Below the pieces are notes generated by a model. That model ran no database searches. It was not told where the DNA came from and was given only the letters and a program-made list of their open reading frames with translations. The position numbers were made by a program, and so were the translations under genes. Of a stretch of 64,000 nt of DNA, positions 1 through 64,000 are shown piece by piece. Position 1 is the stretch's first letter; each line of letters opens with the position of its first letter. This stretch comes from Ornithodoros turicata. Lineage: Eukaryota; Arthropoda; Arachnida; Ixodida; Argasidae. The stretch spans positions 232,086,258-232,150,257 of the forward strand of contig NC_088201.1 of assembly GCF_037126465.1 (NCBI RefSeq). The letters are read 5' to 3'.

Positions 1-2500
1 CATTTATAGGGAGAGTTTGGCCATTCTCCGATCTTTTGCCGCTCCGTGAATGGAGCCTTCTCCCCGTTCCCCGTAAAGGGTTAGCAAACACCACAATGCG
101 GAAGCGGATGTGGTTATTGTCGACTTTTTAGGAACATATTTGTCAATCCCAGGGTACTGCCTCGCAGAGCCATTTATAGGGAGAGTTTGGCCATTCTCCG
201 ATCTTTTGCCGCTTCGTGAATGGAGCCTTCTCCCCGTTCCCTGTAAAGGGTTAGCAAACACCACAATGCGGAAGCGGATGTGGTTGTTGTCGACTTTTTA
301 GGAACATATTTGTCAATCCCAGGGTACTGCCTCGCAGAGCCATTTATAGGGAGAGTTTGGCCATTGTCCAATGTTTTGCCGCTTCGTGGATGGAGCCTTC
401 TCCCCGTTCCCCGTAAAGGGTTAGCAAACACCACAATGCGGAAGCGGATGTCGTTATTGTCGACTTTTTAGGATCATATTTGTCAATCCCAGGTACTGCC
501 TCGCAGAGCCATTTCTAGGGAGACTTTTGGCCATTCTCCGATCTTTTGCCGCTTCGTGGATGGAGCCTTCCCCTGTTCCCCGTAAAGGGTTAGCAAAAAC
601 CACAATGCGGAAGCGGATGTGGTTATTGTCGACTTTTTAAGAACATATTTGTCAATCCCAGGGTACTGCCTCGCAGAGCCATTTATAGGGAGAGTTTGGC
701 CATTCTCCGATCTTGTGCCGCTTCGTGGATGGAGCCTTCCCCTGTTCCCGGTAAAGGGTTAGCCAACACCACAATGCGGAAGCCGATGTGGTTATTGTCG
801 ACTTTTTAGGAACATATTTGTCAATCCCAGGGTACTGCCTCGGAGAGCCATTTATAGGGAGAGTTTGGCCATTCTCCAAACTTTTGCCGATTCGTGAATG
901 GAGCCTTCTCCCCGTTCCCCGTAAAGGGTTAGCAAACACCACAATGCGGAAGCGGATGTGGTTGTTGTCGACTTTTTAGGAACATATTTGTCAATCCCAG
1001 GGTACTGCCTCGGAGAGCCATTTATAGGGAGAGTTTGGCCATTCTCCGATCTTGTGCCGTTTCGTGGATGGAGCCTTCCCCTGTTCCCCGTAAAGGGTTA
1101 GCCAACACCAAAGCGGATGTGGTTATTGTCGACTTTTTAGGAACATATTTGTCAATCCCAGGGTACTGCCTCGCAGAGCCATTTATAGGGAGAGTTTGGC
1201 CATTCTCCGATCTTGTGCCGCTTCGTGGATGGAGCCTTCCCCTGTTCCCCGTAAAGGGTTAGCCAACACCACAATGCGGAAGCGGATGTGGTTATTGTCG
1301 ACTTTTTAGGAACATATTTGTCAATCCCAGGGTACTGCCTCGCAGAGCCATTTATAGGGAGAGTTTGGCCATTCTCCGATCTTTTGCCGCTTCGTGAATG
1401 GAGCCTTCTCCCCGTTCCCCGTAAAGGGTTAGCAAACACCACAATGCGGAAGCGGATGTGGTTATTGTCGACTTTTTAAGAACATATTTGTCAATCCCAG
1501 GGTACTGCCTCGCAGAGCCATTTATAGGGAGAGTTTGGCCATTCTCCGATCTTTTGCCGCTTCGTGAATGGAGCCTTCTCCCCGTTCCCCGTAAAGGGTT
1601 AGCAAACACCACAATGCGGAAGCGGATGTGGTTGTTGTCGACTTTTAGGAACATATTTGTCAATCCCAGAGTACTGCCTCAGAGAGGGGAGAGTTAGGGA
1701 GAGTTTAGGGAGGAGTTTAGGGAGTTTAGTTAGGGAGTTAGCATAGGGAGAGTTTGGCCATTCTCCGATCTTGTGCCGCTTCGTGGATGGAGCCTTCCCC
1801 TGTTCCCCGTAAAGGGTTAGCCAACACCACAATGCGGAAGCGGATGTGGTTATTGTCGACTTTTTAGGAACATATTTGTCAATCCCAGGGTACTGCCTCG
1901 CAGAGCCATTTATAGGGAGAGTTTGGCCATTCTCCGATCTTTTGCCGCTTCGTGAATGGAGCCTTCTCCCCGTTCCCCGTAAAGGGTTAGCAAACACCAC
2001 AATGCGGAAGCGGATGTGGTTATTGTCGACTTTTTAAGAACATATTTGTCAATCCCAGGGTACTGCCTCGCAGAGCCATTTATAGGGAGAGTTTGGCCAT
2101 TCTCCGATCTTTTGCCGCTTCGTGAATGGAGCCTTCTCCCCGTTCCCCGTAAAGGGTTAGCAAACACCACAATGCGGAAGCGGATGTGGTTGTTGTCGAC
2201 TTTTTAGGAACATATTTGTCAATCCCAGAGTACTGCCTCAGAGAGGGGAGAGTTAGGGAGAGTTTAGGGAGGAGTTTAGGGAGTTTAGTTAGGGAGTTAG
2301 CATAGGGAGAGTTTGGCCATTCTCCGATCTTTTGCCGCTTCGTGGATGGAGCCTTCCCCCCGTTCCACGTAAAGGGTTAGCAAACACCTCAATGCGGAAG
2401 CGGACGCGGTTATTCCCGACTTTTTGGTGTGGGAGAGATTTACTAAACGACGTTTTGAGGAACATATTTGTGAATCCCAGCGTACCGTCTCGGGGCTGTT
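1..2500. repeat. ~170-bp tandem satellite array
   Basis: Head-to-tail copies of a unit of about 170 bp that includes the stretch GGGAGAGTTTGGCCATTCT, seen at 9, 179, 349, 688, 857, 1027, 1358, 1528, 1914, 2084 and 2306. Copies differ by a few substitutions and small indels; one near 1100 lacks about 10 bp. The last units, after 2340, are more diverged and the array fades by about 2500. Every unit carries the same short open frames on both strands. These follow from the repeat period and are not genes. Confidence 0.95.
1191..2305. repeat. Higher-order duplication inside the satellite, ~559-bp period
   Basis: Two consecutive blocks share the same order of monomer variants (one CTTGTGCCGC type, then two CTTTTGCCGC types), followed by the same ~65-bp junction rich in GGGAG/TTAGGG. 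The junctions start at 1681 and 2240. The offset of about 559 bp shows amplification of a three-monomer block plus junction. Confidence 0.8.
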
Positions 2501-4016
2501 AGCGCCGCCTGTTGACAAACCAACCTTTCAATAAACATTGGGTTCGACCATGTAGCAGCATCGCTCACCGAACGCTCTTGAGAAACTCGATGCGCATCGC
2601 GATGCGGGGGTATTTTACGACATGCTCAAACTAGTCCAAGTTAAGATACAGGGTGTGTGCAGATAAAAGTCGATCCAGATTAGCGCACTTTAGGCTTTGA
2701 CTGGTTTCAGGACGCACTTCCGTTGACGAACTGCAATACGAGTCGAGAAACAAATTATGGTAACTAAACTCCGTGCAACAATAGTGCGTTTTAGTTCATC
2801 GTACGTTGTCGCCTGCACGAGTACGCAAGGAGAGGCGTGGTAGCTCTGTGAAATGCGCGAGGTTCCCTTTTATGTCTGGCGCCTGCGCAGAACGATCAGC
2901 GCTATCCCTTATAGTACATAAAGTTGGTCGCGTACGATGCAGTAGAACTCACTTGAACAGCAACGCAAACATTGAACTATGTGCATTTCGAATGGGCAGT
3001 ATAGATGTCCACATCTCTCGTGAGTTTGTTTGGTTGTGGGTTTTGAAGAGAGGCTCGCCAATTGCTGTAGGCCTGCTACTCCTATCGGAGAGAAGGAAGG
3101 GGAAAGGGGTGTGGGAAGGGATTGGGGAAGGGGAGAAGTGTTGTGAACGGGAGCAGGTATAAGGTCACCGACAGTGCACGAAACCGCAACGACGCCAACA
3201 GTGATGTGGGACCTAATTTTCGTGTCAACATCTGTGGCACCCCTGGCGGTAGCTGAACGCAGCTGTGCTGAAACCGCCATGTTCCATTCGAAATGTGTGC
3301 ATATAGCAGCTTTTCTGACCGTATATTTTTCGTTACCAAAAGTTAGGTTGCCACATCTTTTAAAATGCGACAGCACTTTTTAAAGGGGCGCTAAGGTGAC
3401 TCCAATGTCTTTCCGCTGCGGTGCCTGTTGTGGAACGAAAAAAAAAGAAAACAAAAAGAACGGCGACGACCGCAGGTGATTGACGGAGTGCGCACTATGC
3501 CTCTGGAGCGCAGAGCCATTGATAGGAAGAGTTTGGCCGTGCTCTGATCTTTTGCCGTCTTGTGGGTGGAGCCTTTTTTTTTTTTTTCTTGCGTCAGAGT
3601 CGCCGTTGCACCGGCCACAAGGCCTGAATCGAAGCAGATTCCGCTTATCAGCCACCTGGTGCCCGCCATTTTGATACTGTTCGCCAGCTGGTTGACACCT
3701 TTGTTGTCGCACTGAATGCAATCTACAGGAATAACCGGCCCATGACCCGCAGCCGCGCTGTGTTAAGGGGAGGCTCTGTTGCCAAATTGAAAAAGTTCAA
3801 GGATGAAGGGCTTTCGATGTACGATGTACGCACGTGTCTTGCATCGTAGCCAACGATCAGCCATCAATATTCTGACGGCGACCGCCTGACGACGGGGGAT
3901 GTCCCTTAGCGTGACGTCGTCTTGACGCACTTCGAGTTCGAGTTCTTTTCTTCTTCGGAGGCTTGACGATTACGTCAAGCCTCCAGTGGCATGCCCATAT
4001 TAACCAAGGCCAATGG
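2501..4016. other. Unassigned stretch with one satellite relic
   Basis: No gene is supported. Positions 3509-3580 hold a diverged fragment of the 170-bp satellite unit (GAGTTTGGCC, then TCTTTTGCCG), ending at a T-run. Purine-rich and A-rich simple sequence lies at 3090-3140 and 3438-3462. Open frames here overlap each other on opposite strands and show no recognisable domain. Confidence 0.5.
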
Positions 4017-5756
4017 TACTTACTTATTTTATTTATTTATTTATTTACAATACTTCTGGCGCAAGCGCCATAGAAGGAGGGACATACAAATACAACACTA
4101 AACTACATCTCTAAATTACAAAAACAACCGAGGGCTGTGCACTGCCCATATACTAAATAGGTAGCAAGAGGAAATAAATGCACTGAAAATAAAATATATA
4201 GAAGACGAAAGGATGGACATAATCATGGCTCCCGAAGGAGTTCAGTGATGCATGCTACAAAAGAAGTGAGAGTGCCGCAGTCAATAGCTACCTGTGGCAA
4301 GCCATTCCAGTTATCAATGGTTTTGGGGGAAAAAGAATGCCGCAAGCAGTTGGTCCTAAAGCGGTATTGCACCAAGTGTTTAGTGTGCTTAGTGCGACGA
4401 CTACCAACGTTAGATAATGTTAGATACTTGCGTTTTGCAATACAAGTCTCGTCATTAAGTATGGACCAAAGGAGTTTAAGACGTTGTATTTTGTTTCTAG
4501 CATGGCATGCTTATCTCTCTTATCTCTCTATATTATCTCTCTTATATCTCTTATGGCATGTTGGTAATAGGTGTGCCGCTCAGTGTGCATGGATGGACAT
4601 TTTGATGTTTCCCAACGTGAAGACATGTGCGTTTAGACAGATTCTGTGGTGTCCATCCATGTGGAGAACCAAGAATCTAAAACTTGATGGACGTTCAGGA
4701 GTAGTGTTCGATCAGCTGATGATATGCCTGTAAATGACCCAGTCGCCGGCAAAAAGGCGAACCATGGAGCTGAGGCTATGTGAAATGGCCTTAATGTATA
4801 CGGGAAATAATAAAAGCCACATGACAGCGCCTGATATAACGGAAGATAAAGACTTCATAATAAATAATTGTTAACACGCGTAAATGCCTCCGCAAGGGAA
4901 GATAATTTGAAAACGACTGCATTAGATTGTCCGGAAGATTTAGTTGAGATAGTTTAGCGAGAAGTCTGATTGATGGGGGGACCTTATCGAATGCTTTTTT
5001 AAAGTCGAGGAAGATAAGTCACTGCTCATATCCTTACCAAGATGGTTAATGAAGGTCGTGTATGAACCATGCAAGATGAGTGGTACACGAAAAGCCTCGA
5101 CGGAAGCCGTTTTGGAAAGGGAAGAAAAAATGTCGGAATTCTACAAAATCCGTATTGTTCGAAAAAGTTACGTGTTCTGATAGTTTGCATGAGTGATAGT
5201 ACAGGGCTGTTGTTAAGCGGACTAGTTGTGGAACCACCTTTATGGAGAAGAATAACTTTAGTAATTCTCCAGGCCCTATACACCTCCCCTCTTGAGAGCG
5301 CCTCGTTGAAAATGTCTGTAGGGAAGTAACATGATATGAACTTCGTACTTTTTCGTATTTTTGTGTTCAGATCATCGGAACAGGATGCGACATCTTGAGA
5401 GAATCAATTAACTTTCACATGCCGTTGTAAGAAACAGTGAAATCCGACAGACAATGTAAATGAAGCAGTGGAATAGCAGGGATATTAGCAGGTTGATTAT
5501 GAACGAAGTCGCCAATGAATGCATCGTTAAAAATATCAGCGCACTGATGATCGGGGACAGACGAGCCATTTGTATCACAAAGCCTGTTGTCGTTATGTTC
5601 CTTTCGTTTTACAAGACGCCAGCATTTACTTGGATTGCATGTAAGATTCGCCGGAAGTTCCTCGGAAAAGAACTCGTCTTTATGCAAAGAAAGTGCGCGC
5701 CCGTAGGTTATATTACGGGAAACGCACGAGATGTGTTGCTGTGGGTTGATGTTCAT
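4017..5756 (-). pseudogene. CR1-like non-LTR retrotransposon, 3' part, decayed
   Basis: On the minus strand, 5756-5415 reads as the linker before a LINE reverse transcriptase, with CWRLVKRKE, LCDTNGSSV and QCADIFNDAF. Further on, 5240-4990 gives the RT fingers and palm (NGFRRGFSCTTHL, then LDFKKAFDKVP) broken by stops and frameshifts. The end near 4245-4380 reads like the C-terminal CR1 segment (RYNALGPTACGILF). The element finishes with an ATTTATTT-type tail at 4022-4046, as CR1/L2 elements do. It is 5'-truncated and non-functional. The CR1 assignment is from motif memory, without a database search. Confidence 0.75.
4022..4046 (-). repeat. Short AT microsatellite at the CR1 3' end
   Basis: TTATTTATTTATTT-type repeat; on the minus strand it is (AATAAATA)n, the usual 3' tail that marks where CR1-like reverse transcription primed. 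Confidence 0.7.
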
Positions 5757-6122
5757 TGTAGCTCACGCGTCAGTTTTCCTAATGTGGGAACCGTTTTGGG
5801 TGTGAGGCCCCTAGCTGCGTGTCGTGTGCCAGGAGGCGGATGTATACCTGTGCATGGTGCAGGTATCGGCTGCGTTTCTCACGGAGGTTTGTATTCGTAG
5901 AATGTTAGGTGAGTGCGTGGTGAGCTTTGTCGGTACTTTGTCGAACACATTCTCTCAAAGGCGATGATACAATGAAAATTCAGCTCTCTTCGTTGGAGTT
6001 TGTCGTATGTTTGTCACGTCACCAAGCTTTTCTAATGCCTTTAAGGAAACGCACGATATTCTTGTGAGCTCCTTTTTCAGAAGTAATGTAACCTCGAGCA
6101 GCTGACGTTTGATGTTTTCTAG

Positions 6123-6351
6123 CGCCGCAGTCACCGTCAAGGATGGATATAGTGTCAGGTTCAGCCACACAGGAAAGACCGATTACCTGTGCATAATCAT
6201 GAAGATCATGGAAGGGCGAACCCTGACCGGAGAGGCAGGGAAGCCTCCCACAAAAGTGGCGTACACCTCCTACAACATGGGGACAAGTGGCACGCCAGGT
6301 ACATCGTACATCAACGTGAGCAAAAGCTTCCGACTCACAAACTGCTGTGCG
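6123..6351 (+). CDS. Candidate internal exon of an unidentified host gene
   Basis: A 229-bp open segment is bounded by a good 3' splice site (TTTTCTAG just before 6123) and a consensus donor (GTAAGA from 6352). It translates to about 76 residues containing VKDGYSVRFSHTGKTDYLC and TSYINVSKSFRLTNCC. The family is not recognised. A beta-rich secreted protein of the tick lipocalin kind is possible but not shown. No partner exon was found nearby, so this could also be a chance open frame. Confidence 0.3.
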
Positions 6352-9190
6352 GTAAGAGATTGTTTTATCCTGCGGACCGTTTGGTAATATAGATAAGATA
6401 CAATGCGCATACAGATACATTTATTACGGTACTCTACTGCGGATTGTCCTTTTTTTTTTTTTTTTCAAATACATCAATAGATATCTTCATATGGCCAACC
6501 ATTGTGTCGGCCCGTTCGCGGCCTTTTAGGAAGCGCCACCGTCACGTGAAACGATACATAAAAAACGATAATACTCAAGGACAGCGAAACTAAAAGAGAC
6601 AGACAACACGAGCAGTGATTGCCAAGCCAAATATTTAATTCCGTCAGAAGCTCGCTTCCGACTCCTACCTGGAATAGCAAGCGTCTGGTCTTCTTCTGGC
6701 TGACTTTTCCTCTCATTTTCTTAATAAACATATTCCCCTCCCTACCCTCTTTCAAACTTCGTATCCGCAGCAGTCCCTTCTTAATCTAACCTTGTATGCT
6801 CGAACCGAAGCTTTTAAGGTGTTAGAGATGAAGTTTGAAAGGTGGTAGGGATTGCAGTCAGTAATCTGTTAAATAATCGGAAGGTGAGCGATGGAATCTC
6901 CTGCCTGCTTCCCTCACTGTCAAGGTCGCGTGGAACAACAAAGACTTTATTTTCTCCTTTTGGAAAATTTGATATAACAGTGAGTTTTAGTAGACCGTTA
7001 CGCAGTGAACGGAAGGAACGCTGTTCTACACGTGAGCAAGAGCGCGTGCGCAGGAAAGGAAACTTGGCTTCCGCGTTTCACGTTGGAACGATCGGCTCAT
7101 CTTTTTGCGTTTCCGTCCTCTACGTTGTTTTCGTCGCACAAAACAACATGGCTGCCTGCAACACCTCCTCGACTGTGTCCGAAGTGAAGGCTACGAGACT
7201 GCGCTTCAGTACGAGGGACTACAAGCTACTTAAAAGAAGCTGTATACCTTGTATACCATACGAAAACACAAACTTCTGGTCTCTGGATGCTGCCAGTCCG
7301 AGCGAGCAGCAGCGTCCGCCATAACGGCGAGTGATAGCGGTGAACTGACCGAGAGGGGGTGTCCGTTGTCCTTTCGCTTGCTGGTGGAACAACAAATTAA
7401 TTTTCGAACGCAAAGAAAACAAAAACAGAGCATGAAAACGTAGTTTTATTAGGCAATTCGTTCAGAAACAGATGCCTAGACAACTTGCGAACGGTAGTTC
7501 ATGTTATCGCCGTTGGATGGCAACACAGTTCTTACCGTACCGTTCGTAGCGTTGCCTGACGATCTGCTAAAACTCTTTTGCTATCCGTTTGACGGTCGGG
7601 ACCTACATACTCTGCGTTAGCGTTCCGTGCGTTCCGTACCGAACCATACCGAACAGGAAACAGCGTTGCCACTAGCACCACGTTTTAACGCGTGCGCGAA
7701 ATGTCACAAAAAGGCCGCTTGTAGCAAGTCTTGAGAAAGGGGCGCCATCCTGAGTGAGTGATCGTGTGCTATCGACGTGTAAAATGTCGTGCGAAGCAGG
7801 GATTCCCCCCCCCATGGGGCGTGTACACCCTCCCTGCATTTTTGCAACCCCCCCCCCTGTAATTTCTCAGGAGACCTCACCCAGCTCGGCCACCAACACG
7901 TTCTGGTATGGAGTCCGGCGCAGCGAGTTACATCCTGTACTGTCAAACTTGAGCTGTAGGGCCCCAGTCATGCAGATGCCAGTACCATGCATTTGTCCAG
8001 AATCATTCGAAAGTGACTGCTCAATGCATATATTGCGCACATATACGAGCAAAAATGCGTGCGGACACACAAACTCAATGTGGATCATCAAGAACCATTT
8101 GCGCCCAACTCAATCAAGCGAGGTATTCTGCTTTTTTTCGTCCAAGGTTTTTCCCCTTGGCTGCTAGGTATTCATTGAGCTTCGTGAGACAAGGTGCCAG
8201 TCTTTTTCCTTTGTCGGTCGTGCGATTATGCATCTTAATGTTCAAATGCCGTTCATATTGCATCTGTATTCTACTGTACTCTGTTCTAACGTAATAACAT
8301 TAAAACGGAAAAGCTGTGCAGTTATGCCACCATTGTGCCACGACTCGTTCTGTGTCTAAGAAAAATTCCTTAAGTGGAGCCTTCACCAAGCATAACCCCC
8401 CTCCCCTGAAAGCTCAGCACTCCCCCCAGCAGTGAATTTCTGGGGAAATCACTGGTGCGAAGTCATGGCTTGTGGCAGTGTGGCAGGGACCTGCCGGCGT
8501 CTTCCGAATGACCTCAATCGGACGCCTCTGATGAGGCGTAATCTTTTCCTCAGATCACCGGATTCTATGGAGCGCCGTGACGCAAGACCGGACCGGACTG
8601 ACCGTTGCCTACAGTAATGTGAGTTATCAGAACTAGCGCATTATCTCTGGTGAATGGACGGGCCCGCAGACCGTGACGTATAGTCTGAGCGGAATCCTAT
8701 AGTACCAGTCTTCCATGGTGCACTGTAAACTGAAGAATACCCTTACGGGTGTAAATGGCTGGTCCTATAACCCACACCACTTTTTTCACGTTATGGTCTG
8801 GAACACCCCTTTTTAGAGGGTGTATCCTGTGTAAAACACCATTTGAAAGGGTGCTATTCCCTGGAAATGTCTTCTTTTGCACCCTCAAGGGTGCTCGAGG
8901 GCTCTTCTATATATAAAGACCTTGCTCGAAGTCGCATAGCTGAGAGCGAGTTGTGCTGGCAACAACAACATCCGTTTCATCCCTCTATCTGTCCACGTGA
9001 GAACGCCACTCATGGTCGCAGTTGCTTCGCGGTGCTAATACGAAAGAAAAAAAAACAAGAAAAGTTTAATCTTCACAAATCACCGCGCGAGAGTCTACAG
9101 AAATGAAACGCCATGAAGATTCAAATTATTTCGTGATGCCGGGAGCAAGGCAGTTTGCGCAACCGCCGGGCTCGCTAGGAAAATCCTCCT
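6352..9190. other. No supported gene; scattered repeat-like DNA
   Basis: Positions 8697-8900 are unusually rich in ACACCC/GGGTGT motifs, also found in the 9.2-12.2 kb block (for example near 10386 and 10860), and are probably part of a non-autonomous element. Positions 7867-8091 on the minus strand hold a 74-residue open frame without a recognised domain. Poly-C runs occur at 7806-7858. Nothing else is supported. Confidence 0.5.
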
Positions 9191-9192
9191 AT

Positions 9193-9225
9193 GAACCGAA
9201 CCGAACCTAACCTAACCTAACCTTA
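9193..9225. repeat. Short telomere-like (CCTAA)n array
   Basis: A few AACCT/CCGAA units directly precede the repeat block beginning GGTACAGGAGGAAAAGCC. The same order (array, then GGTACAG block) recurs at 12.5, 13.9 and 33.0 kb. Confidence 0.75.
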
Positions 9226-12206
9226 CGGTACAGGAGGAAAAGCCGCCAGGAGGACGTTGGAGACGCTGGACATTGGAGTCAGCTAGCGGGGCGGTAAAAC
9301 GGGCACAGCTAGAGTAATATTGGGTTGTTATGGGCTGTTATGTTGAAGGAGGGAAAACGGCTATTTCTTCTTTCAGGGCATTTAAGCGGTTAACAATACG
9401 TGTTAAAGGTTCATGCGAATTCTGGGTCAACAGCCCGGAGGGAAGATAGGGTCCGTACAGGCTTTTACGGCCGGAGTGAATGGCGGCTTTGTTAGAGTGT
9501 GGAGGGGATTACGCGAATGAAGTAATCTTTGCTCCAGACCGGTTACAGAAAGGGGAGGTTCACGAACAAGGGGACGAAACGGGACAGCAGGCAGGAATTG
9601 ACGAGCGTTCCGAAAGGCAAGGAGGTTAGTGGTTGCGTGGGCAAAATTCAAGGTCGAGCAAAGCGTTTTTTTTTAAGATAAGGTTTAAAAGATAAGAAAA
9701 ATAAGCCAAAGCCAGCAAAGCGGTTTTTGTAAAGATAAGATTTAAAAGATAAGGGCTCTGAATTCCTGGAGAGATGCCTCGGTGGTGCATCAGAATTGCT
9801 CTCAGACTGCAGCGTCTAGGGTCTTCCCATTGACCGTCTCAATCACGTGTCCGGTTCGTGGATTTAAATGAGTCGTCACTGGACCCTTATTCTGTGGTCA
9901 GTTGCCCTTCGCTTTGGGGCACCTCCGCCTCTCATTTCCAATTCCTCATCAAAGGCCATATATGCCGTATCCATATAAATACTGGAACAGGGGCGGATTT
10001 AAGGTTGTGTCATGGGGGGCGGTCTGAAGGAAATTTCGTGCTTTGCGGCAGAGTATCATCCAGGATATAGGGTTTTTACATAGGGAACACAACCGTATGG
10101 GGGGCGGTCACCCCCCCTCGCCCCTCCCCCTTTAATCCGCCCCTGTACTGGAACCTATACGAACGCAAGCAAATAGCTGCTGATTTCGTGCCACTCTTTT
10201 CTCGCAGTTGCGAAGACTGGAAGGCAACTTATCACACCGCGACCCACGGCAGCGCACCACATCAAGGATGTGTTTCAAATAAACGTACACTATAGCAGTG
10301 TGGCGTCTGTTGTCACCTGATTTGAATTTAACCTTTTATTTCCGGGAAGCACTTGGAATTTGCACTCTTAAAATTTGAACACTGGTGTAACTGGGATGTA
10401 ATCAGGGCGTGAATATCTCCACACACCCTTAAATACATCCTAAGGATAAAAAATAAAGTAACTGAGCATAACGGGTGCTTCGAGGGTGTTGTGGGTGTAA
10501 AGCACTCTCTTTGGCCTGGCGTCTGGCCTGGTATTTGGCCTGGCGTACTTTGGTGCCTCGCCTGGCCAGCCTCGGGTACTCCATCTCTCTCGCAACACTA
10601 CTCGGCACACCGTGCAGTGGTGTAATCGCGGCGATTCTTCACTACCTGGGTGATAGCGGTCTCGTCAGCAGCCTCTGACATCGTGTGTGGGACGGCGGAA
10701 GACCGCTGAATTCCAATCGTTTTACATTTAACTACCGCAAGACTACGCACTAAAGAATCATTTCTTAAGGAATGCCAAGCCGTCATTCTGGCTGACCTTT
10801 CCTGGTAAAATAAATAAATCCCCCGTCCACTTTATTTGGTGGCCAACTTTGTGCATGGGTGTAAAAGGGGTGTAAGAAGGCAGAATGTTTGGGGAGTTCA
10901 CGAAGCAAGGATGCTGAAGGGGTGCTGAAGGGTGCAAGGGTGATGTGGCACATGATGAATTCCATAAGGTGCTTTCAATCACAGTTCGAGACAAAGAGTG
11001 AGATGATGAAATCTCCGTACTTAATACTGTTAACTGGTGCTGTCTACGAGCCCATTTGGCCTAAAAACAAACAAGAAAGCAGGGCTAGTGGGACTTTCGT
11101 GCTTGGGTAGGATCATTGAAGGATAAAGGAGCGTCATCGGAACATGGACAGGTTTGTGCTGAATTAGCTCTGTGTCTTCTGCATAATGCACATAAAACTT
11201 GCATTCCTCTCGCTCACAGACTTGTCATAATATCCAGAGGCACTGACACATACAAACACTATTAAAGAAATGTAACAAAATAATATATTGAGCATGTACC
11301 TCGACCCATGTTCATAGCAACATTGTGTGCATCACACAATACCGCACCTCAGACTGTGCAAAGGGTTGCAAATTGAGTGCTTTAGATTGCAACCTACAAA
11401 TATGATGGAGCACAAGACGTGCGCATCTTTTTTTGTCCGTTACTCCGCACACTCAACAAATCTGGCTCCTACTGCGAAAATGCATCCGCGAGAAATAATT
11501 ATTGGCTGCGTGTTACAACGGAAGCGTGTAAGTCGCCGTCAAAGCCTATTCTTGTGAGCCTTCTAGGCAACATAATGATGCGGCAGTTTATCGAATATAT
11601 ACGGGTGATGTAACTCTGGCAAGTCACCTTCACATTCCTGCCACCTGCGTAATATGCAACCTGAGCAACTCAGGTTCATCTTCGGAAGGCTTTCGGAAGG
11701 CTTCGGAAGGCTTTCTTGCAGCCTTCTGCTGTCGGGGTCGCAGCTGAGGCCTGCTGCGTCAACAAATACATCTGGTAGGAGTTGGTTACGCTGGGCAAGT
11801 GACAATGCTATGCTTTTGAAAGTTTCCCTATTTCTTGCGCTATACGCCTCAACAGACGAGATATACGCCAACAGAGAGATATACGCCTCAACAGACAAGA
11901 TTGCGCTACCTTACAGGACTCCAGTGCTGAAAAGTAGCTCGTGACACCGTCTCCGGTTTGGTTTTGAGCCGAAAGGGTCGTACGCAAATTTTTGCATGCG
12001 GTCATCCAAAGTGTCCAGGGAGAAGTGTCCATCTTTAGTGAGTGTGGAAAGAACATGCTAAAGACGAAGGGTGTTAGACATCAGTTGATGTCGTACATGA
12101 GTGGACTCGAAGCCTTCAAATGTGACGGGGCGTGGCCACTTCGCTCCATATAACGACGATGTCGGAAGGCTTTGCAGCCTGTTAACGGGGCAGCTCGGGT
12201 CACCCG
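9226..12206. repeat. Macro-repeat block, copy A (~3 kb)
   Basis: Runs from GGTACAGGAGGAAAAGCCGC to CACCCGGGGAACC and is directly abutted by (CCTAA)n on both sides. The same sequence is repeated in the same orientation at 33091-36650 (copy B), with the same internal hAT-type MITE. The first ~230 bp and last ~330 bp also appear at 12600-13457. Compared with B, A lacks ~250 bp before 11840 (B 36020-36300) and the ~255-bp insertion at B 34467. No convincing protein is encoded. A 74-residue minus-strand frame at 9427-9651 is partly conserved in copy B and near 47.4 kb, but has no recognised domain. Confidence 0.8.
9988..10145. mobile_element. hAT-type MITE, 158 bp
   Basis: The ends are CAGGGGCGGATTTAA and its inverse TTTAATCCGCCCCTG, flanked by the exact 8-bp duplication TACTGGAA at 9980-9987 and 10146-10153. 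An 8-bp TSD with CAGGG ends is the hAT signature. There is no coding capacity. Confidence 0.85.
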
Positions 12207-12599
12207 GGGAACCTAACCTAACCTAACCTAACCTAACCTTACCTAAACTAAACCTAACCTTAACCTAACCTAACCTAACCTAACCTAACCTAAACCTAAC
12301 TTAACCTAACCCTAACCTTAACCTAACCTAACCTAAACCTAACCTTAACCTAACCCTAACCCTAACCTAACCCTAACCTAACCTAACCTAACCTAACCTA
12401 ACCTAACCCTAACCTAACCTAACCCTAACATAACCTAACCTAACCTAACCTAATCTAAACCTAACCTAACCTAAACCTAACCTAACCTAACCTAAACTAA
12501 ACCTAAGCCAAACCTATCCTAACCTAACGGTACAGAAGGAGAAACCTAACCCTAACCTAACCCTGACCAAACCTAACCCTAACCTAAACTAACCTAACG
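12207..12599. repeat. Telomere-like (CCTAA)n array T2
   Basis: Imperfect CCTAA repeats (TTAGG on the other strand) with CCCTAA, CTTAA and CTAAA variants. Near the right end the sub-motif GGTACAGAAGGA occurs twice (12530 and 12600). This is interstitial rather than a chromosome end. Confidence 0.9.
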
Positions 12600-13457
12600 G
12601 TACAGAAGGAAAAGCCGCCAGGAGGACATTGGAGACGCTGGACATTGGAGTCAGCTAGCGGGGCAGTAAAACGGGCACAGCTAGAGTAATATTCTGTTGT
12701 TATGGGCTGTTATGTTGAAGGGAGAAAACGGCTATTCCTTATTTCAAGGTATTTAAGCGGTTAGTATTACGCGTTGAAGGTTCATGCGAATTGTGGGTCA
12801 ACAGCCCGGAGGGAAGACAGGGTCCATACAGGCTTTTACGGCCGGAGTGAAAGAGGACGGAGGACCACAATGAAACGAGGGGCCCCTGCTTGCATATGTA
12901 CATTGGATATAGTGAAGGATGTAACGCATCTTCCATGGAACACTACCTCGTGGAAGCAACGTCGTGGAAACAAATTCCTGTCTGAAGAACTGAATCCGGC
13001 GACAAAGGTACGGCACATGGTCAACAGAGATGTCGCTGCACATGATAAGGTCAACAACCTCTCTGAACAGGAGGTACAGCTTACCCACCTTTGTTGCCAG
13101 GGTGCACATGCTCTCACGAAAGATATACGCCTCAACAGACAAAATTGCGCTACCTTACAGGACTCCAGTGCTGAAGAGTAGCTCGTGACACCGTCTCCGG
13201 TTTGGTTTTGAGCCGCACGGGTCGTACGCAAATTTTTGCATGCGGTCATCCAAAGTGTCCAGGGAGAAGTGTCCATCTTTAGTGAGTGTGGAAAGAACAT
13301 GCTAAAGACGAAGGGTGTTAGACATCCGTTGATGTCGTGCATGAGTGGACTCGAAGCCTTCAAATGTGACGGGGCGTGGCCACTTCGCTCCATATAACGA
13401 CGATGTCGGAAGGCTTTGCAGCCTGTTAACGGGGCAGCTGGGGTCACCCGGGGAACC
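12600..13457. repeat. Macro-repeat copy C, internally deleted
   Basis: Starts like copies A and B but jumps at about 12852 from the position matching 33344 to that matching 36065, losing ~2.7 kb, then follows the block to its end at CACCCGGGGAACC. The open frame at 12774-13181 spans this junction and is not conserved in the full copies, so it is not called a gene. Confidence 0.8.
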
Positions 13458-13995
13458 GAACCAAACTGAACCGAACCGAACCTAACCTAAACCTAACCTA
13501 AACCTAACCTAACCTAAACCTAACCTAAACCTAACCTAAACCTAACCTAAACCTTAACCTAAACCTTAACCTAACCTAACCTAACCTAAACCTAACCTAA
13601 ACCTAACCTAACCTAACCTAACCCAACCCTACCGAACCTAACCTTAACCTAACCTAACCTAACCTAACCTAACCTAACCTAGCCTAAACCTAACTTAACC
13701 TAATCCTAACCTAACCTAACCTAACCTAAACCTAACCTTAAGCTAATCCTAACTCTAACCTAACCCTAAGCTAACCTAACCTAAGCCTAACCTAAGCCTA
13801 ACCTAAGCCTAACCTAACCCTAACCTAAACCTAACCTAACCTAACCTAAACCTAACCTAACCTAATCTAAACCTAACCTAACCTAACCTAAACCTAAACT
13901 AAACCTAACCCTAACCTAACCTAACGGTACAGAAGGAGAAACCTAACCCTAACCTAACCCTGACCAAACCTAACCCTAACCTAAACTAACCTAAC
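13458..13995. repeat. Telomere-like (CCTAA)n array T3
   Basis: Imperfect CCTAA repeats. The irregular variant order (AGCCTAAACCTAACTTAACC, later three AAGCC units) is shared with the array at 32737-33090, so the arrays were copied together with the blocks. Confidence 0.9.
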
Positions 13996-14376
13996 GGTAC
14001 AGAAGGAAAAGCCGCCAGGAGGACATTGGAGACGCGGGACATTGGAGTCAGCTAGCGGGGCAGTAAAACGGGCACAGCTAGAGTAATATTCTGTTGTTAT
14101 GGGCTGTTATGTTGAAGGGAGAAAACGGCTATTCCTTATTTCAAGGTATTTAAGCGGTTAGTATTACGTGTTGAAGGTTCATGCGAATTGTGGGTCAACA
14201 GCCCGGAGGGAAGACAGGGTCCATACAGGCTTTTACGGCCGGAGTGAAGCAGGACGGAGGACCACAATGAAACGAGGGGCCCCTGCTTGCATATGTACAT
14301 TGGATATAGTGAAGGATGTAACGCATCTTCCATGGAACACTACCTCGTGGAAGCAACGTGCGTGGAAACAAATTCC
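13996..14376. repeat. Macro-repeat copy D, truncated
   Basis: Same start and same ~2.7-kb internal deletion as copy C (C and D share the junction), but ends abruptly in another (CCTAA)n array just after GTGGAAACAAATTCC. Confidence 0.8.
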
Positions 14377-14483
14377 TAACCTAACCTAACCTAACCTAAC
14401 CTAACCTAACCTAAACCTTAACCTAACCTAACCTAACCTAAACCTAACCTAACCTAACCCAACCCAACCCAACCTAACCTTAA
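14377..14483. repeat. Telomere-like array T4, left part of a split array
   Basis: CCTAA repeats ending in TTAA at 14480-14483, which is one copy of the target duplication of the inserted element. The array resumes at 32733 with the other TTAA, so T4 and T5 were once one array. Confidence 0.85.
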
Positions 14484-14976
14484 AGGGACCGAAAAGTGAA
14501 AAATAACCCCCATGTTTTTTACCACTGTCGTGCACAACATCGTTGTTTGGTAAGACACAGAAAGCATTACTTCTCAATTCGGCATATTTTTTACGTATAA
14601 ATATTTTGAAGATTGCCAGAACATGGACGGTGCTGCCAGCGAACGGCGAAAAAGAGCAACTTGGGTTTCAGGTCCAGGGCTCCCAGGATTGGTCAACCCT
14701 TACCACGTGAGAGCTAATTTTATAGAGAACGAAGCTGGCGCACATTATCTTACAGCTAAACACTACTTTAAAAATGACGCTCACTTCCATAGCTTTTACG
14801 TTAATAAAGCATTCAGCTACTTCGCCGCTACGAGCTACGATCCGCCGCGCCATCTGCAAGGTCGTCTCTGTTATCGCGTTTATTGTTTACGTCGTGGGCG
14901 GTCGTGTTGGTCGCGCGAAGAGAAGTGAATGACATGTTCGTGGTTGTTGTGTCAACTATTCGAGAGTCCTACATAT

Positions 14977-15060
14977 GAGTGGTGTGGTTTTGGTGTTCAG
15001 GGATGCAAAAATCATGTTCGTTCACCATCGGCGGCAGGCGTTTCTACCACAAGATTCAAC
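14977..15060 (+). pseudogene. THAP-like zinc-finger remnant
   Basis: The frame through 14980 reads WCGFGVQGCKNHV then SAAGVSTTRF, which resembles the start of THAP C2CH fingers (C-x-GC-N, then a small loop and an RF step). The cysteine spacing is two residues too long, and the downstream Cys/His pair and AVPTIF-type box are not seen. Best read as a decayed part of the TTAA element. Confidence 0.3.
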
Positions 15061-15686
15061 AGGAGGGTGCGTGAAAACGAATGTGGTTCAAAGCACTCGG
15101 TTATTAGATGTAGCAGTCGTGTGGTATGTGCTAAGCTCATTTTGCTGCCGATGACTACGAAGATGCCGTAGAAGGCGAATTGCGAAGACGTCCGAAGCAC
15201 ACTGATGCTCAGTACCCAGTGATTTTGCTTCACCGAGGTGACGAGTTCAACACAACGTCTTAGGTATGTACAGGCGTCACACACGTATAAGTTATAATAT
15301 AGCGACGACGTATTCCATTTAACTTATGTTATCCTTCTTGTCCCGTACTCAACTTTGTCAACATCAACAAATTTAATTTTAGGGGCCTTCCAGTGTTGAA
15401 GTGGCGCAAGACTGCTTCGTATGTGTGATCCAGGCACTCAAGTTGACATGACAGAAATAACTGAAAGCAGGTATGCAAAGTCCACAGATGGAAGCACTAG
15501 ATTTGTTACGTGTTGCAGACTTTGTGACATTTTTTTTAGTCTTTGGACAGGTGCAGAACATTAGTATGACGTCAACAAGAGGAGAAGAAACCGATGAGAA
15601 CTACTAGCATGTTTGAAGGGTACGAGAATAGTTCCTATTGAGATGGAGTTATGACTTTATGACTAAGGAACACTAATTTTCTAGAG

Positions 15687-15974
15687 ATGCATCCTCTACA
15701 CTTGAATACCCAGTGCAACAGCAAACGTTCATTGTCTTTGAAGCCGCAACTACTGGAATTGTTCAATGTGTGTCAGAGCTGCAGTGAGCCATGCAAGGTT
15801 ACCACATCATATTGGTCCCAAAATTTGCAGAGTTCCCCTATCTCGGACGCAGCTGTCATTTCTCTTTATTGCTCTTCCGATCCTACCTTCTCAGAAATGA
15901 ATATGGTTCACCATACACTGCATGGGCACTGCCTTTCTCTGCTCATGCTTTCTGTTTCTTATTCTGTTGAATAA
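15687..15974 (+). pseudogene. Transposon-protein remnant with LLELFNVCQSC motif
   Basis: The open frame contains SLKPQLLELFNVCQSCSEPC. A similar LLELF-x-C-x2-C block occurs in proteins linked to THAP-type transposons in invertebrates, as recalled rather than searched. Continuity is lost after about 40 residues. Positions 15975-17200 show nothing recognisable. Confidence 0.25.
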
Positions 15975-17229
15975 ATCTTCACTTGAGTTTGCAGCCATTA
16001 TGCTGTCTACTGTGTTTGCCCCTCATCTATATTGATGTGCTCTAACGGTATAGCACATCAACATCCCAACAACCTTCCAAACAACCTTGCCTAGTCCTAC
16101 TTTTGGGTGGAAACTACACAATGTGGTAACATCCACATATATAAAGTTTTAGTCGACGGAGATTTGCTGTTTTTGTACAACCTTCATTGTACGTTTCTTT
16201 TGTCTCACTTAGCATGCCTGAAGAAATGTTCTGATCTTCATCAAGATGACAGGTCATTGTTTGATCTGCAGCATCATTTTTCCTGTAATCTTTTCACCAA
16301 TAGAGAATACAAAAGTGAACAAATGGTAAAATATAACTAGCTTGTTAAATTCAAAAGGGAAAGACAAAACTGTTTATACTTCTCTTGTTTATTTTGTTGT
16401 AGGTTTTACAACTGTACGTTCAAGTACGTCAAAACATCACAGGGCAGGAAGTCCTACTCTATATCCTAAATCCCTGGACAATAAAAAAGAAAGATATAGT
16501 TTGAATTGAGACAAAACGTTGCTTCTGCTCTTATATTATATTTCAATTAAATGTTACGATGCATTTGTAGTGTACGCTGAAGCCAGTTTCAATTTGCAGG
16601 GCTGTCAAAAGTACTTTACAAAAGTACACCTCAATTACAGTAACAGAGAACATATGCAATAAATTATTTAGCCATTTTGGAGTACTATGCACACCAATGG
16701 TGCATTGCTAACTTTGAACCCAGGTCAAGGGTTAATAATAGTTGAAGTCAGCCCTCAAGTCCTTCTTTACAAATGTTAGTTGGCGACGTGACAATGAATC
16801 AGTTACAAGTACTCCATTTAGCAAAGCAGAGTTAATTAAGTGTTAAATCCCAATCTTGGTTCAATTATTAGTTGACATTTGGAAACGTGGTCACTAAGAA
16901 GTATACTAAAAGGTTATGAACACAATTCAGCTGAATGACACTGATGAAAATTGTCTTACTTACTCCTCACATATACATGTGAGACATGAGTATAACCTAC
17001 AAATACATCTATGCCCACAGGTTACTTAACCCTCCAGGTACAAACTAGTAATTATAATATGCTGTGACAGCAAAGAAAAAGCAATGAGAAAAACTTGCAC
17101 CAAACAAGAAATGAAAATGTGCTGACAACATTTCTACAGGTCAGCGCACTGATGGGAAAGCATCCCTAATAGCATGCATGACGCAGATAGAGATCCAGTG
17201 GAGTATTTTCTATTGTATTTTCACTGAGC

Positions 17230-17398
17230 ACCCCAAATCCTTGTGAATCGCCAACGGGTGGTAAAACTGAATTTCCTGCAGAAATAAGGGTTTTCCGTCC
17301 AGTTTTCCGTTCAAGTAGCGCGTAAAGACCACATGGCGCTGCCGTGTACGTTGCCAAGCTCTTCGGTTTCTCGGATGTATGTAAAAGACACTGGCAGT
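17230..17398 (-). pseudogene. P2X7 C-terminal-like protein fragment, distal half
   Basis: Minus-strand frame with RAWQRTRQRHVVFTRYL, resembling the basic and tyrosine-containing part that follows the cysteine cluster of the P2X7-type intracellular domain. The proximal half lies at 32033-32190. The two were separated by the hAT insertion at CTGGCAGT. The frame is broken, so this is a relic. Confidence 0.3.
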
Positions 17399-17797
17399 CA
17401 GTGGCGTAGCCACGGGGGGGCTAGGGGGAGCCCGAGCCCCCCCTACCTGCCACGACCTGACCCACGCAAATCGTGCAAATCCGAGGAGAAAATAATATAT
17501 GGGGGGGGGACCAGTGTGACGATCGCGAAAGTTCTTGCAGTTCATGGCGTCTATCTAAGCGGCACTCGTGAATGGTTTTCAAGCTGAGCTTTTCAAAGTA
17601 CTTACAATCTCGTGACACCACCTCACTGGACATGACGGCCTATATATGTAATCGTATTGTGAACGTCCAAATAAATTATTTTCGTTCTTTTTTTTTTTCA
17701 ACCGCATTTTGCGGTTTGGACAAGTATATGTGTGTTGTCGCACCCAGGATCAGTAGGGGGGGTTCGTATCGAGCCCCCCCTACCTTGGGGGTCTGCC

Positions 17798-17803
17798 TAC
17801 GCC
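17798..17803. repeat. Polinton target-site duplication, left
   Basis: TACGCC, identical to 32015-32020. In the host hAT element this hexamer would occur once, as ...CTGCC-TACGCC-ACTG. Confidence 0.95.
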
Positions 17804-18455
17804 AGTAGTGATAGATATTGCATTTGGTAACAATGGGCCGCTCAGGTTACATGCGACACGCACACGCACGATAAGATATATCAGAAAACAATGGAAATCA
17901 TGTATCGATAGTGTGAACAATGGGTTCCCAGGTTTCAATAACATGCGCCGCCAGGATAAGGTAACGGTTAACTCGGGTAAACAATGGGAACTCACGTGTC
18001 GATAGTGTTTGATGGGCACCTGGATGCACGTTTAATGACATTTAATAACACGCAATGACATGTAATAACACGCAAATGACATGTAATAACACGCAAGTGA
18101 CATGTAATAACACACAAATGACATTTAATAACAGGCAATAACATCTGATGACATTTAATAGTATTTTTCCGATCGGGTTGACGTCAGTCCGTCACCTAGT
18201 TTGGTTGCCGCGTCAGAGCGCCAGGTAGTTTCGGTTCCCACCAAGCGCCCTCTAGTTTTCAAGCTTTGGCCGTCTGTAGTTTCGGTTTCGGTTTTAAATG
18301 AATGGACGCCAAGCTTGGTTGCTCCACGTGTAGTTCTGGTTTCAGTTTCGAATTCCTAGATGTTGCCAGATGCCCTCTGGTTTCAAGCTATTGACCGACT
18401 GTAATTTCGGTTTCAAACCGCAGCACGCTAGTTTCGCTGTGACAACGTCAACGCA
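17804..18455. repeat. Polinton left terminal inverted repeat (652 bp)
   Basis: Reads AGTAGTGATAGATATTGC inward and matches the inverse of 31363-32014 along its whole length by eye. It ends within the first copy of a 157-bp tandem duplication. It contains a run of ~22-25-bp units at 18035-18161 and several TAGTTTCGGTTT-like motifs. Confidence 0.93.
18035..18161. repeat. Short direct repeats inside the left TIR
   Basis: Five to six units of the type AATGACATGTAATAACACGC, with small changes. The inverse array is at 31657-31783. Direct repeats near a terminus could bind a terminal protein or integrase, but this is inference. Confidence 0.8.
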
Positions 18456-18715
18456 TTTTCTGGCGATATAAATTAAGCGTACGCGTAGAAATTTCATCAG
18501 AAAAAGAAAAAAAAAACATGGTTGACCAGTTCTATGTGAACCTGCTCTCAAATGCATCTAATTTCGGTTTCAAACCGCAGCACGCTAGTTTCGCTGTGAC
18601 AACGTCAACGCATTTTCTGGCGATATAAATTAAGCGTACGCGTAGAAATTTCATCAGAAAAAGAAAAAAAAAACATGGTTGACCAGTTCTATGTGAACCT
18701 GCTCTCAAATGCATC
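18402..18715 (+). repeat. 157-bp tandem duplication of promoter, leader and first codons
   Basis: 18402-18558 is repeated exactly, as far as can be read, at 18559-18715. Each copy has the same TATA-like box (TATAAAT at 18467 and 18624), an A-rich leader and an ATG followed by the first 14 codons. In the first copy the frame then runs into a stop after about 23 more codons. Only the second copy leads into the full gene at 18675. Confidence 0.9.
18624..18630 (+). promoter_or_regulatory. TATA-like box for the left gene set
   Basis: TATAAAT, 45 bp before the ATG at 18675, with a duplicate at 18467-18473. The position fits a promoter for the capsid genes. Confidence 0.45.
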
Positions 18716-19727
18716 TTTGGATGTGTTTCCCGACAACACAATGAGCAAGTTCCGAGTAAAGCTAGCCCATCCACAGACGTTGGAGGGTAGGTGGGAGGCC
18801 GCTTTAACAGAAATCAACATCCCTTTTGCGATTAAAAATGTAACTGACACAGTCAATAGTATATCGGAAACGACATTCCTTGGTTCTACGATTGAAGCAA
18901 CAGAAAAGGTCAAGTTCAACGCTAATGAAAACATTCTCTTGTCTTTGAGACAATTTTTAGCAAAACATTTGCAGCATAAGACAAGAATTATACGTGGTAG
19001 CGGTCATTATGAGATACAACTTCCTCTGAACTACGGTTTGGAAATTAGCGCAACTCTTGCCGCTAAGCTTGGCATGGCTGAAAAGATAATCGGCTGTGGA
19101 GAGTTGGACAGAGGGTCACCCGTGAAGCTACTCAAATACCAGGTGGATACGGAAGAAACGATTAACATAGTTACCTATCGTTCACGAACAGTAAAGTATG
19201 AAGTTCCAGAAGGCTACTACGAATCGGGGAAGGACCTCGTTAATTCCATTAACCATGCCTATCGAACAAAACTTCATTTGTCGCAAGATGCTCGTCTCCT
19301 CGTATGTAACCCATACAACGGAATTTGTCACCTGGAACGCATGAACGATGGCTATGTGACCTTTCATCCTTATTTGGCTTTGATGTTGGGCTTCGGAAAG
19401 AGGACAACTTTCTCAAGTTATGCAGTCGCCGAACGAGACGTTTGTCTATTCCCTGCTCAAAACTATATTTTCATATACTGCGATGTCATCGAGAACGAAT
19501 TTGTGGGTGACGTGACAGCACCACTTCTTCGATCGATACCATTCAGGGTCCAGGGTAGGAATGATGTGATGTCTTATTTATTCACAAACCTGTACTATAA
19601 ATATGTATCTGCGAAGGAATTGACAACCATTCAAATCGAGTTGGCAAACGAGATAGGTGATTTCATTCCATTCATTTCTGGCTCTGGACGTGTCGGGTTG
19701 ACGATCCACCTACGTAAATGTATATAA
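18675..19727 (+). CDS. Probable minor capsid (penton-like) protein
   Basis: 350 residues, first gene of the left set and just before the core-like and major capsid genes. The N-terminus contains LDVFPDNTMSKFRVKLAHP followed by GRWEAALTEINIPF, a block I recall from proteins encoded beside the capsid gene in arthropod Polintons. Penton or minor capsid function is inferred from length, position and the predominance of beta-type sequence. No motif proves the jelly-roll fold. The ATG lies behind an A-rich leader. An exact copy of the first 14 codons lies 157 bp upstream. The C-terminus overlaps the next start by 10 nt. Confidence 0.6.
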   Translation: MVDQFYVNLLSNASLDVFPDNTMSKFRVKLAHPQTLEGRWEAALTEINIPFAIKNVTDTVNSISETTFLGSTIEATEKVKFNANENILLSLRQFLAKHLQHKTRIIRGSGHYEIQLPLNYGLEISATLAAKLGMAEKIIGCGELDRGSPVKLLKYQVDTEETINIVTYRSRTVKYEVPEGYYESGKDLVNSINHAYRTKLHLSQDARLLVCNPYNGICHLERMNDGYVTFHPYLALMLGFGKRTTFSSYAVAERDVCLFPAQNYIFIYCDVIENEFVGDVTAPLLRSIPFRVQGRNDVMSYLFTNLYYKYVSAKELTTIQIELANEIGDFIPFISGSGRVGLTIHLRKCI

Positions 19728-20098
19728 CAAACCCACCATGTTGGATAGCACATTTTGGTGCAGGAAAGCGAGAGCATCTACCACACTATACTGCTCCCGA
19801 GCTTTATCAGATTGGAGGAGGCATATTTGGTGACGTATTGAGGGGTTTCTTGCCCATACTGACCAAGAAGGTAGCGCCATACGTTGGGAGAAAGCTCCTT
19901 GATACTGGAAGACATATAGCCGAGGAAGTCCAGCAAGGAGCATCATTTCGAGAAGCCGTCAAGAAAGGAGTAGACCGCACAGTGCATAAAACTTGTGACG
20001 AGTTACTTCAGAGACTCACAGGGAAAGGAAGAAAACGCAAGGCCGTTAAAAAAGCTCGACCTGCGGAGAAGCGGAGGAAATCTGACTTCTTTACTTGA
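19718..20098 (+). CDS. Small basic virion-core-like protein
   Basis: 126 residues. A glycine-rich, hydrophobic/amphipathic segment (YQIGGGIFGDVLRGFLPILT) occupies roughly residues 31-50, followed by a charged helix and a strongly basic tail (GKGRKRKAVKKARPAEKRRK). This plan, a possible membrane-active segment plus a DNA-binding tail, recalls adenovirus pVI/pX-type core proteins, for which adintovirus and Polinton counterparts have been proposed. The start overlaps the end of the upstream gene by 10 nt and the stop lies 12 nt before the next ATG, placing it in the capsid cluster. Function is inferred. Confidence 0.55.
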   Translation: MYITNPPCWIAHFGAGKREHLPHYTAPELYQIGGGIFGDVLRGFLPILTKKVAPYVGRKLLDTGRHIAEEVQQGASFREAVKKGVDRTVHKTCDELLQRLTGKGRKRKAVKKARPAEKRRKSDFFT

Positions 20099-20110
20099 CA
20101 GAAAAAAAAA

Positions 20111-21418
20111 ATGTCTATTGCAGTAGTGCATAAAGATTCCTGTCTGTGTACTACAAACCAGCTGGAACTCTTCTCTCTTCCACCTACAAATTTTGCTTTG
20201 GAGAAGTCTGAATACGTCGAGTTTTTCCCAGTATCTGCTCCGACATCAAGCGGAGTGATCGCGTACAATGTTCCGGGACTCGGTGGGGGCTTCTTTGATC
20301 TTCAATCCAGCTTTTTGCATATTCAGTGCAAGATCATTCGAAAGAATGGAGATCCAGCGGTAACTACAACAAGCACTTCAACAACACCTGATGCAGTCAT
20401 ACCTGTCCAAGCGTTTGGTTCATCATTGTTTCAACACGTACATATCTACCTGAATTCAACCTTGGTTTCGAGTTTCGAACATTATGGCTACCGTTCCTAC
20501 TTGGACATCATTACGAATGCCAACAATGTAACTCAGACACACACCCTTTCAGCAATGTTATACGAGCCAGACCCTTTAGGCACGAGTGAGGTATATGCTC
20601 CCACATCTGATTCAAAAGGAGTTTTCGCTCGTTACAAGCGAACCAAAGGATCGGCACTGTGTGACATGTACAGCCCAATCTTCAGCGACATATGTCAACA
20701 ACAGAAGCTCATTCTTAACGGAACCGACATTCGAGTTGTGCTACGTCAAGCGTCGGATGATTTTCGTCTCTTACAAGCTGATGGTGCAACAGAAAAGCAC
20801 ACTGTGGAATTTTCACGTATCGTGCTCTATCTCCGACGTGTTCAGTTATCGCCGAGTATACTTGTTGGTATAGAACGAAGACTTCAAACAACACCTGCAG
20901 TATACCTTCTCCGAGGACTGGAAATTAAGTACAGAACCATCGCCCCTAACCAATCTCAGGTGATATTTGACGACTTGTACAGCGAGCGAGTTCCCTCCAA
21001 GTTAACAGTATTGATGGTCAGGAGCGATGCCTACCAAGGTAGCAGACCACGAAACCCATTCAAGCTTGAGAACTTCAAACTAAAACGAGCACTACTGGAC
21101 GTTGGTGGACAACAGTACACGGATGAGTTCGACTTCCAACGAGACATCTATTCCAAAGCCTATATACACCTGCTTCACAAACTAAAACGCAAGGATATAC
21201 CAATAGCTCCAGCTGCGTACGCAAAAGAGACATTTATGCTTTATTACCATCTGACTCCAGATGCAGAAGTGAATGCTCTTTGTCCTGTTGTTCAAGCCAA
21301 CGTTCGTCTGACCCTAACGTTTGCTGCCAATCTAACAGAAGCAGTTACGGTGTTGTTTGTATCCGAAACACCACGTGTGCTAGAAATCAACAAAGACAGA
21401 CGAGTGAAATTTGTCTGA
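20111..21418 (+). CDS. Major capsid protein (double jelly-roll type, Polinton PY)
   Basis: 435 residues. The N-terminus has the pattern typical of the Polinton capsid family annotated as F54H12.2-like in animal genomes: LELFSLPPTNFALEKSEYVE, then a Gly-rich turn and FDLQSSFLHIQCKI near residues 62-80. HVHIYLNSTLVSS near residue 110 is a further family block. Length fits the double jelly-roll proteins that form virion capsomers. The ATG directly follows an uninterrupted A-run (20101-20110). The gene lies between the core-like protein and the protease, the usual virion cluster. No internal stop or frameshift is visible. Confidence 0.8.
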   Translation: MSIAVVHKDSCLCTTNQLELFSLPPTNFALEKSEYVEFFPVSAPTSSGVIAYNVPGLGGGFFDLQSSFLHIQCKIIRKNGDPAVTTTSTSTTPDAVIPVQAFGSSLFQHVHIYLNSTLVSSFEHYGYRSYLDIITNANNVTQTHTLSAMLYEPDPLGTSEVYAPTSDSKGVFARYKRTKGSALCDMYSPIFSDICQQQKLILNGTDIRVVLRQASDDFRLLQADGATEKHTVEFSRIVLYLRRVQLSPSILVGIERRLQTTPAVYLLRGLEIKYRTIAPNQSQVIFDDLYSERVPSKLTVLMVRSDAYQGSRPRNPFKLENFKLKRALLDVGGQQYTDEFDFQRDIYSKAYIHLLHKLKRKDIPIAPAAYAKETFMLYYHLTPDAEVNALCPVVQANVRLTLTFAANLTEAVTVLFVSETPRVLEINKDRRVKFV

Positions 21419-21427
21419 AAAATAAAC

Positions 21428-21913
21428 ATGGAGGAGTGGCAGTTCTATGCAGCATTCAGTAGACACTACTGCACCAGAGAACTGTTTCGGGGAACCTTTG
21501 CATGCAATGAAATCGCAAGACAGGAAGCCATACCCAGGATTTATGTGATTAACACAGCTCCAAGGAGCAGTAACGGTGAACACTGGACCATGACTTATGT
21601 TTCCGGTGACAATGTAGTTACGTATTTTGATAGTTACGGCATTCAGCCCGTCTACAAAGAATTCTACCAATTCATTCATCCTACCAGGTCATTTTACTAT
21701 AACAAGAAAAGACTTCAGGGCTATGGATCAGCTACATGTGGCCTCTACTGCCTGTATGTAGGCAGCATGCTCGCTTGTGGATTCTCGCTCCGAGAGTGCA
21801 CTCAGAGATTTTCGTCAACGAACTTCACACTGAACGACAAGCTGGTACCCGTCCTTGTACGGAAGCAATTCCCAAGAAAGACAGACAACATGTCATGTTG
21901 CAGTGTACTTTGA
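21428..21913 (+). CDS. Adenain-like cysteine protease (maturation protease)
   Basis: 161 residues. The catalytic set of adenovirus-type C5 proteases is visible in order: His52 in GEHWTM, Asp68 in YFDSYG, and Cys104 in ATCGLYCLY. In viruses of this lineage the enzyme cleaves capsid and core precursors during maturation. The gene starts 9 nt after the capsid stop. It is followed by AATAAA at 21917-21922, only 4 nt past the stop, and converges on the polymerase gene. It may share ULP/SENP ancestry, but position and length favour the viral-type protease. Confidence 0.88.
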   Translation: MEEWQFYAAFSRHYCTRELFRGTFACNEIARQEAIPRIYVINTAPRSSNGEHWTMTYVSGDNVVTYFDSYGIQPVYKEFYQFIHPTRSFYYNKKRLQGYGSATCGLYCLYVGSMLACGFSLRECTQRFSSTNFTLNDKLVPVLVRKQFPRKTDNMSCCSVL

Positions 21914-21916
21914 CAC

Positions 21917-21934
21917 AATAAAATTGTATTTATT
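21917..21934. terminator. Back-to-back poly(A) signals between convergent genes
   Basis: AATAAA on the plus strand at 21917-21922, and AATAAA on the minus strand (TTTATT) at 21929-21934. These would end the rightward capsid-protease transcripts and the leftward polymerase transcript within 20 bp. Confidence 0.6.
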
Positions 21935-22028
21935 TCCATGTCGTTACAGGCACAATCTTATATATATATATAAAAAACAGCATTACAACAACAACAGCCA
22001 GGTAGGGCAACATATGCATAAAAACTGT

Positions 22029-25000
22029 CTACATCTTTCCATTGGATGCGTACCCAAAGGGCAACGTGTGGATACCATCCTCACAAATGAAACGCTTTGT
22101 GTCTAGGGGATTTAAAGCTACTTTCGTAACACATACACTTTTATTTATATTTTCCTTGCACACAATGAGGTTCTGACAAACTTTGTACACTTCACCAAGC
22201 TTAAGAGAGTCTATGTACATTGAATAATGCAACTTCTGGGCTTCACATTGTTTCACCCCCTTAGCACGATTGTATCGTCTTTTACTATGGAGGTCTAGTG
22301 CATAGAGCTTTGGTTTCAGGCAACAGAACCCTAGGATGTGGTCGTGGGGCATTTCGTTCTTAAATTTTCCTAGCACCATCTTGTTTTTCGTAGAATACAT
22401 CGAGTCATCACAAGAATGACCAGATGTATCAAGGTGGGTATCGGCGAGCTCCGCAAGGGCCTTCTCATCGCTCAGCATCACGATATAAGAATCTGTGTCC
22501 ATATACAAGAGCCTTGTGTCCGGGGCTACCCGAAGCAAGTTGTTATAATAAAAGTCATACATCATGACTTTAGACAGCTCGAGAATAGTGAACCCCAGGT
22601 ACAGAGGCTGTCGCATACGGACTATCGATTGAGCGAACTGAAACAAGACTACGTTAGAGCTTAGAGCCCTGAATTGTTTGAGGTTCGGTTTACGCAAGAA
22701 TCTCAACACTTGCTCCTCGGAAGTTGCTAAGCGACAGTCGACGAACTTTCGTACATTCATACATGTTTTCCCATATACGGAGTTAATTAAACACTTGTAC
22801 AGGTTACGTTCGAAGGTATTGGTTGCCTGCTTGCGTAGTTCATGATGGAAGTCAACATAGGATCGCAGGAATGGTTTTTGTTTGAACCTGAGCACCCGGT
22901 GAATTTTCTCGAGCCGAAGACCCAACTGTAGGTACAACCTTAGACTGCGATAATGAAGAAAATACTTCTTCTTGTCAAGCAGTGTAAGGAGTAATTTCGG
23001 TTCTATATCATGCTGTGGGAGGTTAAATTTTTTCATCAGGTCTTTCTGATAATCCGAAAGCAACTCATACGGGACGCTCATTTTTTCTGGCGCGAGCGCT
23101 AAATCTTTATGTCGTTCGTGGAGCTCTTGTACGTAGGCCAGGTCTACCTCTAAAAAATAACCAACGTCTGCATAATCTGCAACAAGGGTTACATCTAAAC
23201 CTGCAACCTCTTCGGGTGACAGCCATTCAAAGTCTCCGAATGGGAGTGGTTCACGCATCACTGTGCCATAGAGTCCATTTATGTCCATGTAATGAATTAT
23301 GGTCTTTGGTTTTTCGGGATCGTACTGATCTGTCCCTGGGACATTTGCAGTGGCCATTCGCGTTGAACACTGGGTCATACCACCACGCAGGCCCCGTTCA
23401 ATTAACAGATAGGCATCGGGATCGTGGATTAAATCCAGATTAATCCGGCTCATTTTTAGTGCGCAAGACATGCTTAGTCCCGGGAGTGACACGAAATGAA
23501 GTGGTTCAATTTTGTGCGTCTCCAACGCCCATATTCGGAAGTTTTGAAACACGTCTGCCAGAAGCAATGCGTCCGTCAGAAGGTACAAATCCGAGTACTC
23601 GCCCAGGCTCTTCAGTTGAAATTTTTCAAACACATTTTGCGCATGGCGGTAATCTTCCTCGCTCACTTCTGATCCGTTCAGTTGGTTAAAGAACTGGTCA
23701 CGTGATGGCAAACGTTGGTCGTAACGTTCAAAAGAGGTAACGTAGTTATAACAGAAAACCCCTTTACGTACAACCAACCTGAAGTAGTCCTCCTCTGCGA
23801 AAAACTGACGCAGACACCTGAAGTTAGATTCACCTTTGTCACATAGATTTTTCGTCAGTGTGTCGAGACTAGCATTGAGGAAGCTTAACGAGTCTATGAA
23901 GCGGAACACACCAATGTCTATAGCCTTAAACTTTTGACAACTGGAGGCTATCACTCTGATGTCTGTCTTCCGAAGCAGGTGCAGATGAGCTACTATGAAT
24001 CCGAGGTCATAATTGGCATTATGTGCAATGATGGGCACCTTCCGTGGTATCCACAGTTTCAGATTACATCCCTGACACAATGATTGGCGAAATTCTCCAC
24101 TTACGTGATCATGGTCTCGCACTTTCTGCTTCTTAGTGAATGGTTCTTTACAGATGTTACAGTGAGTGGCTTCAGAATGTTCGAGTTCGTCTCCTGGGGT
24201 CATTTGCAAGGGCACAGTCTCGTGCAACATCGCATACAGCTCATCATGCAAATTACGCAATAGTTCCATGAAAACGGAAACGCAGTCTGCACCACGGTAA
24301 ATATGTTTCTTCAAGACATACGAATCGCACGAGCGTATGACGAGGAGACAGAAGGATGAAGGGATGTGTTCCTCGTAGACATTCCCGCCTCCCGAACACG
24401 GTGATAGTACACTCTCAAAGTCGTATACACAGTAGAAGGGAACTTCCGACATCAAATGCTCTCCGGCAAACGACAGTGTCTCACCCTTCTTTGGAAAAAT
24501 AGTCTTGGACACTTTTTGTTGTTTACACATTAGTAGATGATCGGCGAGTACACCCGGGGTGGTGAAACCCATCGTACACCGTTTGCAGTGAAAATAACCA
24601 GGTGGTGTGAACAAAGCATTGAAATTAGTAATGAGTACAAAATGGAAGTCAATCAGCAGTAGGTCGACATGCTTCTTGCACTGGTCGTCAACAACCTTAA
24701 TCGGGTAAACATATTTTTCATCTTTGTCATAACCGTACACGTTAATGCTCACATCGTTCTGCTTCTCAAACATTTCTACATCTTTCGGGAACACTACAGG
24801 AAACGTCTCTGGAAATACATATTGAGACAGGTATGACCTGTAGGATGAAGCTCTGCGTCTGTAAGAACCCTTTGCAGGATGTAGACCGGCAAGTACGCAA
24901 AATGCGAAACACATGTTCTGTTCACTATCCTCGTGAAGGTCGACACTCAGAAGACACCGACACTTTTTTTTCAATTCGTTTGGCAATTCAAAGTCGGTAC

Positions 25001-25520
25001 AACCAATGAGCTGTGGTGCGAGACGACCGACATGAAGAATGCAGGCGTGAATTCGAAATAAGAAAAATCCCGACCCTTGCATTTCAAGCTTTTCTAAATT
25101 GTTGGTGACTTCAGTGCCTACTTCAATGACAGCACGTTCTACGTCTCGTTCGGACCACAGCGTATGCACACTCGAAGGAATAAATTGAGTGACAAATATG
25201 ATCTCATCCTCAGGCGTATGTCGACCGAGTTCCGCCTTCAGCAAAACATAAAAGCGTAACGGAAATCCGAAATGTCGAAGTACACCGGCAAGGTAGCGTC
25301 CGTTTTCATGAAAGAATGTGCTGACATCCTGCCCGTCGTCGTCTCTGTCATGTAGATGAAGCTCATAGCGGTTGGTATAGTTGCGGAGCGTACAGAGTGT
25401 CTCGCAAAATGGGATACAGGGTGTTGCAAGGTTATGAACGTTAGCCAGATGAACTTGAAGTCCCAGCGCTGTTGTGTAGTGCTGCCGATCGGTCGGAGGA
25501 CAAAGGTGGCATGTCACCAT
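22029..25520 (-). CDS. Protein-primed family B DNA polymerase (PolB)
   Basis: 1163 residues. The N-terminus holds a C2H2-like finger (CHLC...HLANVH) and more Cys/His pairs (CKRCTMGF near 310; CNICKEPF...CQGCNLKL near 450-485, an endonuclease-VII-like zinc motif seen in these polymerases). The 3'-5' exonuclease motifs are YDFES (about 365), HNANYDLG (about 498) and YSDLYLLTD (about 650). The polymerase motifs are A, MDINGLYG (about 743, the DxxSLYP equivalent); B, INSVYGK (about 910); and C, YMDTDS (about 1004). It would copy the linear element from its ends using a terminal protein primer. An A-rich leader precedes the ATG. All key residues are present and no stop interrupts the frame. Confidence 0.95.
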   Translation of the reverse strand: MVTCHLCPPTDRQHYTTALGLQVHLANVHNLATPCIPFCETLCTLRNYTNRYELHLHDRDDDGQDVSTFFHENGRYLAGVLRHFGFPLRFYVLLKAELGRHTPEDEIIFVTQFIPSSVHTLWSERDVERAVIEVGTEVTNNLEKLEMQGSGFFLFRIHACILHVGRLAPQLIGCTDFELPNELKKKCRCLLSVDLHEDSEQNMCFAFCVLAGLHPAKGSYRRRASSYRSYLSQYVFPETFPVVFPKDVEMFEKQNDVSINVYGYDKDEKYVYPIKVVDDQCKKHVDLLLIDFHFVLITNFNALFTPPGYFHCKRCTMGFTTPGVLADHLLMCKQQKVSKTIFPKKGETLSFAGEHLMSEVPFYCVYDFESVLSPCSGGGNVYEEHIPSSFCLLVIRSCDSYVLKKHIYRGADCVSVFMELLRNLHDELYAMLHETVPLQMTPGDELEHSEATHCNICKEPFTKKQKVRDHDHVSGEFRQSLCQGCNLKLWIPRKVPIIAHNANYDLGFIVAHLHLLRKTDIRVIASSCQKFKAIDIGVFRFIDSLSFLNASLDTLTKNLCDKGESNFRCLRQFFAEEDYFRLVVRKGVFCYNYVTSFERYDQRLPSRDQFFNQLNGSEVSEEDYRHAQNVFEKFQLKSLGEYSDLYLLTDALLLADVFQNFRIWALETHKIEPLHFVSLPGLSMSCALKMSRINLDLIHDPDAYLLIERGLRGGMTQCSTRMATANVPGTDQYDPEKPKTIIHYMDINGLYGTVMREPLPFGDFEWLSPEEVAGLDVTLVADYADVGYFLEVDLAYVQELHERHKDLALAPEKMSVPYELLSDYQKDLMKKFNLPQHDIEPKLLLTLLDKKKYFLHYRSLRLYLQLGLRLEKIHRVLRFKQKPFLRSYVDFHHELRKQATNTFERNLYKCLINSVYGKTCMNVRKFVDCRLATSEEQVLRFLRKPNLKQFRALSSNVVLFQFAQSIVRMRQPLYLGFTILELSKVMMYDFYYNNLLRVAPDTRLLYMDTDSYIVMLSDEKALAELADTHLDTSGHSCDDSMYSTKNKMVLGKFKNEMPHDHILGFCCLKPKLYALDLHSKRRYNRAKGVKQCEAQKLHYSMYIDSLKLGEVYKVCQNLIVCKENINKSVCVTKVALNPLDTKRFICEDGIHTLPFGYASNGKM

Positions 25521-25534
25521 TTCTTTTTATTTTT

Positions 25535-25861
25535 TTACTCGGATTGACCGAACACGATGTCTGGCGAAAGAAGACGTTTCCCCTCTTTTCCAACTCGCTC
25601 TTTCTTCTCCATCCAGAGTCCGCTCGTGTTCCTCATGTCTTCGATGTCTTGAGTGCTTAGTTTATGAAACCGAGCTGGAAGGAACACCTTTACGTGCTCG
25701 TGATCCTTCATAATTTCTACGTAGACCGCCTCGCCATACCTCGTTTCAATTTTGTTAACATCAACCACATCATACTTGATGTTTTTAGGAATTGTCGCCA
25801 TTTTTTGAAACTCTCCACATTTCTTTAACTTGTCAAGTTTATGCAAGATCGACGAAGACAT
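25535..25861 (-). CDS. Probable OB-fold single-stranded DNA-binding protein
   Basis: About 108 residues from the ATG at 25861. An upstream in-frame extension runs through a probable 5'-UTR splice acceptor, so this start is preferred. The pattern DVNKIETRYGEAVYVEIM...VKVFLPARF is the kind of beta-strand sequence found in small OB-fold proteins encoded next to PolB in arthropod Polintons. It sits 14 nt before the PolB start on the same strand, suggesting a shared early replication transcript. Single-stranded DNA binding is inferred from context and pattern. Confidence 0.5.
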   Translation of the reverse strand: MSSSILHKLDKLKKCGEFQKMATIPKNIKYDVVDVNKIETRYGEAVYVEIMKDHEHVKVFLPARFHKLSTQDIEDMRNTSGLWMEKKERVGKEGKRLLSPDIVFGQSE

Positions 25862-25923
25862 GATGCTTACTTGTACACTGATGCAATGATGACGACGATG
25901 ATCCTTCGGACACGTTGGACCGA

Positions 25924-25986
25924 CTGAAAACAAAAGGAGCACATGTTAGAACACTGCAAAATATTTCATCATTCTGAACACCATAC
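25924..25986 (-). other. Probable 63-nt intron in the replication-gene leader
   Basis: On the minus strand GGAG|GTATGG at 25987/25986 and a strong acceptor CTCCTTTTGTTTTCAG ending at 25924 enclose 63 nt just upstream of the OB-fold gene. It would remove upstream sequence from the leftward mRNA. Confidence 0.45.
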
Positions 25987-26202
25987 CTCCTCAGAAGGAG
26001 GTTCGAGAGTGAAGGAGCTGAGCGTCAGACAGTTCTTATATAAGAAGTTGCCAGCATGGCAACCTTGAGGAGTCTTCTTTTTTTTTTTTACATCGTCAAC
26101 TCTGCAGTCGGACCTACCTTTGCAGTTTGCTTTTTTTTCCTGCAGTTTGCAAGCACGGACTTGTTTATCTAACGAAACGTATCTTGACCAGACTTCATTC
26201 CC
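25987..26202. promoter_or_regulatory. Divergent promoter region between replication and packaging genes
   Basis: This lies between the leftward OB-fold/PolB pair and the rightward ATPase cluster. It contains TTATATAAG at 26036-26044, the inverted repeat GTTGCC-5 nt-GGCAAC at 26047-26063, and T-runs at 26077-26090. No protein is encoded. Confidence 0.45.
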
Positions 26203-26835
26203 TTGCACGAAATGACAGTGATAGCACCTTTTAGGTTTGTGACGCCTGCCTCGGTGTCAATTTCAGGGGCTAGTCAAAGTGGGAAATCCACCTTCGTGGC
26301 ACGACTAATTAAACACAGAGCTGTCCTCTTTGACAAACCGTTCAAGCAAATATGGTATATCTATCTTTATAAGCAGCCGGTATTCGATACTCTTCCTGAA
26401 GTAAATTTCAGTCAAGACATCCCTGCAGATCCGGAGAATTATAGCCACTCATTATTTATATTTGACGACTGTTTAGCCGACCGGCAAAGACTCAAAGAAA
26501 TCTGCAAATTTTATATCGCTGGGTGTCACCACCTGTCAATCACGGCTGTGTTCATCTCGCAATACCTGTTCGTCAACGACTCTTTGTATCGCACAATACA
26601 ATTCAATAGCACGGCTCTCGTTTTATTTCGTTCACCACGCACTACAGACCAGCTGCGTATGCTGTCCAGGCAGATTTTCGGGCGAAATGATTTGTTGCCC
26701 ACGATATATAAAGATGCCTGTCAGAAACCATACTCATACTTAGTTATCGACTTGTCTCAACAGAGCAACGATCACTATAAGGTGTGGACCAACATTTTCC
26801 CGGATGATCACAGACAGATCGTATACAGGTCATGA
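26203..26835 (+). CDS. FtsK/HerA-type genome-packaging ATPase
   Basis: 210 residues (a second Met three codons later is an alternative start). Walker A is SGASQSGKST at about residues 21-30 and Walker B is SLFIFDDCL at about 83-91, with a downstream SQYLF/NSTALVLFRSPR segment as in the A32-like packaging ATPases of Polintons, virophages and adenovirus-related elements. It would drive DNA into the capsid. It opens the right-hand gene cluster and its stop overlaps the next ATG as ATGA. Confidence 0.9.
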   Translation: MHEMTVIAPFRFVTPASVSISGASQSGKSTFVARLIKHRAVLFDKPFKQIWYIYLYKQPVFDTLPEVNFSQDIPADPENYSHSLFIFDDCLADRQRLKEICKFYIAGCHHLSITAVFISQYLFVNDSLYRTIQFNSTALVLFRSPRTTDQLRMLSRQIFGRNDLLPTIYKDACQKPYSYLVIDLSQQSNDHYKVWTNIFPDDHRQIVYRS

Positions 26836-27188
26836 AAAGGCTTAACAAACACATTCGTTTCCTTCGTATGATCGCTGAAGCAAAGACAGGGGAAGATCGT
26901 TACAACCTGATTCAACATGCCAGCAGGGAACAGCTACGAACAATCAGGGAGATTTGTATGAACCTCTGCAAAGGAAACATCGACGTACCGGCGAAAGTTA
27001 AAAAGCAATTGCAGCCTTTTGCAACACCCATTAGGACACTGGCTTCCAGGCAAGACCGTGCAGATGTGAAGAAAATTAAACGGATTCTTCATCAGTCCGG
27101 CGGGTTTTTGCAATTTTTGTTGCCCCCCTTGTTAGGTCTCGTTTCAAGTTTAGCGGGCAAAAGCATCGCAAAAGCAATCGGCATTTAA
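26832..27188 (+). CDS. Small basic protein with C-terminal hydrophobic segment
   Basis: 118 residues. The first ~90 are basic and helical-looking (IREICMNLCKGNIDVPAKVK, then KKIKRIL). The last ~28 form a hydrophobic, glycine-containing segment (FLQFLLPPLLGLVSSLAGK). It starts inside the ATPase stop codon (ATGA) and ends 3 nt before the next gene. A basic body with a membrane-active tail would suit a virion core or membrane-lytic protein, but the family is not named. Confidence 0.7.
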   Translation: MKRLNKHIRFLRMIAEAKTGEDRYNLIQHASREQLRTIREICMNLCKGNIDVPAKVKKQLQPFATPIRTLASRQDRADVKKIKRILHQSGGFLQFLLPPLLGLVSSLAGKSIAKAIGI

Positions 27189-27191
27189 ATA

Positions 27192-27803
27192 ATGCAGAAA
27201 TACGAGCTTGTTCCCTATCGGGAAAGCACTATTCCGTCGATATTGAATAAACAGGAGCCTGATGATATCAAAGCCAAGGAGATCATCCAGTACTTGCACA
27301 AGCTATTGCATCCTCCCGCGAACACATTAAGACAGCCTAGTGCAGCAGGTGAGGAGACAAATCATGTGGCATCGACAAGAGAGCAGACACAGATTCAAGC
27401 GGACGAGGAGGAAGATGCCATCGTTAATTTTATGAGCAGCGGCTACAAGATGAGAGCAAGCCCATTACTGCGTTTACTAAAACCCGTGCTCGGCTGGAAT
27501 AGTAAAACGTTTGAGCTCATTGTCAATGGTGAACAAATACCAAATACCAACGTTGTAGACCTTGTTTATTATTTGGTCACAAGAGCGCGAAATGTGTGGC
27601 GACCCGCGTATCTCGAGAGGATCCTACCACTATTGGTCAAGCTAAATATACCGACACTTATCGTACATCCATCTCGACTTGAAAAGGAGAATGCAGAGCC
27701 ATCAGCCGGTAGTCCTACGTTCACACCTGAGACACCTCGTCGACGCATTTCTCCGGTTATCACAAGAGCGGCTAAGAGACTTCGAGAATGGAACCGGTAT
27801 TGA
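27192..27803 (+). CDS. Conserved Polinton protein of unknown function (203 aa)
   Basis: Begins MQKYELVPYRES, a start I recall from proteins preceding the integrase in arthropod Polintons. The N-terminus and C-terminus are polar and probably disordered (Glu-rich at about 70; RRRISPVITRAAKRL at the end). The middle (VLGWNSKTFELIVNGEQIPNTN, then LVYYLVTRAR, about 95-140) looks folded. It starts 3 nt after the previous gene and overlaps the next by 16 nt in another frame. No enzymatic motif is seen. Confidence 0.7.
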   Translation: MQKYELVPYRESTIPSILNKQEPDDIKAKEIIQYLHKLLHPPANTLRQPSAAGEETNHVASTREQTQIQADEEEDAIVNFMSSGYKMRASPLLRLLKPVLGWNSKTFELIVNGEQIPNTNVVDLVYYLVTRARNVWRPAYLERILPLLVKLNIPTLIVHPSRLEKENAEPSAGSPTFTPETPRRRISPVITRAAKRLREWNRY

Positions 27804-28111
27804 GCACGTTGGAAACGCAACAGGAACACTGTGGTTACCTTCGGGACGAAAACATTCTGGCGCATTTTCCCGCACGACACAGGAAGAAGGCCCTCGCCAT
27901 TCTGCAGATGCTAAAGACCGTATTTGCGATAGATGAAGAGGGAAGGATTATCTGTCATTCTCGCGTTGTTCCAAGTAGTTCCGTCATCGAGCTTATAAAA
28001 TACGAACTGCACAATCGATCGCCCTCTTGGTACAAAGGTGACGTGGCAGCCGTTATAAATGCCTACTTGTCATTCGACGGACTTCGTGTTCGTGGAAGAA
28101 AATTGTGCTAA
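27788..28111 (+). CDS. Small Polinton protein upstream of integrase (107 aa)
   Basis: Starts MEPVLSTLETQQ inside the preceding gene (16-nt overlap) and stops with TAATG, sharing a base with the integrase start. The sequence (HRKKALAILQMLKTVFAIDEEG, then VIELIKYELHN and VINAYLSFDGL) predicts a small helical domain, possibly winged-helix-like and DNA-binding. This is a guess from pattern only. Confidence 0.65.
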   Translation: MEPVLSTLETQQEHCGYLRDENILAHFPARHRKKALAILQMLKTVFAIDEEGRIICHSRVVPSSSVIELIKYELHNRSPSWYKGDVAAVINAYLSFDGLRVRGRKLC

Positions 28112-29139
28112 TGGCTGCTTACGTGGACGTATACCATCCTGGTGCTCTAGGTGGTGTTCAACGACTCGCACGAGCGATCGGTGAAAAGCCGGCGAAGGTT
28201 GCCAAGTTCCTGGAAACCAGTGATGTGTACTCTCTCTTCAGAGAACTTAAGCGACCACGTCAGTTCCGGAAGACCATCGTTTTGGGTGCGAAGGATATAT
28301 TCCAAATAGATTTGAAAGACCTTCAGAAACTGTCGAGATACAACAAGGGTTTTCGCTATCTTTTGTTTTGTATCGACGCATTTTCTCGTATGCTTGCTGT
28401 AGTGCCTGTGCAGAATAAACGAGCAGCGGAAATTATACGCGGACTGAGACTCGCTTTTAGACGTATTGGGACTCCGAGACTGATTCATTCAGACAGAGGT
28501 ACAGAGTTCACCAATAAGTCAGTCGGAGCATTTTTAAAATCAAAAGGGATATCTCTCTTCCACACTAATTCAAATACGAAAGCAAGTATTGCAGAACGAT
28601 CTATTCGAAGTCTTATGACGCCACTTTATCGTGCTTTTGAATATCAGGGACATAAATCGTACTTGAAAATTTTACAGCCTCTGGTCAAAGCATATAATCA
28701 TCGTGTTCATAGAACTCTGTCGGCACGACCTGTGGATGTCAACAAAGAAAATGAACATTTATTTAGACAAAAGCTCTATCCTACTCCGAGCAAACCCCCA
28801 GAGAAGCCACGTTTTCGCGTTGGCCAGCTTGTCAGAATAGCAAAGTCTAGACACCAGTTAGTCAAAAGTTATCTTGGTTCGTTTACGCGTGAAATTTTTG
28901 TGGTGAGAGCAGTCAAGATTGGTTACCCGAATACCTATCTCTTACGTGACCAGCAGGAAGAACCTATTGAAGGTCAATTTTATGCAAGCGAATTAACACG
29001 TGTGCAGCCTGGAAAGGGCCACCGCATTATAAAAAGACGCGTTCGGAATGGAAAGGTGCAGTACCTGTTGCAACCTTCTGGAAGTCGTAGAAGGACTTGG
29101 GTTCCGGAGAACTACCTGCCACCACCGACGACGAAATGA
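28111..29139 (+). CDS. Polinton DDE integrase with chromodomain-like tail
   Basis: 342 residues from the ATG at 28111, which overlaps the upstream stop (TAATG). The retroviral-type catalytic triad is visible: Asp67 in FQIDLKDL, Asp128 in IHSDRGTEF and Glu162 in ASIAERSIRS, with 33 residues between the last two. The C-terminal region (about 300-342: IIKRRVRNGKVQYLL, then TWVPENYLP) has the aromatic pattern of a chromodomain, as in many animal Polinton integrases. It would insert the element, giving the 6-bp duplication seen here. The frame is intact with all catalytic residues present. Confidence 0.93.
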   Translation: MAAYVDVYHPGALGGVQRLARAIGEKPAKVAKFLETSDVYSLFRELKRPRQFRKTIVLGAKDIFQIDLKDLQKLSRYNKGFRYLLFCIDAFSRMLAVVPVQNKRAAEIIRGLRLAFRRIGTPRLIHSDRGTEFTNKSVGAFLKSKGISLFHTNSNTKASIAERSIRSLMTPLYRAFEYQGHKSYLKILQPLVKAYNHRVHRTLSARPVDVNKENEHLFRQKLYPTPSKPPEKPRFRVGQLVRIAKSRHQLVKSYLGSFTREIFVVRAVKIGYPNTYLLRDQQEEPIEGQFYASELTRVQPGKGHRIIKRRVRNGKVQYLLQPSGSRRRTWVPENYLPPPTTK

Positions 29140-29690
29140 CTGGCGATCACTGGTCCGATGTCGAACAGCCAGCCAACGCTGGCGATTCCTGGTCCCAATC
29201 GGGTGATGATGTGTGCGGCATGCGGGACGTTACCCAGGATCATCAACTCCAAGGAAAATGTCGCCGTCCTCATACCTGTTGGAATGATGTGTTAGAATGC
29301 GGTTCATCGAAGTCAACGGACGACACAGTGCTCGTCGCAGCATTTAAGATAACCAGAGACATTTTCCTGTTCCAGTCCCTGCCTCTGAACCTTCCCGCGA
29401 AAAAGACTGTGTGGGAGTCTTCAAAAACAATGTATGCCAGGGTGCACAGGAAGTGTGAGCACCTATCCGACCACCCGTTCGACCTGGTGTCCGAATGGGG
29501 AAAACAGATGAGCTCAATATTCAGCTATTACGGTGATCGTGACGTCGACGTAATGCAACTGGTGGCCGAAAGTCTATGTATCATGTACTACGCAATGAAG
29601 ACTGGCTACCATTACCTGGCTGTGTACATAAACGACATGACAATTGACCTGTTGCAAAATAGGTTGTCACCCAAAGACGCTTACCAATAA
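29136..29690 (+). CDS. Accessory protein of unknown function (184 aa)
   Basis: The ATG overlaps the integrase stop as ATGA, which decides this start. The first ~60 residues are acidic and low in complexity (DDEMTGDHWSDVEQ is partly upstream). The rest is helical, with FDLVSEWGKQMSSIFSYYGD followed by LVAESLCIMYYAMKTGYHYL. The WG plus hydrophobic pattern is reminiscent of the BH1 region of Bcl-2-like proteins, which some adintoviruses encode, but the NWGR signature is not met and BH2 is not clear. AATAAA at 29686-29691 overlaps the stop. Confidence 0.6.
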   Translation: MTGDHWSDVEQPANAGDSWSQSGDDVCGMRDVTQDHQLQGKCRRPHTCWNDVLECGSSKSTDDTVLVAAFKITRDIFLFQSLPLNLPAKKTVWESSKTMYARVHRKCEHLSDHPFDLVSEWGKQMSSIFSYYGDRDVDVMQLVAESLCIMYYAMKTGYHYLAVYINDMTIDLLQNRLSPKDAYQ

Positions 29691-29735
29691 ATATTGAAAT
29701 CCATGACGAGTTGTCTCATTTTACTGTAGGTCGTC

Positions 29736-30227
29736 ATGGTAAATAGATGTCCGGAGATGTTCTGCTACACCTTGTCCTTTCTGAGTGCTGTTTCCCTGTT
29801 CGTTTTCGTAGCTACAACAGAATTTACAAAACCAACACTGAAACAGGGAAAATGCACTACCGTGACTCAGATTGACCATAACATCTACGTCCACCGATGT
29901 CCAGCTGCAGTAACTGCCGTACGCCTTTGGCTCAGCAATGGTCATCCGACGAGATACGGAGTAAATCTGTCGCAAAATGATACACGTCAACTATGGCATT
30001 GCTTGAAAGAAGCAAATGTCGCGCACAATTATTATAACTTCGAGTGCTCGAAGCTATGTGAAATAAGCTTCGAACCCAGGCAAGTAATAGAACGATGTCC
30101 CGGCAATGTGTACAATATTGCAAGACTCATTGGGAATGGAAAGCACAGCGGTTACGGTATCACTCTTTCGAAATCGGCTACCATGTCTCTGCTGTCTCAT
30201 CTGAGCGAAACAATAAAAAGAATTTAA
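29736..30227 (+). CDS. Accessory protein with two copies of a ~50-aa domain
   Basis: 163 residues. An N-terminal hydrophobic stretch (YTLSFLSAVSLFVFVATT, about residues 11-28) could be a signal peptide or membrane anchor. Two repeats follow: VHRCPAAVTAVRLW...YGVNLSQ...LWHCL and IERCPGNVYNIARL...YGITLSK...LLSHL. Within them, HPTRYGVNLS followed by W-x2-L recalls the PC4/p15 single-stranded DNA-binding fold (PTKKGISL...W-x2-L). Cysteines in both repeats and the hydrophobic leader argue instead for a secreted protein. Function is open. AATAAA occurs at 30210. Confidence 0.55.
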   Translation: MVNRCPEMFCYTLSFLSAVSLFVFVATTEFTKPTLKQGKCTTVTQIDHNIYVHRCPAAVTAVRLWLSNGHPTRYGVNLSQNDTRQLWHCLKEANVAHNYYNFECSKLCEISFEPRQVIERCPGNVYNIARLIGNGKHSGYGITLSKSATMSLLSHLSETIKRI

Positions 30228-31362
30228 AACAAATACATGCCCGCATTTCATTTAGCTATAAAATACACTGTAACACAAGAAATGGTTTGAAATACTCACA
30301 TCACTTGGCTCTTACGTGGCACACTCACTGCTGGAAGCTCGTACGTGGCAGACAGCGTATACCACCAGTCGAAAATTCATCTTGCGAGGGCGATAACGGT
30401 TTCTTTTTTGTGTGTGTGTGATTGGTGTTCCCAAAGAGCATTTGGAAAAAGCCAGACGGGTGTTTCGCGGTTGTGTTATCATACCAAAAGAAGAAGAAAA
30501 AAGAGCGTGTCGGCAAGAGGTATCGCATTTCACATGCTGCTCCTGCGAAAGGAGAAGCTGTCCACGATGCATTCACGTGATCCTTCCTTCCCTTGAAATA
30601 AAACAAAAATGAAGGGTCTTATAAGCTAGCTGTCGACGACTGAGACCGATCAGACCTTCATCGACGACGCAACTTTGAAAGGATGTGAGTATACCTCTTG
30701 TCTTTATGCCTTTTTTTTGTTATTTTTATTTCGAAACGATCACAGCTGGTAACCGCAATACGTAGTCATGCAATGCTTCTCGATTCGTTGTATGCTGTTG
30801 TCGCAATGCGCAACACAAGTTTGGAAATGTGTGTGTATAGAACACCTCTATTTTATTGTGATTGTTGTCACTGGGTTATTTACTTCCAAACGTCGTACTC
30901 CTATGCAAATGCATGACACAGTAACAGAGACATATCGGAAAGTGGAAAACGTTAACCGATTCTTTGAGAATGCTGCTTGTTGTTGTTGCGTGACACCTGA
31001 TCGAGATTTGAGTCATCCTAGACTTTGTCCTGATTGAGAAGAGCATTCACAGGATGTTTCGTTTTCCCTTTGTTTTTGCAGATTGCTTCTGTACAAGGAT
31101 GAAGTCAAGCAAGACTCTGGTAATTTGTAACATATCTTTCGTTAGTTGAATAAAAGAGTAGTAAAATAATGTGCTGAAATAAAAAAGGAATATATACAGT
31201 GTTGTCTGGTCTCTGATATACATCATTATTTGAGTGTACTTATCAAATGGGGAGAAAAATCATGCTGTGACGCGGCATTTAGTTTTTTTGTCAAATGAAA
31301 CCGTAAGTACAGACGGTCAAAAGCTTGAAACTAGAGGGACATCTGGTAACCATTCAAAAACC
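30228..31362 (+). other. Right-end region with a possible spliced small transcript
   Basis: TTATAAG at 30619 could start a transcript whose first exon ends at a GTGAGT donor (intron from 30685). A strong acceptor, TTTGTTTTTGCAG, ends at 31081. The second exon has an ATG at 31099 followed by 16 codons and a stop that overlaps AATAAA (31149-31154). A 66-codon frame at 30412-30612 with CCSCERRSCPRC lacks an ATG. The inner 80 bp (31283-31362) is a diverged copy of the TAGTTTC/GGTTTGAAACC motif of the TIR. Confidence 0.35.
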
Positions 31363-32014
31363 TGCGTTGACGTTGTCACAGCGAAACTAGCGTGCTGCGG
31401 TTTGAAACCGAAATTACAGTCGGTCAATAGCTTGAAACCAGAGGGCATCTGGCAACACCTAGGAATTCGAAACTGAAACCAGAACTACACGTGGAGCAAC
31501 CAAGCTTGGCGTCCATTCATTTAAAACCGAAACCGAAACTACAGACGGCCAAAGCTTGAAAACTAGAGGGCGCTTGGTGGGAACCGAAACTACCTGGCGC
31601 TCTGACGCGGCAACCAAACTAGGTGACGGACTGACGTCAACCCGATCGGAAAAATACTATTAAATGTCATCAGATGTTATTGCCTGTTATTAAATGTCAT
31701 TTGTGTGTTATTACATGTCACTTGCGTGTTATTACATGTCATTTGCGTGTTATTACATGTCATTGCGTGTTATTAAATGTCATTAAACGTGCATCCAGGT
31801 GCCCATCAAACACTATCGACACGTGAGTTCCCATTGTTTACCCGAGTTAACCGTTACCTTATCCTGGCGGCGCATGTTATTGAAACCTGGGAACCCATTG
31901 TTCACACTATCGATACATGATTTCCATTGTTTTCTGATATATCTTATCGTGCGTGTGCGTGTCGCATGTAACCTGAGCGGCCCATTGTTACCAAATGCAA
32001 TATCTATCACTACT
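31363..32014. repeat. Polinton right terminal inverted repeat (652 bp)
   Basis: Inverse of 17804-18455 with equal length, ending ...CTATCACTACT at 32014. It contains the inverse of the short direct-repeat array at 31657-31783. Confidence 0.93.
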
Positions 32015-32020
32015 TACGCC
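32015..32020. repeat. Polinton target-site duplication, right
   Basis: TACGCC, identical to 17798-17803, followed by ACTG, the last four bases of the interrupted hAT element. Confidence 0.95.
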
Positions 32021-32032
32021 ACTGCTGGCAGT

Positions 32033-32190
32033 ACTTCGATGTCAAGGCACAGTATTTCGAAATATTCGTTAGTTCTGATGCAATCGTCTGTCTGCTTTTC
32101 ACACGCATTCTCTACCTCTCGGCAGCAAAAACCGTAGTATCCACCGTAGTATCCGTCGGTTTGCATTTCACACATGAACACCTGCACGAC
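32033..32190 (-). pseudogene. P2X7 C-terminal-like protein fragment, cysteine cluster
   Basis: The minus-strand frame gives GFCCREVENACEKQTDDCI followed by YFEILCLDIEVL. The CC-E...C...F-x2-(V/L)CL pattern resembles the cysteine-rich intracellular domain of P2X7, which also occurs in stand-alone invertebrate and transposon-associated proteins. The continuation lies beyond the hAT/Polinton insertion at 17398-17230. Its length and broken frame make it a relic within the TTAA element. Confidence 0.35.
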
Positions 32191-32732
32191 GAAAAAACAG
32201 CGCTTGTTTCGGCTTACATAAATGCTTCTCCCTGATACATGGAAATTTCACAAAGCAGTCCATGTTCACAGCACGGTGAGCTACTCCTGAGGACGAATGT
32301 GACTCCGATTAATCTATGGACGAGGAATCTTCTGCTGCGAAGAACACACTTTCCACCACGCTAACGCACGAACAACAGTTCTGTGTGAGTGACAGTTCTC
32401 GAATGCGGAATTCCAGCGCACTTATTCCAAAAGGCTCGACATTCTCGACGTAGAAAGCGGTCACAAATGCCCACTGCCATTTTCGTTTTCGCCGGATTAG
32501 CGCCCGGAAGTGCGCGTATTACATGCGTCCTCGACAGATGGCGCGGGGTCATGCCATTGTTGACAGACTGCTCGGTTTCCTACTAGGTCCCAGGACATGC
32601 GATTATGGAAAATTCGATTACAGAAAAACTACAGCGATTTCAGCGGAGTTCTTTGACATTTGAGCTTTTGAAGGTTCAAGCTTTTCGCTGAACATAAAGT
32701 TTCGATAGGTTTATATTCACTTTTCGGTCCCT

Positions 32733-33090
32733 TTAACCTAACCTAACCTAACCTAACCTAACCTAACCTAACCTAGCCTAAACCTAACTTAACCTAATCC
32801 TAACCTAACCTAACCTAAACCTAACCTTAAGCTAACCCTAACTCTAACCTAACCCTAACCTAAGCCTAACCTAAGCCTAACCTAAGCCTAACCTAAGCCT
32901 AACCTAACCCTAACCTAAACCTAACCTAACCTAAACCTAACCTAACCTAATCTAAACCTAACCTAACCTAACCTAACCTAAACCTAACCCAAACCTAACC
33001 TAACCTAACGGTACAGAAGGAAAAACCTAACCCTAACCTAACCCTGACCAAACCTAACCCTAACCTAACCTAACCCTAAACCTAACCTAA
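32733..33090. repeat. Telomere-like (CCTAA)n array T5, right part of the split array
   Basis: Starts with the TTAA duplicate at 32733-32736, continues as CCTAA repeats with the same irregular variant order as 13680-13920, and ends at the GGTACAGAAGG block start. Confidence 0.9.
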
Positions 33091-33851
33091 TGGTACAGAA
33101 GGAAAAGCCGCCAGGAGGACATTGAAGACGCTGGACATTGGAGTCAGCTAGCGGGGCAGTAAAACGGGCACAGCTAGAGTAATATTCGGTTGTTATGGGC
33201 TGTTATGTTGAAGGGAGAAAACGGCTAATTCCGTATTACAAGGTATTTAAGCGGTTAGTATTACGTGTTGAAGGTTCATGCGAATTGTGGGTCAACAGCC
33301 CGGAGGGAAGACAGGGTCCATACAGGCTTTTACGGCCGGAGTGAACGGCGGCTTTGTTAGAGTGTGGAGGGGATTACGTGAATGAAGTGATCTTTGCTCC
33401 AGACCGGTTACAGAAATGGGAGGTTCACGAACAAGGGGACCAAACGGGACAGCAGGCAGGAATCGATGAGCGTTCCGAAAGACAAGGAGGTTAGTGATTA
33501 CGTGGGGAAAATTCAAGGTCGAGCAAAGCGTTTTTTTTAAAGATTAGGTTTAAAAGATAAGAAAAATAAGGCAAGCCAGCAAAGGAGTTTTTGTAAAGAT
33601 AAGGTTTAAAAGATAAGGGCTCTGAATTCCTGGTGAGACGTCAGGGTGGTGCATCAGAATTGCTCTCAGACATCAGCGTGTAGGGTCTTCCCATTGACCG
33701 TCTCAATCATGTGTCCGGTTCGTGGATTTAAGTGAGTTGTCACTGGACCCTTGTTCTGTCGTCTGTTGCTCTTCGCTTTGGGGCACCTCCGCCTCTCATT
33801 TCCAATTCCTGATCAAAGGCCATATACGCCGTATCCGTGTAAATACTGGAA

Positions 33852-34007
33852 CAGGGGCGGATTTAAGGTTGTGTCATGGGGGCAGTCTGAGGGAAATTTC
33901 GTGCTTTGCGGCAGAGCATCATCCAGGATATAGGGTTTTTACATAGGGAACACAACTGTATGGGGGCGGTCACCCCCCCTCGCCCCTCTCCCTTTAATCC
34001 GCTCCTG
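33852..34007. mobile_element. hAT-type MITE, copy in block B
   Basis: Same element and same 8-bp duplication (TACTGGAA at 33844-33851 and 34008-34015) as at 9988-10145, so it was inserted before the block was duplicated. Confidence 0.8.
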
Positions 34008-34466
34008 TACTGGAACCTATACGAACGCAAGCATATAGCTGCTGATTTCGTGCCACTCTTTTCTCGCAGTTGCGAAAACTGGAAGGCAACTTATCCCACC
34101 CCGATCCACGGCAGCGCACCACATCAAGAATGTGTTTCAAATAAACGTACACTATAGCAGTGCAGCGTCTGTTGTCATCTTATTTGAATTTAACCTTTTA
34201 TTCCCGGGAAGCACTTGGAATGTGCACTCTTAAAATTTGAACACTGGTGTAACTGCGATGAAATCAGGGTGCCTGAATGTCTCCACACACCCTTAAATAC
34301 ATTTTAACGTTAAACAATAAAGTAACTGTGCATAACGGGTGCTTCGAGGGTGTTGTGGGTGTAAAGCACTTGCTTTTGCCTGGCGTCTAACGTGGTGTTT
34401 AGCCTAGTGTTTTTTAGTGTCTTCCCTGGCCAGCCTCGGGTACTCCATCTCTCTCGCAACACTACT

Positions 34467-34721
34467 ACACTACACTATCTAGGGTGTGGCAGATGTGGAC
34501 AGGTGCCATGGGCGCCAGGTGAACAGGGGCGCCATTATACGGTCGGGTGTGAATGTGCCAGGTCGGGCACTCAACTTGGCACATTCATAAATGATCTAAA
34601 GCACCCGCCATTAGGGAGGTTGTAGTGTGAAACCTAGTGCGGATCTCACGAAAACGCATCCCCAAGGACATCATGTTAACCATGTTGCCATGGGCGCAGG
34701 TAGCTCTAGATACGCCACTGC
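34467..34721. mobile_element. Insertion present only in block B (~255 bp)
   Basis: Block A reads straight through at 10600 (ACACTACTCGGCAC). In B this is split by ~255 bp ending ...CTCTAGATACGCCACTG. The ends (CACTACACTATCTAG and inward CAGTGGCGTATCTAG) are weakly inverted, suggesting a degenerate hAT-like MITE. The target duplication is blurred. Confidence 0.45.
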
Positions 34722-36650
34722 TACTCGGCACACCGTGCAGTGGTGTAACCGCGGCGATTCTTCACTACCTGCGTGATAGCGGTCTCCTCAGCAGCCTCTG
34801 ACATCGTGTGTGGGACGGCGGGAGACCACTGAACCTCAATCGCCTTACTTTTAACTACCGCAAGACTACGCACTAAAGGATGATTTCTTAAGGAATGGCA
34901 AGCCGTCATTCTGGCTCACCTTTCCTGTGAAAATAAATAAATCTTCCTTCACTTTCTTTGGTGGCCAACTTTGCGCATGGGTATAAAAGGGGTGTAAGAA
35001 GGCAGAATGTTTGGGGAGTTCCACGAAGCAAGGGTGCTGAAGGGGTGCTGAAGGGTGCAAGGGTGATGTGGAGTATGGTGAATCCCATAATGTGGTTTCA
35101 ATCACAGTTCGAGACGAAGAGTGAGATGGTGAAATCTCCGTACTTAATACTGTTAGCTGGTGCTGTCTACGAGCCCACTTGGCCTAAAAACAAACAAGAA
35201 AGCAGGACTAGCAGGACTTTCGTGCTTGGGAAGGATCATTGAAGGATAAAGGAGCGTCATCGGAACATGGACAGGTTTGTGCTGAATTAGCTCTGTGTCT
35301 TCCGCATAATGCACATAAAACTTGCATTCCTCTCGCTCACAGACTAGTCATAACATGCAGAGGCACTGACGCATACAAACACTATTAAAGAAATGTAACA
35401 AATTAATATATTCAGCATGTACCTCAGCCCATGTTCATCGCAACATTGTGTGATGCACACAATACCGCACCTCAGACTGTGCAAAGGGTTGCAAGTTGAG
35501 TTCCTCAGATTGGAACCTACAAATATGACGGAGCACATGACGTGGGGTTTCTCAGTCTTTTTTTTGTCCGTTACTCCGCACACTCAACAAATCTGGCTCG
35601 TACTGCGAAAATGCATCCGCGAGACATAATTATTGGCTGCGTGTTACAACGGAAGCGTGTAAGTGGCCGTCAAACCCTATTGTTGTGAGCCTTCTAGGCA
35701 ACATAATGATGTGGCAGTTTATCGAATATATACGGGTGATGAAACTCTGGCAAGTCACCTTCACATTCCTGCGACGTGCGTTCCGCCATTCCGTTTTCTA
35801 GTTTTTATGGAGACAAAGGTTGCTTCCCGACCGTCATTATTCGTAATATGCAACCTCAGCAACTCAGGTTCAACTTCAGAAGGAAGCTTTCTTGCAGCCT
35901 TCTGCTGTCAGAGTCGCAGCTGAGGTCTGCTGCGTCCACAAATACGTTTGATAGAGTTGGTGACGCTGGGCAAGTGGGAAGGCTATGTTTTTGGAAGTTT
36001 CGCTATTTCTTGCTGTTTATGAAGTATTGACAGTATTCATGCTTTCCCTCATACTTGGTCGACGAGAATGAAACGAGGGGCCCCTGCTTGCATATGTACG
36101 TTGGATATAGTGAAGGATGTAACGCATCTTCCATGCAGCACTAACTTGTGGAAACAACAAATTCCTGTCTGAAGAACTGAATCCGGCGACAAAGGTACGG
36201 CACATGGTCAACAGAGATGTCGCTGCACATGATAAGGTCAGCAACCTCTTTGAACAGGAGGTACAGCTTACCTACCTTGTTGCCAGGGTGCACATGCTTT
36301 CACGAAAGATATACGCCTCAACAGACAAAATGTATGCGATGCACAACTTTACAGGACTCCAGTGCTGAAGAGTGTAGCTCGTGACACTGTCTCCGGTTTG
36401 GTTTTGAGCCGCACGGGTCGTACGTAAAATTTTGCATGCGGTCATCCAAAGTGTCCAGGGAGAAGTGTCATTCTTTAGTGAGTGTGGAAAAAACATGCTA
36501 AAGAGGAAGGGTGTTACACGTTCATTGATGTCGTGCATGAGTGGACTCGAAGCCTTCAAATGTGACCGGGCGTGGCCACTTCGCTCCATATAACGACGAC
36601 GCTGGAGGGCTTTGCAGCATGTTAACGGGGCAGCTGTGGCCATCTGGGGA

Positions 36651-37930
36651 ACGCATAATAAAATACTTCTCGCGGTACTTGAGAGAAAATTCGTGGTCCA
36701 GGGCCATTCGTGAACGACACACACCGCCACGATTGAAGTTTGCCGCAGATGCACCTTCACGATGAGCTGAGAAGTTGTCACCCGTAAGGCAGACTACTGA
36801 TAGAGTGCACCTCTTTGAATTCACAATGATCCCTGCTGTTTTCCATTCAGAATTGTCTTTGACAGGTGGCTCAAGAAAAGAGCGTGGTCCGTGCTCCACA
36901 ACAAGTTCGCCGCTTACAATCAGCGCCAGATGCATGTGTTCCAGAAGTGACGTGTATTCTGAAGGCACGTTGAGTGCGGCAAAGCACACATCCATCAGCT
37001 TGTGCTTTCCCCCTTTTAGCATCTAGGGGATCGCATATATCAAATTCGTCTGTATAAAGCTGAATGCACAATTTGTTTTTGTCCCCTTAAGAGTGGTTGT
37101 CATACAGTTTAATGCTATACCATCAAAAACTGTCGCGAGACAACCATCCCTGACTCCCTGTAAAATTGCGCATGACAGCAAATTCCACGTGGTGCTTGAG
37201 TATCTTCAGTGTAGGGATGTATTAGAAAGGCTTCCCATTTGGTTGTCCGTCCAGGTGTATCGACAATCATTGGCTTAGCAAATGCCAAAGTGTCTTTCCA
37301 GAAGCGTTCACGTCCATTCTTCGCCTGCAGCGCTGGTAGTTCTGTAAAGGGAGACTTTGCAAGGGCTCGAAAGAAAATTAGGTGGGAAGCATGCCGCACA
37401 CGAACCATCCACTCGATAGCGAATACAGCGTTCGCGTTCAGTTTGCGCGTGTAATGAATTCGTAAATAATGACAATAGCAGACCGGAATCAAAATGCGAA
37501 GGGCAGAAAACTACGGCCGTTCGTCCGAATGGAGGGTGCTGATACGTCACCCAGCAACGTTGCCTACTAGGAACCCTTCATTCAACTTTGCCGGAAGCCC
37601 GATTATGTCAGCAAGGGGTTGCTTTGAGTTCCCTGTCGCTACACGTGTAGCAAGTCGGCCTGCGCCTGACTAACCTTTCTTCTTCTTTTTCTTTCGTTAA
37701 ACATATCCCCCAAGTTTGTTTACAGAGGCGAGGCGCTCGTCTGGAGACAAACCGGACGAAATGAAATCTACACAGTGTTAGAACAAGATAGTATTTTGTA
37801 CACATGTTCCGGACGTCCCGAACGCTACGCATATACCGCAACCTTCGTGGTGAATTTCTCACGGTCTCCACCTTTAATGACGTCACCTATGGCTGTTGGA
37901 TGATGCCTATCTGAGTGTGCTGCAAAAAGA
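36651..37930. other. No supported gene
   Basis: Several overlapping open frames on both strands (for example 36541-36765 and 37115-37492) have no recognisable domain and no consistent splice signals. Probably decayed repeat DNA. Confidence 0.4.
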
Positions 37931-38900
37931 AAAGTATTGCATAGAGTTCTGCAGCTGTGGATGAGGTTTGATGCGAAGGCGACGTCTTTCAACCAACGGC
38001 CTTCGGATGGGATGACATATACTGATGCGGACTGCTATTTAGAGATGCGCGTCGCTGTAAGCGGCAGTAAATGTACAAAACATCCCTTTTACGAGAGGCT
38101 AAAACTTCCCTTAAATGGGCTCGAAGGACTTGAGGTCTCTGCGGTCCTGGATGTCCGGAAGACGTGCGAAGGCGGGTGGCACAGGCGGAGACCAGGGGCA
38201 GTTCGGCGATGTGAAGTCCTTATGTGTGAACCCAGTGAGAGCCTGGCAAGGCCTCTCCGCTACGCGATGGAAATGGCGTTCAGGACGGTATGGAATTCTC
38301 CTGAGGAGTGGGTGGCAGGAAATGTATGGTGAATGAAATGAAATAAATGTAGGAAGTGTCGCGCCGTTTCCCACTGACGGAGGTCCTCCACCGGGAGTTG
38401 ACCAGCTTCAGCTCGGACCTGCCGCGTTTCAGCCATTCTTGGAAATCCCAGGTACCGATGAAGGCTTCGCGCGAACAGGGTCCGAAAGGTATTTAACGAC
38501 ATTGTTGAAACCCCTATGCAAGACTGGAAGACTGTAAAGCGCAGTTGGCCTCACCAAAGCCGCCTGAACGGCTAGAAGGGAGAGTTAATTACAGCCTAAG
38601 CGGGAAAGATATTTAATAGCAGGAAGCCATCGCTGCACTTTGGTTCCATGGTGCTTAATAAGGCGAGCCCAGCGCAGGTTCGAGTCCAGGACCACACCAA
38701 GGAAGCGATGGGAACGCACAGGCTTTGCATATCAAGGTTTGTCAGTCTTCAGCGCAGAACGCTTCACATGGTATTTACAGAGAAGGAGAGGTTCAATCGA
38801 ACCGCACAGTGGGAGACATACAGGTTACACTGCTGGCGTAGTTTAAAGGGCTGTTGTTTATGATGGCAGAACCAGAAGTTTGACATACGACAAGGAACTC
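37931..38900 (-). pseudogene. LINE reverse-transcriptase C-terminal relic
   Basis: Read on the minus strand, 38700-38330 gives FLGVVLDSNLRWARLI, VQRWLPAIKYL, ALVRPTALYSLPVL, GFPRMAETRQVRAEAGQLP and RQWETARHFL, the thumb/connection part of I- or R1-like LINE reverse transcriptases. The start of an RNase-H linker (SPPWTL-like, near 38170) follows. Frame breaks occur near 38400 and 38560. Non-functional. The clade is from recollection only. Confidence 0.65.
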
Positions 38901-41210
38901 CTAATAATTTTGACCTGCTACCAAACTTGGCGGTAAAATGATTCGGAGCCTCGTCAGGTGGGAAGTGATCCCCAATTTTTCAGCCAATAGATGTTCCTAA
39001 CTGACTCGTGCGCTACCATGGTGACTACATAGCCGGAGCTTAGCGGACATCTTTTCTTTTAAACACAGAGTTATGCCCATGCAATATAGTTGCCCCGCTG
39101 TAGTTGGCGACCAATGAGCAAGTCTGCTGGCGAGTTCGACACAGCGTTCAGTGTTTCAGTATTTTTATGTTTTAGTTTTTCAAAAAAAAAAAAAAGCGCG
39201 CAATAGTGACGATAATTGTGACGCTAGAGTGTAGAGTGAACGGGCTACCAAATAGATAAGTTTCCCGAGATTCCAGCTGTACCGCTTCATTGCTTTCTAC
39301 TGGCTTTGTTCAATTCCGAAAGTGACTACCATTCCCTGAAAACACCTAATAGATATATCCATTAATGAACATGAGCTAATTAGCCGCCGAATGCCTAGGA
39401 ACGATCCCCGATCTGATGTCCGCCAGCACTCCATAACCCGCCTGCACAAACGGCATCTTCGCTGCTGTCACAGATATTGTAATATTTCGTAAGCTCAGGA
39501 GCTCGGATCGGTCATGGCCGTTGTTATTTGGATAAATGTGACATGACATTTTACATGCGGCTTAGGTTATATAATGGAATCAAACAAGCAATATCGAAAC
39601 GGTAGTAATTTGACTACTTCAAATCACTGTAATTTTTTCGAATATGGCTATTCGAAAATTTTGAATACTCGCTCAGCTCTGGTATTTTCTAGATTTTCTG
39701 ATAAACAAATGTTTATCAGAGACGAGAGCCTTCGTGAAACAGCATCAGCAGCAGTAGTGCAACCTGAAGGGGAGCCTCTTGCTCCAAAATTTGCGTTTCT
39801 CATAAAACCTTAGTTGTTCTTAACCGTTTCAACATCGTGTTTCTCATCGCGGGCTGCTTAAAACTTTTTTTCCCCCTGTTTGAGCATTACTTTAAGTTCT
39901 TGCTTGTCGTGTTTCTTGTAGTTTGATGTTGCTATTGTAAGTGTCATCATTCTAAGAGTGTCAGTTATAATGATGAAACGGTGTTCTGAGCACACATTCT
40001 GTTGCAGAAATGTTCCATAGTGGTCAAGATTTGGACTTCCAGAGGCAACTGAACTGTTGCAATATTTATTACCGAAAAATGCAGACATGGAACGTATGGC
40101 CTATAAATAACTGAAATACACTCTGACAATATGATTATGCATCAATATATTGTTGTTAGTAGTAGTATTAATGCTAATGGTATCACACTAAAACTGGAGT
40201 GTGCTCCTACAATAGGTGAATTCCTTAAACTCATGACACTGCTTCCATGCAGGCGCGGCGTTAGCAGCAAGTGTCATTTCGTCGTACGTCGACATTACTC
40301 CGAGCTTCAGCGCGCTTCGTAAGATATTGGCACAGATCGCTAGGTGCACAATAAGGTTCGCTGCAAGACGTCACATCAAATAGCATCAAGACGAACGCAT
40401 ACTGCAAAAAACAAAAAAACAAACAAAAAACTGGCAGACATGATGCAGGTTACACAAACATCAAACCAGCGATAGCGACACAGCTGTTTATTTGAGCTCG
40501 CCTGTAGCTACTTGCATGAGTTGCTCTGTCGATTGTGGTTCGCACCAAGATCATCCTTCGCATATGCGATTCCCAGGACGACCCATCGCCACTGTTCACC
40601 TCAGCCCACACAAGCAATACCGTCTCCCCTGCTGCCGCGGGCGGAAAGAAGCCGGTAGGCGCGCGGCTCTCACAAGATGCCTTGACATGTGAACTGACAA
40701 CAGCCATTTTGTGTCTGAAGCACGTGACGCCAACGTCATAACCATTGTTACTCTCTGAAATTGCTAACATGCATTGCCCGCCATTTTCTGAATTATTCAC
40801 TTTAGCCCGCGCCAAGGTAGAGAATGGTTTTCGGCGATGCGTCGTGCTCGGGGAAGCCCTCAACTGCTCTCGTTGTAAACAGATATGAACCAGGAACGTC
40901 ACCACACGCACCAACGGTGTTGAGTTTAATTAAAGGAGTTGATGTCGGGTTAGACGAAGATCTTGAAGGTATGGCAAAAAAGAAAAGAGAGAGAGAGAAA
41001 AGAGTGAGATGGAGAGAGAAAACACACAGGTGGAGCGTCGAAGAACACTCCTGGTCACTACGGCTAAACAATGAGTGACGCAGAGCGCCTTTCTGAACAT
41101 GGGCGTTCCCAACGCTACGGGCTCATGCAGGAGCAGTACGCCCATTCTCATAGATTCATTCGCCGGCAAATACGGGTGGAGGAACTTCGTCGTGTGCATG
41201 TTTCTGGCAC
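38901..41210. other. No supported gene
   Basis: A 13-nt A-run at 39181-39194 may be a retroposon tail. (GA)n-rich sequence lies at 40978-41010. Open frames such as 40450-40914 (minus) and 40824-41078 (plus) show no domains. The stretch next to 41210 would be the 3' UTR of the minus-strand STAND gene, but no clear poly(A) signal was found close by. Confidence 0.4.
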
Positions 41211-43118
41211 TCAGCGAGAAAGCCCGGACTCATCAGTAATACCGAGGCTCGAGTGGAGAAGTAGCAGCTTCGATATATTGATATCTTCATCGTTCTCTTC
41301 CCTAAGGGTTGTAACATCTGCTCTCGAGGAATACATAGTGGCGATAGCCTGTTTTAAAGCTATCAGCTGCAATGACCTTTGCAGACCGTTTTCACGATCA
41401 CGTGCTTCCGTGTAAGGCAGGAAGAGCCGCACCGATGCCCATCCACCTCCCTCCACACATTTACTAGACGCCGTCGCTCTCCATTTACGATCGTTCGCAT
41501 CAACGTGGGGCAGAAGCAATTTCGTTGCATCACCATGCCTGTTTTTAACCGCTGCTAAGAACCCGATTTCGCTACTACGTTTAAAGCAGTGCGGAAGAAG
41601 CAGTTCTACAAACTCGCACTTGTTCAGAGAGGCACTCACAAAGAACGGTGTGTCTCTTACACTGTCAAGCACTGTTAGAGGAAGGAGAAGCTTTGCCGCT
41701 CTCAAGTATCCATTAAGGCAGCAGTAAAGGAGCGGCGTATATCCGTTTTCATCTGGAGTGTTAATTGGAGTGTTAGGGGTCAGACTTCTTAGGATATCCT
41801 GGTCTTCTTCAGAGTTAACAACGCTGTTGATGAATTCTGCTACAGATATACTAGGGGAAGAGAATGACGAATGAGGAAGCATATGCTTGCTCACCGATGC
41901 ATGAGGGCGGAGCAACTTCATTGCGTGAATATTGGTGACGCTCTGGGCGAGTGACAAAGCCCGATTTGCATCCGCACTGTTTAAATTCATGTCGAGGAGC
42001 AGCAGTTTTAATATTTTGACATCTCCAACGCTCATTTCCCCGTTCCGTTTATTTTTAGACTTCGATGGTTCACGGGTGGCTGTCGATCTTTTGCAAGCAT
42101 GCAATAGTAATGCCGTGCTCTGGCTCACGGCACCATCACTTCTTTCCGTGTAAGGTAGAAAGAGCTGCACCGATGCCCAGTTACCTCGGTACACACTTTT
42201 ACACCATGCAGTCTTTTCCTCCACTGCGCGAACATCCACGTCAACGTGAGGCAGAAGCAATTTCGTATAGCAATTGGTATCCGCGTCACTCATATCAACG
42301 GCATCTAGCAGCACGGTGACGATGCTGCTTTTGAAGGAGTGGGGGAGAACCAGCTCTACAAATTCACAGTGGTTTAGGCACGCGCTCACACGCAGTGGTT
42401 TGTTTAAAAGATCATCAATCACTGTAAGAGGAAGGAGAAGCTTTGCCGCTTTCAAGTATCCATTAAGGAAGCAGTAAAGGAGCGGCGTATGTCCGTTTTC
42501 ATCTGGAGTGTTAATTGGAGTGTTAGGGATCAGGTACCTTAGGATATCCTGCTCTCCAGTCTTTGCAGTATAACGGGAATATTTTGCTTCACTTATAATG
42601 CGAGACGCAAGTGATAAATGAGGAAGGAGTAGCTTGAAAGTGGAAGAGTGCTTTCTGTACTTCATGCCGATCCGCAGAGCAATTCCGCCGTCAATGTTAA
42701 CGGAGTCGATGTTCAAATGAAGAAGGAGCAGCTTACTAATTCCAACGTCATGATTACTGAGTGTCTTGTCTTCTGTGTCGTCCAATTGCGGTTCCCTGCG
42801 CGCCAGACTCTTATTCAGAGAATCATTGTCGTCCATGCCCATACAAAGTGCAGCGATGCCGTGTTTATCCCATGCATCCAGACCTGTGTAAGGAAGCATA
42901 AGTCTCACTGTTTCCAGGCAACCAGAGCGTACGCTTGCGTACAAACTCGCCGTATCCTGATGCGTGTGGCGATCCCTCGCATCAGAGTTAGGAAGAATGG
43001 CTTTCGTCACTCCGTCGTATCGATGAAGAATGCTGCTATACAGCAGCTCCTCTAAGAATGGAGATCGGGTCAAGAAATGGGGGAGTAGAAGTTCTACAAC
43101 GTCAATATTCTTAGACAC
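41211..43118 (-). CDS. STAND protein, ankyrin array after the frameshift (3' part of exon 3)
   Basis: About 635 codons, almost entirely ankyrin-type repeats with a distinctive core (AKLLLPH, VELLLPH, KLLLLH about every 30-35 residues). It has no ATG at its start (GTG) and overlaps the end of the upstream frame by 25 nt, so it continues the same ankyrin array in a shifted frame and is not a separate gene. A 250-codon block is tandemly duplicated: NTPINTPDENGHTPLLYC and NTPINTPDENGYTPLLYC lie 750 bp apart. The stop is at 41211-41213. The array would be the ligand- or partner-sensing end of the protein. Confidence 0.7.
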   Translation of the reverse strand: MSKNIDVVELLLPHFLTRSPFLEELLYSSILHRYDGVTKAILPNSDARDRHTHQDTASLYASVRSGCLETVRLMLPYTGLDAWDKHGIAALCMGMDDNDSLNKSLARREPQLDDTEDKTLSNHDVGISKLLLLHLNIDSVNIDGGIALRIGMKYRKHSSTFKLLLPHLSLASRIISEAKYSRYTAKTGEQDILRYLIPNTPINTPDENGHTPLLYCFLNGYLKAAKLLLPLTVIDDLLNKPLRVSACLNHCEFVELVLPHSFKSSIVTVLLDAVDMSDADTNCYTKLLLPHVDVDVRAVEEKTAWCKSVYRGNWASVQLFLPYTERSDGAVSQSTALLLHACKRSTATREPSKSKNKRNGEMSVGDVKILKLLLLDMNLNSADANRALSLAQSVTNIHAMKLLRPHASVSKHMLPHSSFSSPSISVAEFINSVVNSEEDQDILRSLTPNTPINTPDENGYTPLLYCCLNGYLRAAKLLLPLTVLDSVRDTPFFVSASLNKCEFVELLLPHCFKRSSEIGFLAAVKNRHGDATKLLLPHVDANDRKWRATASSKCVEGGGWASVRLFLPYTEARDRENGLQRSLQLIALKQAIATMYSSRADVTTLREENDEDINISKLLLLHSSLGITDESGLSR

Positions 43119-46100
43119 ACAACGGGAAGGGGAAAACCTTCTGGCCGGTTTTCAGTGGTGTACCAATCACTGGGGGATGATGCAAAAGGAAGTAGAAGCC
43201 TCAGGATGTCTGTGCGACCGAAAAGAGCGGAAACCGTACACAAATAACTCACAGCTGGCGAGGAATAAGGAAGAAGCAGGCGAACAATATCGGTGTCACC
43301 AAAAATGATACTGATATGTAAGGGGGTACGTTGCCCGTCATCCGTAATGCGATCAATATTCACAGGGGTATGTGCCGCGTCTGCCGCAGAACTGACGTTC
43401 TCCTTCAGGTACCGTGGTGCACGCTCGATGCAGGTTTCGCTGGAACACATCTGACTGTTGCAAAACTCTCTAAGCAGAACAGATAAGAGTTCCTTACAAC
43501 GCTCGTAAAGGACTTCACCTAAGACTGAGCGATCAAAATCTCGCTCCGATGTAATGTTTTCGACTGTTGTCGGCAGTTGGACAAACCAGTTGATAGCAAG
43601 ACCGCCGCTATGAGCACAGAAGGTGTCCAGTCTTTCCCACGCGCGAATCTTATCAGCGTACATAAGAGGCGTCATACCTAGCATATCTTCCTGTGTCATT
43701 GCTTCGTCAATTGAAAGGTAATTTAAGATAAATTGATTAGCATGCAGCGCAGCGACGTGCAAAGGTGTTCTTCCGAGGGCATCTTGGGTGTATGCGTGTT
43801 CCAAAGCTGCTTCAACAATGACGCCTCCAATGTCGTTATTCATGATATTGCTCTGCATTGCGTGTCGCTCCGCTGCGAATCCATCCAAGAAGGTCAACAT
43901 GCCGACATAGCTAGATTCTCCGTACAAGCCAGAAATGATAAGTGCCACCCTTACATCGCCTCTGGCATTCGCCTCTTTCACCCTCTTGAAGATCAAATCT
44001 GCTGCGAAAAACTCGGCGAAGCTATGATGCACAAAATGAGGAGCGTCATTTGTCAAGCACAGTATGATACCCTGTTTTAGCTTGTTCTCCTTGACAGCCA
44101 TTATCAAACGGCCCTTCGATTTTAAGTCGTCGTATTCACTTGCGCTTACGAGTTCCTTGAGGACGTCCTCGGGCAGTAGCGATTTTAGGGCTAAAAGGGC
44201 ATGGTTGTTCTGAAATATCGGCTTCAGCGTGTCGTCATCATCTTCGTTTGCGGCTCTCGTTCTGTCCTCTTTCTTTTTTTCAATGCGATATAGAAGGTAT
44301 TTGTACTCGACAAACAATCTGTACAGGGAGAGCAGCGTAAAGCAATCCTGGGAGCTGCACATGGTTTGCACCAATTCACAGTATTCAGGGTCAGAAGCTT
44401 CGCCTTGTTCCACCTCCGCCACCATTCGGAGAATTAGAGGATTTCCTAAAAGAGAAGAGTGTTTCTCCTTAAGGTAATTAATAGTACTTTTGACTGTCTT
44501 CCTATCGGTCATCGGATTCTGAAGAGATTTCTGATATTTCTCCAGAAACTCATCTCGTTCTTCCGCCGAGAACGCAGCCATGTCGAAAGGCACCAGGTGC
44601 ATTTGATCTTGAATCGCAATTCGACATACCGTGCGTGTGAATATCAATATCTTACGCACCTTTTCTTGAGCCAAAACCTTAGTAAACTCAAGGATATATT
44701 TCCGCGTCACCTCCAGGATTTCGTCAAGGGCATCGAAAATGACCCACACGTGAAACGGACTTCCCTCGGTGACAGTTTGCTGAAACAGTTCGAACTCTTG
44801 TCCACTTGTTTGCACGCAACACAACTTTGCGAACTGCTTGACGTTGATGCCTCCAGTTTCTTCATTAAGCAATTTCATTGCTTCTTGCCTCTTCGGGTAA
44901 GTACTGACGTAAAGTACCCATGCTTTCTCGTCTTCTTTCTTGATTTCAGTGCAAAGCCGCGTGGCCAGCACGGTTTTTCCCGATCCTGGGTCTCCGGAAA
45001 TAACGAGGACTTTCTCTCTTACTTCAAGGAGGAAATTCGCCGAGTGAATTTCTATCCCGGTCATGGGAAGGTGACTTACGGCACCATTTGATTTTTTCCA
45101 CACGTAACGTCCTTCATGAAATTCAAGAAGGTGAACTGTCTTTCCACGGAAGTGTTGCGTTAGGAGAAGGCGATCGTAGTCACTGTCCTTCTCCAGGAGG
45201 ACAATTTGCTCGAAACTGTCCAAGATGCTCATTCGCTTCACAGCAAGGCCTTTGGGCAAAGATGACTGAAGTGTTTCCTCCGAGCACCCGAGGAAAGCGA
45301 AAGCATCGTCTTTAGGACGATCTCTAATCTTCCTCAAGTCAACTTCAACGGACCTACTGCACCTTTGGTTAATGTAGCACACGCTTACGTCTTCCCGAAG
45401 TTCCTTGAGTTCAGGCCCAAAATATAGCACTCCTTCTCTGCACAGTGTCAATAACGTCTCCTCCTGGCAAGTTTTCGAAAAGCTGTCGATGTCGAGCATA
45501 TCTTTAATAAACAACTGCTGGTTGGGAGACTGAAGAGCGATCCGTGACCTCTCGATAATTTTATTCTTGCATTTGGCAGTGACGTTCTCAAAAGAAGCTT
45601 TGTGCACAGTGTCCAGATAAATTTTGATATCATGTAACATACTCTCTTTAATTCCTTGGAGACAATGTTGAAGGTTCTGCTTTGACGTTAGCAGAATTGT
45701 CTTGGTGCCAGTGACGTCATGAAGCTCTTTTGAGAGATTGAGAATTACTCGGAGGTTCCCTCTTCCCTCGCAAGATAAGAGCAAGAAGCTGCACTTATTT
45801 CCGAGCAGGACGTCATAGGTTCTGTCCCCCCACTGCGATGCCTCGAGAAATAGGTAGGGGACTCTAGCAGATCTCACGAGGTCGTTCACCATTACTTCGA
45901 GGAATGTTAAATTTGATGCTACAAGGACAATAGGTGGGTCATGCCTCATAACACAGTCATCAAGCCTCTCCACGAATTCGATTCCTAGTTCCTCTGTGGA
46001 GGATGCCCTCCCCAATTTTCCATTTTCTTCTTTGATGACTTCAGTCTCTCTTCCCAGGCAACCGTCCTGTATGTACTGCGCCATATCCTCGACGACGTGC

Positions 46101-47082
46101 TGTTTGAAAAACTGGAAGAGCCTCGGGACTTGTTCTTCCAGGATAGTGCTTCCTTCCGTTGGACAAAGAGCGAGAATGTGCGGTATTCGAACTATAAGTT
46201 CAGCCTCGTCATTCCCGTGAAAGGCCCATTTTAAGATGTCGTGTAAACCGTGCTGTCGACCCCTTGCGTCCTCGAGGATACCTGCGTAATGTTCTTTTCT
46301 GCTTTCATCTGTGCACAAATATGGCTTTCCTTCATTTCCGTATACCAGGTTGAGAGCCAAATGGCACAACTCGTGCACCAGGGTTCCTTCGACTTCTTTG
46401 CTGCGACGTTCTGTGGCATCTGTTCGTTCCCCGTGAAGTCCCGTGGCTCCAATGAAGACGCCTTGTTTTTCTGGTTCAGTCATACCGAGGTTAGTCCTGT
46501 ACCCACCCACCATGCACTGGGTGTGCTCTCGCTCGAAGTCGAAGCGAATGCTCAAATGAGGTGCCATTGAAGCGACTTTCAACACAGGCTTAAGTAAGTC
46601 GTTGCTGTCGAGAGAACGATACACGTCATCTAAAATTCTCTGAAAACCTGCACACTCGGCTAGGCTGGTCGATCTACCCTTGAGCACAGAGATGTAGGAT
46701 CCTTCGTACCCAGCTACGAAGTATCGTTGTCGCGCGAGTTCGGACTTTTGGAGAGGATTCAAGTGCTGGAGGCAATCACCTTCTCTAGCGTTCTTGAATT
46801 TACATTTCTGTGACAACAGAAGTCCGAACGCCTTGAATGCGTTTGTCGTTACAGCTCGATGCATAGCTGACTCTTTCGTACATGGATGGAGCCACTTCTT
46901 TAGTTGTGGTTCTGCTTGCATGAACTGTCTCACTTGCGCTACGTCTTTCCTGTCAATGGCATGGTGCATGTCAGCCCTGATGTCCGCAGTCTCAGCAGAT
47001 CTCTCGTCCACTCGTTGGCCAGCCTGCTCTGTGCATGCTGCCGTAGCCGTCTCTCTCGTGGATCTTCCTGAACCAGATGTGC
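43094..47082 (-). CDS. STAND/NACHT protein with HExxH domain and ankyrins (exon 3, main part)
   Basis: Begins at an acceptor (TATTTCAG|GC) and joins exon 2 in frame (phase 1). In spliced numbering there is a polar linker, then two ankyrin-like repeats (about 115-175). A metallopeptidase-like region follows (about 235-355) with HELCH at 315-319 in a helix typical of gluzincins and a downstream Glu-rich helix. A central region without clear motifs leads to a NACHT NTPase with P-loop GDPGSGKT (775-782), Walker B VIFDALDE (about 857) and HHSFAEFFAADL (about 1097), the motif that closes NACHT-helical regions in related proteins. Ankyrin repeats run from about 1150. This is the architecture of an NLR-like signalling switch; an immune role is inference. 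The frame ends at a stop at 43094 through a 1-nt-type shift near 43120-43140. Confidence 0.8.
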
Positions 47083-50000
47083 CTGAAATATAATAAGGCA
47101 ACATGAGTCAGTTACGTGAACATTGGAGGAAAGGTCTTCCGCGCGCTGGTTTCGAAACGGCATCGTCGGAAGCAACAATCACCGGCGGGGAGCGCAACCA
47201 GCTTAACGGTCAGTGCTACAGTATAGGAAGGGAGTTGCCTCAGGACAGAAGCCGTCGATATTTCGAACAGAGACTGTTCTTCTTCTGGGCATCGTCCTCA
47301 TCATTGGCATGGTATTTAAAGGGTTAGGTATGATGTGTTTAAAGGTTCATGCGAATTGTGGGTCAACAGCCCGGAGGGAAGAAAGGTTCCGCACGGGCAT
47401 CTACGGCTGGAGTGAATGAACGGTTTGTTAGAATGTGGAGGGGATTATGTGAACGAAGTGATCTAGGCTCCTGACCGGTTACAGAAAAATGTGAGCTTCA
47501 CAAACACGTGGACGAAACAGGACAACAGACAAGAATTATAAGGAGGTTAAGGAGGTTAGGGTTATATTTGTAATACAAAGTTGTGGCATGCAATAAAGAA
47601 AGCAGAAAGCAGAGGTCATGCAGAACATAACAGATGATAATGGAGATAGAAGGGAAAAGCATATTTTATTTGTGAAGTGTTTCTAGGGTGGCTTGTGATT
47701 TGTTGATACCGGACGGGTGAAGAGCGCTGAACTTGTATATGAGATAAGACTCCCTAACACGTCTGTCACGTGTCGATAGAAACCCGGTTTCTGGAATATA
47801 TAGTTTACTGTTCCCAAAGCGTGACCAGGAACGTTAAAATGTTCGGTGACTGATTTGGGGAGTTTGTTGTACGTGTCTGTTCTGTGTGCGATAAGGTGGT
47901 TGTTCATTTGTTGGCAGGTTTCACCAATGTATTGCATAGAGCAGCCGCTGCATTCAATGCCGTATATGACATTGGAGCCTGTGCATGTGGATGCGTGGTT
48001 AACGGGGTGGGTGTATTTGCTCGCAGTGCTTTTAATGGAGTTAGCGTGTTGAACGTGCTCGCATGTTTTGCAGCGCGGGAGGTTGCAGGGTCGTGTACCG
48101 GAACACGACCCGACTACTGGATCCGACCACAAGTAATTACAAAAGGTACCTGGTAAGGCCATTTCATTCGAGCTTCAGAGTGAGTAGAACGTTTTTCACT
48201 GTGAGTAGAACGTTGTTGTGTTGTGTGGTAATGACACGCTCTAGACCACAAATACTACATAATCCAAGGTGCATATTGAAACGAATATGTTGCGATATAA
48301 ACCTGATGAAAAGGTGGATGAAGGATAACATGCACGCTTTACTACCGGCAGTTTAATGATGCTTGCCGTCACTTTCGAATTTCGATCATCGATAAATAGT
48401 GCAGGTTTTTACTGGACCTAGGTTATAGCTTTGTGGGTTTTGCATTAGCTTTGGTTATGTGCTTTGAATCTGTGGTATTACAGCTGTATTATTGTAGTGC
48501 ACTTTTTGTTTTTTTCATCTGCATTGCTTCCCGTCCCAGCTGCTTATCAACGGATTTGATTGCGTATATTTTTGTGGCGTCAGTTCATCTCAAATTCCTT
48601 GTAACAAACAGAGAGAAGTCATGGTTGGATAGGAGTACAACCTTTTATGTTCACTTTTGGTGATTAAACTGTTAGCAGCCCAGCGTGTATGTTGTCCTCG
48701 TTCCTCATTCATGTCTTTTCATCGCTGGTTGATATCGCTAATACCATGTACGAACTTCATATATCATTCTGTAAAATAATAATCTACACTGTCCAATGTA
48801 GTGTCAGTTTCTATTTTTTAGTGGGCTGAGATGAGTAAATGGCCGTTTGCATAAACGCTACTTTAGCGAGCATTGAGTTGTGAAATACATTTTCTTTTAC
48901 TGCCCTTTTTACCTCGACAGAAAGCCTAAGGTACTCTTGGCTGGCCTGAACAAGAAAATGATTGCCAGAAGGAAGACAGATGTCTCAAGAGCAGTTAACT
49001 GGATACGTGTAAGCTTCATTATTTGGTGTACCAAGATTGTTAAGCTTTGTAATGTTTCAAGTTTAGCTGCATTCTTGTTTGCTTTGACGCCATAAGTTCC
49101 TCCTCTGTTTGCAACAAATAAAAGTGTGCCCTGTGTTGGCATGCAATGCCCATTACTAAGGACAGGTGAATATTTTGTCCAAAGCTCGTTGACCCTAAAC
49201 TTACACTTCAAACTTTAGCATTGTTGTCTGCTTCAAAACCTGCATTCTGCCTTGCCAGATGATGTCAGCAGTGTGTTGCTTTCAGTGCCTTCTCGCTTAA
49301 GAGAGGCGAAGCACTTGCTTCATAATAAATTTGTTTGAATAAAATCTATGTAGTTCTGGAACGAGAGCTATGCCGTACACATGTTCCTGACATCCCAAGC
49401 ACTACGGATACACCATAACCTTTGTGGTGATTTTGTTGCGGAATCCTACTTTAAAAATAGATGTCTATCCAACAAATATGCATGTGCACACAGTAATTGA
49501 TACACTTTTATAGGTCGCCACCATGTACTCTTTGCTTGAAAGATTTGTGGTGACATGTCGTGTTATTTTGATGGGCATTTTTTGTAGCTCCATGCACAAA
49601 CTGTATTGCGCACTATACTCATATTCAACTTAAGAAGGGAAAGGAAATCTAGTCCGTCAGCTCCCCAGATATGAGTACGCCTCGGATAGAAAGGCTGGAC
49701 ACAGTGAGGCCACGCTCCCTGATTGCGCAAGATAATTTAATCCATCATGCTCAATACACTGCAGTGTTTCTCCTGGCACAGTATTGCTTTTCATTATATC
49801 CAACGGTGTATGCAGTTGACAGACTAGATTCCTTTTCCTTCTTATGTTGAACACTGCTGTAGAGTGTGGAGGGCAACACATCTTTTCTACTTTTTTATGT
49901 GTCATTCTTGGCGATATTAAGCCCTTGAATACATGTACCTGTCGGGCTCTGACTGCACTTCGGTCACTGCTGTCTGTTAGCATGTGACTTCTCTCACGCT

Positions 50001-50852
50001 TCCTCATTGGCAGAAATGCTTACCGTGACGTGCATTTGATATTTTGCCATGACAGCTTGAAATGAATTGTTGCAGTTCATTTAGTATCAGTTTCTGTCTT
50101 TGTACTTCAGTGCTGTTTTACATTGCTTCAAAACCCGCTTGGACCTTGCTTGGACCCGTGTCCAAATGAGAAATAAAAGTGATATGCAGTTAAATAGGCA
50201 TCTGTGGCTGACTATAAGTGGGCTACGGAAGTGGAACCACCTGCAAGTGGTTCTCCAAAGTGGGAAAGGTTTCATAAACTACTTGCAAGTGATTCCACCT
50301 ACAGAAATATCCGACTGGGATGTCACACGGCTACGTAGCCGTGCGTCATATGCGTGGTGCCAGAGAGGCGCTCTGGGTACTCGTCTTTGAAAGCAGTTAT
50401 ATGGGTCACTGAGCCAGCAGGAGCCAAACAGAATGTATATTTGTGTACTATGACCGGCGTCCTTTCATGGGGTACCATTATTTGTGAAATGTTTTCTGAC
50501 CTGTTTATGGCTCCTCAGCAGCAGCCAACAGTAGCCACGATGAAAGAATCCAGTACATAACTTATTTTCTAACATGCTCGCAAGGGAACACGTCATCATT
50601 CATAATCGAATTGTTGTCGTTGTCAAGTTATTCCCAACACTGCTGATCGCAGCTGAGGATCCAAGAAAATTGGTGGGAAAATAAAGATACTCAGCTACTG
50701 TTACGGCTTCGGTCACGCCCACTCACAGTGTTACGTGGCAATTTCATGACTGCGACTCAAATCACACGGCAGATACTGCACCAATGGAGTCCAAATGGCG
50801 CCCTTTGCCCAAATTTGGGTCTTGCCCAAATTTGCCCACGTCTAATATTTAC
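47083..50852 (-). other. Intron 2 of the STAND gene
   Basis: GTAAAT donor at 50852 and TTTCAG acceptor at 47083. It contains the Penelope-like fragment (47.33-48.24 kb). On the plus strand, 48921-49008 is a possible exon (acceptor TTTTTACCTCGACAG, donor GTAAGC) coding for about 29 residues beginning KPKVLLAGLNKKM, unrecognised and low confidence. The rest is A/T-rich with no supported gene. Confidence 0.6.
47330..48240 (-). pseudogene. Penelope-like retroelement, 3' fragment with GIY-YIG domain
   Basis: Minus-strand 48162-47683 encodes 159 residues with GTRPCNLPRCKTCEHV, then IYGIECSGCSMQYIGET and a HR-x-D segment: the linker and GIY-YIG endonuclease that end Penelope-like elements. The arginine usual in the RL/RR helix after YIGET is replaced (MNNHLIAHR). 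The downstream non-coding part, 47560-47330, is homologous to 9395-9620 and 33265-33480 of the macro-repeat blocks. The reverse transcriptase domain is absent. Confidence 0.75.
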
Positions 50853-50990
50853 CTGTCTGCCCCGTCCACTTCTCCAGAGCTTTCCTGAACCTCTTCACGT
50901 GGAGGGGCTTCCTGATCATCTCTACCTGGTCAATGACTTCTCCAAGCTCTTCATCCGTCAAGTCACGAAGCTGCTGCACATTGTCTGCGC
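50853..50990 (-). CDS. STAND protein exon 2: second half of a SAM domain
   Basis: 138 nt between a strong acceptor (TTTCTCTCAG|GC) and donor (ACAG|GTAAAT). It encodes ADNVQQLRDLTDEELGEVI followed by RKPLHVKRFRKALEKW, helices 3-5 of a sterile alpha motif, including the GA-x3-L-x2-L-T-x2-EL core. The start phase (GC after a split G) fits exon 1 and the end phase (a single G) fits exon 3, so the reading frame is open across both junctions. Confidence 0.8.
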
Positions 50991-52539
50991 CTGAGAGAAA
51001 TTTCAACACTGAGGTTAAATTCATGTCGCTTTTTATCAACATTGCTTGCTCATTGTAAGTCTTGTAGATGAGGCAAACTGTCGCCTTACCCAGATATTTA
51101 AATGGTATTGAGAGAAATGTCTAAATTCCGTTAGCAGTTACATTGGTAAAAAAAGCAGCTGAATACTTTTGTCGCTACTACACCGCAGGTTCTTGAGGGA
51201 ATACTCTCAGATCCGGATGAAGAAAAACATCTTTTTGGCTTGCTCTGCAGTGTTATATTCGTCGTACAAGTCCATGCTTCGCACGCTACCTATGCATATT
51301 TTGCATGATAATGCACAAAGAGTGCATATTTTGCTATTTTCCCGATGGGCAGGTGAGACAGCATGCTGGTTTTCATGAAGATTTTGCTGTTCCCGGTAGG
51401 CTTTGGACCTTTTTTCCTAAAACCCAGCTCAAAAAGAAATATTTTGGACGTTTCGGTTGGGGTGTGGATTTCATCCGCCAATATAGCTTCTGCATTGCAC
51501 GAACTGCGTAGATTCAACGTTAAAGCAGCGCCAGGATCACGATATCCACATATGGTTGAGATCTTCTCCTAGTGCGGCGCTGAACGGTCCTACGTTTGCA
51601 TGGCGTCAGAGGGTGCTCGCGGTGCATTCCTGGCGATGAGCAGTGGTTTGACTCTCCAAAATTTAACATGGACTGTAGCACAGTGCCGAAAGCAAATGCT
51701 TTACCTGCATGCTTTATGTCTGTCGCGCGAGCCTTACTTGTTGTATGCTCTTGAACAATGCAGCTTTATTTTAGAGGTGACTCCTAATCAAACTCTTTCC
51801 TTAAATATGCATTCCATTAAATTGTTTCATACTCAGAACAATGAAAAGCATTGTGTATCTTCAGTTTTTACAGCATATTTCGAAGAGTTTGAGTGCATAG
51901 GCACGCTCCTGGTCCCTAAAACAAAATCACTGCGTTGACCGTTCAACGTAGCTAACGACTCTTCGACTACGTTTCAATGATTCTCCAAGGACAGACGCTG
52001 TAAAAGCAACATGACATTATTCTGATGAGAGTTTTATGTTGAATTGTTCTTGAGCGATAACCTGTCAGAACGTGCTGGTTGCCTTGGATTGCTCTATCAT
52101 ATGAACGTCCACGGGTCTTAGGAGTAAGAGCAGCAGCACGTACAGCGGTTTTGCCGCACTACTGCGATGGAACTTCCTTTAGCGTCTGTGTATATCTCCC
52201 ACATTCGTTTCACATTTGCGTCTGCATCTTTGCAAAAGCTATTTCTCAAGAGATGCTTCATAGTCCCACCACACCTGGCTACACAGCAGATCTAGTGCCC
52301 TCCTATCACAAAGCGTATGTCACTTAGTGTCGTCCTGCCCAAAGGTTTCACTTCTTCAGAGCACGCGTTCACCGTTTGCAAAGGGTATAATTCGTGGGTG
52401 CTTTGACGCACAGATTGCCGTGCCATGCACATCGCCTCGAAGTGTAGTCTCCACCATCGCGTTCCACCTGTTCTGCTGTTTGCATCATCTACTTTGAGAT
52501 ACTGTTTTGGGAGATATGGGTCCCGATCGAGTAACAGCT
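50991..52539. other. Intron 1 of the STAND gene, proximal part
   Basis: Intronic on the minus strand. Plus-strand frames such as 51600-51938 (112 codons) carry no recognised domain and no clear splice context. Nothing else is supported. Confidence 0.4.
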
Positions 52540-54733
52540 GGGTCATTCCACGGGGAATGGTCCAAGGTTGTCAATCGACCATCACCAATATGTTTAAAAA
52601 AATAGAGTGTGTGGGGGACACTGTCAGATTAATCGTGCCGAATGTCCCGACTCGAAATATTGATTCCATGTGTTTTTAGAGCACCTCAGAGTTTGCGCCT
52701 GGCGAGAAAACCATACCACAGGTTTTCGTCCTCTTTTCGCGCGTGCTTGCTTCTATATACGAACCAATGTGATTTTTATGTCATCCGAGGATTATGCAGC
52801 ATAAGTTAAGCAGGGCATGCGAAAGAACTCTCTTCCTCGCCCTCTCAAGTCGGGCCCAAATGTCGCCCTTTTGTGCAACTTTTGTGATTTTATTCCGCGT
52901 TCCCTACTTACCTTGTTGGAAAAGTAGGTACGGCTCCCTGTTTACTAGCACATGGGGAACGCTAACAAAAATTTTCGCATGTCTGGGATATACACTTGTT
53001 CTGTGAGAACCGTTGGAAAGAGACACACATCAAAACTTTGCATTTTACAGAAGAAGATTTCGGAATGTGGCACACTACTTAAAAATCGCCAACCTACGTC
53101 ATTCGATAGCACAGTGCTTCAGCTACAACATATAAAAAATCTGGAGAATTACTTTTTGACAAAAGCGAGAAATGAATTTTTTTCTCGGCCATGGTTTGCT
53201 TGTCATTGGGCGCGGAGAAGCACCCTTCCAGGCACATTCTGCCCGGACGCGTCGTTAAGCAGAGACCCTTTAACAGGTTCGTTTTATATGCTTGGTACTA
53301 CTGTCTTTCTGGGTTTTTCGTCGGTTCGTCTTTTGCTTACACTTGTGACTTGGGAAAGCTTTCCTCTCAGAAGAAAACGCGATTCTGCCCCCAGAAATTG
53401 GTTCGAAGTGGTGAAACTTCCTTGTCCCAGGCAATGCAATGCAGCGGCTGTGTCTTTCGACAAGGATGGTCCTTTCGCTGAGCGCTTGCTGGAACTTCTA
53501 CGCAACATCACACGGCAAGGGGCCGTGCGACGGAGTAGGAGGAACTGTTAAAAGGCTCGCTGCCAAAGCCAGTCTCCAGCGGCCGCAGGAGGGGCAGATC
53601 CTAACACCAAGGGACTTGTATATGTGGGCAAAGGACGCGCTGAGCATAAATTGCCTGTGGGAAGTTGCAGCAGAAAGGACCATCCTTGCCGAAAGACACA
53701 GCCGCTGCATTGCATTGCCTGGGACAAGGACGTTTCACCACTTCGAACCAATTTCTGAGGGCATAATCGCGTTTTCTTCTGAGAGGAGAGCTTTCCCGGT
53801 ATGCAAGAGGCCTAAGAACAACAATAGCGGTGCTGAGCGTTAATTTTCAACAGGGCGTGTTTTGGGCAGGACACCTTGTGGTTTTACTTTTTGCCTCTGT
53901 TAGTGTGACGCGGAAGTATACACGTCACAGGTGTAAGCAAAAGACGAACCGCCGAAAAACCCAGGAAGACAGTAGTACCAAGCTTATAAAACGAACCTGT
54001 AAAAGGGTCTCTGCTTAACAACGCGTCAGACCAGAATGTGCCTGGAAGGGTGCTTCTCCGCGCCCAATGACAAGCTAACCATGGCCGAGAAAAAAATTCA
54101 TTTCTCGCTTTTGTCAAAAAGTAATTCTCCAGATTTTTGATATGTTGTAGCTGAAGCATTGTGCTATCGAATGACGTAGGTCGGCGATTTTTAAGTAGTG
54201 TGCCACATTCCGAAATCTTCTTCTGTAAAATGCAAAGTTTTGATGTGTGTCTCTTTCCAACGGTTCTCACAGAACAAGTGTATATCCCAGACATGCGAAA
54301 ATTTTTGTTAGCGTTCCCCATGTGCTAGTAAACAGGGAGCCGTACCTACTTTTCCAACAAGGTAAGCAGGGAACGCGAAATAAAATCACAAAAGTTGCAC
54401 AAACAGCGACATTTGGGCCCGACTTTAGAGGGCGAGGGAGAGAGTTCTTTCCCATGCCCTGCTTAACTTATGCTGCATAATCCTCGGATGACATAAAAAC
54501 CACATAGGTTCGTATATAGAAGCAAGCACACGCGAAAAGAGGACGAAAACCTGTGGTATGGTTTTCTCGCCTGGCGCAAACTCTGAGGTGCTCTAAAAAC
54601 ACATGGAATCAATATTTCGAGTTGGGACATTCGGTACGATTAATCTGACAGTGTCCCCACCATACCCTATTTTTTAAAAAAATATTGGTGATGGTCGATT
54701 GACAACCTTGGACCATTCCCCGTGGAATGACCC
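52540..54733. mobile_element. Foldback transposon with ~0.95-kb inverted arms
   Basis: The ends are GGGTCATTCCACGGGGAATGG and its inverse, flanked by AGCT at 52536-52539 and 54734-54737. The left arm is about 52540-53476 and the right arm about 53672-54733; the right arm has ~110 extra bp around 53750-53880. Both arms encode the same translated sequence (MGNANKNFRMSGIYTCSVRT...), on the plus strand at 52952-53551 and on the minus strand at 54321-53884. The superfamily is not identified. It lies in intron 1 of the STAND gene. Confidence 0.75.
53439..53843 (+). pseudogene. Transposon-associated coding fragment in the foldback centre
   Basis: The frame through the unique centre contains WNFYATSHGKGPCDGVGGTV, KRLAAKASLQRP and QILTPRDLYMWA. 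I recall the ATSHGK-x-PCDG-(I/V)-GG-T-(I/V)-KR block from a repeat-associated protein family abundant in arthropods and cnidarians, next to a DDE-type core. Only this piece remains, trapped between inverted arms. Confidence 0.45.
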
Positions 54734-56692
54734 AGCTGACATGAAACAGAAGTGACGAAACCACATGAAGAAGACGTGCAAGAAGAGAAGATGCGGCACG
54801 GTTGTTATGACAACGGCCAACATTCCTTGCGTCGCTCCGTCTGGAAACTGAACTCACCGAAGACATACGCGCGTTGCCCTCCAAGGGCTTTCGGCTGTCA
54901 ATCACAGGGGCGCATGGAAACGCAATAGTGCAGAGAGGCCGAAGTAAGAAAAAAAAAATAAAAGCTGGGTTCATCTTAAAGACATCTTTACCCTGGGGTC
55001 ACACGGGGTGCACACAGGATGCACAAGATCATGAAGGAAGTATGATATAAACATCGAACTTTCAGCAACTCTCACAGAAAGGATTTCGCATGGGAAGCAC
55101 AAATTTCCTGAGAAAACAAGTTTCTAAGAGTACGTGCAGCGGCGACGAATCAGCCCATGCTCCCGGCATGCGGTGCCGTCAGGTTCTGTCGGCGCTTTTT
55201 ATTGGGTGCCGAATAATCGTCTGCTAGCAAAATCGACCTGTCAACACATGGGACAGACGGGGAAGAAATGCAACTGTAAAACAAATGAAGAGGCCGCGCG
55301 CCTCATTATTCGCCGGATGATGTGACGTCACGGAGTGACAGCTGACGGAGAGGGGCACTTCTCAAATGCGAGAATGAAAACTGTCTTGTTCGCCACGATC
55401 GCATACTGTTACACATTTTCTGTGAATCATGTCTCAGGGGTATTACTCCTAATTTCTACTACCCCATATTTTCTACTATATGACATATTTTTGCTAAAGT
55501 TGTTCCACATTGCCTTAACAAAATCCATTACAATCCTGGACTGCCACACTTCATTCATTCTACCTTCGGTTGGATATATATCCGTAGTGCGGTTCTGATA
55601 GGGAGATCTTCTGTGCTAATAACTCGGGGTTCCTGTGTCAAGAGGGAACTGTGATTGCAAAACAGGGCATAATTCGCCCGACTTAAGAGTCTATAGAGGA
55701 GGCTGTGTCCCTCGACATGAGCCCCGACCCGCGGTGATACGACGATCAGGGAGAGGCAATGTTAGTCGTCTGTCTCCATGGCCGCGCCGGTGGAGCTGAA
55801 GCGGATGCTTCAGGCGCATGGCCATTGTCATCGGCCCGCTACAGTGTTCTACTTCCACAGACATGGAGAACTGAGAAAGAAGAACCACGGGGGGTCTACT
55901 CACGAGTAGGAGAGCAAAAGCGACGCGCACCGCTGGCCGTGTTCACGACACGGCATAGCACGCGCTGCGGGAGACGATGAATGAGCTGGGCGGAAGTGGC
56001 GAGATGAGGTTTCCTGTAAATGAGTGGTGAAGTCGTCGGGCGCTGTGGCCTGGGGTGCTGCAACCGGCACGGGAGCGAGAGCTCACAGGGTCGATCCCAG
56101 GAACAGTCGGGCCGAGACGCGAGCTGAAGCGTGCCGTGGCGTCGGTTGCCACGACTGCCGGAACTGGCAGGAAACACGTTGCTCTGACGTCGCGGCCGGC
56201 AGCGGATGACCGACGAGGTTCGGGACGCGCGATGAAGCGGTGAGTCATCAGTGGATCTCTGACCGTGGATGGGTTGGTGAGAGCACTCGGGTCATTACAT
56301 GGTCGGTCTGATCCGTAGCGGCTACTACCTAGCAGATACTATCATCATCGCCAGCCTGGACTCATGTAGAGGAACTCCACCTCCTCTTCAAGTTATTTAA
56401 ACTTCTCCAAATCTCAGCAGAACACTCAAGGTATTTGGCTACCATACCAGGGGAGGACATGACTGAGCAACTTCTGTGTGCAACCTACAAGGTTTCCGAC
56501 CCGCGGCCTCGCTCGCTCCGCGAGCTGTCACACCTGAACAACGTCAACACAGCTTCTTATAAGCTTCTTATAAGCTGTTCTTCTTAACTTTTGCAACTTA
56601 TGTTCTTCTATTCACGGCAGAAGAACATTACACTTAACTTCTTAGCTCTTACATAACGAACCAAGCACGCCAGCGCTCAAAGTTTGGCTCAC
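54734..56692. other. Intron 1 of the STAND gene, distal part, with a GC-rich block
   Basis: 55720-56260 is markedly richer in CG (GCCGCGCC, CGCGGCCGGC) than its surroundings and has open frames on both strands with no domain. It may be a retroelement leader or a CpG-rich insertion. Elsewhere nothing is supported. Confidence 0.4.
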
Positions 56693-56789
56693 CTATCTCG
56701 ATGAATTTGTCGTAGTACTCGAGGAGGTCCGCCTGTTCAAGGAGTTTGTGAAGCTCCCGCTCTGATTTCTTTTGAGGAATGGACGCCAT
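56693..56789 (-). CDS. STAND protein exon 1: start codon and first half of the SAM domain
   Basis: The ATG at 56789 (context GGCGATGGC) opens 32 codons plus one base: MASIPQKKSERELHKLLEQ, then ADLLEYYDKFIEI, helices 1-2 of a SAM domain. The donor is ATAG|GTGAGC at 56693/56692. A good acceptor (CATTTACCTTGCAG) ends at 56795, so the 5' UTR has a further exon upstream that was not identified. Joining to exon 2 yields ...FIEIGADNV, the usual SAM helix junction, which strongly supports the gene model. Confidence 0.78.
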
Positions 56790-56884
56790 CGCCACTGCAA
56801 GGTAAATGAAATTTCAGAGCATATTCGTCGTAGAGGAAAAATAGTAGAGGCCAACAGGGTAAAATAATACACAGTCCAGCTTGC

Positions 56885-57225
56885 TGAAATGTCGTCAAGA
56901 AAAATAATAGCGAAAAAATGAAGCACGAAGTCAGGGTAACTGTTTAATACGTGAGCTTTCGGGCAGAGCCTGCCCTTCTTCAGACAAAAGCAGCAGTTAG
57001 AACAGTGCTTATGTAACGTGTGGGATCCATGAGAGAAGGAACCAAAGATTAAGAGAGAAATCGATCCCACACCTTATATAACCGATCCCGTACCTCATAT
57101 AATCAATGATTGAATTGCTTCTTTTGTCTGATGAAAGACAGGCTGTGCCCGGAAGCCCACGTATTAAACAGTTACTCTGACTTCGTGCTTGATTATTTCG
57201 TTATCATTTTTCTTGAGGAAAAGTA
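56885..57225. repeat. Inverted pair of Penelope LTR-like fragments
   Basis: 56925-56998 (GCACGAAGTCAGGGTAACTG, then CAGACAAAAGCAGC) recurs inverted at 57115-57206 with about 85-90 percent identity by eye. The GCCCTTCTTCAGAC-type motif is typical of Penelope pseudo-LTR ends; similar text occurs at 47250-47290 and 63925-63960. Confidence 0.5.
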
Positions 57226-58440
57226 GTAATCGAAGTAGGCGGTGACGTCAGCTAACATTTGTGTTACGGGTATTCACAACAGTCAGCAGCAGTGCTAACA
57301 TGGTGGTGTGACTCAGCAAGAACATGCTTCTCCAGCGAAAGACGTAGTTCGTAACTCCATCCTTACCAACTGTCCTTATCTTCGCTCGGCTTGCTTATAT
57401 TGGTTAGTCCAATGGTAACATGTCAATAGCGGTCAATACCGAGTCATCGAACTTTTTTTTTTGCAACGAGACATACAGTGTGCTACGACCTTTGCCTACG
57501 TTTCTTTACATTTCTTGCTAGTCCATCGGTATTTGTTCTGTGCCGGTTGCCTGATAATTATTCGCATAGAAGCAAGGATCTCAGGACGGTCTCCGAGGAT
57601 ATTTTACACTCACTTGCGTCCATCCCGAAGTCACGCTGTCACCGCCACGCAACTCGTGATAACAAATTTCTGTCACCGTGACAACGCTCTTTAGAGCCAC
57701 ACGTTGTTATCGCATGATATCTTTAAGAGCTGCTCACACTGATCTCTATGTATAAAGGCTGGATCGCGTATGGGAGAGGGGCTCGTGGGAGAGAGGTACG
57801 CATTCGGGCCGCCATGTTGGTGGGCCCTAAAACGCCGTGTGTGCCCATTGGAAACAATGGGAGGCAACAGAGATTGTGAGTATTTATTGCGCTACAGGCG
57901 CTGATCATTGTTTGTCGTCACGCGATTTTGTAAGGTGCCAGTATACTGATGTACCCTAACAGTGTTTTGCAGGTGCCCTGCTTTTCGATTCTTAATAACG
58001 TTATGTTTTGCATTCCGAAACTAGACTGTCACTGCAGTGCAGCACTGGGAATTGTACTGCAGCACGTTTCCCAGCCAATATTTCAATCAGAAACGATGTG
58101 AGGTTAACAACAACCATGTATATAATATCCTGTGCTGCGTTCTGGACAAATATTTTTCCGTCACGAACGGTCCGGGAAAAGATACTCATATACTCGCATG
58201 ACAGAAAGATATCGTTCTGTATAGACTCTCAGCCGTTGTTTTAGCCGTGTATGCGTTTAGTATGATTTATATCAAGCATCGCCGCAGAAAGAGTCTTTTA
58301 GTGAACGACATGGGTGCCATGCCTCGCACATATGGACACACCGTCAAGCAGCTCAAATAATTACTTCACGCCACTCGTTCGCGCTCGTTAGAACAGTTAG
58401 TCAGGTTGTGATGTAAGCTTAATCAATTAACTTACTTAGG
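57226..58440. other. No supported gene
   Basis: Mixed sequence; 57760-57880 is locally GC-rich with GGGCCGCCATGTTGG. No convincing domain or splice-bounded exon. Confidence 0.4.
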
Positions 58441-58452
58441 AAGTGGTGACAC

Positions 58453-58630
58453 CTGCTTGAGACACAGGACTTATCTCTTTTTGAAGTACAGCCCTTCTAT
58501 GTTTGTTTGTTGCTTCCTTCATTTGTTCTGCGTATTTGCAGGCGCGGTTGTGCCAAACTGAATGTCCATCCAGCACTGGCTTTGTCATGTTTGTTATGTG
58601 AAGCACGTTACAAAAAATGCAGCTCCACAT
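58453..58630 (-). CDS. Candidate exon of a cysteine-containing host protein
   Basis: Minus strand, between acceptor GATTGGTGTTTCAG and donor AAGCAG|GTGTCA. One frame gives CIFCNVLHITNM, then GHSVWHNRACKYAEQMKEA, with a C-x2-C and later H-x3-C arrangement that could bind zinc. Just upstream (58640-58790, minus) another open frame has ENCANCGKCHRR and WCFRCG. The two may be neighbouring exons of one gene, perhaps that starting at 60651. The family is not recognised. Confidence 0.35.
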
Positions 58631-58799
58631 CTGAAACACCAATCAGTATCATCGTCATCTAAAAGGGGCACCGTTGTGAGACCAGACACGCTTTCTGGAG
58701 ATCTTCTATGGCACTTTCCGCAGTTTGCACAATTTTCTTCAGCATCGAAGTCTCTCATAGGAACCACTTTCATTAATGACTCCCATCTTACCCTTTGAT

Positions 58800-60582
58800 G
58801 TGCAGGGGCCCTCTTGCACTACACACGTATGGTCTGCAAATTGCAACAGAACGATTTGGAGCTTGAAACAGTTGTGCTTTTGTCATTTTGGACCTCGTAT
58901 ATCCTGTCTGTGAAGCGTAAACAAAAAAGTCTAACACGATATGCTTTTGTAAAGAAGATCACTGATGATGAGTAAAGAGAGTATACATTTTTCAAGTTCC
59001 ACATTTATTTCTTGCACTTATGCATTTCAGGATACAATGAACGTGCAGGGAGGTCGCAAAAGACTACATTTATTGTTTTGTGACCTTCCTACAATGACAA
59101 TATATATTTTAGGGATGACAATGGACAGGTACACTCTCTAAATTTGTAGCACTCAATTTTAGGTTGGAATGAGCAAAGAATAGCAACTTCCCTCCTGATA
59201 TTTTCTCATATATGCTGAATTTTAAATTTAATGTGATCAACGGTAGATGTAAACAACATCAGTACCAGAGAAATGCATCCTCAATAAATAAATTTCTTCT
59301 TATAGCATATATGTGCATGCCTATTAACTGAAACGATTATCACAGTTCCCTGACATGTTTTAATTTCTGAGAGTGTACTGTAGAGGCTGCTTAGATCTAC
59401 AACAGTTCACACAAGGTATTATATACTGTGAATGCCTTTAAAAATCCCATGTGACACATATGCTTTTACTTTCTGGAGGTGCTGTGGTAGTCAAAGTTTG
59501 CGGGCATTACGCAGGTTCTGCACCCATTTCTTGAGTATGTCGAGGCAGCTGTGAAGTAACCTGTATTGATGATTATTCCAATTTTTATGGTGCATCGACA
59601 ACAAAGGCAATATAATACATCAGAACATTGGTTTGGGTGCAACCAGTTAAAAATGAATGTTGTTTAATAAATGCATTGGACAAATGTTAAAACATCAGTT
59701 TAAAACATGGCTTACAATCCCTGTATCTTCTAAAAATTGAAAATATTAAAACCTATTCTAAAAAGAATATGGGGAACTCTTCTAAAAATAATTATAATTA
59801 TTATATTGCTGGGTGAAGGAGCCTAAGGCGTGTTTCTGATGTCAACATGTATGAAAATGTTCAAATTTGAGAGAGGCTAACCACAGTGCGTGCACTGAGG
59901 TGGTTCCTTCCTGTAAAGTAGAAACCAGTGGATGAGGAACTTGATACTTATCTGTACACCCAGTCGTATCACACTGCACAGATTATTCACTGGGTAGTCC
60001 ACATGACGAAACCTGTATTGACGAGACACCACTTTTGCCTTAAAAACTGCTACAAATAGCACGGCACGCTACAAATTATTATTATCGTAACAAGCTGACG
60101 GTACAGGTGAGACACAAGGCGTTATCCAAGTCGCGCCACACCACCGTCACGTAGCATTCTGTGTCACAAATCGAACCAAGGCACAAAACAATACCAATAC
60201 ATGAAAAAAGGTGACAATCTTGGTCTAGTTACGACGTAATACCGAACTTGTGCGCGAAGGTAATTCAAAGAAATGAATGTGCACTCGCTTCCGTAGAGAA
60301 CACCGTGTACCATGCTAGCAATGCATGCAAAAAAAGCGCTCGAGTGCTCGCACATATATTGATGACAACACTACCTGTGTAGTGTAACATGTTCTTTCAA
60401 GCATATTATGCACTCAAACAGTATTTGCCACCAGGTAACATGCAAGTGTGCTCGATTGAACCTCGGAAGAGCGATCAAACAACCTGCATCCAGTGCTCGT
60501 TTTGAACAAAAAAACACTTCATAATGGTCAACTAAATATACAGAATGGACGCCTATTTATTCCTTGATAAAGAATTACTCAC
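58800..60582. other. A/T-rich stretch without supported gene
   Basis: No long frame, no recognised repeat boundary. If exons at 60583-60651 and 58453-58630 belong to one minus-strand gene, this would be its intron. Confidence 0.4.
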
Positions 60583-60651
60583 CTGTAGAAATTTAGGCCC
60601 TGTATCCTTGCCAGTACGGTTGGTACGACAGTAATTGCAAGAAGTTGCCAT
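60583..60651 (-). CDS. Candidate first coding exon of a host gene (23 codons)
   Basis: The ATG at 60651 opens MATSCNYCRTNRTGKDTGP, ending in LQ, and stops exactly in phase at a consensus donor CAG|GTGAGT. C-x2-C suggests the start of a zinc-binding module. Upstream lie a YY1-like motif (AAGATGGCGGC at 60681) and an RFX X-box, so a real promoter is plausible. Downstream exons are uncertain. Confidence 0.45.
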
Positions 60652-60680
60652 GATCGCTGCGGCGACTGTTGTGGGTACAG

Positions 60681-60870
60681 TAAGATGGCGGCCGGTTTCC
60701 TCACGCTCGCGCTCCCCATCCGCGATCCAGCCTTTTACAATCGAGATCAGTGGCTGCTCAGTTGCCCCGGGAGCGTAATTCGAAAACTCTACCTTGTACA
60801 ACAAATTACGCTGTGTCTAGCTTTACAGGGTGATAGGTGATCGTCTGGCGACCTGCGTTACCATGGCAAC
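60681..60870. promoter_or_regulatory. Probable divergent promoter with YY1-like site and RFX X-box
   Basis: AAGATGGCGGCCGG at 60681-60694 matches the YY1 core promoter motif. GTTACCATGGCAAC at 60857-60870 is a perfect palindromic X-box for RFX factors. A minus-strand exon begins at 60651, and an ATG inside the X-box (60863, plus) opens a 49-nt segment ending at a GTAGGA donor. Together these suggest a short bidirectional promoter. Confidence 0.45.
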
Positions 60871-61090
60871 AACGAGATGCTCCTCCATTCTGAGCGGTTT
60901 GAAATATCGCGGTAGGAAAAGAAGGCAGATAGCTTTTTCATGTGAAATCTTGTCAGCTTATCCTTTCGAGACGTTTGATTCCTCTGAGTACCACGTGTTT
61001 GTAATTCCACGGCTCCGGCTTACTGTGATGAACTGTGAGCATTAACTCTGTGGCATTGTGTATATCCCTTTCGAAACGAATTGGTTTTAG

Positions 61091-61146
61091 AAAATGTTCT
61101 TCGCTGAATGGTCATTCACCGAATGACCATCAGCGAAGAACATTTT
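61091..61146. repeat. Near-perfect 26-bp hairpin
   Basis: AAAATGTTCTTCGCTGA...GGTCATTC, a 3-nt loop, then the inverse with one missing base. It could be the two ends of a tiny palindromic insertion. No gene context. Confidence 0.7.
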
Positions 61147-61592
61147 GCGAAACTCGTTCATGCAAAGAAACAGCTAAGACGTCCCATCATGCAACGTTGT
61201 GTGTTGTGCGAAAACCTGCATCGTGAAAATGGCGTATCCTGCTGATCCACCACTTCGGGCGTAGAGCTTCGGAACCGTTATGGTCTCATTATTTTGTGTA
61301 TTTTTTTGTCTCATTTCAATAGTCGAGTGCTATCTATACGAAACTGAACATGTTCACCGACTACAGACTAAATTCGTAGACTTAACTGTACCTCAGATAT
61401 ATTTGACAACTAGTTGCTGGTGCAAGAGTGAAACTTACGTCGGCGCTACCTATGACGGTCCATAGATGACGAACATTTTTGCTGCACGACCGTGAACTGT
61501 AAATTAAAACTGTCGCATAGGTACCCTTTGTGCGACATGAAATCGTTGATGACTTCATCGGTGAACTCATTTTCATTTCAGGAGGAAACGTG

Positions 61593-61731
61593 TCCATGAC
61601 AGGCAAGCCTGAGCGATGGGCAAGACACGTAAACAAACACAAACACGAGGACTCAAAACCAGCAAGACGTTTCAGCTCTCGTGTTTGTGTTTGTTTACAT
61701 GTCTTGCCCATCGCTCAGGATTGCCTATCAT
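61593..61731. repeat. Long hairpin, ~53-bp stem
   Basis: 61593-61651 (GACAGGCAAGCCTGAGCGAT, then GGGCAAGACACGTAAACAAA) is repeated inverted at 61677-61731 with a few mismatches around a ~25-nt loop. It could be a palindromic MITE or a hairpin RNA source. Confidence 0.65.
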
Positions 61732-61865
61732 GGAATTTATCCACCAGCTAGCCTGCATTTACGCCATTCTGTCGAGGAAACGTGTCCTTTGTATCGTAAT
61801 TCAGTTCTCCTGCCCATCGCCTTCTCTTTTCTTATGCATGGACCTTGTATTTACGATATAGTGAT

Positions 61866-62673
61866 TACAGCCCTGCACGGGCCGACTTTTCCCGGCCCGG
61901 GCGCATCGAAAAATGGCCCAGCCCGACCCGGGCCCGGACCTTCATATTTTTATGCGACCCGACCCGACCCGGCCCGGTGACCCAGTGACTAGAGCCCGGC
62001 CCGGCCCGGATTCTAACCAAATAGTGCCCGGCCCGGCCCGGTGACCCGGCGAGTAGATCCCGGCATAGTATTCCCAGCCGCGACGTACGCGTTTCTGGCG
62101 ATTATCAAACAAATTTATCAGTAAATTTATAAGGAGAGAAGACAAACATACAAGTGATGGCGGTTTAGCACCATAACCGCGCAAGACCAAATTAAATCCA
62201 GAACGTACGCGGGCATGGGCGTTATCATTACACTGTCAAGATTTTGCGGAGGTAGAGGATGATGTCGACAAACTCCTTCTCCCAGTCCATACCCCTCTCA
62301 CCAAGCTTTGCCAAGTGCTTGTGAAATACGTGAGGAGTGAGGAGCAATGTAAAGTGGCTTTCAGAATGTTCTAGAGGGTCAAATCATATGCCTAACGCAG
62401 TGTCCCTTGCTTGTCTTTGCAAAATATGCACAGGAATGACGCAAGCGCATGATGATATGAACTAATGCACCTCCATTGAGTGGAATTAGCTGCGTGGCCC
62501 GTGCCGGGCCTGACTCTCGGAAACATATTTCTCGGCACCGGCCCGGCCCGGCCCGCGGTGCTAGCGTATTTTGTGAGCCCGGGCTCGGCCCGGCCCGGAG
62601 CACACAACCAATAAAAAGCCCGGCTCGGCCCGCGGGCCGGGTCGGGGGCCCGGGCCCGGGGTGCAGGGCTTTA
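61866..62673. mobile_element. GC-rich hAT-type MITE, 808 bp
   Basis: The ends are TACAGCCCTGCA and inward TAAAGCCCTGCA, flanked by the exact 8-bp duplication ATAGTGAT at 61858-61865 and 62674-62681. The sub-terminal regions are runs of CCCGGCCCGGCCCG and the centre is A/T-rich and non-coding. The ends and 8-bp TSD fit hAT. Confidence 0.8.
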
Positions 62674-62681
62674 ATAGTGAT

Positions 62682-64000
62682 CTAGTAATGTAAATCTGAT
62701 GTAATGTCATGCATATAACATAGAGAAAAATATTCGCGGGTCCTGACATGCTGCTACCACCTCACTTCGATGAAAACCACCACACTATAGACACCACGAG
62801 TCTCCACAGCTTTGAGTGTCCCCAACGCACGCCACGTTTTTCAAACAATTCAATTCAATCATCAGTGAACGCGAAAACGCTACTTTCGACGAACTGTGCA
62901 TTGCTTGTGTACAACTTTAAGAGTATCAAGCGGATTGGTTAACTGCTCTCTCCCCACACTAAGAAGGAGTGTGCTTCTGTTCATCGTGAATCACAGGTCC
63001 TGATTTAACACAGTGAGTCTGTTGAGAAGGCTCCACATTGTCAGTGTCCGCAATTTAACGCCGCTTACATCAAGTTCGGCCTCGGCAGGGGAAGGGTACG
63101 CTCACGAAATGTCCACGCATTCTTTCCTTCAAACATATTTGAAACTACCAGAGAGCTGTCGCAAGTCGTAGTCTTGGATACATAAGACTCCCCGTGTCGA
63201 ACGCAATGGGTTGCTATTTTTGACTCGGGCAATTACTGAATTCCTCCCCAAAGGGTGCCGGCTGCACGCCGCTAGGAACCTGTGATGTGGTACACCACTC
63301 CGCTCGTTCTTGATGTCCTTGTTGTTAAAGCGTTCCCCTAATACCTCACGGACTTCACACTTTTAAATCTAGTTAAAGCGATAACTTACGCGTAAATGGT
63401 CGTTTTGAAATGTAAGAAATGCAGTAAGCGTCTAGGGTAAGATGAACCTACAGGAGTATAAGTGTAATAGCTCCTGCAAAAACTCGCTTTGTTGTCATTG
63501 TTGTTGTCAGTGTTATCGGATGTCAGAACATCATCCTCCTGTCCTGACGAAAAAAAGAAAAAAGGAAACAGTGAAGGGACTACAGAGTAGAGCAAGGAAA
63601 TGGCGATGAGATAAATCATGTAGTTCAACAGCAAAGGTCAATATTCGAGCCGCACCAAACCAAACCTTGGTTTCGTACGACGTCAGCATTTCTCCAAGTA
63701 CCACTTTCGTGCTGAAATCATCATTCACTGTTGAGTAATCAAACCTTTCCTTGACGTTGCGGCGTTGTACCTTTGTTGGACCTGCAAGTGTGTTGCGACT
63801 TGCAAGGATTGAAGCCACAGGTGACTCATCCATGTGTTTGAAAAACATCCAAATGAATTGAGTGTTTGTCCTATGTTTTGTATAACATAACCACTCTATA
63901 TGAAGGGGGGTGCCCAGTATAAGAGCCGCCAATACTTCGAACACGGAATGTTCTTCTTCTGGGTCACAGACTGATGTGCTTCTCCCACAAGAAGCAGAAG
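62682..64000. other. No supported gene; Penelope LTR-like motif at the end
   Basis: The frame at 63531-63944 (minus) has no domain that I can name. 63925-63960 (ATACTTCGAACACGGAATGT, then TCTTCTTCTGGG) resembles 47255-47290 and the Penelope pseudo-LTR style of 56.9 kb, so another such element may continue beyond the window. Confidence 0.4.

What the first reader, a model, noticed from the sequence alone, without database searches (positions are those of the whole stretch)
17804..32014. Complete, apparently intact Polinton with readable TIRs and TSD
Seen: 652-bp inverted repeats of equal length, AG...CT ends, perfect TACGCC duplication, and uninterrupted PolB, integrase, ATPase, protease and capsid frames with catalytic residues in place. 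Known: these define Mavericks/Polintons and their adintovirus relatives. Inferred: recent insertion, perhaps still able to move or make particles.
Basis: partly seen in the sequence, partly recalled or inferred. Interest (0 to 1): 0.85.

Follow-up and report, generated by a model that had tools for sequence, protein, structure and literature searches.

The report
Intact Polinton (virus-like transposon) in tick
This is a complete, young-looking copy of a virus-like jumping element (a Polinton, also called Maverick) in what is almost certainly the genome of a soft tick; such elements are well known, but a copy this complete would be useful for testing whether they can still move or make particles.

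Summary
A 14,211-bp element (17804-32014) has 652-bp terminal inverted repeats that differ at 1 of 652 positions (not zero), ends that fit a published Maverick end motif, and a perfect 6-bp duplication, TACGCC. Open frames include a protein-primed-type PolB, an RVE integrase, a P-loop ATPase, an adenain-like protease, a probable penton, and a capsid protein modelled as a double jelly roll. The PolB is 99% identical (1152/1164) to a gene model of the soft tick Ornithodoros turicata, so the host is that species or a very near one. It is a new member of a known kind, Polinton/Maverick; membership in Adintoviridae (now Eupolintoviridae) is not shown. 'Recent insertion' is supported. 'Still able to move or make particles' is untested; of 12 PolB positions that differ from the nearest relative, about eight look derived in this copy, one being a one-residue deletion.

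The parts
17798..17803 (.). target-site duplication TACGCC, left copy
   Evidence: read directly
17804..18455 (+). left terminal inverted repeat, 652 bp, begins AGTAGT; holds five 21-bp tandem repeats (18034-18138)
18402..18558 (+). first copy of a perfect 157-bp tandem duplication; its first 54 bp lie in the TIR; holds a TATA-like box (18467) and an ATG (18518) opening a 36-codon frame
18559..18715 (+). second copy of the 157-bp duplication; holds a TATA-like box (18624) and the start codon of the long frame (18675)
18675..19727 (+). putative penton (minor capsid), 350 aa
   Evidence: position one gene upstream of the MCP, as described for Polinton PX (PMC4028283 passages); no profile or fold support
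19718..20098 (+). 126-aa open frame, overlaps the previous one by 10 nt
   Evidence: no family
20111..21418 (+). major capsid protein, 435 aa, predicted double jelly roll
21428..21913 (+). adenain-like cysteine protease, 161 aa
   Evidence: PF00770 E=0.0025, below cut-off; best PDB match adenain 1avp E=0.073; H52/D68/Q97/C104
21917..21922 (+). AATAAA just after the protease stop
21929..21934 (-). AATAAA on the - strand beyond the PolB end
22029..25520 (-). family B DNA polymerase of protein-primed type, 1163 aa, with EndoVII-like zinc stretch (residues 446-488) and conserved C204/H293
25535..25861 (-). 108-aa open frame 14 nt upstream of PolB, same strand; function unknown
26036..26043 (.). 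palindromic TTATATAA in the divergent intergenic region, candidate two-way TATA box
   Evidence: inference
26212..26835 (+). P-loop ATPase, putative packaging ATPase, 207 aa
26832..27188 (+). 118-aa frame, ATGA overlap with the ATPase
27192..27803 (+). 203-aa frame, similar to the next frame
   Evidence: score 57, 0 of 500 shuffles reach it; the E<=1 BLASTP self-comparison did not list the pair
27788..28111 (+). 107-aa frame, possible paralogue of the previous one
28111..29139 (+). RVE integrase, 342 aa from ATG
   Evidence: rve 9.3e-14
29136..29690 (+). 184-aa frame from ATG, ATGA overlap with the integrase; stop lies in AATAAA (29686)
29736..30227 (+). 163-aa orphan frame with hydrophobic N-terminus (by eye) and an internally duplicated 41-residue unit
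   Evidence: 0 of 500 shuffles; no homologue at E<=0.1
31363..32014 (-). right terminal inverted repeat, ends ACTACT
32015..32020 (.). target-site duplication TACGCC, right copy

Best explanation
A full-length autonomous-type Polinton/Maverick provirus integrated in a soft-tick genome (Ornithodoros turicata or a very near species). Shown: ends, TSD, gene content, modelled capsid fold, close tick relatives. Inferred from the family: the integrase inserted a linear double-stranded copy and made the 6-bp duplication; PolB copies the linear DNA by protein priming from its ends; ATPase, protease, penton and MCP would package it into an icosahedral particle. Also inferred, more weakly: three compact transcription units (a + unit from the left TIR edge, and two units diverging from about 26036). 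The insertion is young; whether this copy still works is open.
Against: ATPase and protease matches are below Pfam cut-offs; the penton has no profile or fold support. The MCP model is middling (pLDDT 66.6, pTM 0.68). The window PolB has more derived changes than its nearest relative. No viral-contig relative for MCP, integrase or penton. Codon use did not separate coding from non-coding frames. TATA-like and AATAAA motifs also occur at many other places in the element, so the unit map is weak.
Confidence: 0.92

Rival explanations
1. A recently dead copy: the ends and frames are intact only because too little time has passed, but missense changes and a one-residue deletion have already weakened PolB, and other copies in the genome are the active ones.
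For: Of 12 differing positions between window and P0013, the window looks derived at 192, 490, 602, 603, the deletion after 603, 808, 861 and 1121 (603, 861 and 1121 less surely, because relatives vary there); P0013 at 396 and 468; 10 and 910 are unresolved. At 808 the window has A where 23 of 24 other rows have P. Branch lengths 0.0064 against 0.0024.
Against: Counts are small. At columns where at least 85% of the other rows agree, the window departs at 5 and P0013 at 4, five other near rows at 7 to 21, so there is little excess at conserved columns. P0013 is one gene model. No frame is broken.
Confidence: 0.4
2. A present-day exogenous tick virus of the adintovirus kind that happened to integrate, rather than a resident transposon lineage.
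For: Full set of capsid-type genes; near-identical TIRs.
Against: Four further O. turicata gene models on other contigs are 70-74% identical in PolB, and the six Ornithodoros-type rows group together, which fits long residence. Seven Ixodes rows group with one unnamed row, but the I. hexagonus row is unplaced. No viral-contig relative for MCP, integrase or penton.
Confidence: 0.12
3. TIR near-identity reflects gene conversion or assembly collapse rather than youth.
For: None found here; reads were not available, so it is untested.
Against: The arms keep one difference and end at the same inner point, where the left continues into the 157-bp duplication and the right into other sequence.
Confidence: 0.06

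Closest known systems
Polinton/Maverick elements of animals (vertebrate 'intact' Mavericks; PMC8097293 passages)
   Same: TIRs, (AGT)2//(ACT)2 ends, 6-bp TSD, unspliced-looking PolB, integrase, ATPase, protease and capsid frames, size inside 12.7-24.6 kb
   Different: tick host; gene order differs from the two-module vertebrate map; 14.2 kb is below the reported mean of 16.9 kb
Adintoviridae, renamed Eupolintoviridae (PMC12451622 passages; PMC11071296 passages)
   Same: PolB plus RVE integrase plus hexon-type capsid; the MCP model also matches predicted proteins labelled MELD virus sp. and Adintovirus sp.
   Different: hexon not matched to a named adintovirus hexon by sequence; chromodomain match weak
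Tick adintoviral endogenous elements (PMC10675110 passages)
   Same: tick genomes; integrase-bearing elements
   Different: that survey of nine hard-tick genomes reported 453 integrase-derived loci, all in Ixodes; here a complete element in what looks like a soft tick
Ornithodoros turicata LOC135378445 (P0013)
   Same: PolB 1152/1164 identical
   Different: 11 substitutions and one residue more than the window; its surroundings could not be read

Membership tests
Polinton/Maverick | terminal inverted repeats with AG...CT type ends | tested here: met
   652 bp, 1 mismatch, AGTAGT...ACTACT
Polinton/Maverick | 6-bp target-site duplication | tested here: met
   TACGCC both sides
Polinton/Maverick | protein-primed family B polymerase | tested here: met
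   PF03175 6.9e-16; 1542 homologues, 120 listed; the terminal-protein domain itself was not tested
Polinton/Maverick | RVE integrase | tested here: met
   rve 9.3e-14, D/D/E present
Polinton/Maverick | FtsK-like packaging ATPase | tested here: inconclusive
   Walker-type motifs present; AAA_14 5.3e-4 and FtsK_SpoIIIE 0.071, both below cut-off
Polinton/Maverick | adenovirus-like cysteine protease | tested here: inconclusive
   PF00770 0.0025 below cut-off; adenain best in PDB at 0.073; catalytic-type residues in order (roles recalled)
[quoted passage not shown]
Polinton/Maverick | single jelly-roll penton near the MCP | tested here: inconclusive
   a 350-aa frame lies one gene upstream; no Pfam support; fold not tested
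Adintoviridae/Eupolintoviridae | OTU-like domain in the PolB N-terminus | tested here: inconclusive
   C204 and H293 are invariant in the 25-row alignment; the OTU assignment is recalled, fold not predicted
Adintoviridae/Eupolintoviridae | hexon recognisable by BLASTp to adintovirus hexons | tested here: inconclusive
   11 protein hits, none named adintovirus; the fold match to adintovirus or MELD labelled models is structural only, 8-12% identity
Adintoviridae/Eupolintoviridae | integrase with C-terminal chromodomain | tested here: inconclusive
   PF00385 E=0.4 on the C-terminal 60 aa
Active, particle-forming element | transcripts, free linear DNA, particles, polymorphic insertion | not testable with these tools
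   no reads, no population data; genome search did not complete

The most novel reading that the evidence does not exclude
A live endogenous DNA virus lineage of soft ticks: this or a sister copy still makes particles, expresses its genes from three operon-like units in which neighbouring frames touch or overlap (two ATGA joints), and carries lineage-specific accessory genes, among them a two-unit orphan protein with a possible signal sequence.
Probability: 0.2. Interest if true: 0.65.

Novelty: new member of a known kind. Interest (0 to 1): 0.38.

Why it matters
The 2021 vertebrate survey states that Maverick particles have not been observed (PMC8097293, abstract seen). A complete, little-diverged copy with a 99% relative of its polymerase in a tick species makes movement, expression and particle formation checkable in a real animal. 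If the host call is right, it puts a complete copy in a soft tick. The element itself is ordinary for its class.

Tried and rejected
Host as prokaryote or protist: rejected by tick homologues and AACCT arrays, the TTAGG-type telomere repeat recalled for arthropods. Exact TIR identity: rejected, 1 mismatch. Codon-usage test of small frames: uninformative; 14 other frames used as controls scored -0.012 to 0.092, core genes 0.036 to 0.104, the seven small frames 0.036 to 0.115. p163 as a known family: no Pfam match above cut-off, no homologue at E<=0.1 among 7 candidates; single-sequence model pLDDT 39.1, not used further. A resemblance to PC4-type ssDNA-binding domains is only my impression. p163 as a chance frame: 2 of 300 shuffles of 29690-31362 reach 163 codons. 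PolB and MCP against PDB by sequence: no match. PHROGs, 10 of the 13 frames given: PolB and EndoVII matches for PolB, weak ones for the 25535 frame (best 0.0033, unknown function), none for the other eight. Rfam and tRNA: none. Viral contigs, 5 scans: MCP, integrase, MCP alignment and penton found no relative; the PolB alignment found two distant contigs that share only PolB convincingly. Joined flanks matched only themselves in the window, so no empty site was found there.

Full report
What is there. The element spans 17804-32014 (14,211 bp). Its arms are 652 bp and differ at one position. The duplication TACGCC flanks it exactly. The ends AGTAGT...ACTACT fit one of two end motifs used for vertebrate Mavericks, together with 6-bp TSDs (PMC8097293, passages seen). 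The same passages call an element 'intact' if it has TIRs, a 6-bp TSD and eight conserved intronless frames (seven in one frog), and report 134 such elements in 17 species. This element meets the end and TSD parts and has frames for the named core genes; the identity of the other two (PW, PZ) was not tested.

Host and relatives. The PolB search gave 1542 proteins, 120 listed. The best is an O. turicata model at 99%; four other listed O. turicata models lie at 70-74%, and the listed named Ixodes rows at 41-54%. P0013's database cluster has 26 member sequences, but whether they are separate copies could not be learned, and P0013 might in principle be the same locus in another individual. A tree of 30 rows that I chose from the best hits sets apart 16 rows, 14 of them tick-named or the window, with 100/100 support; the six Ornithodoros-type rows group at 100/100; seven Ixodes rows group at 100/100, while the I. 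hexagonus row and unnamed P0019 stay unplaced within the 16 (root at midpoint, for drawing only). This fits long residence in ticks but is not a test of host jumps.

Age and function. One difference in 652 (0.15%, 95% interval 0.004-0.85%) supports a young insertion; no rate was at hand to turn this into years. Of 12 differing PolB positions between window and P0013 (11 substitutions, 1 deletion), eight look derived in the window, two in P0013, two unresolved. At columns where at least 85% of the other rows agree, the window departs at five and P0013 at four, five other near rows at 7-21, so the excess at conserved columns is slight. The copy is open and complete but not proved functional.

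(a) A perfect 157-bp tandem duplication, 18402-18558 and 18559-18715, begins 54 bp inside the left TIR and copies a TATA-like box and the start of the penton frame; the first ATG opens only 36 codons. The right arm holds only the 54-bp part, once, so the duplication likely arose after, or outside, whatever keeps the arms equal. (b) Nine neighbouring same-strand pairs are spaced -10, +12, +9, +14, -4, +3, -16, -1 and -4 nt (from coordinates). Two are ATGA joints (26832-26835, 29136-29139). AATAAA lies at or near the ends of the three clusters (21917 +, 21929 -, 29686 +) and a palindromic TTATATAA in the divergent region. Against a simple unit map: AATAAA occurs 21 times in the element on both strands, including between MCP and protease (21421) and just upstream of PolB (25526, - strand), and the TATA-like patterns searched occur 20 times. 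Operon-like expression by reinitiation or alternative splicing is an inference. (c) Frame 29736-30227 carries a duplicated 41-residue unit (score 65; shuffles' maximum 43; 0 of 500). Frames 27192-27803 and 27788-28111 may be related (score 57; maximum 50; 0 of 500), though BLASTP at E<=1 did not list the pair.

Known or new. Endogenous adintoviral loci in ticks are in print: 453, all integrase-derived and all in Ixodes (PMC10675110 passages). I saw no title on a complete Polinton from Ornithodoros in the listings for Polinton+tick, Maverick+Ornithodoros, Ornithodoros+adintovir, the Polinton/arthropod/adintovirus/Ixodes set, or Maverick/tick genome/Polinton since 2022 (the last showed 10 of 59), in an open-licence library only. 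Adintoviridae has been renamed Eupolintoviridae (PMC12451622 passages). I file this as a Polinton/Maverick; I do not file it as a proven eupolintovirid.

Noticed in passing
window 1-2425: Tandem array of a 170-bp satellite unit (10.0 and 2.9 copies in two blocks by TRF; 14 copies of a 124-base stretch by the repeat finder).
   Followed up: no
window 12210-12598, 13454-13995, 14375-14480, 32734-33090: Interstitial arrays of AACCT (TTAGG-type repeat), in or beside a repeat family shared by about 9122-14319 and 32987-36613, most blocks 88-98% alike; the Polinton lies between these two copies.
   Followed up: partly
window 41211-47104, - strand: Two large frames (1336 and 635 aa) with a NACHT-type NTPase and many ankyrin repeats; they overlap by 25 bases in different frames, which suggests an intron or a frame change.
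   Followed up: no
window 52593-54679: Large imperfect palindrome with arms of 483 bp (97%) and 279 bp (94%) plus an inner 125-bp pair (96%); possibly a fold-back element.
   Followed up: no
L001 and L002: Two IMG/VR contigs (17.4 and 15.1 kb) encode PolB 32% and 30% identical to the window's; their other genes show no convincing match.
   Followed up: partly
P0007 (O. turicata LOC135374019): Gene model joins a reverse-transcriptase part with the C-terminal half of a Polinton MCP; probably an annotation chimera or a damaged copy.
   Followed up: no
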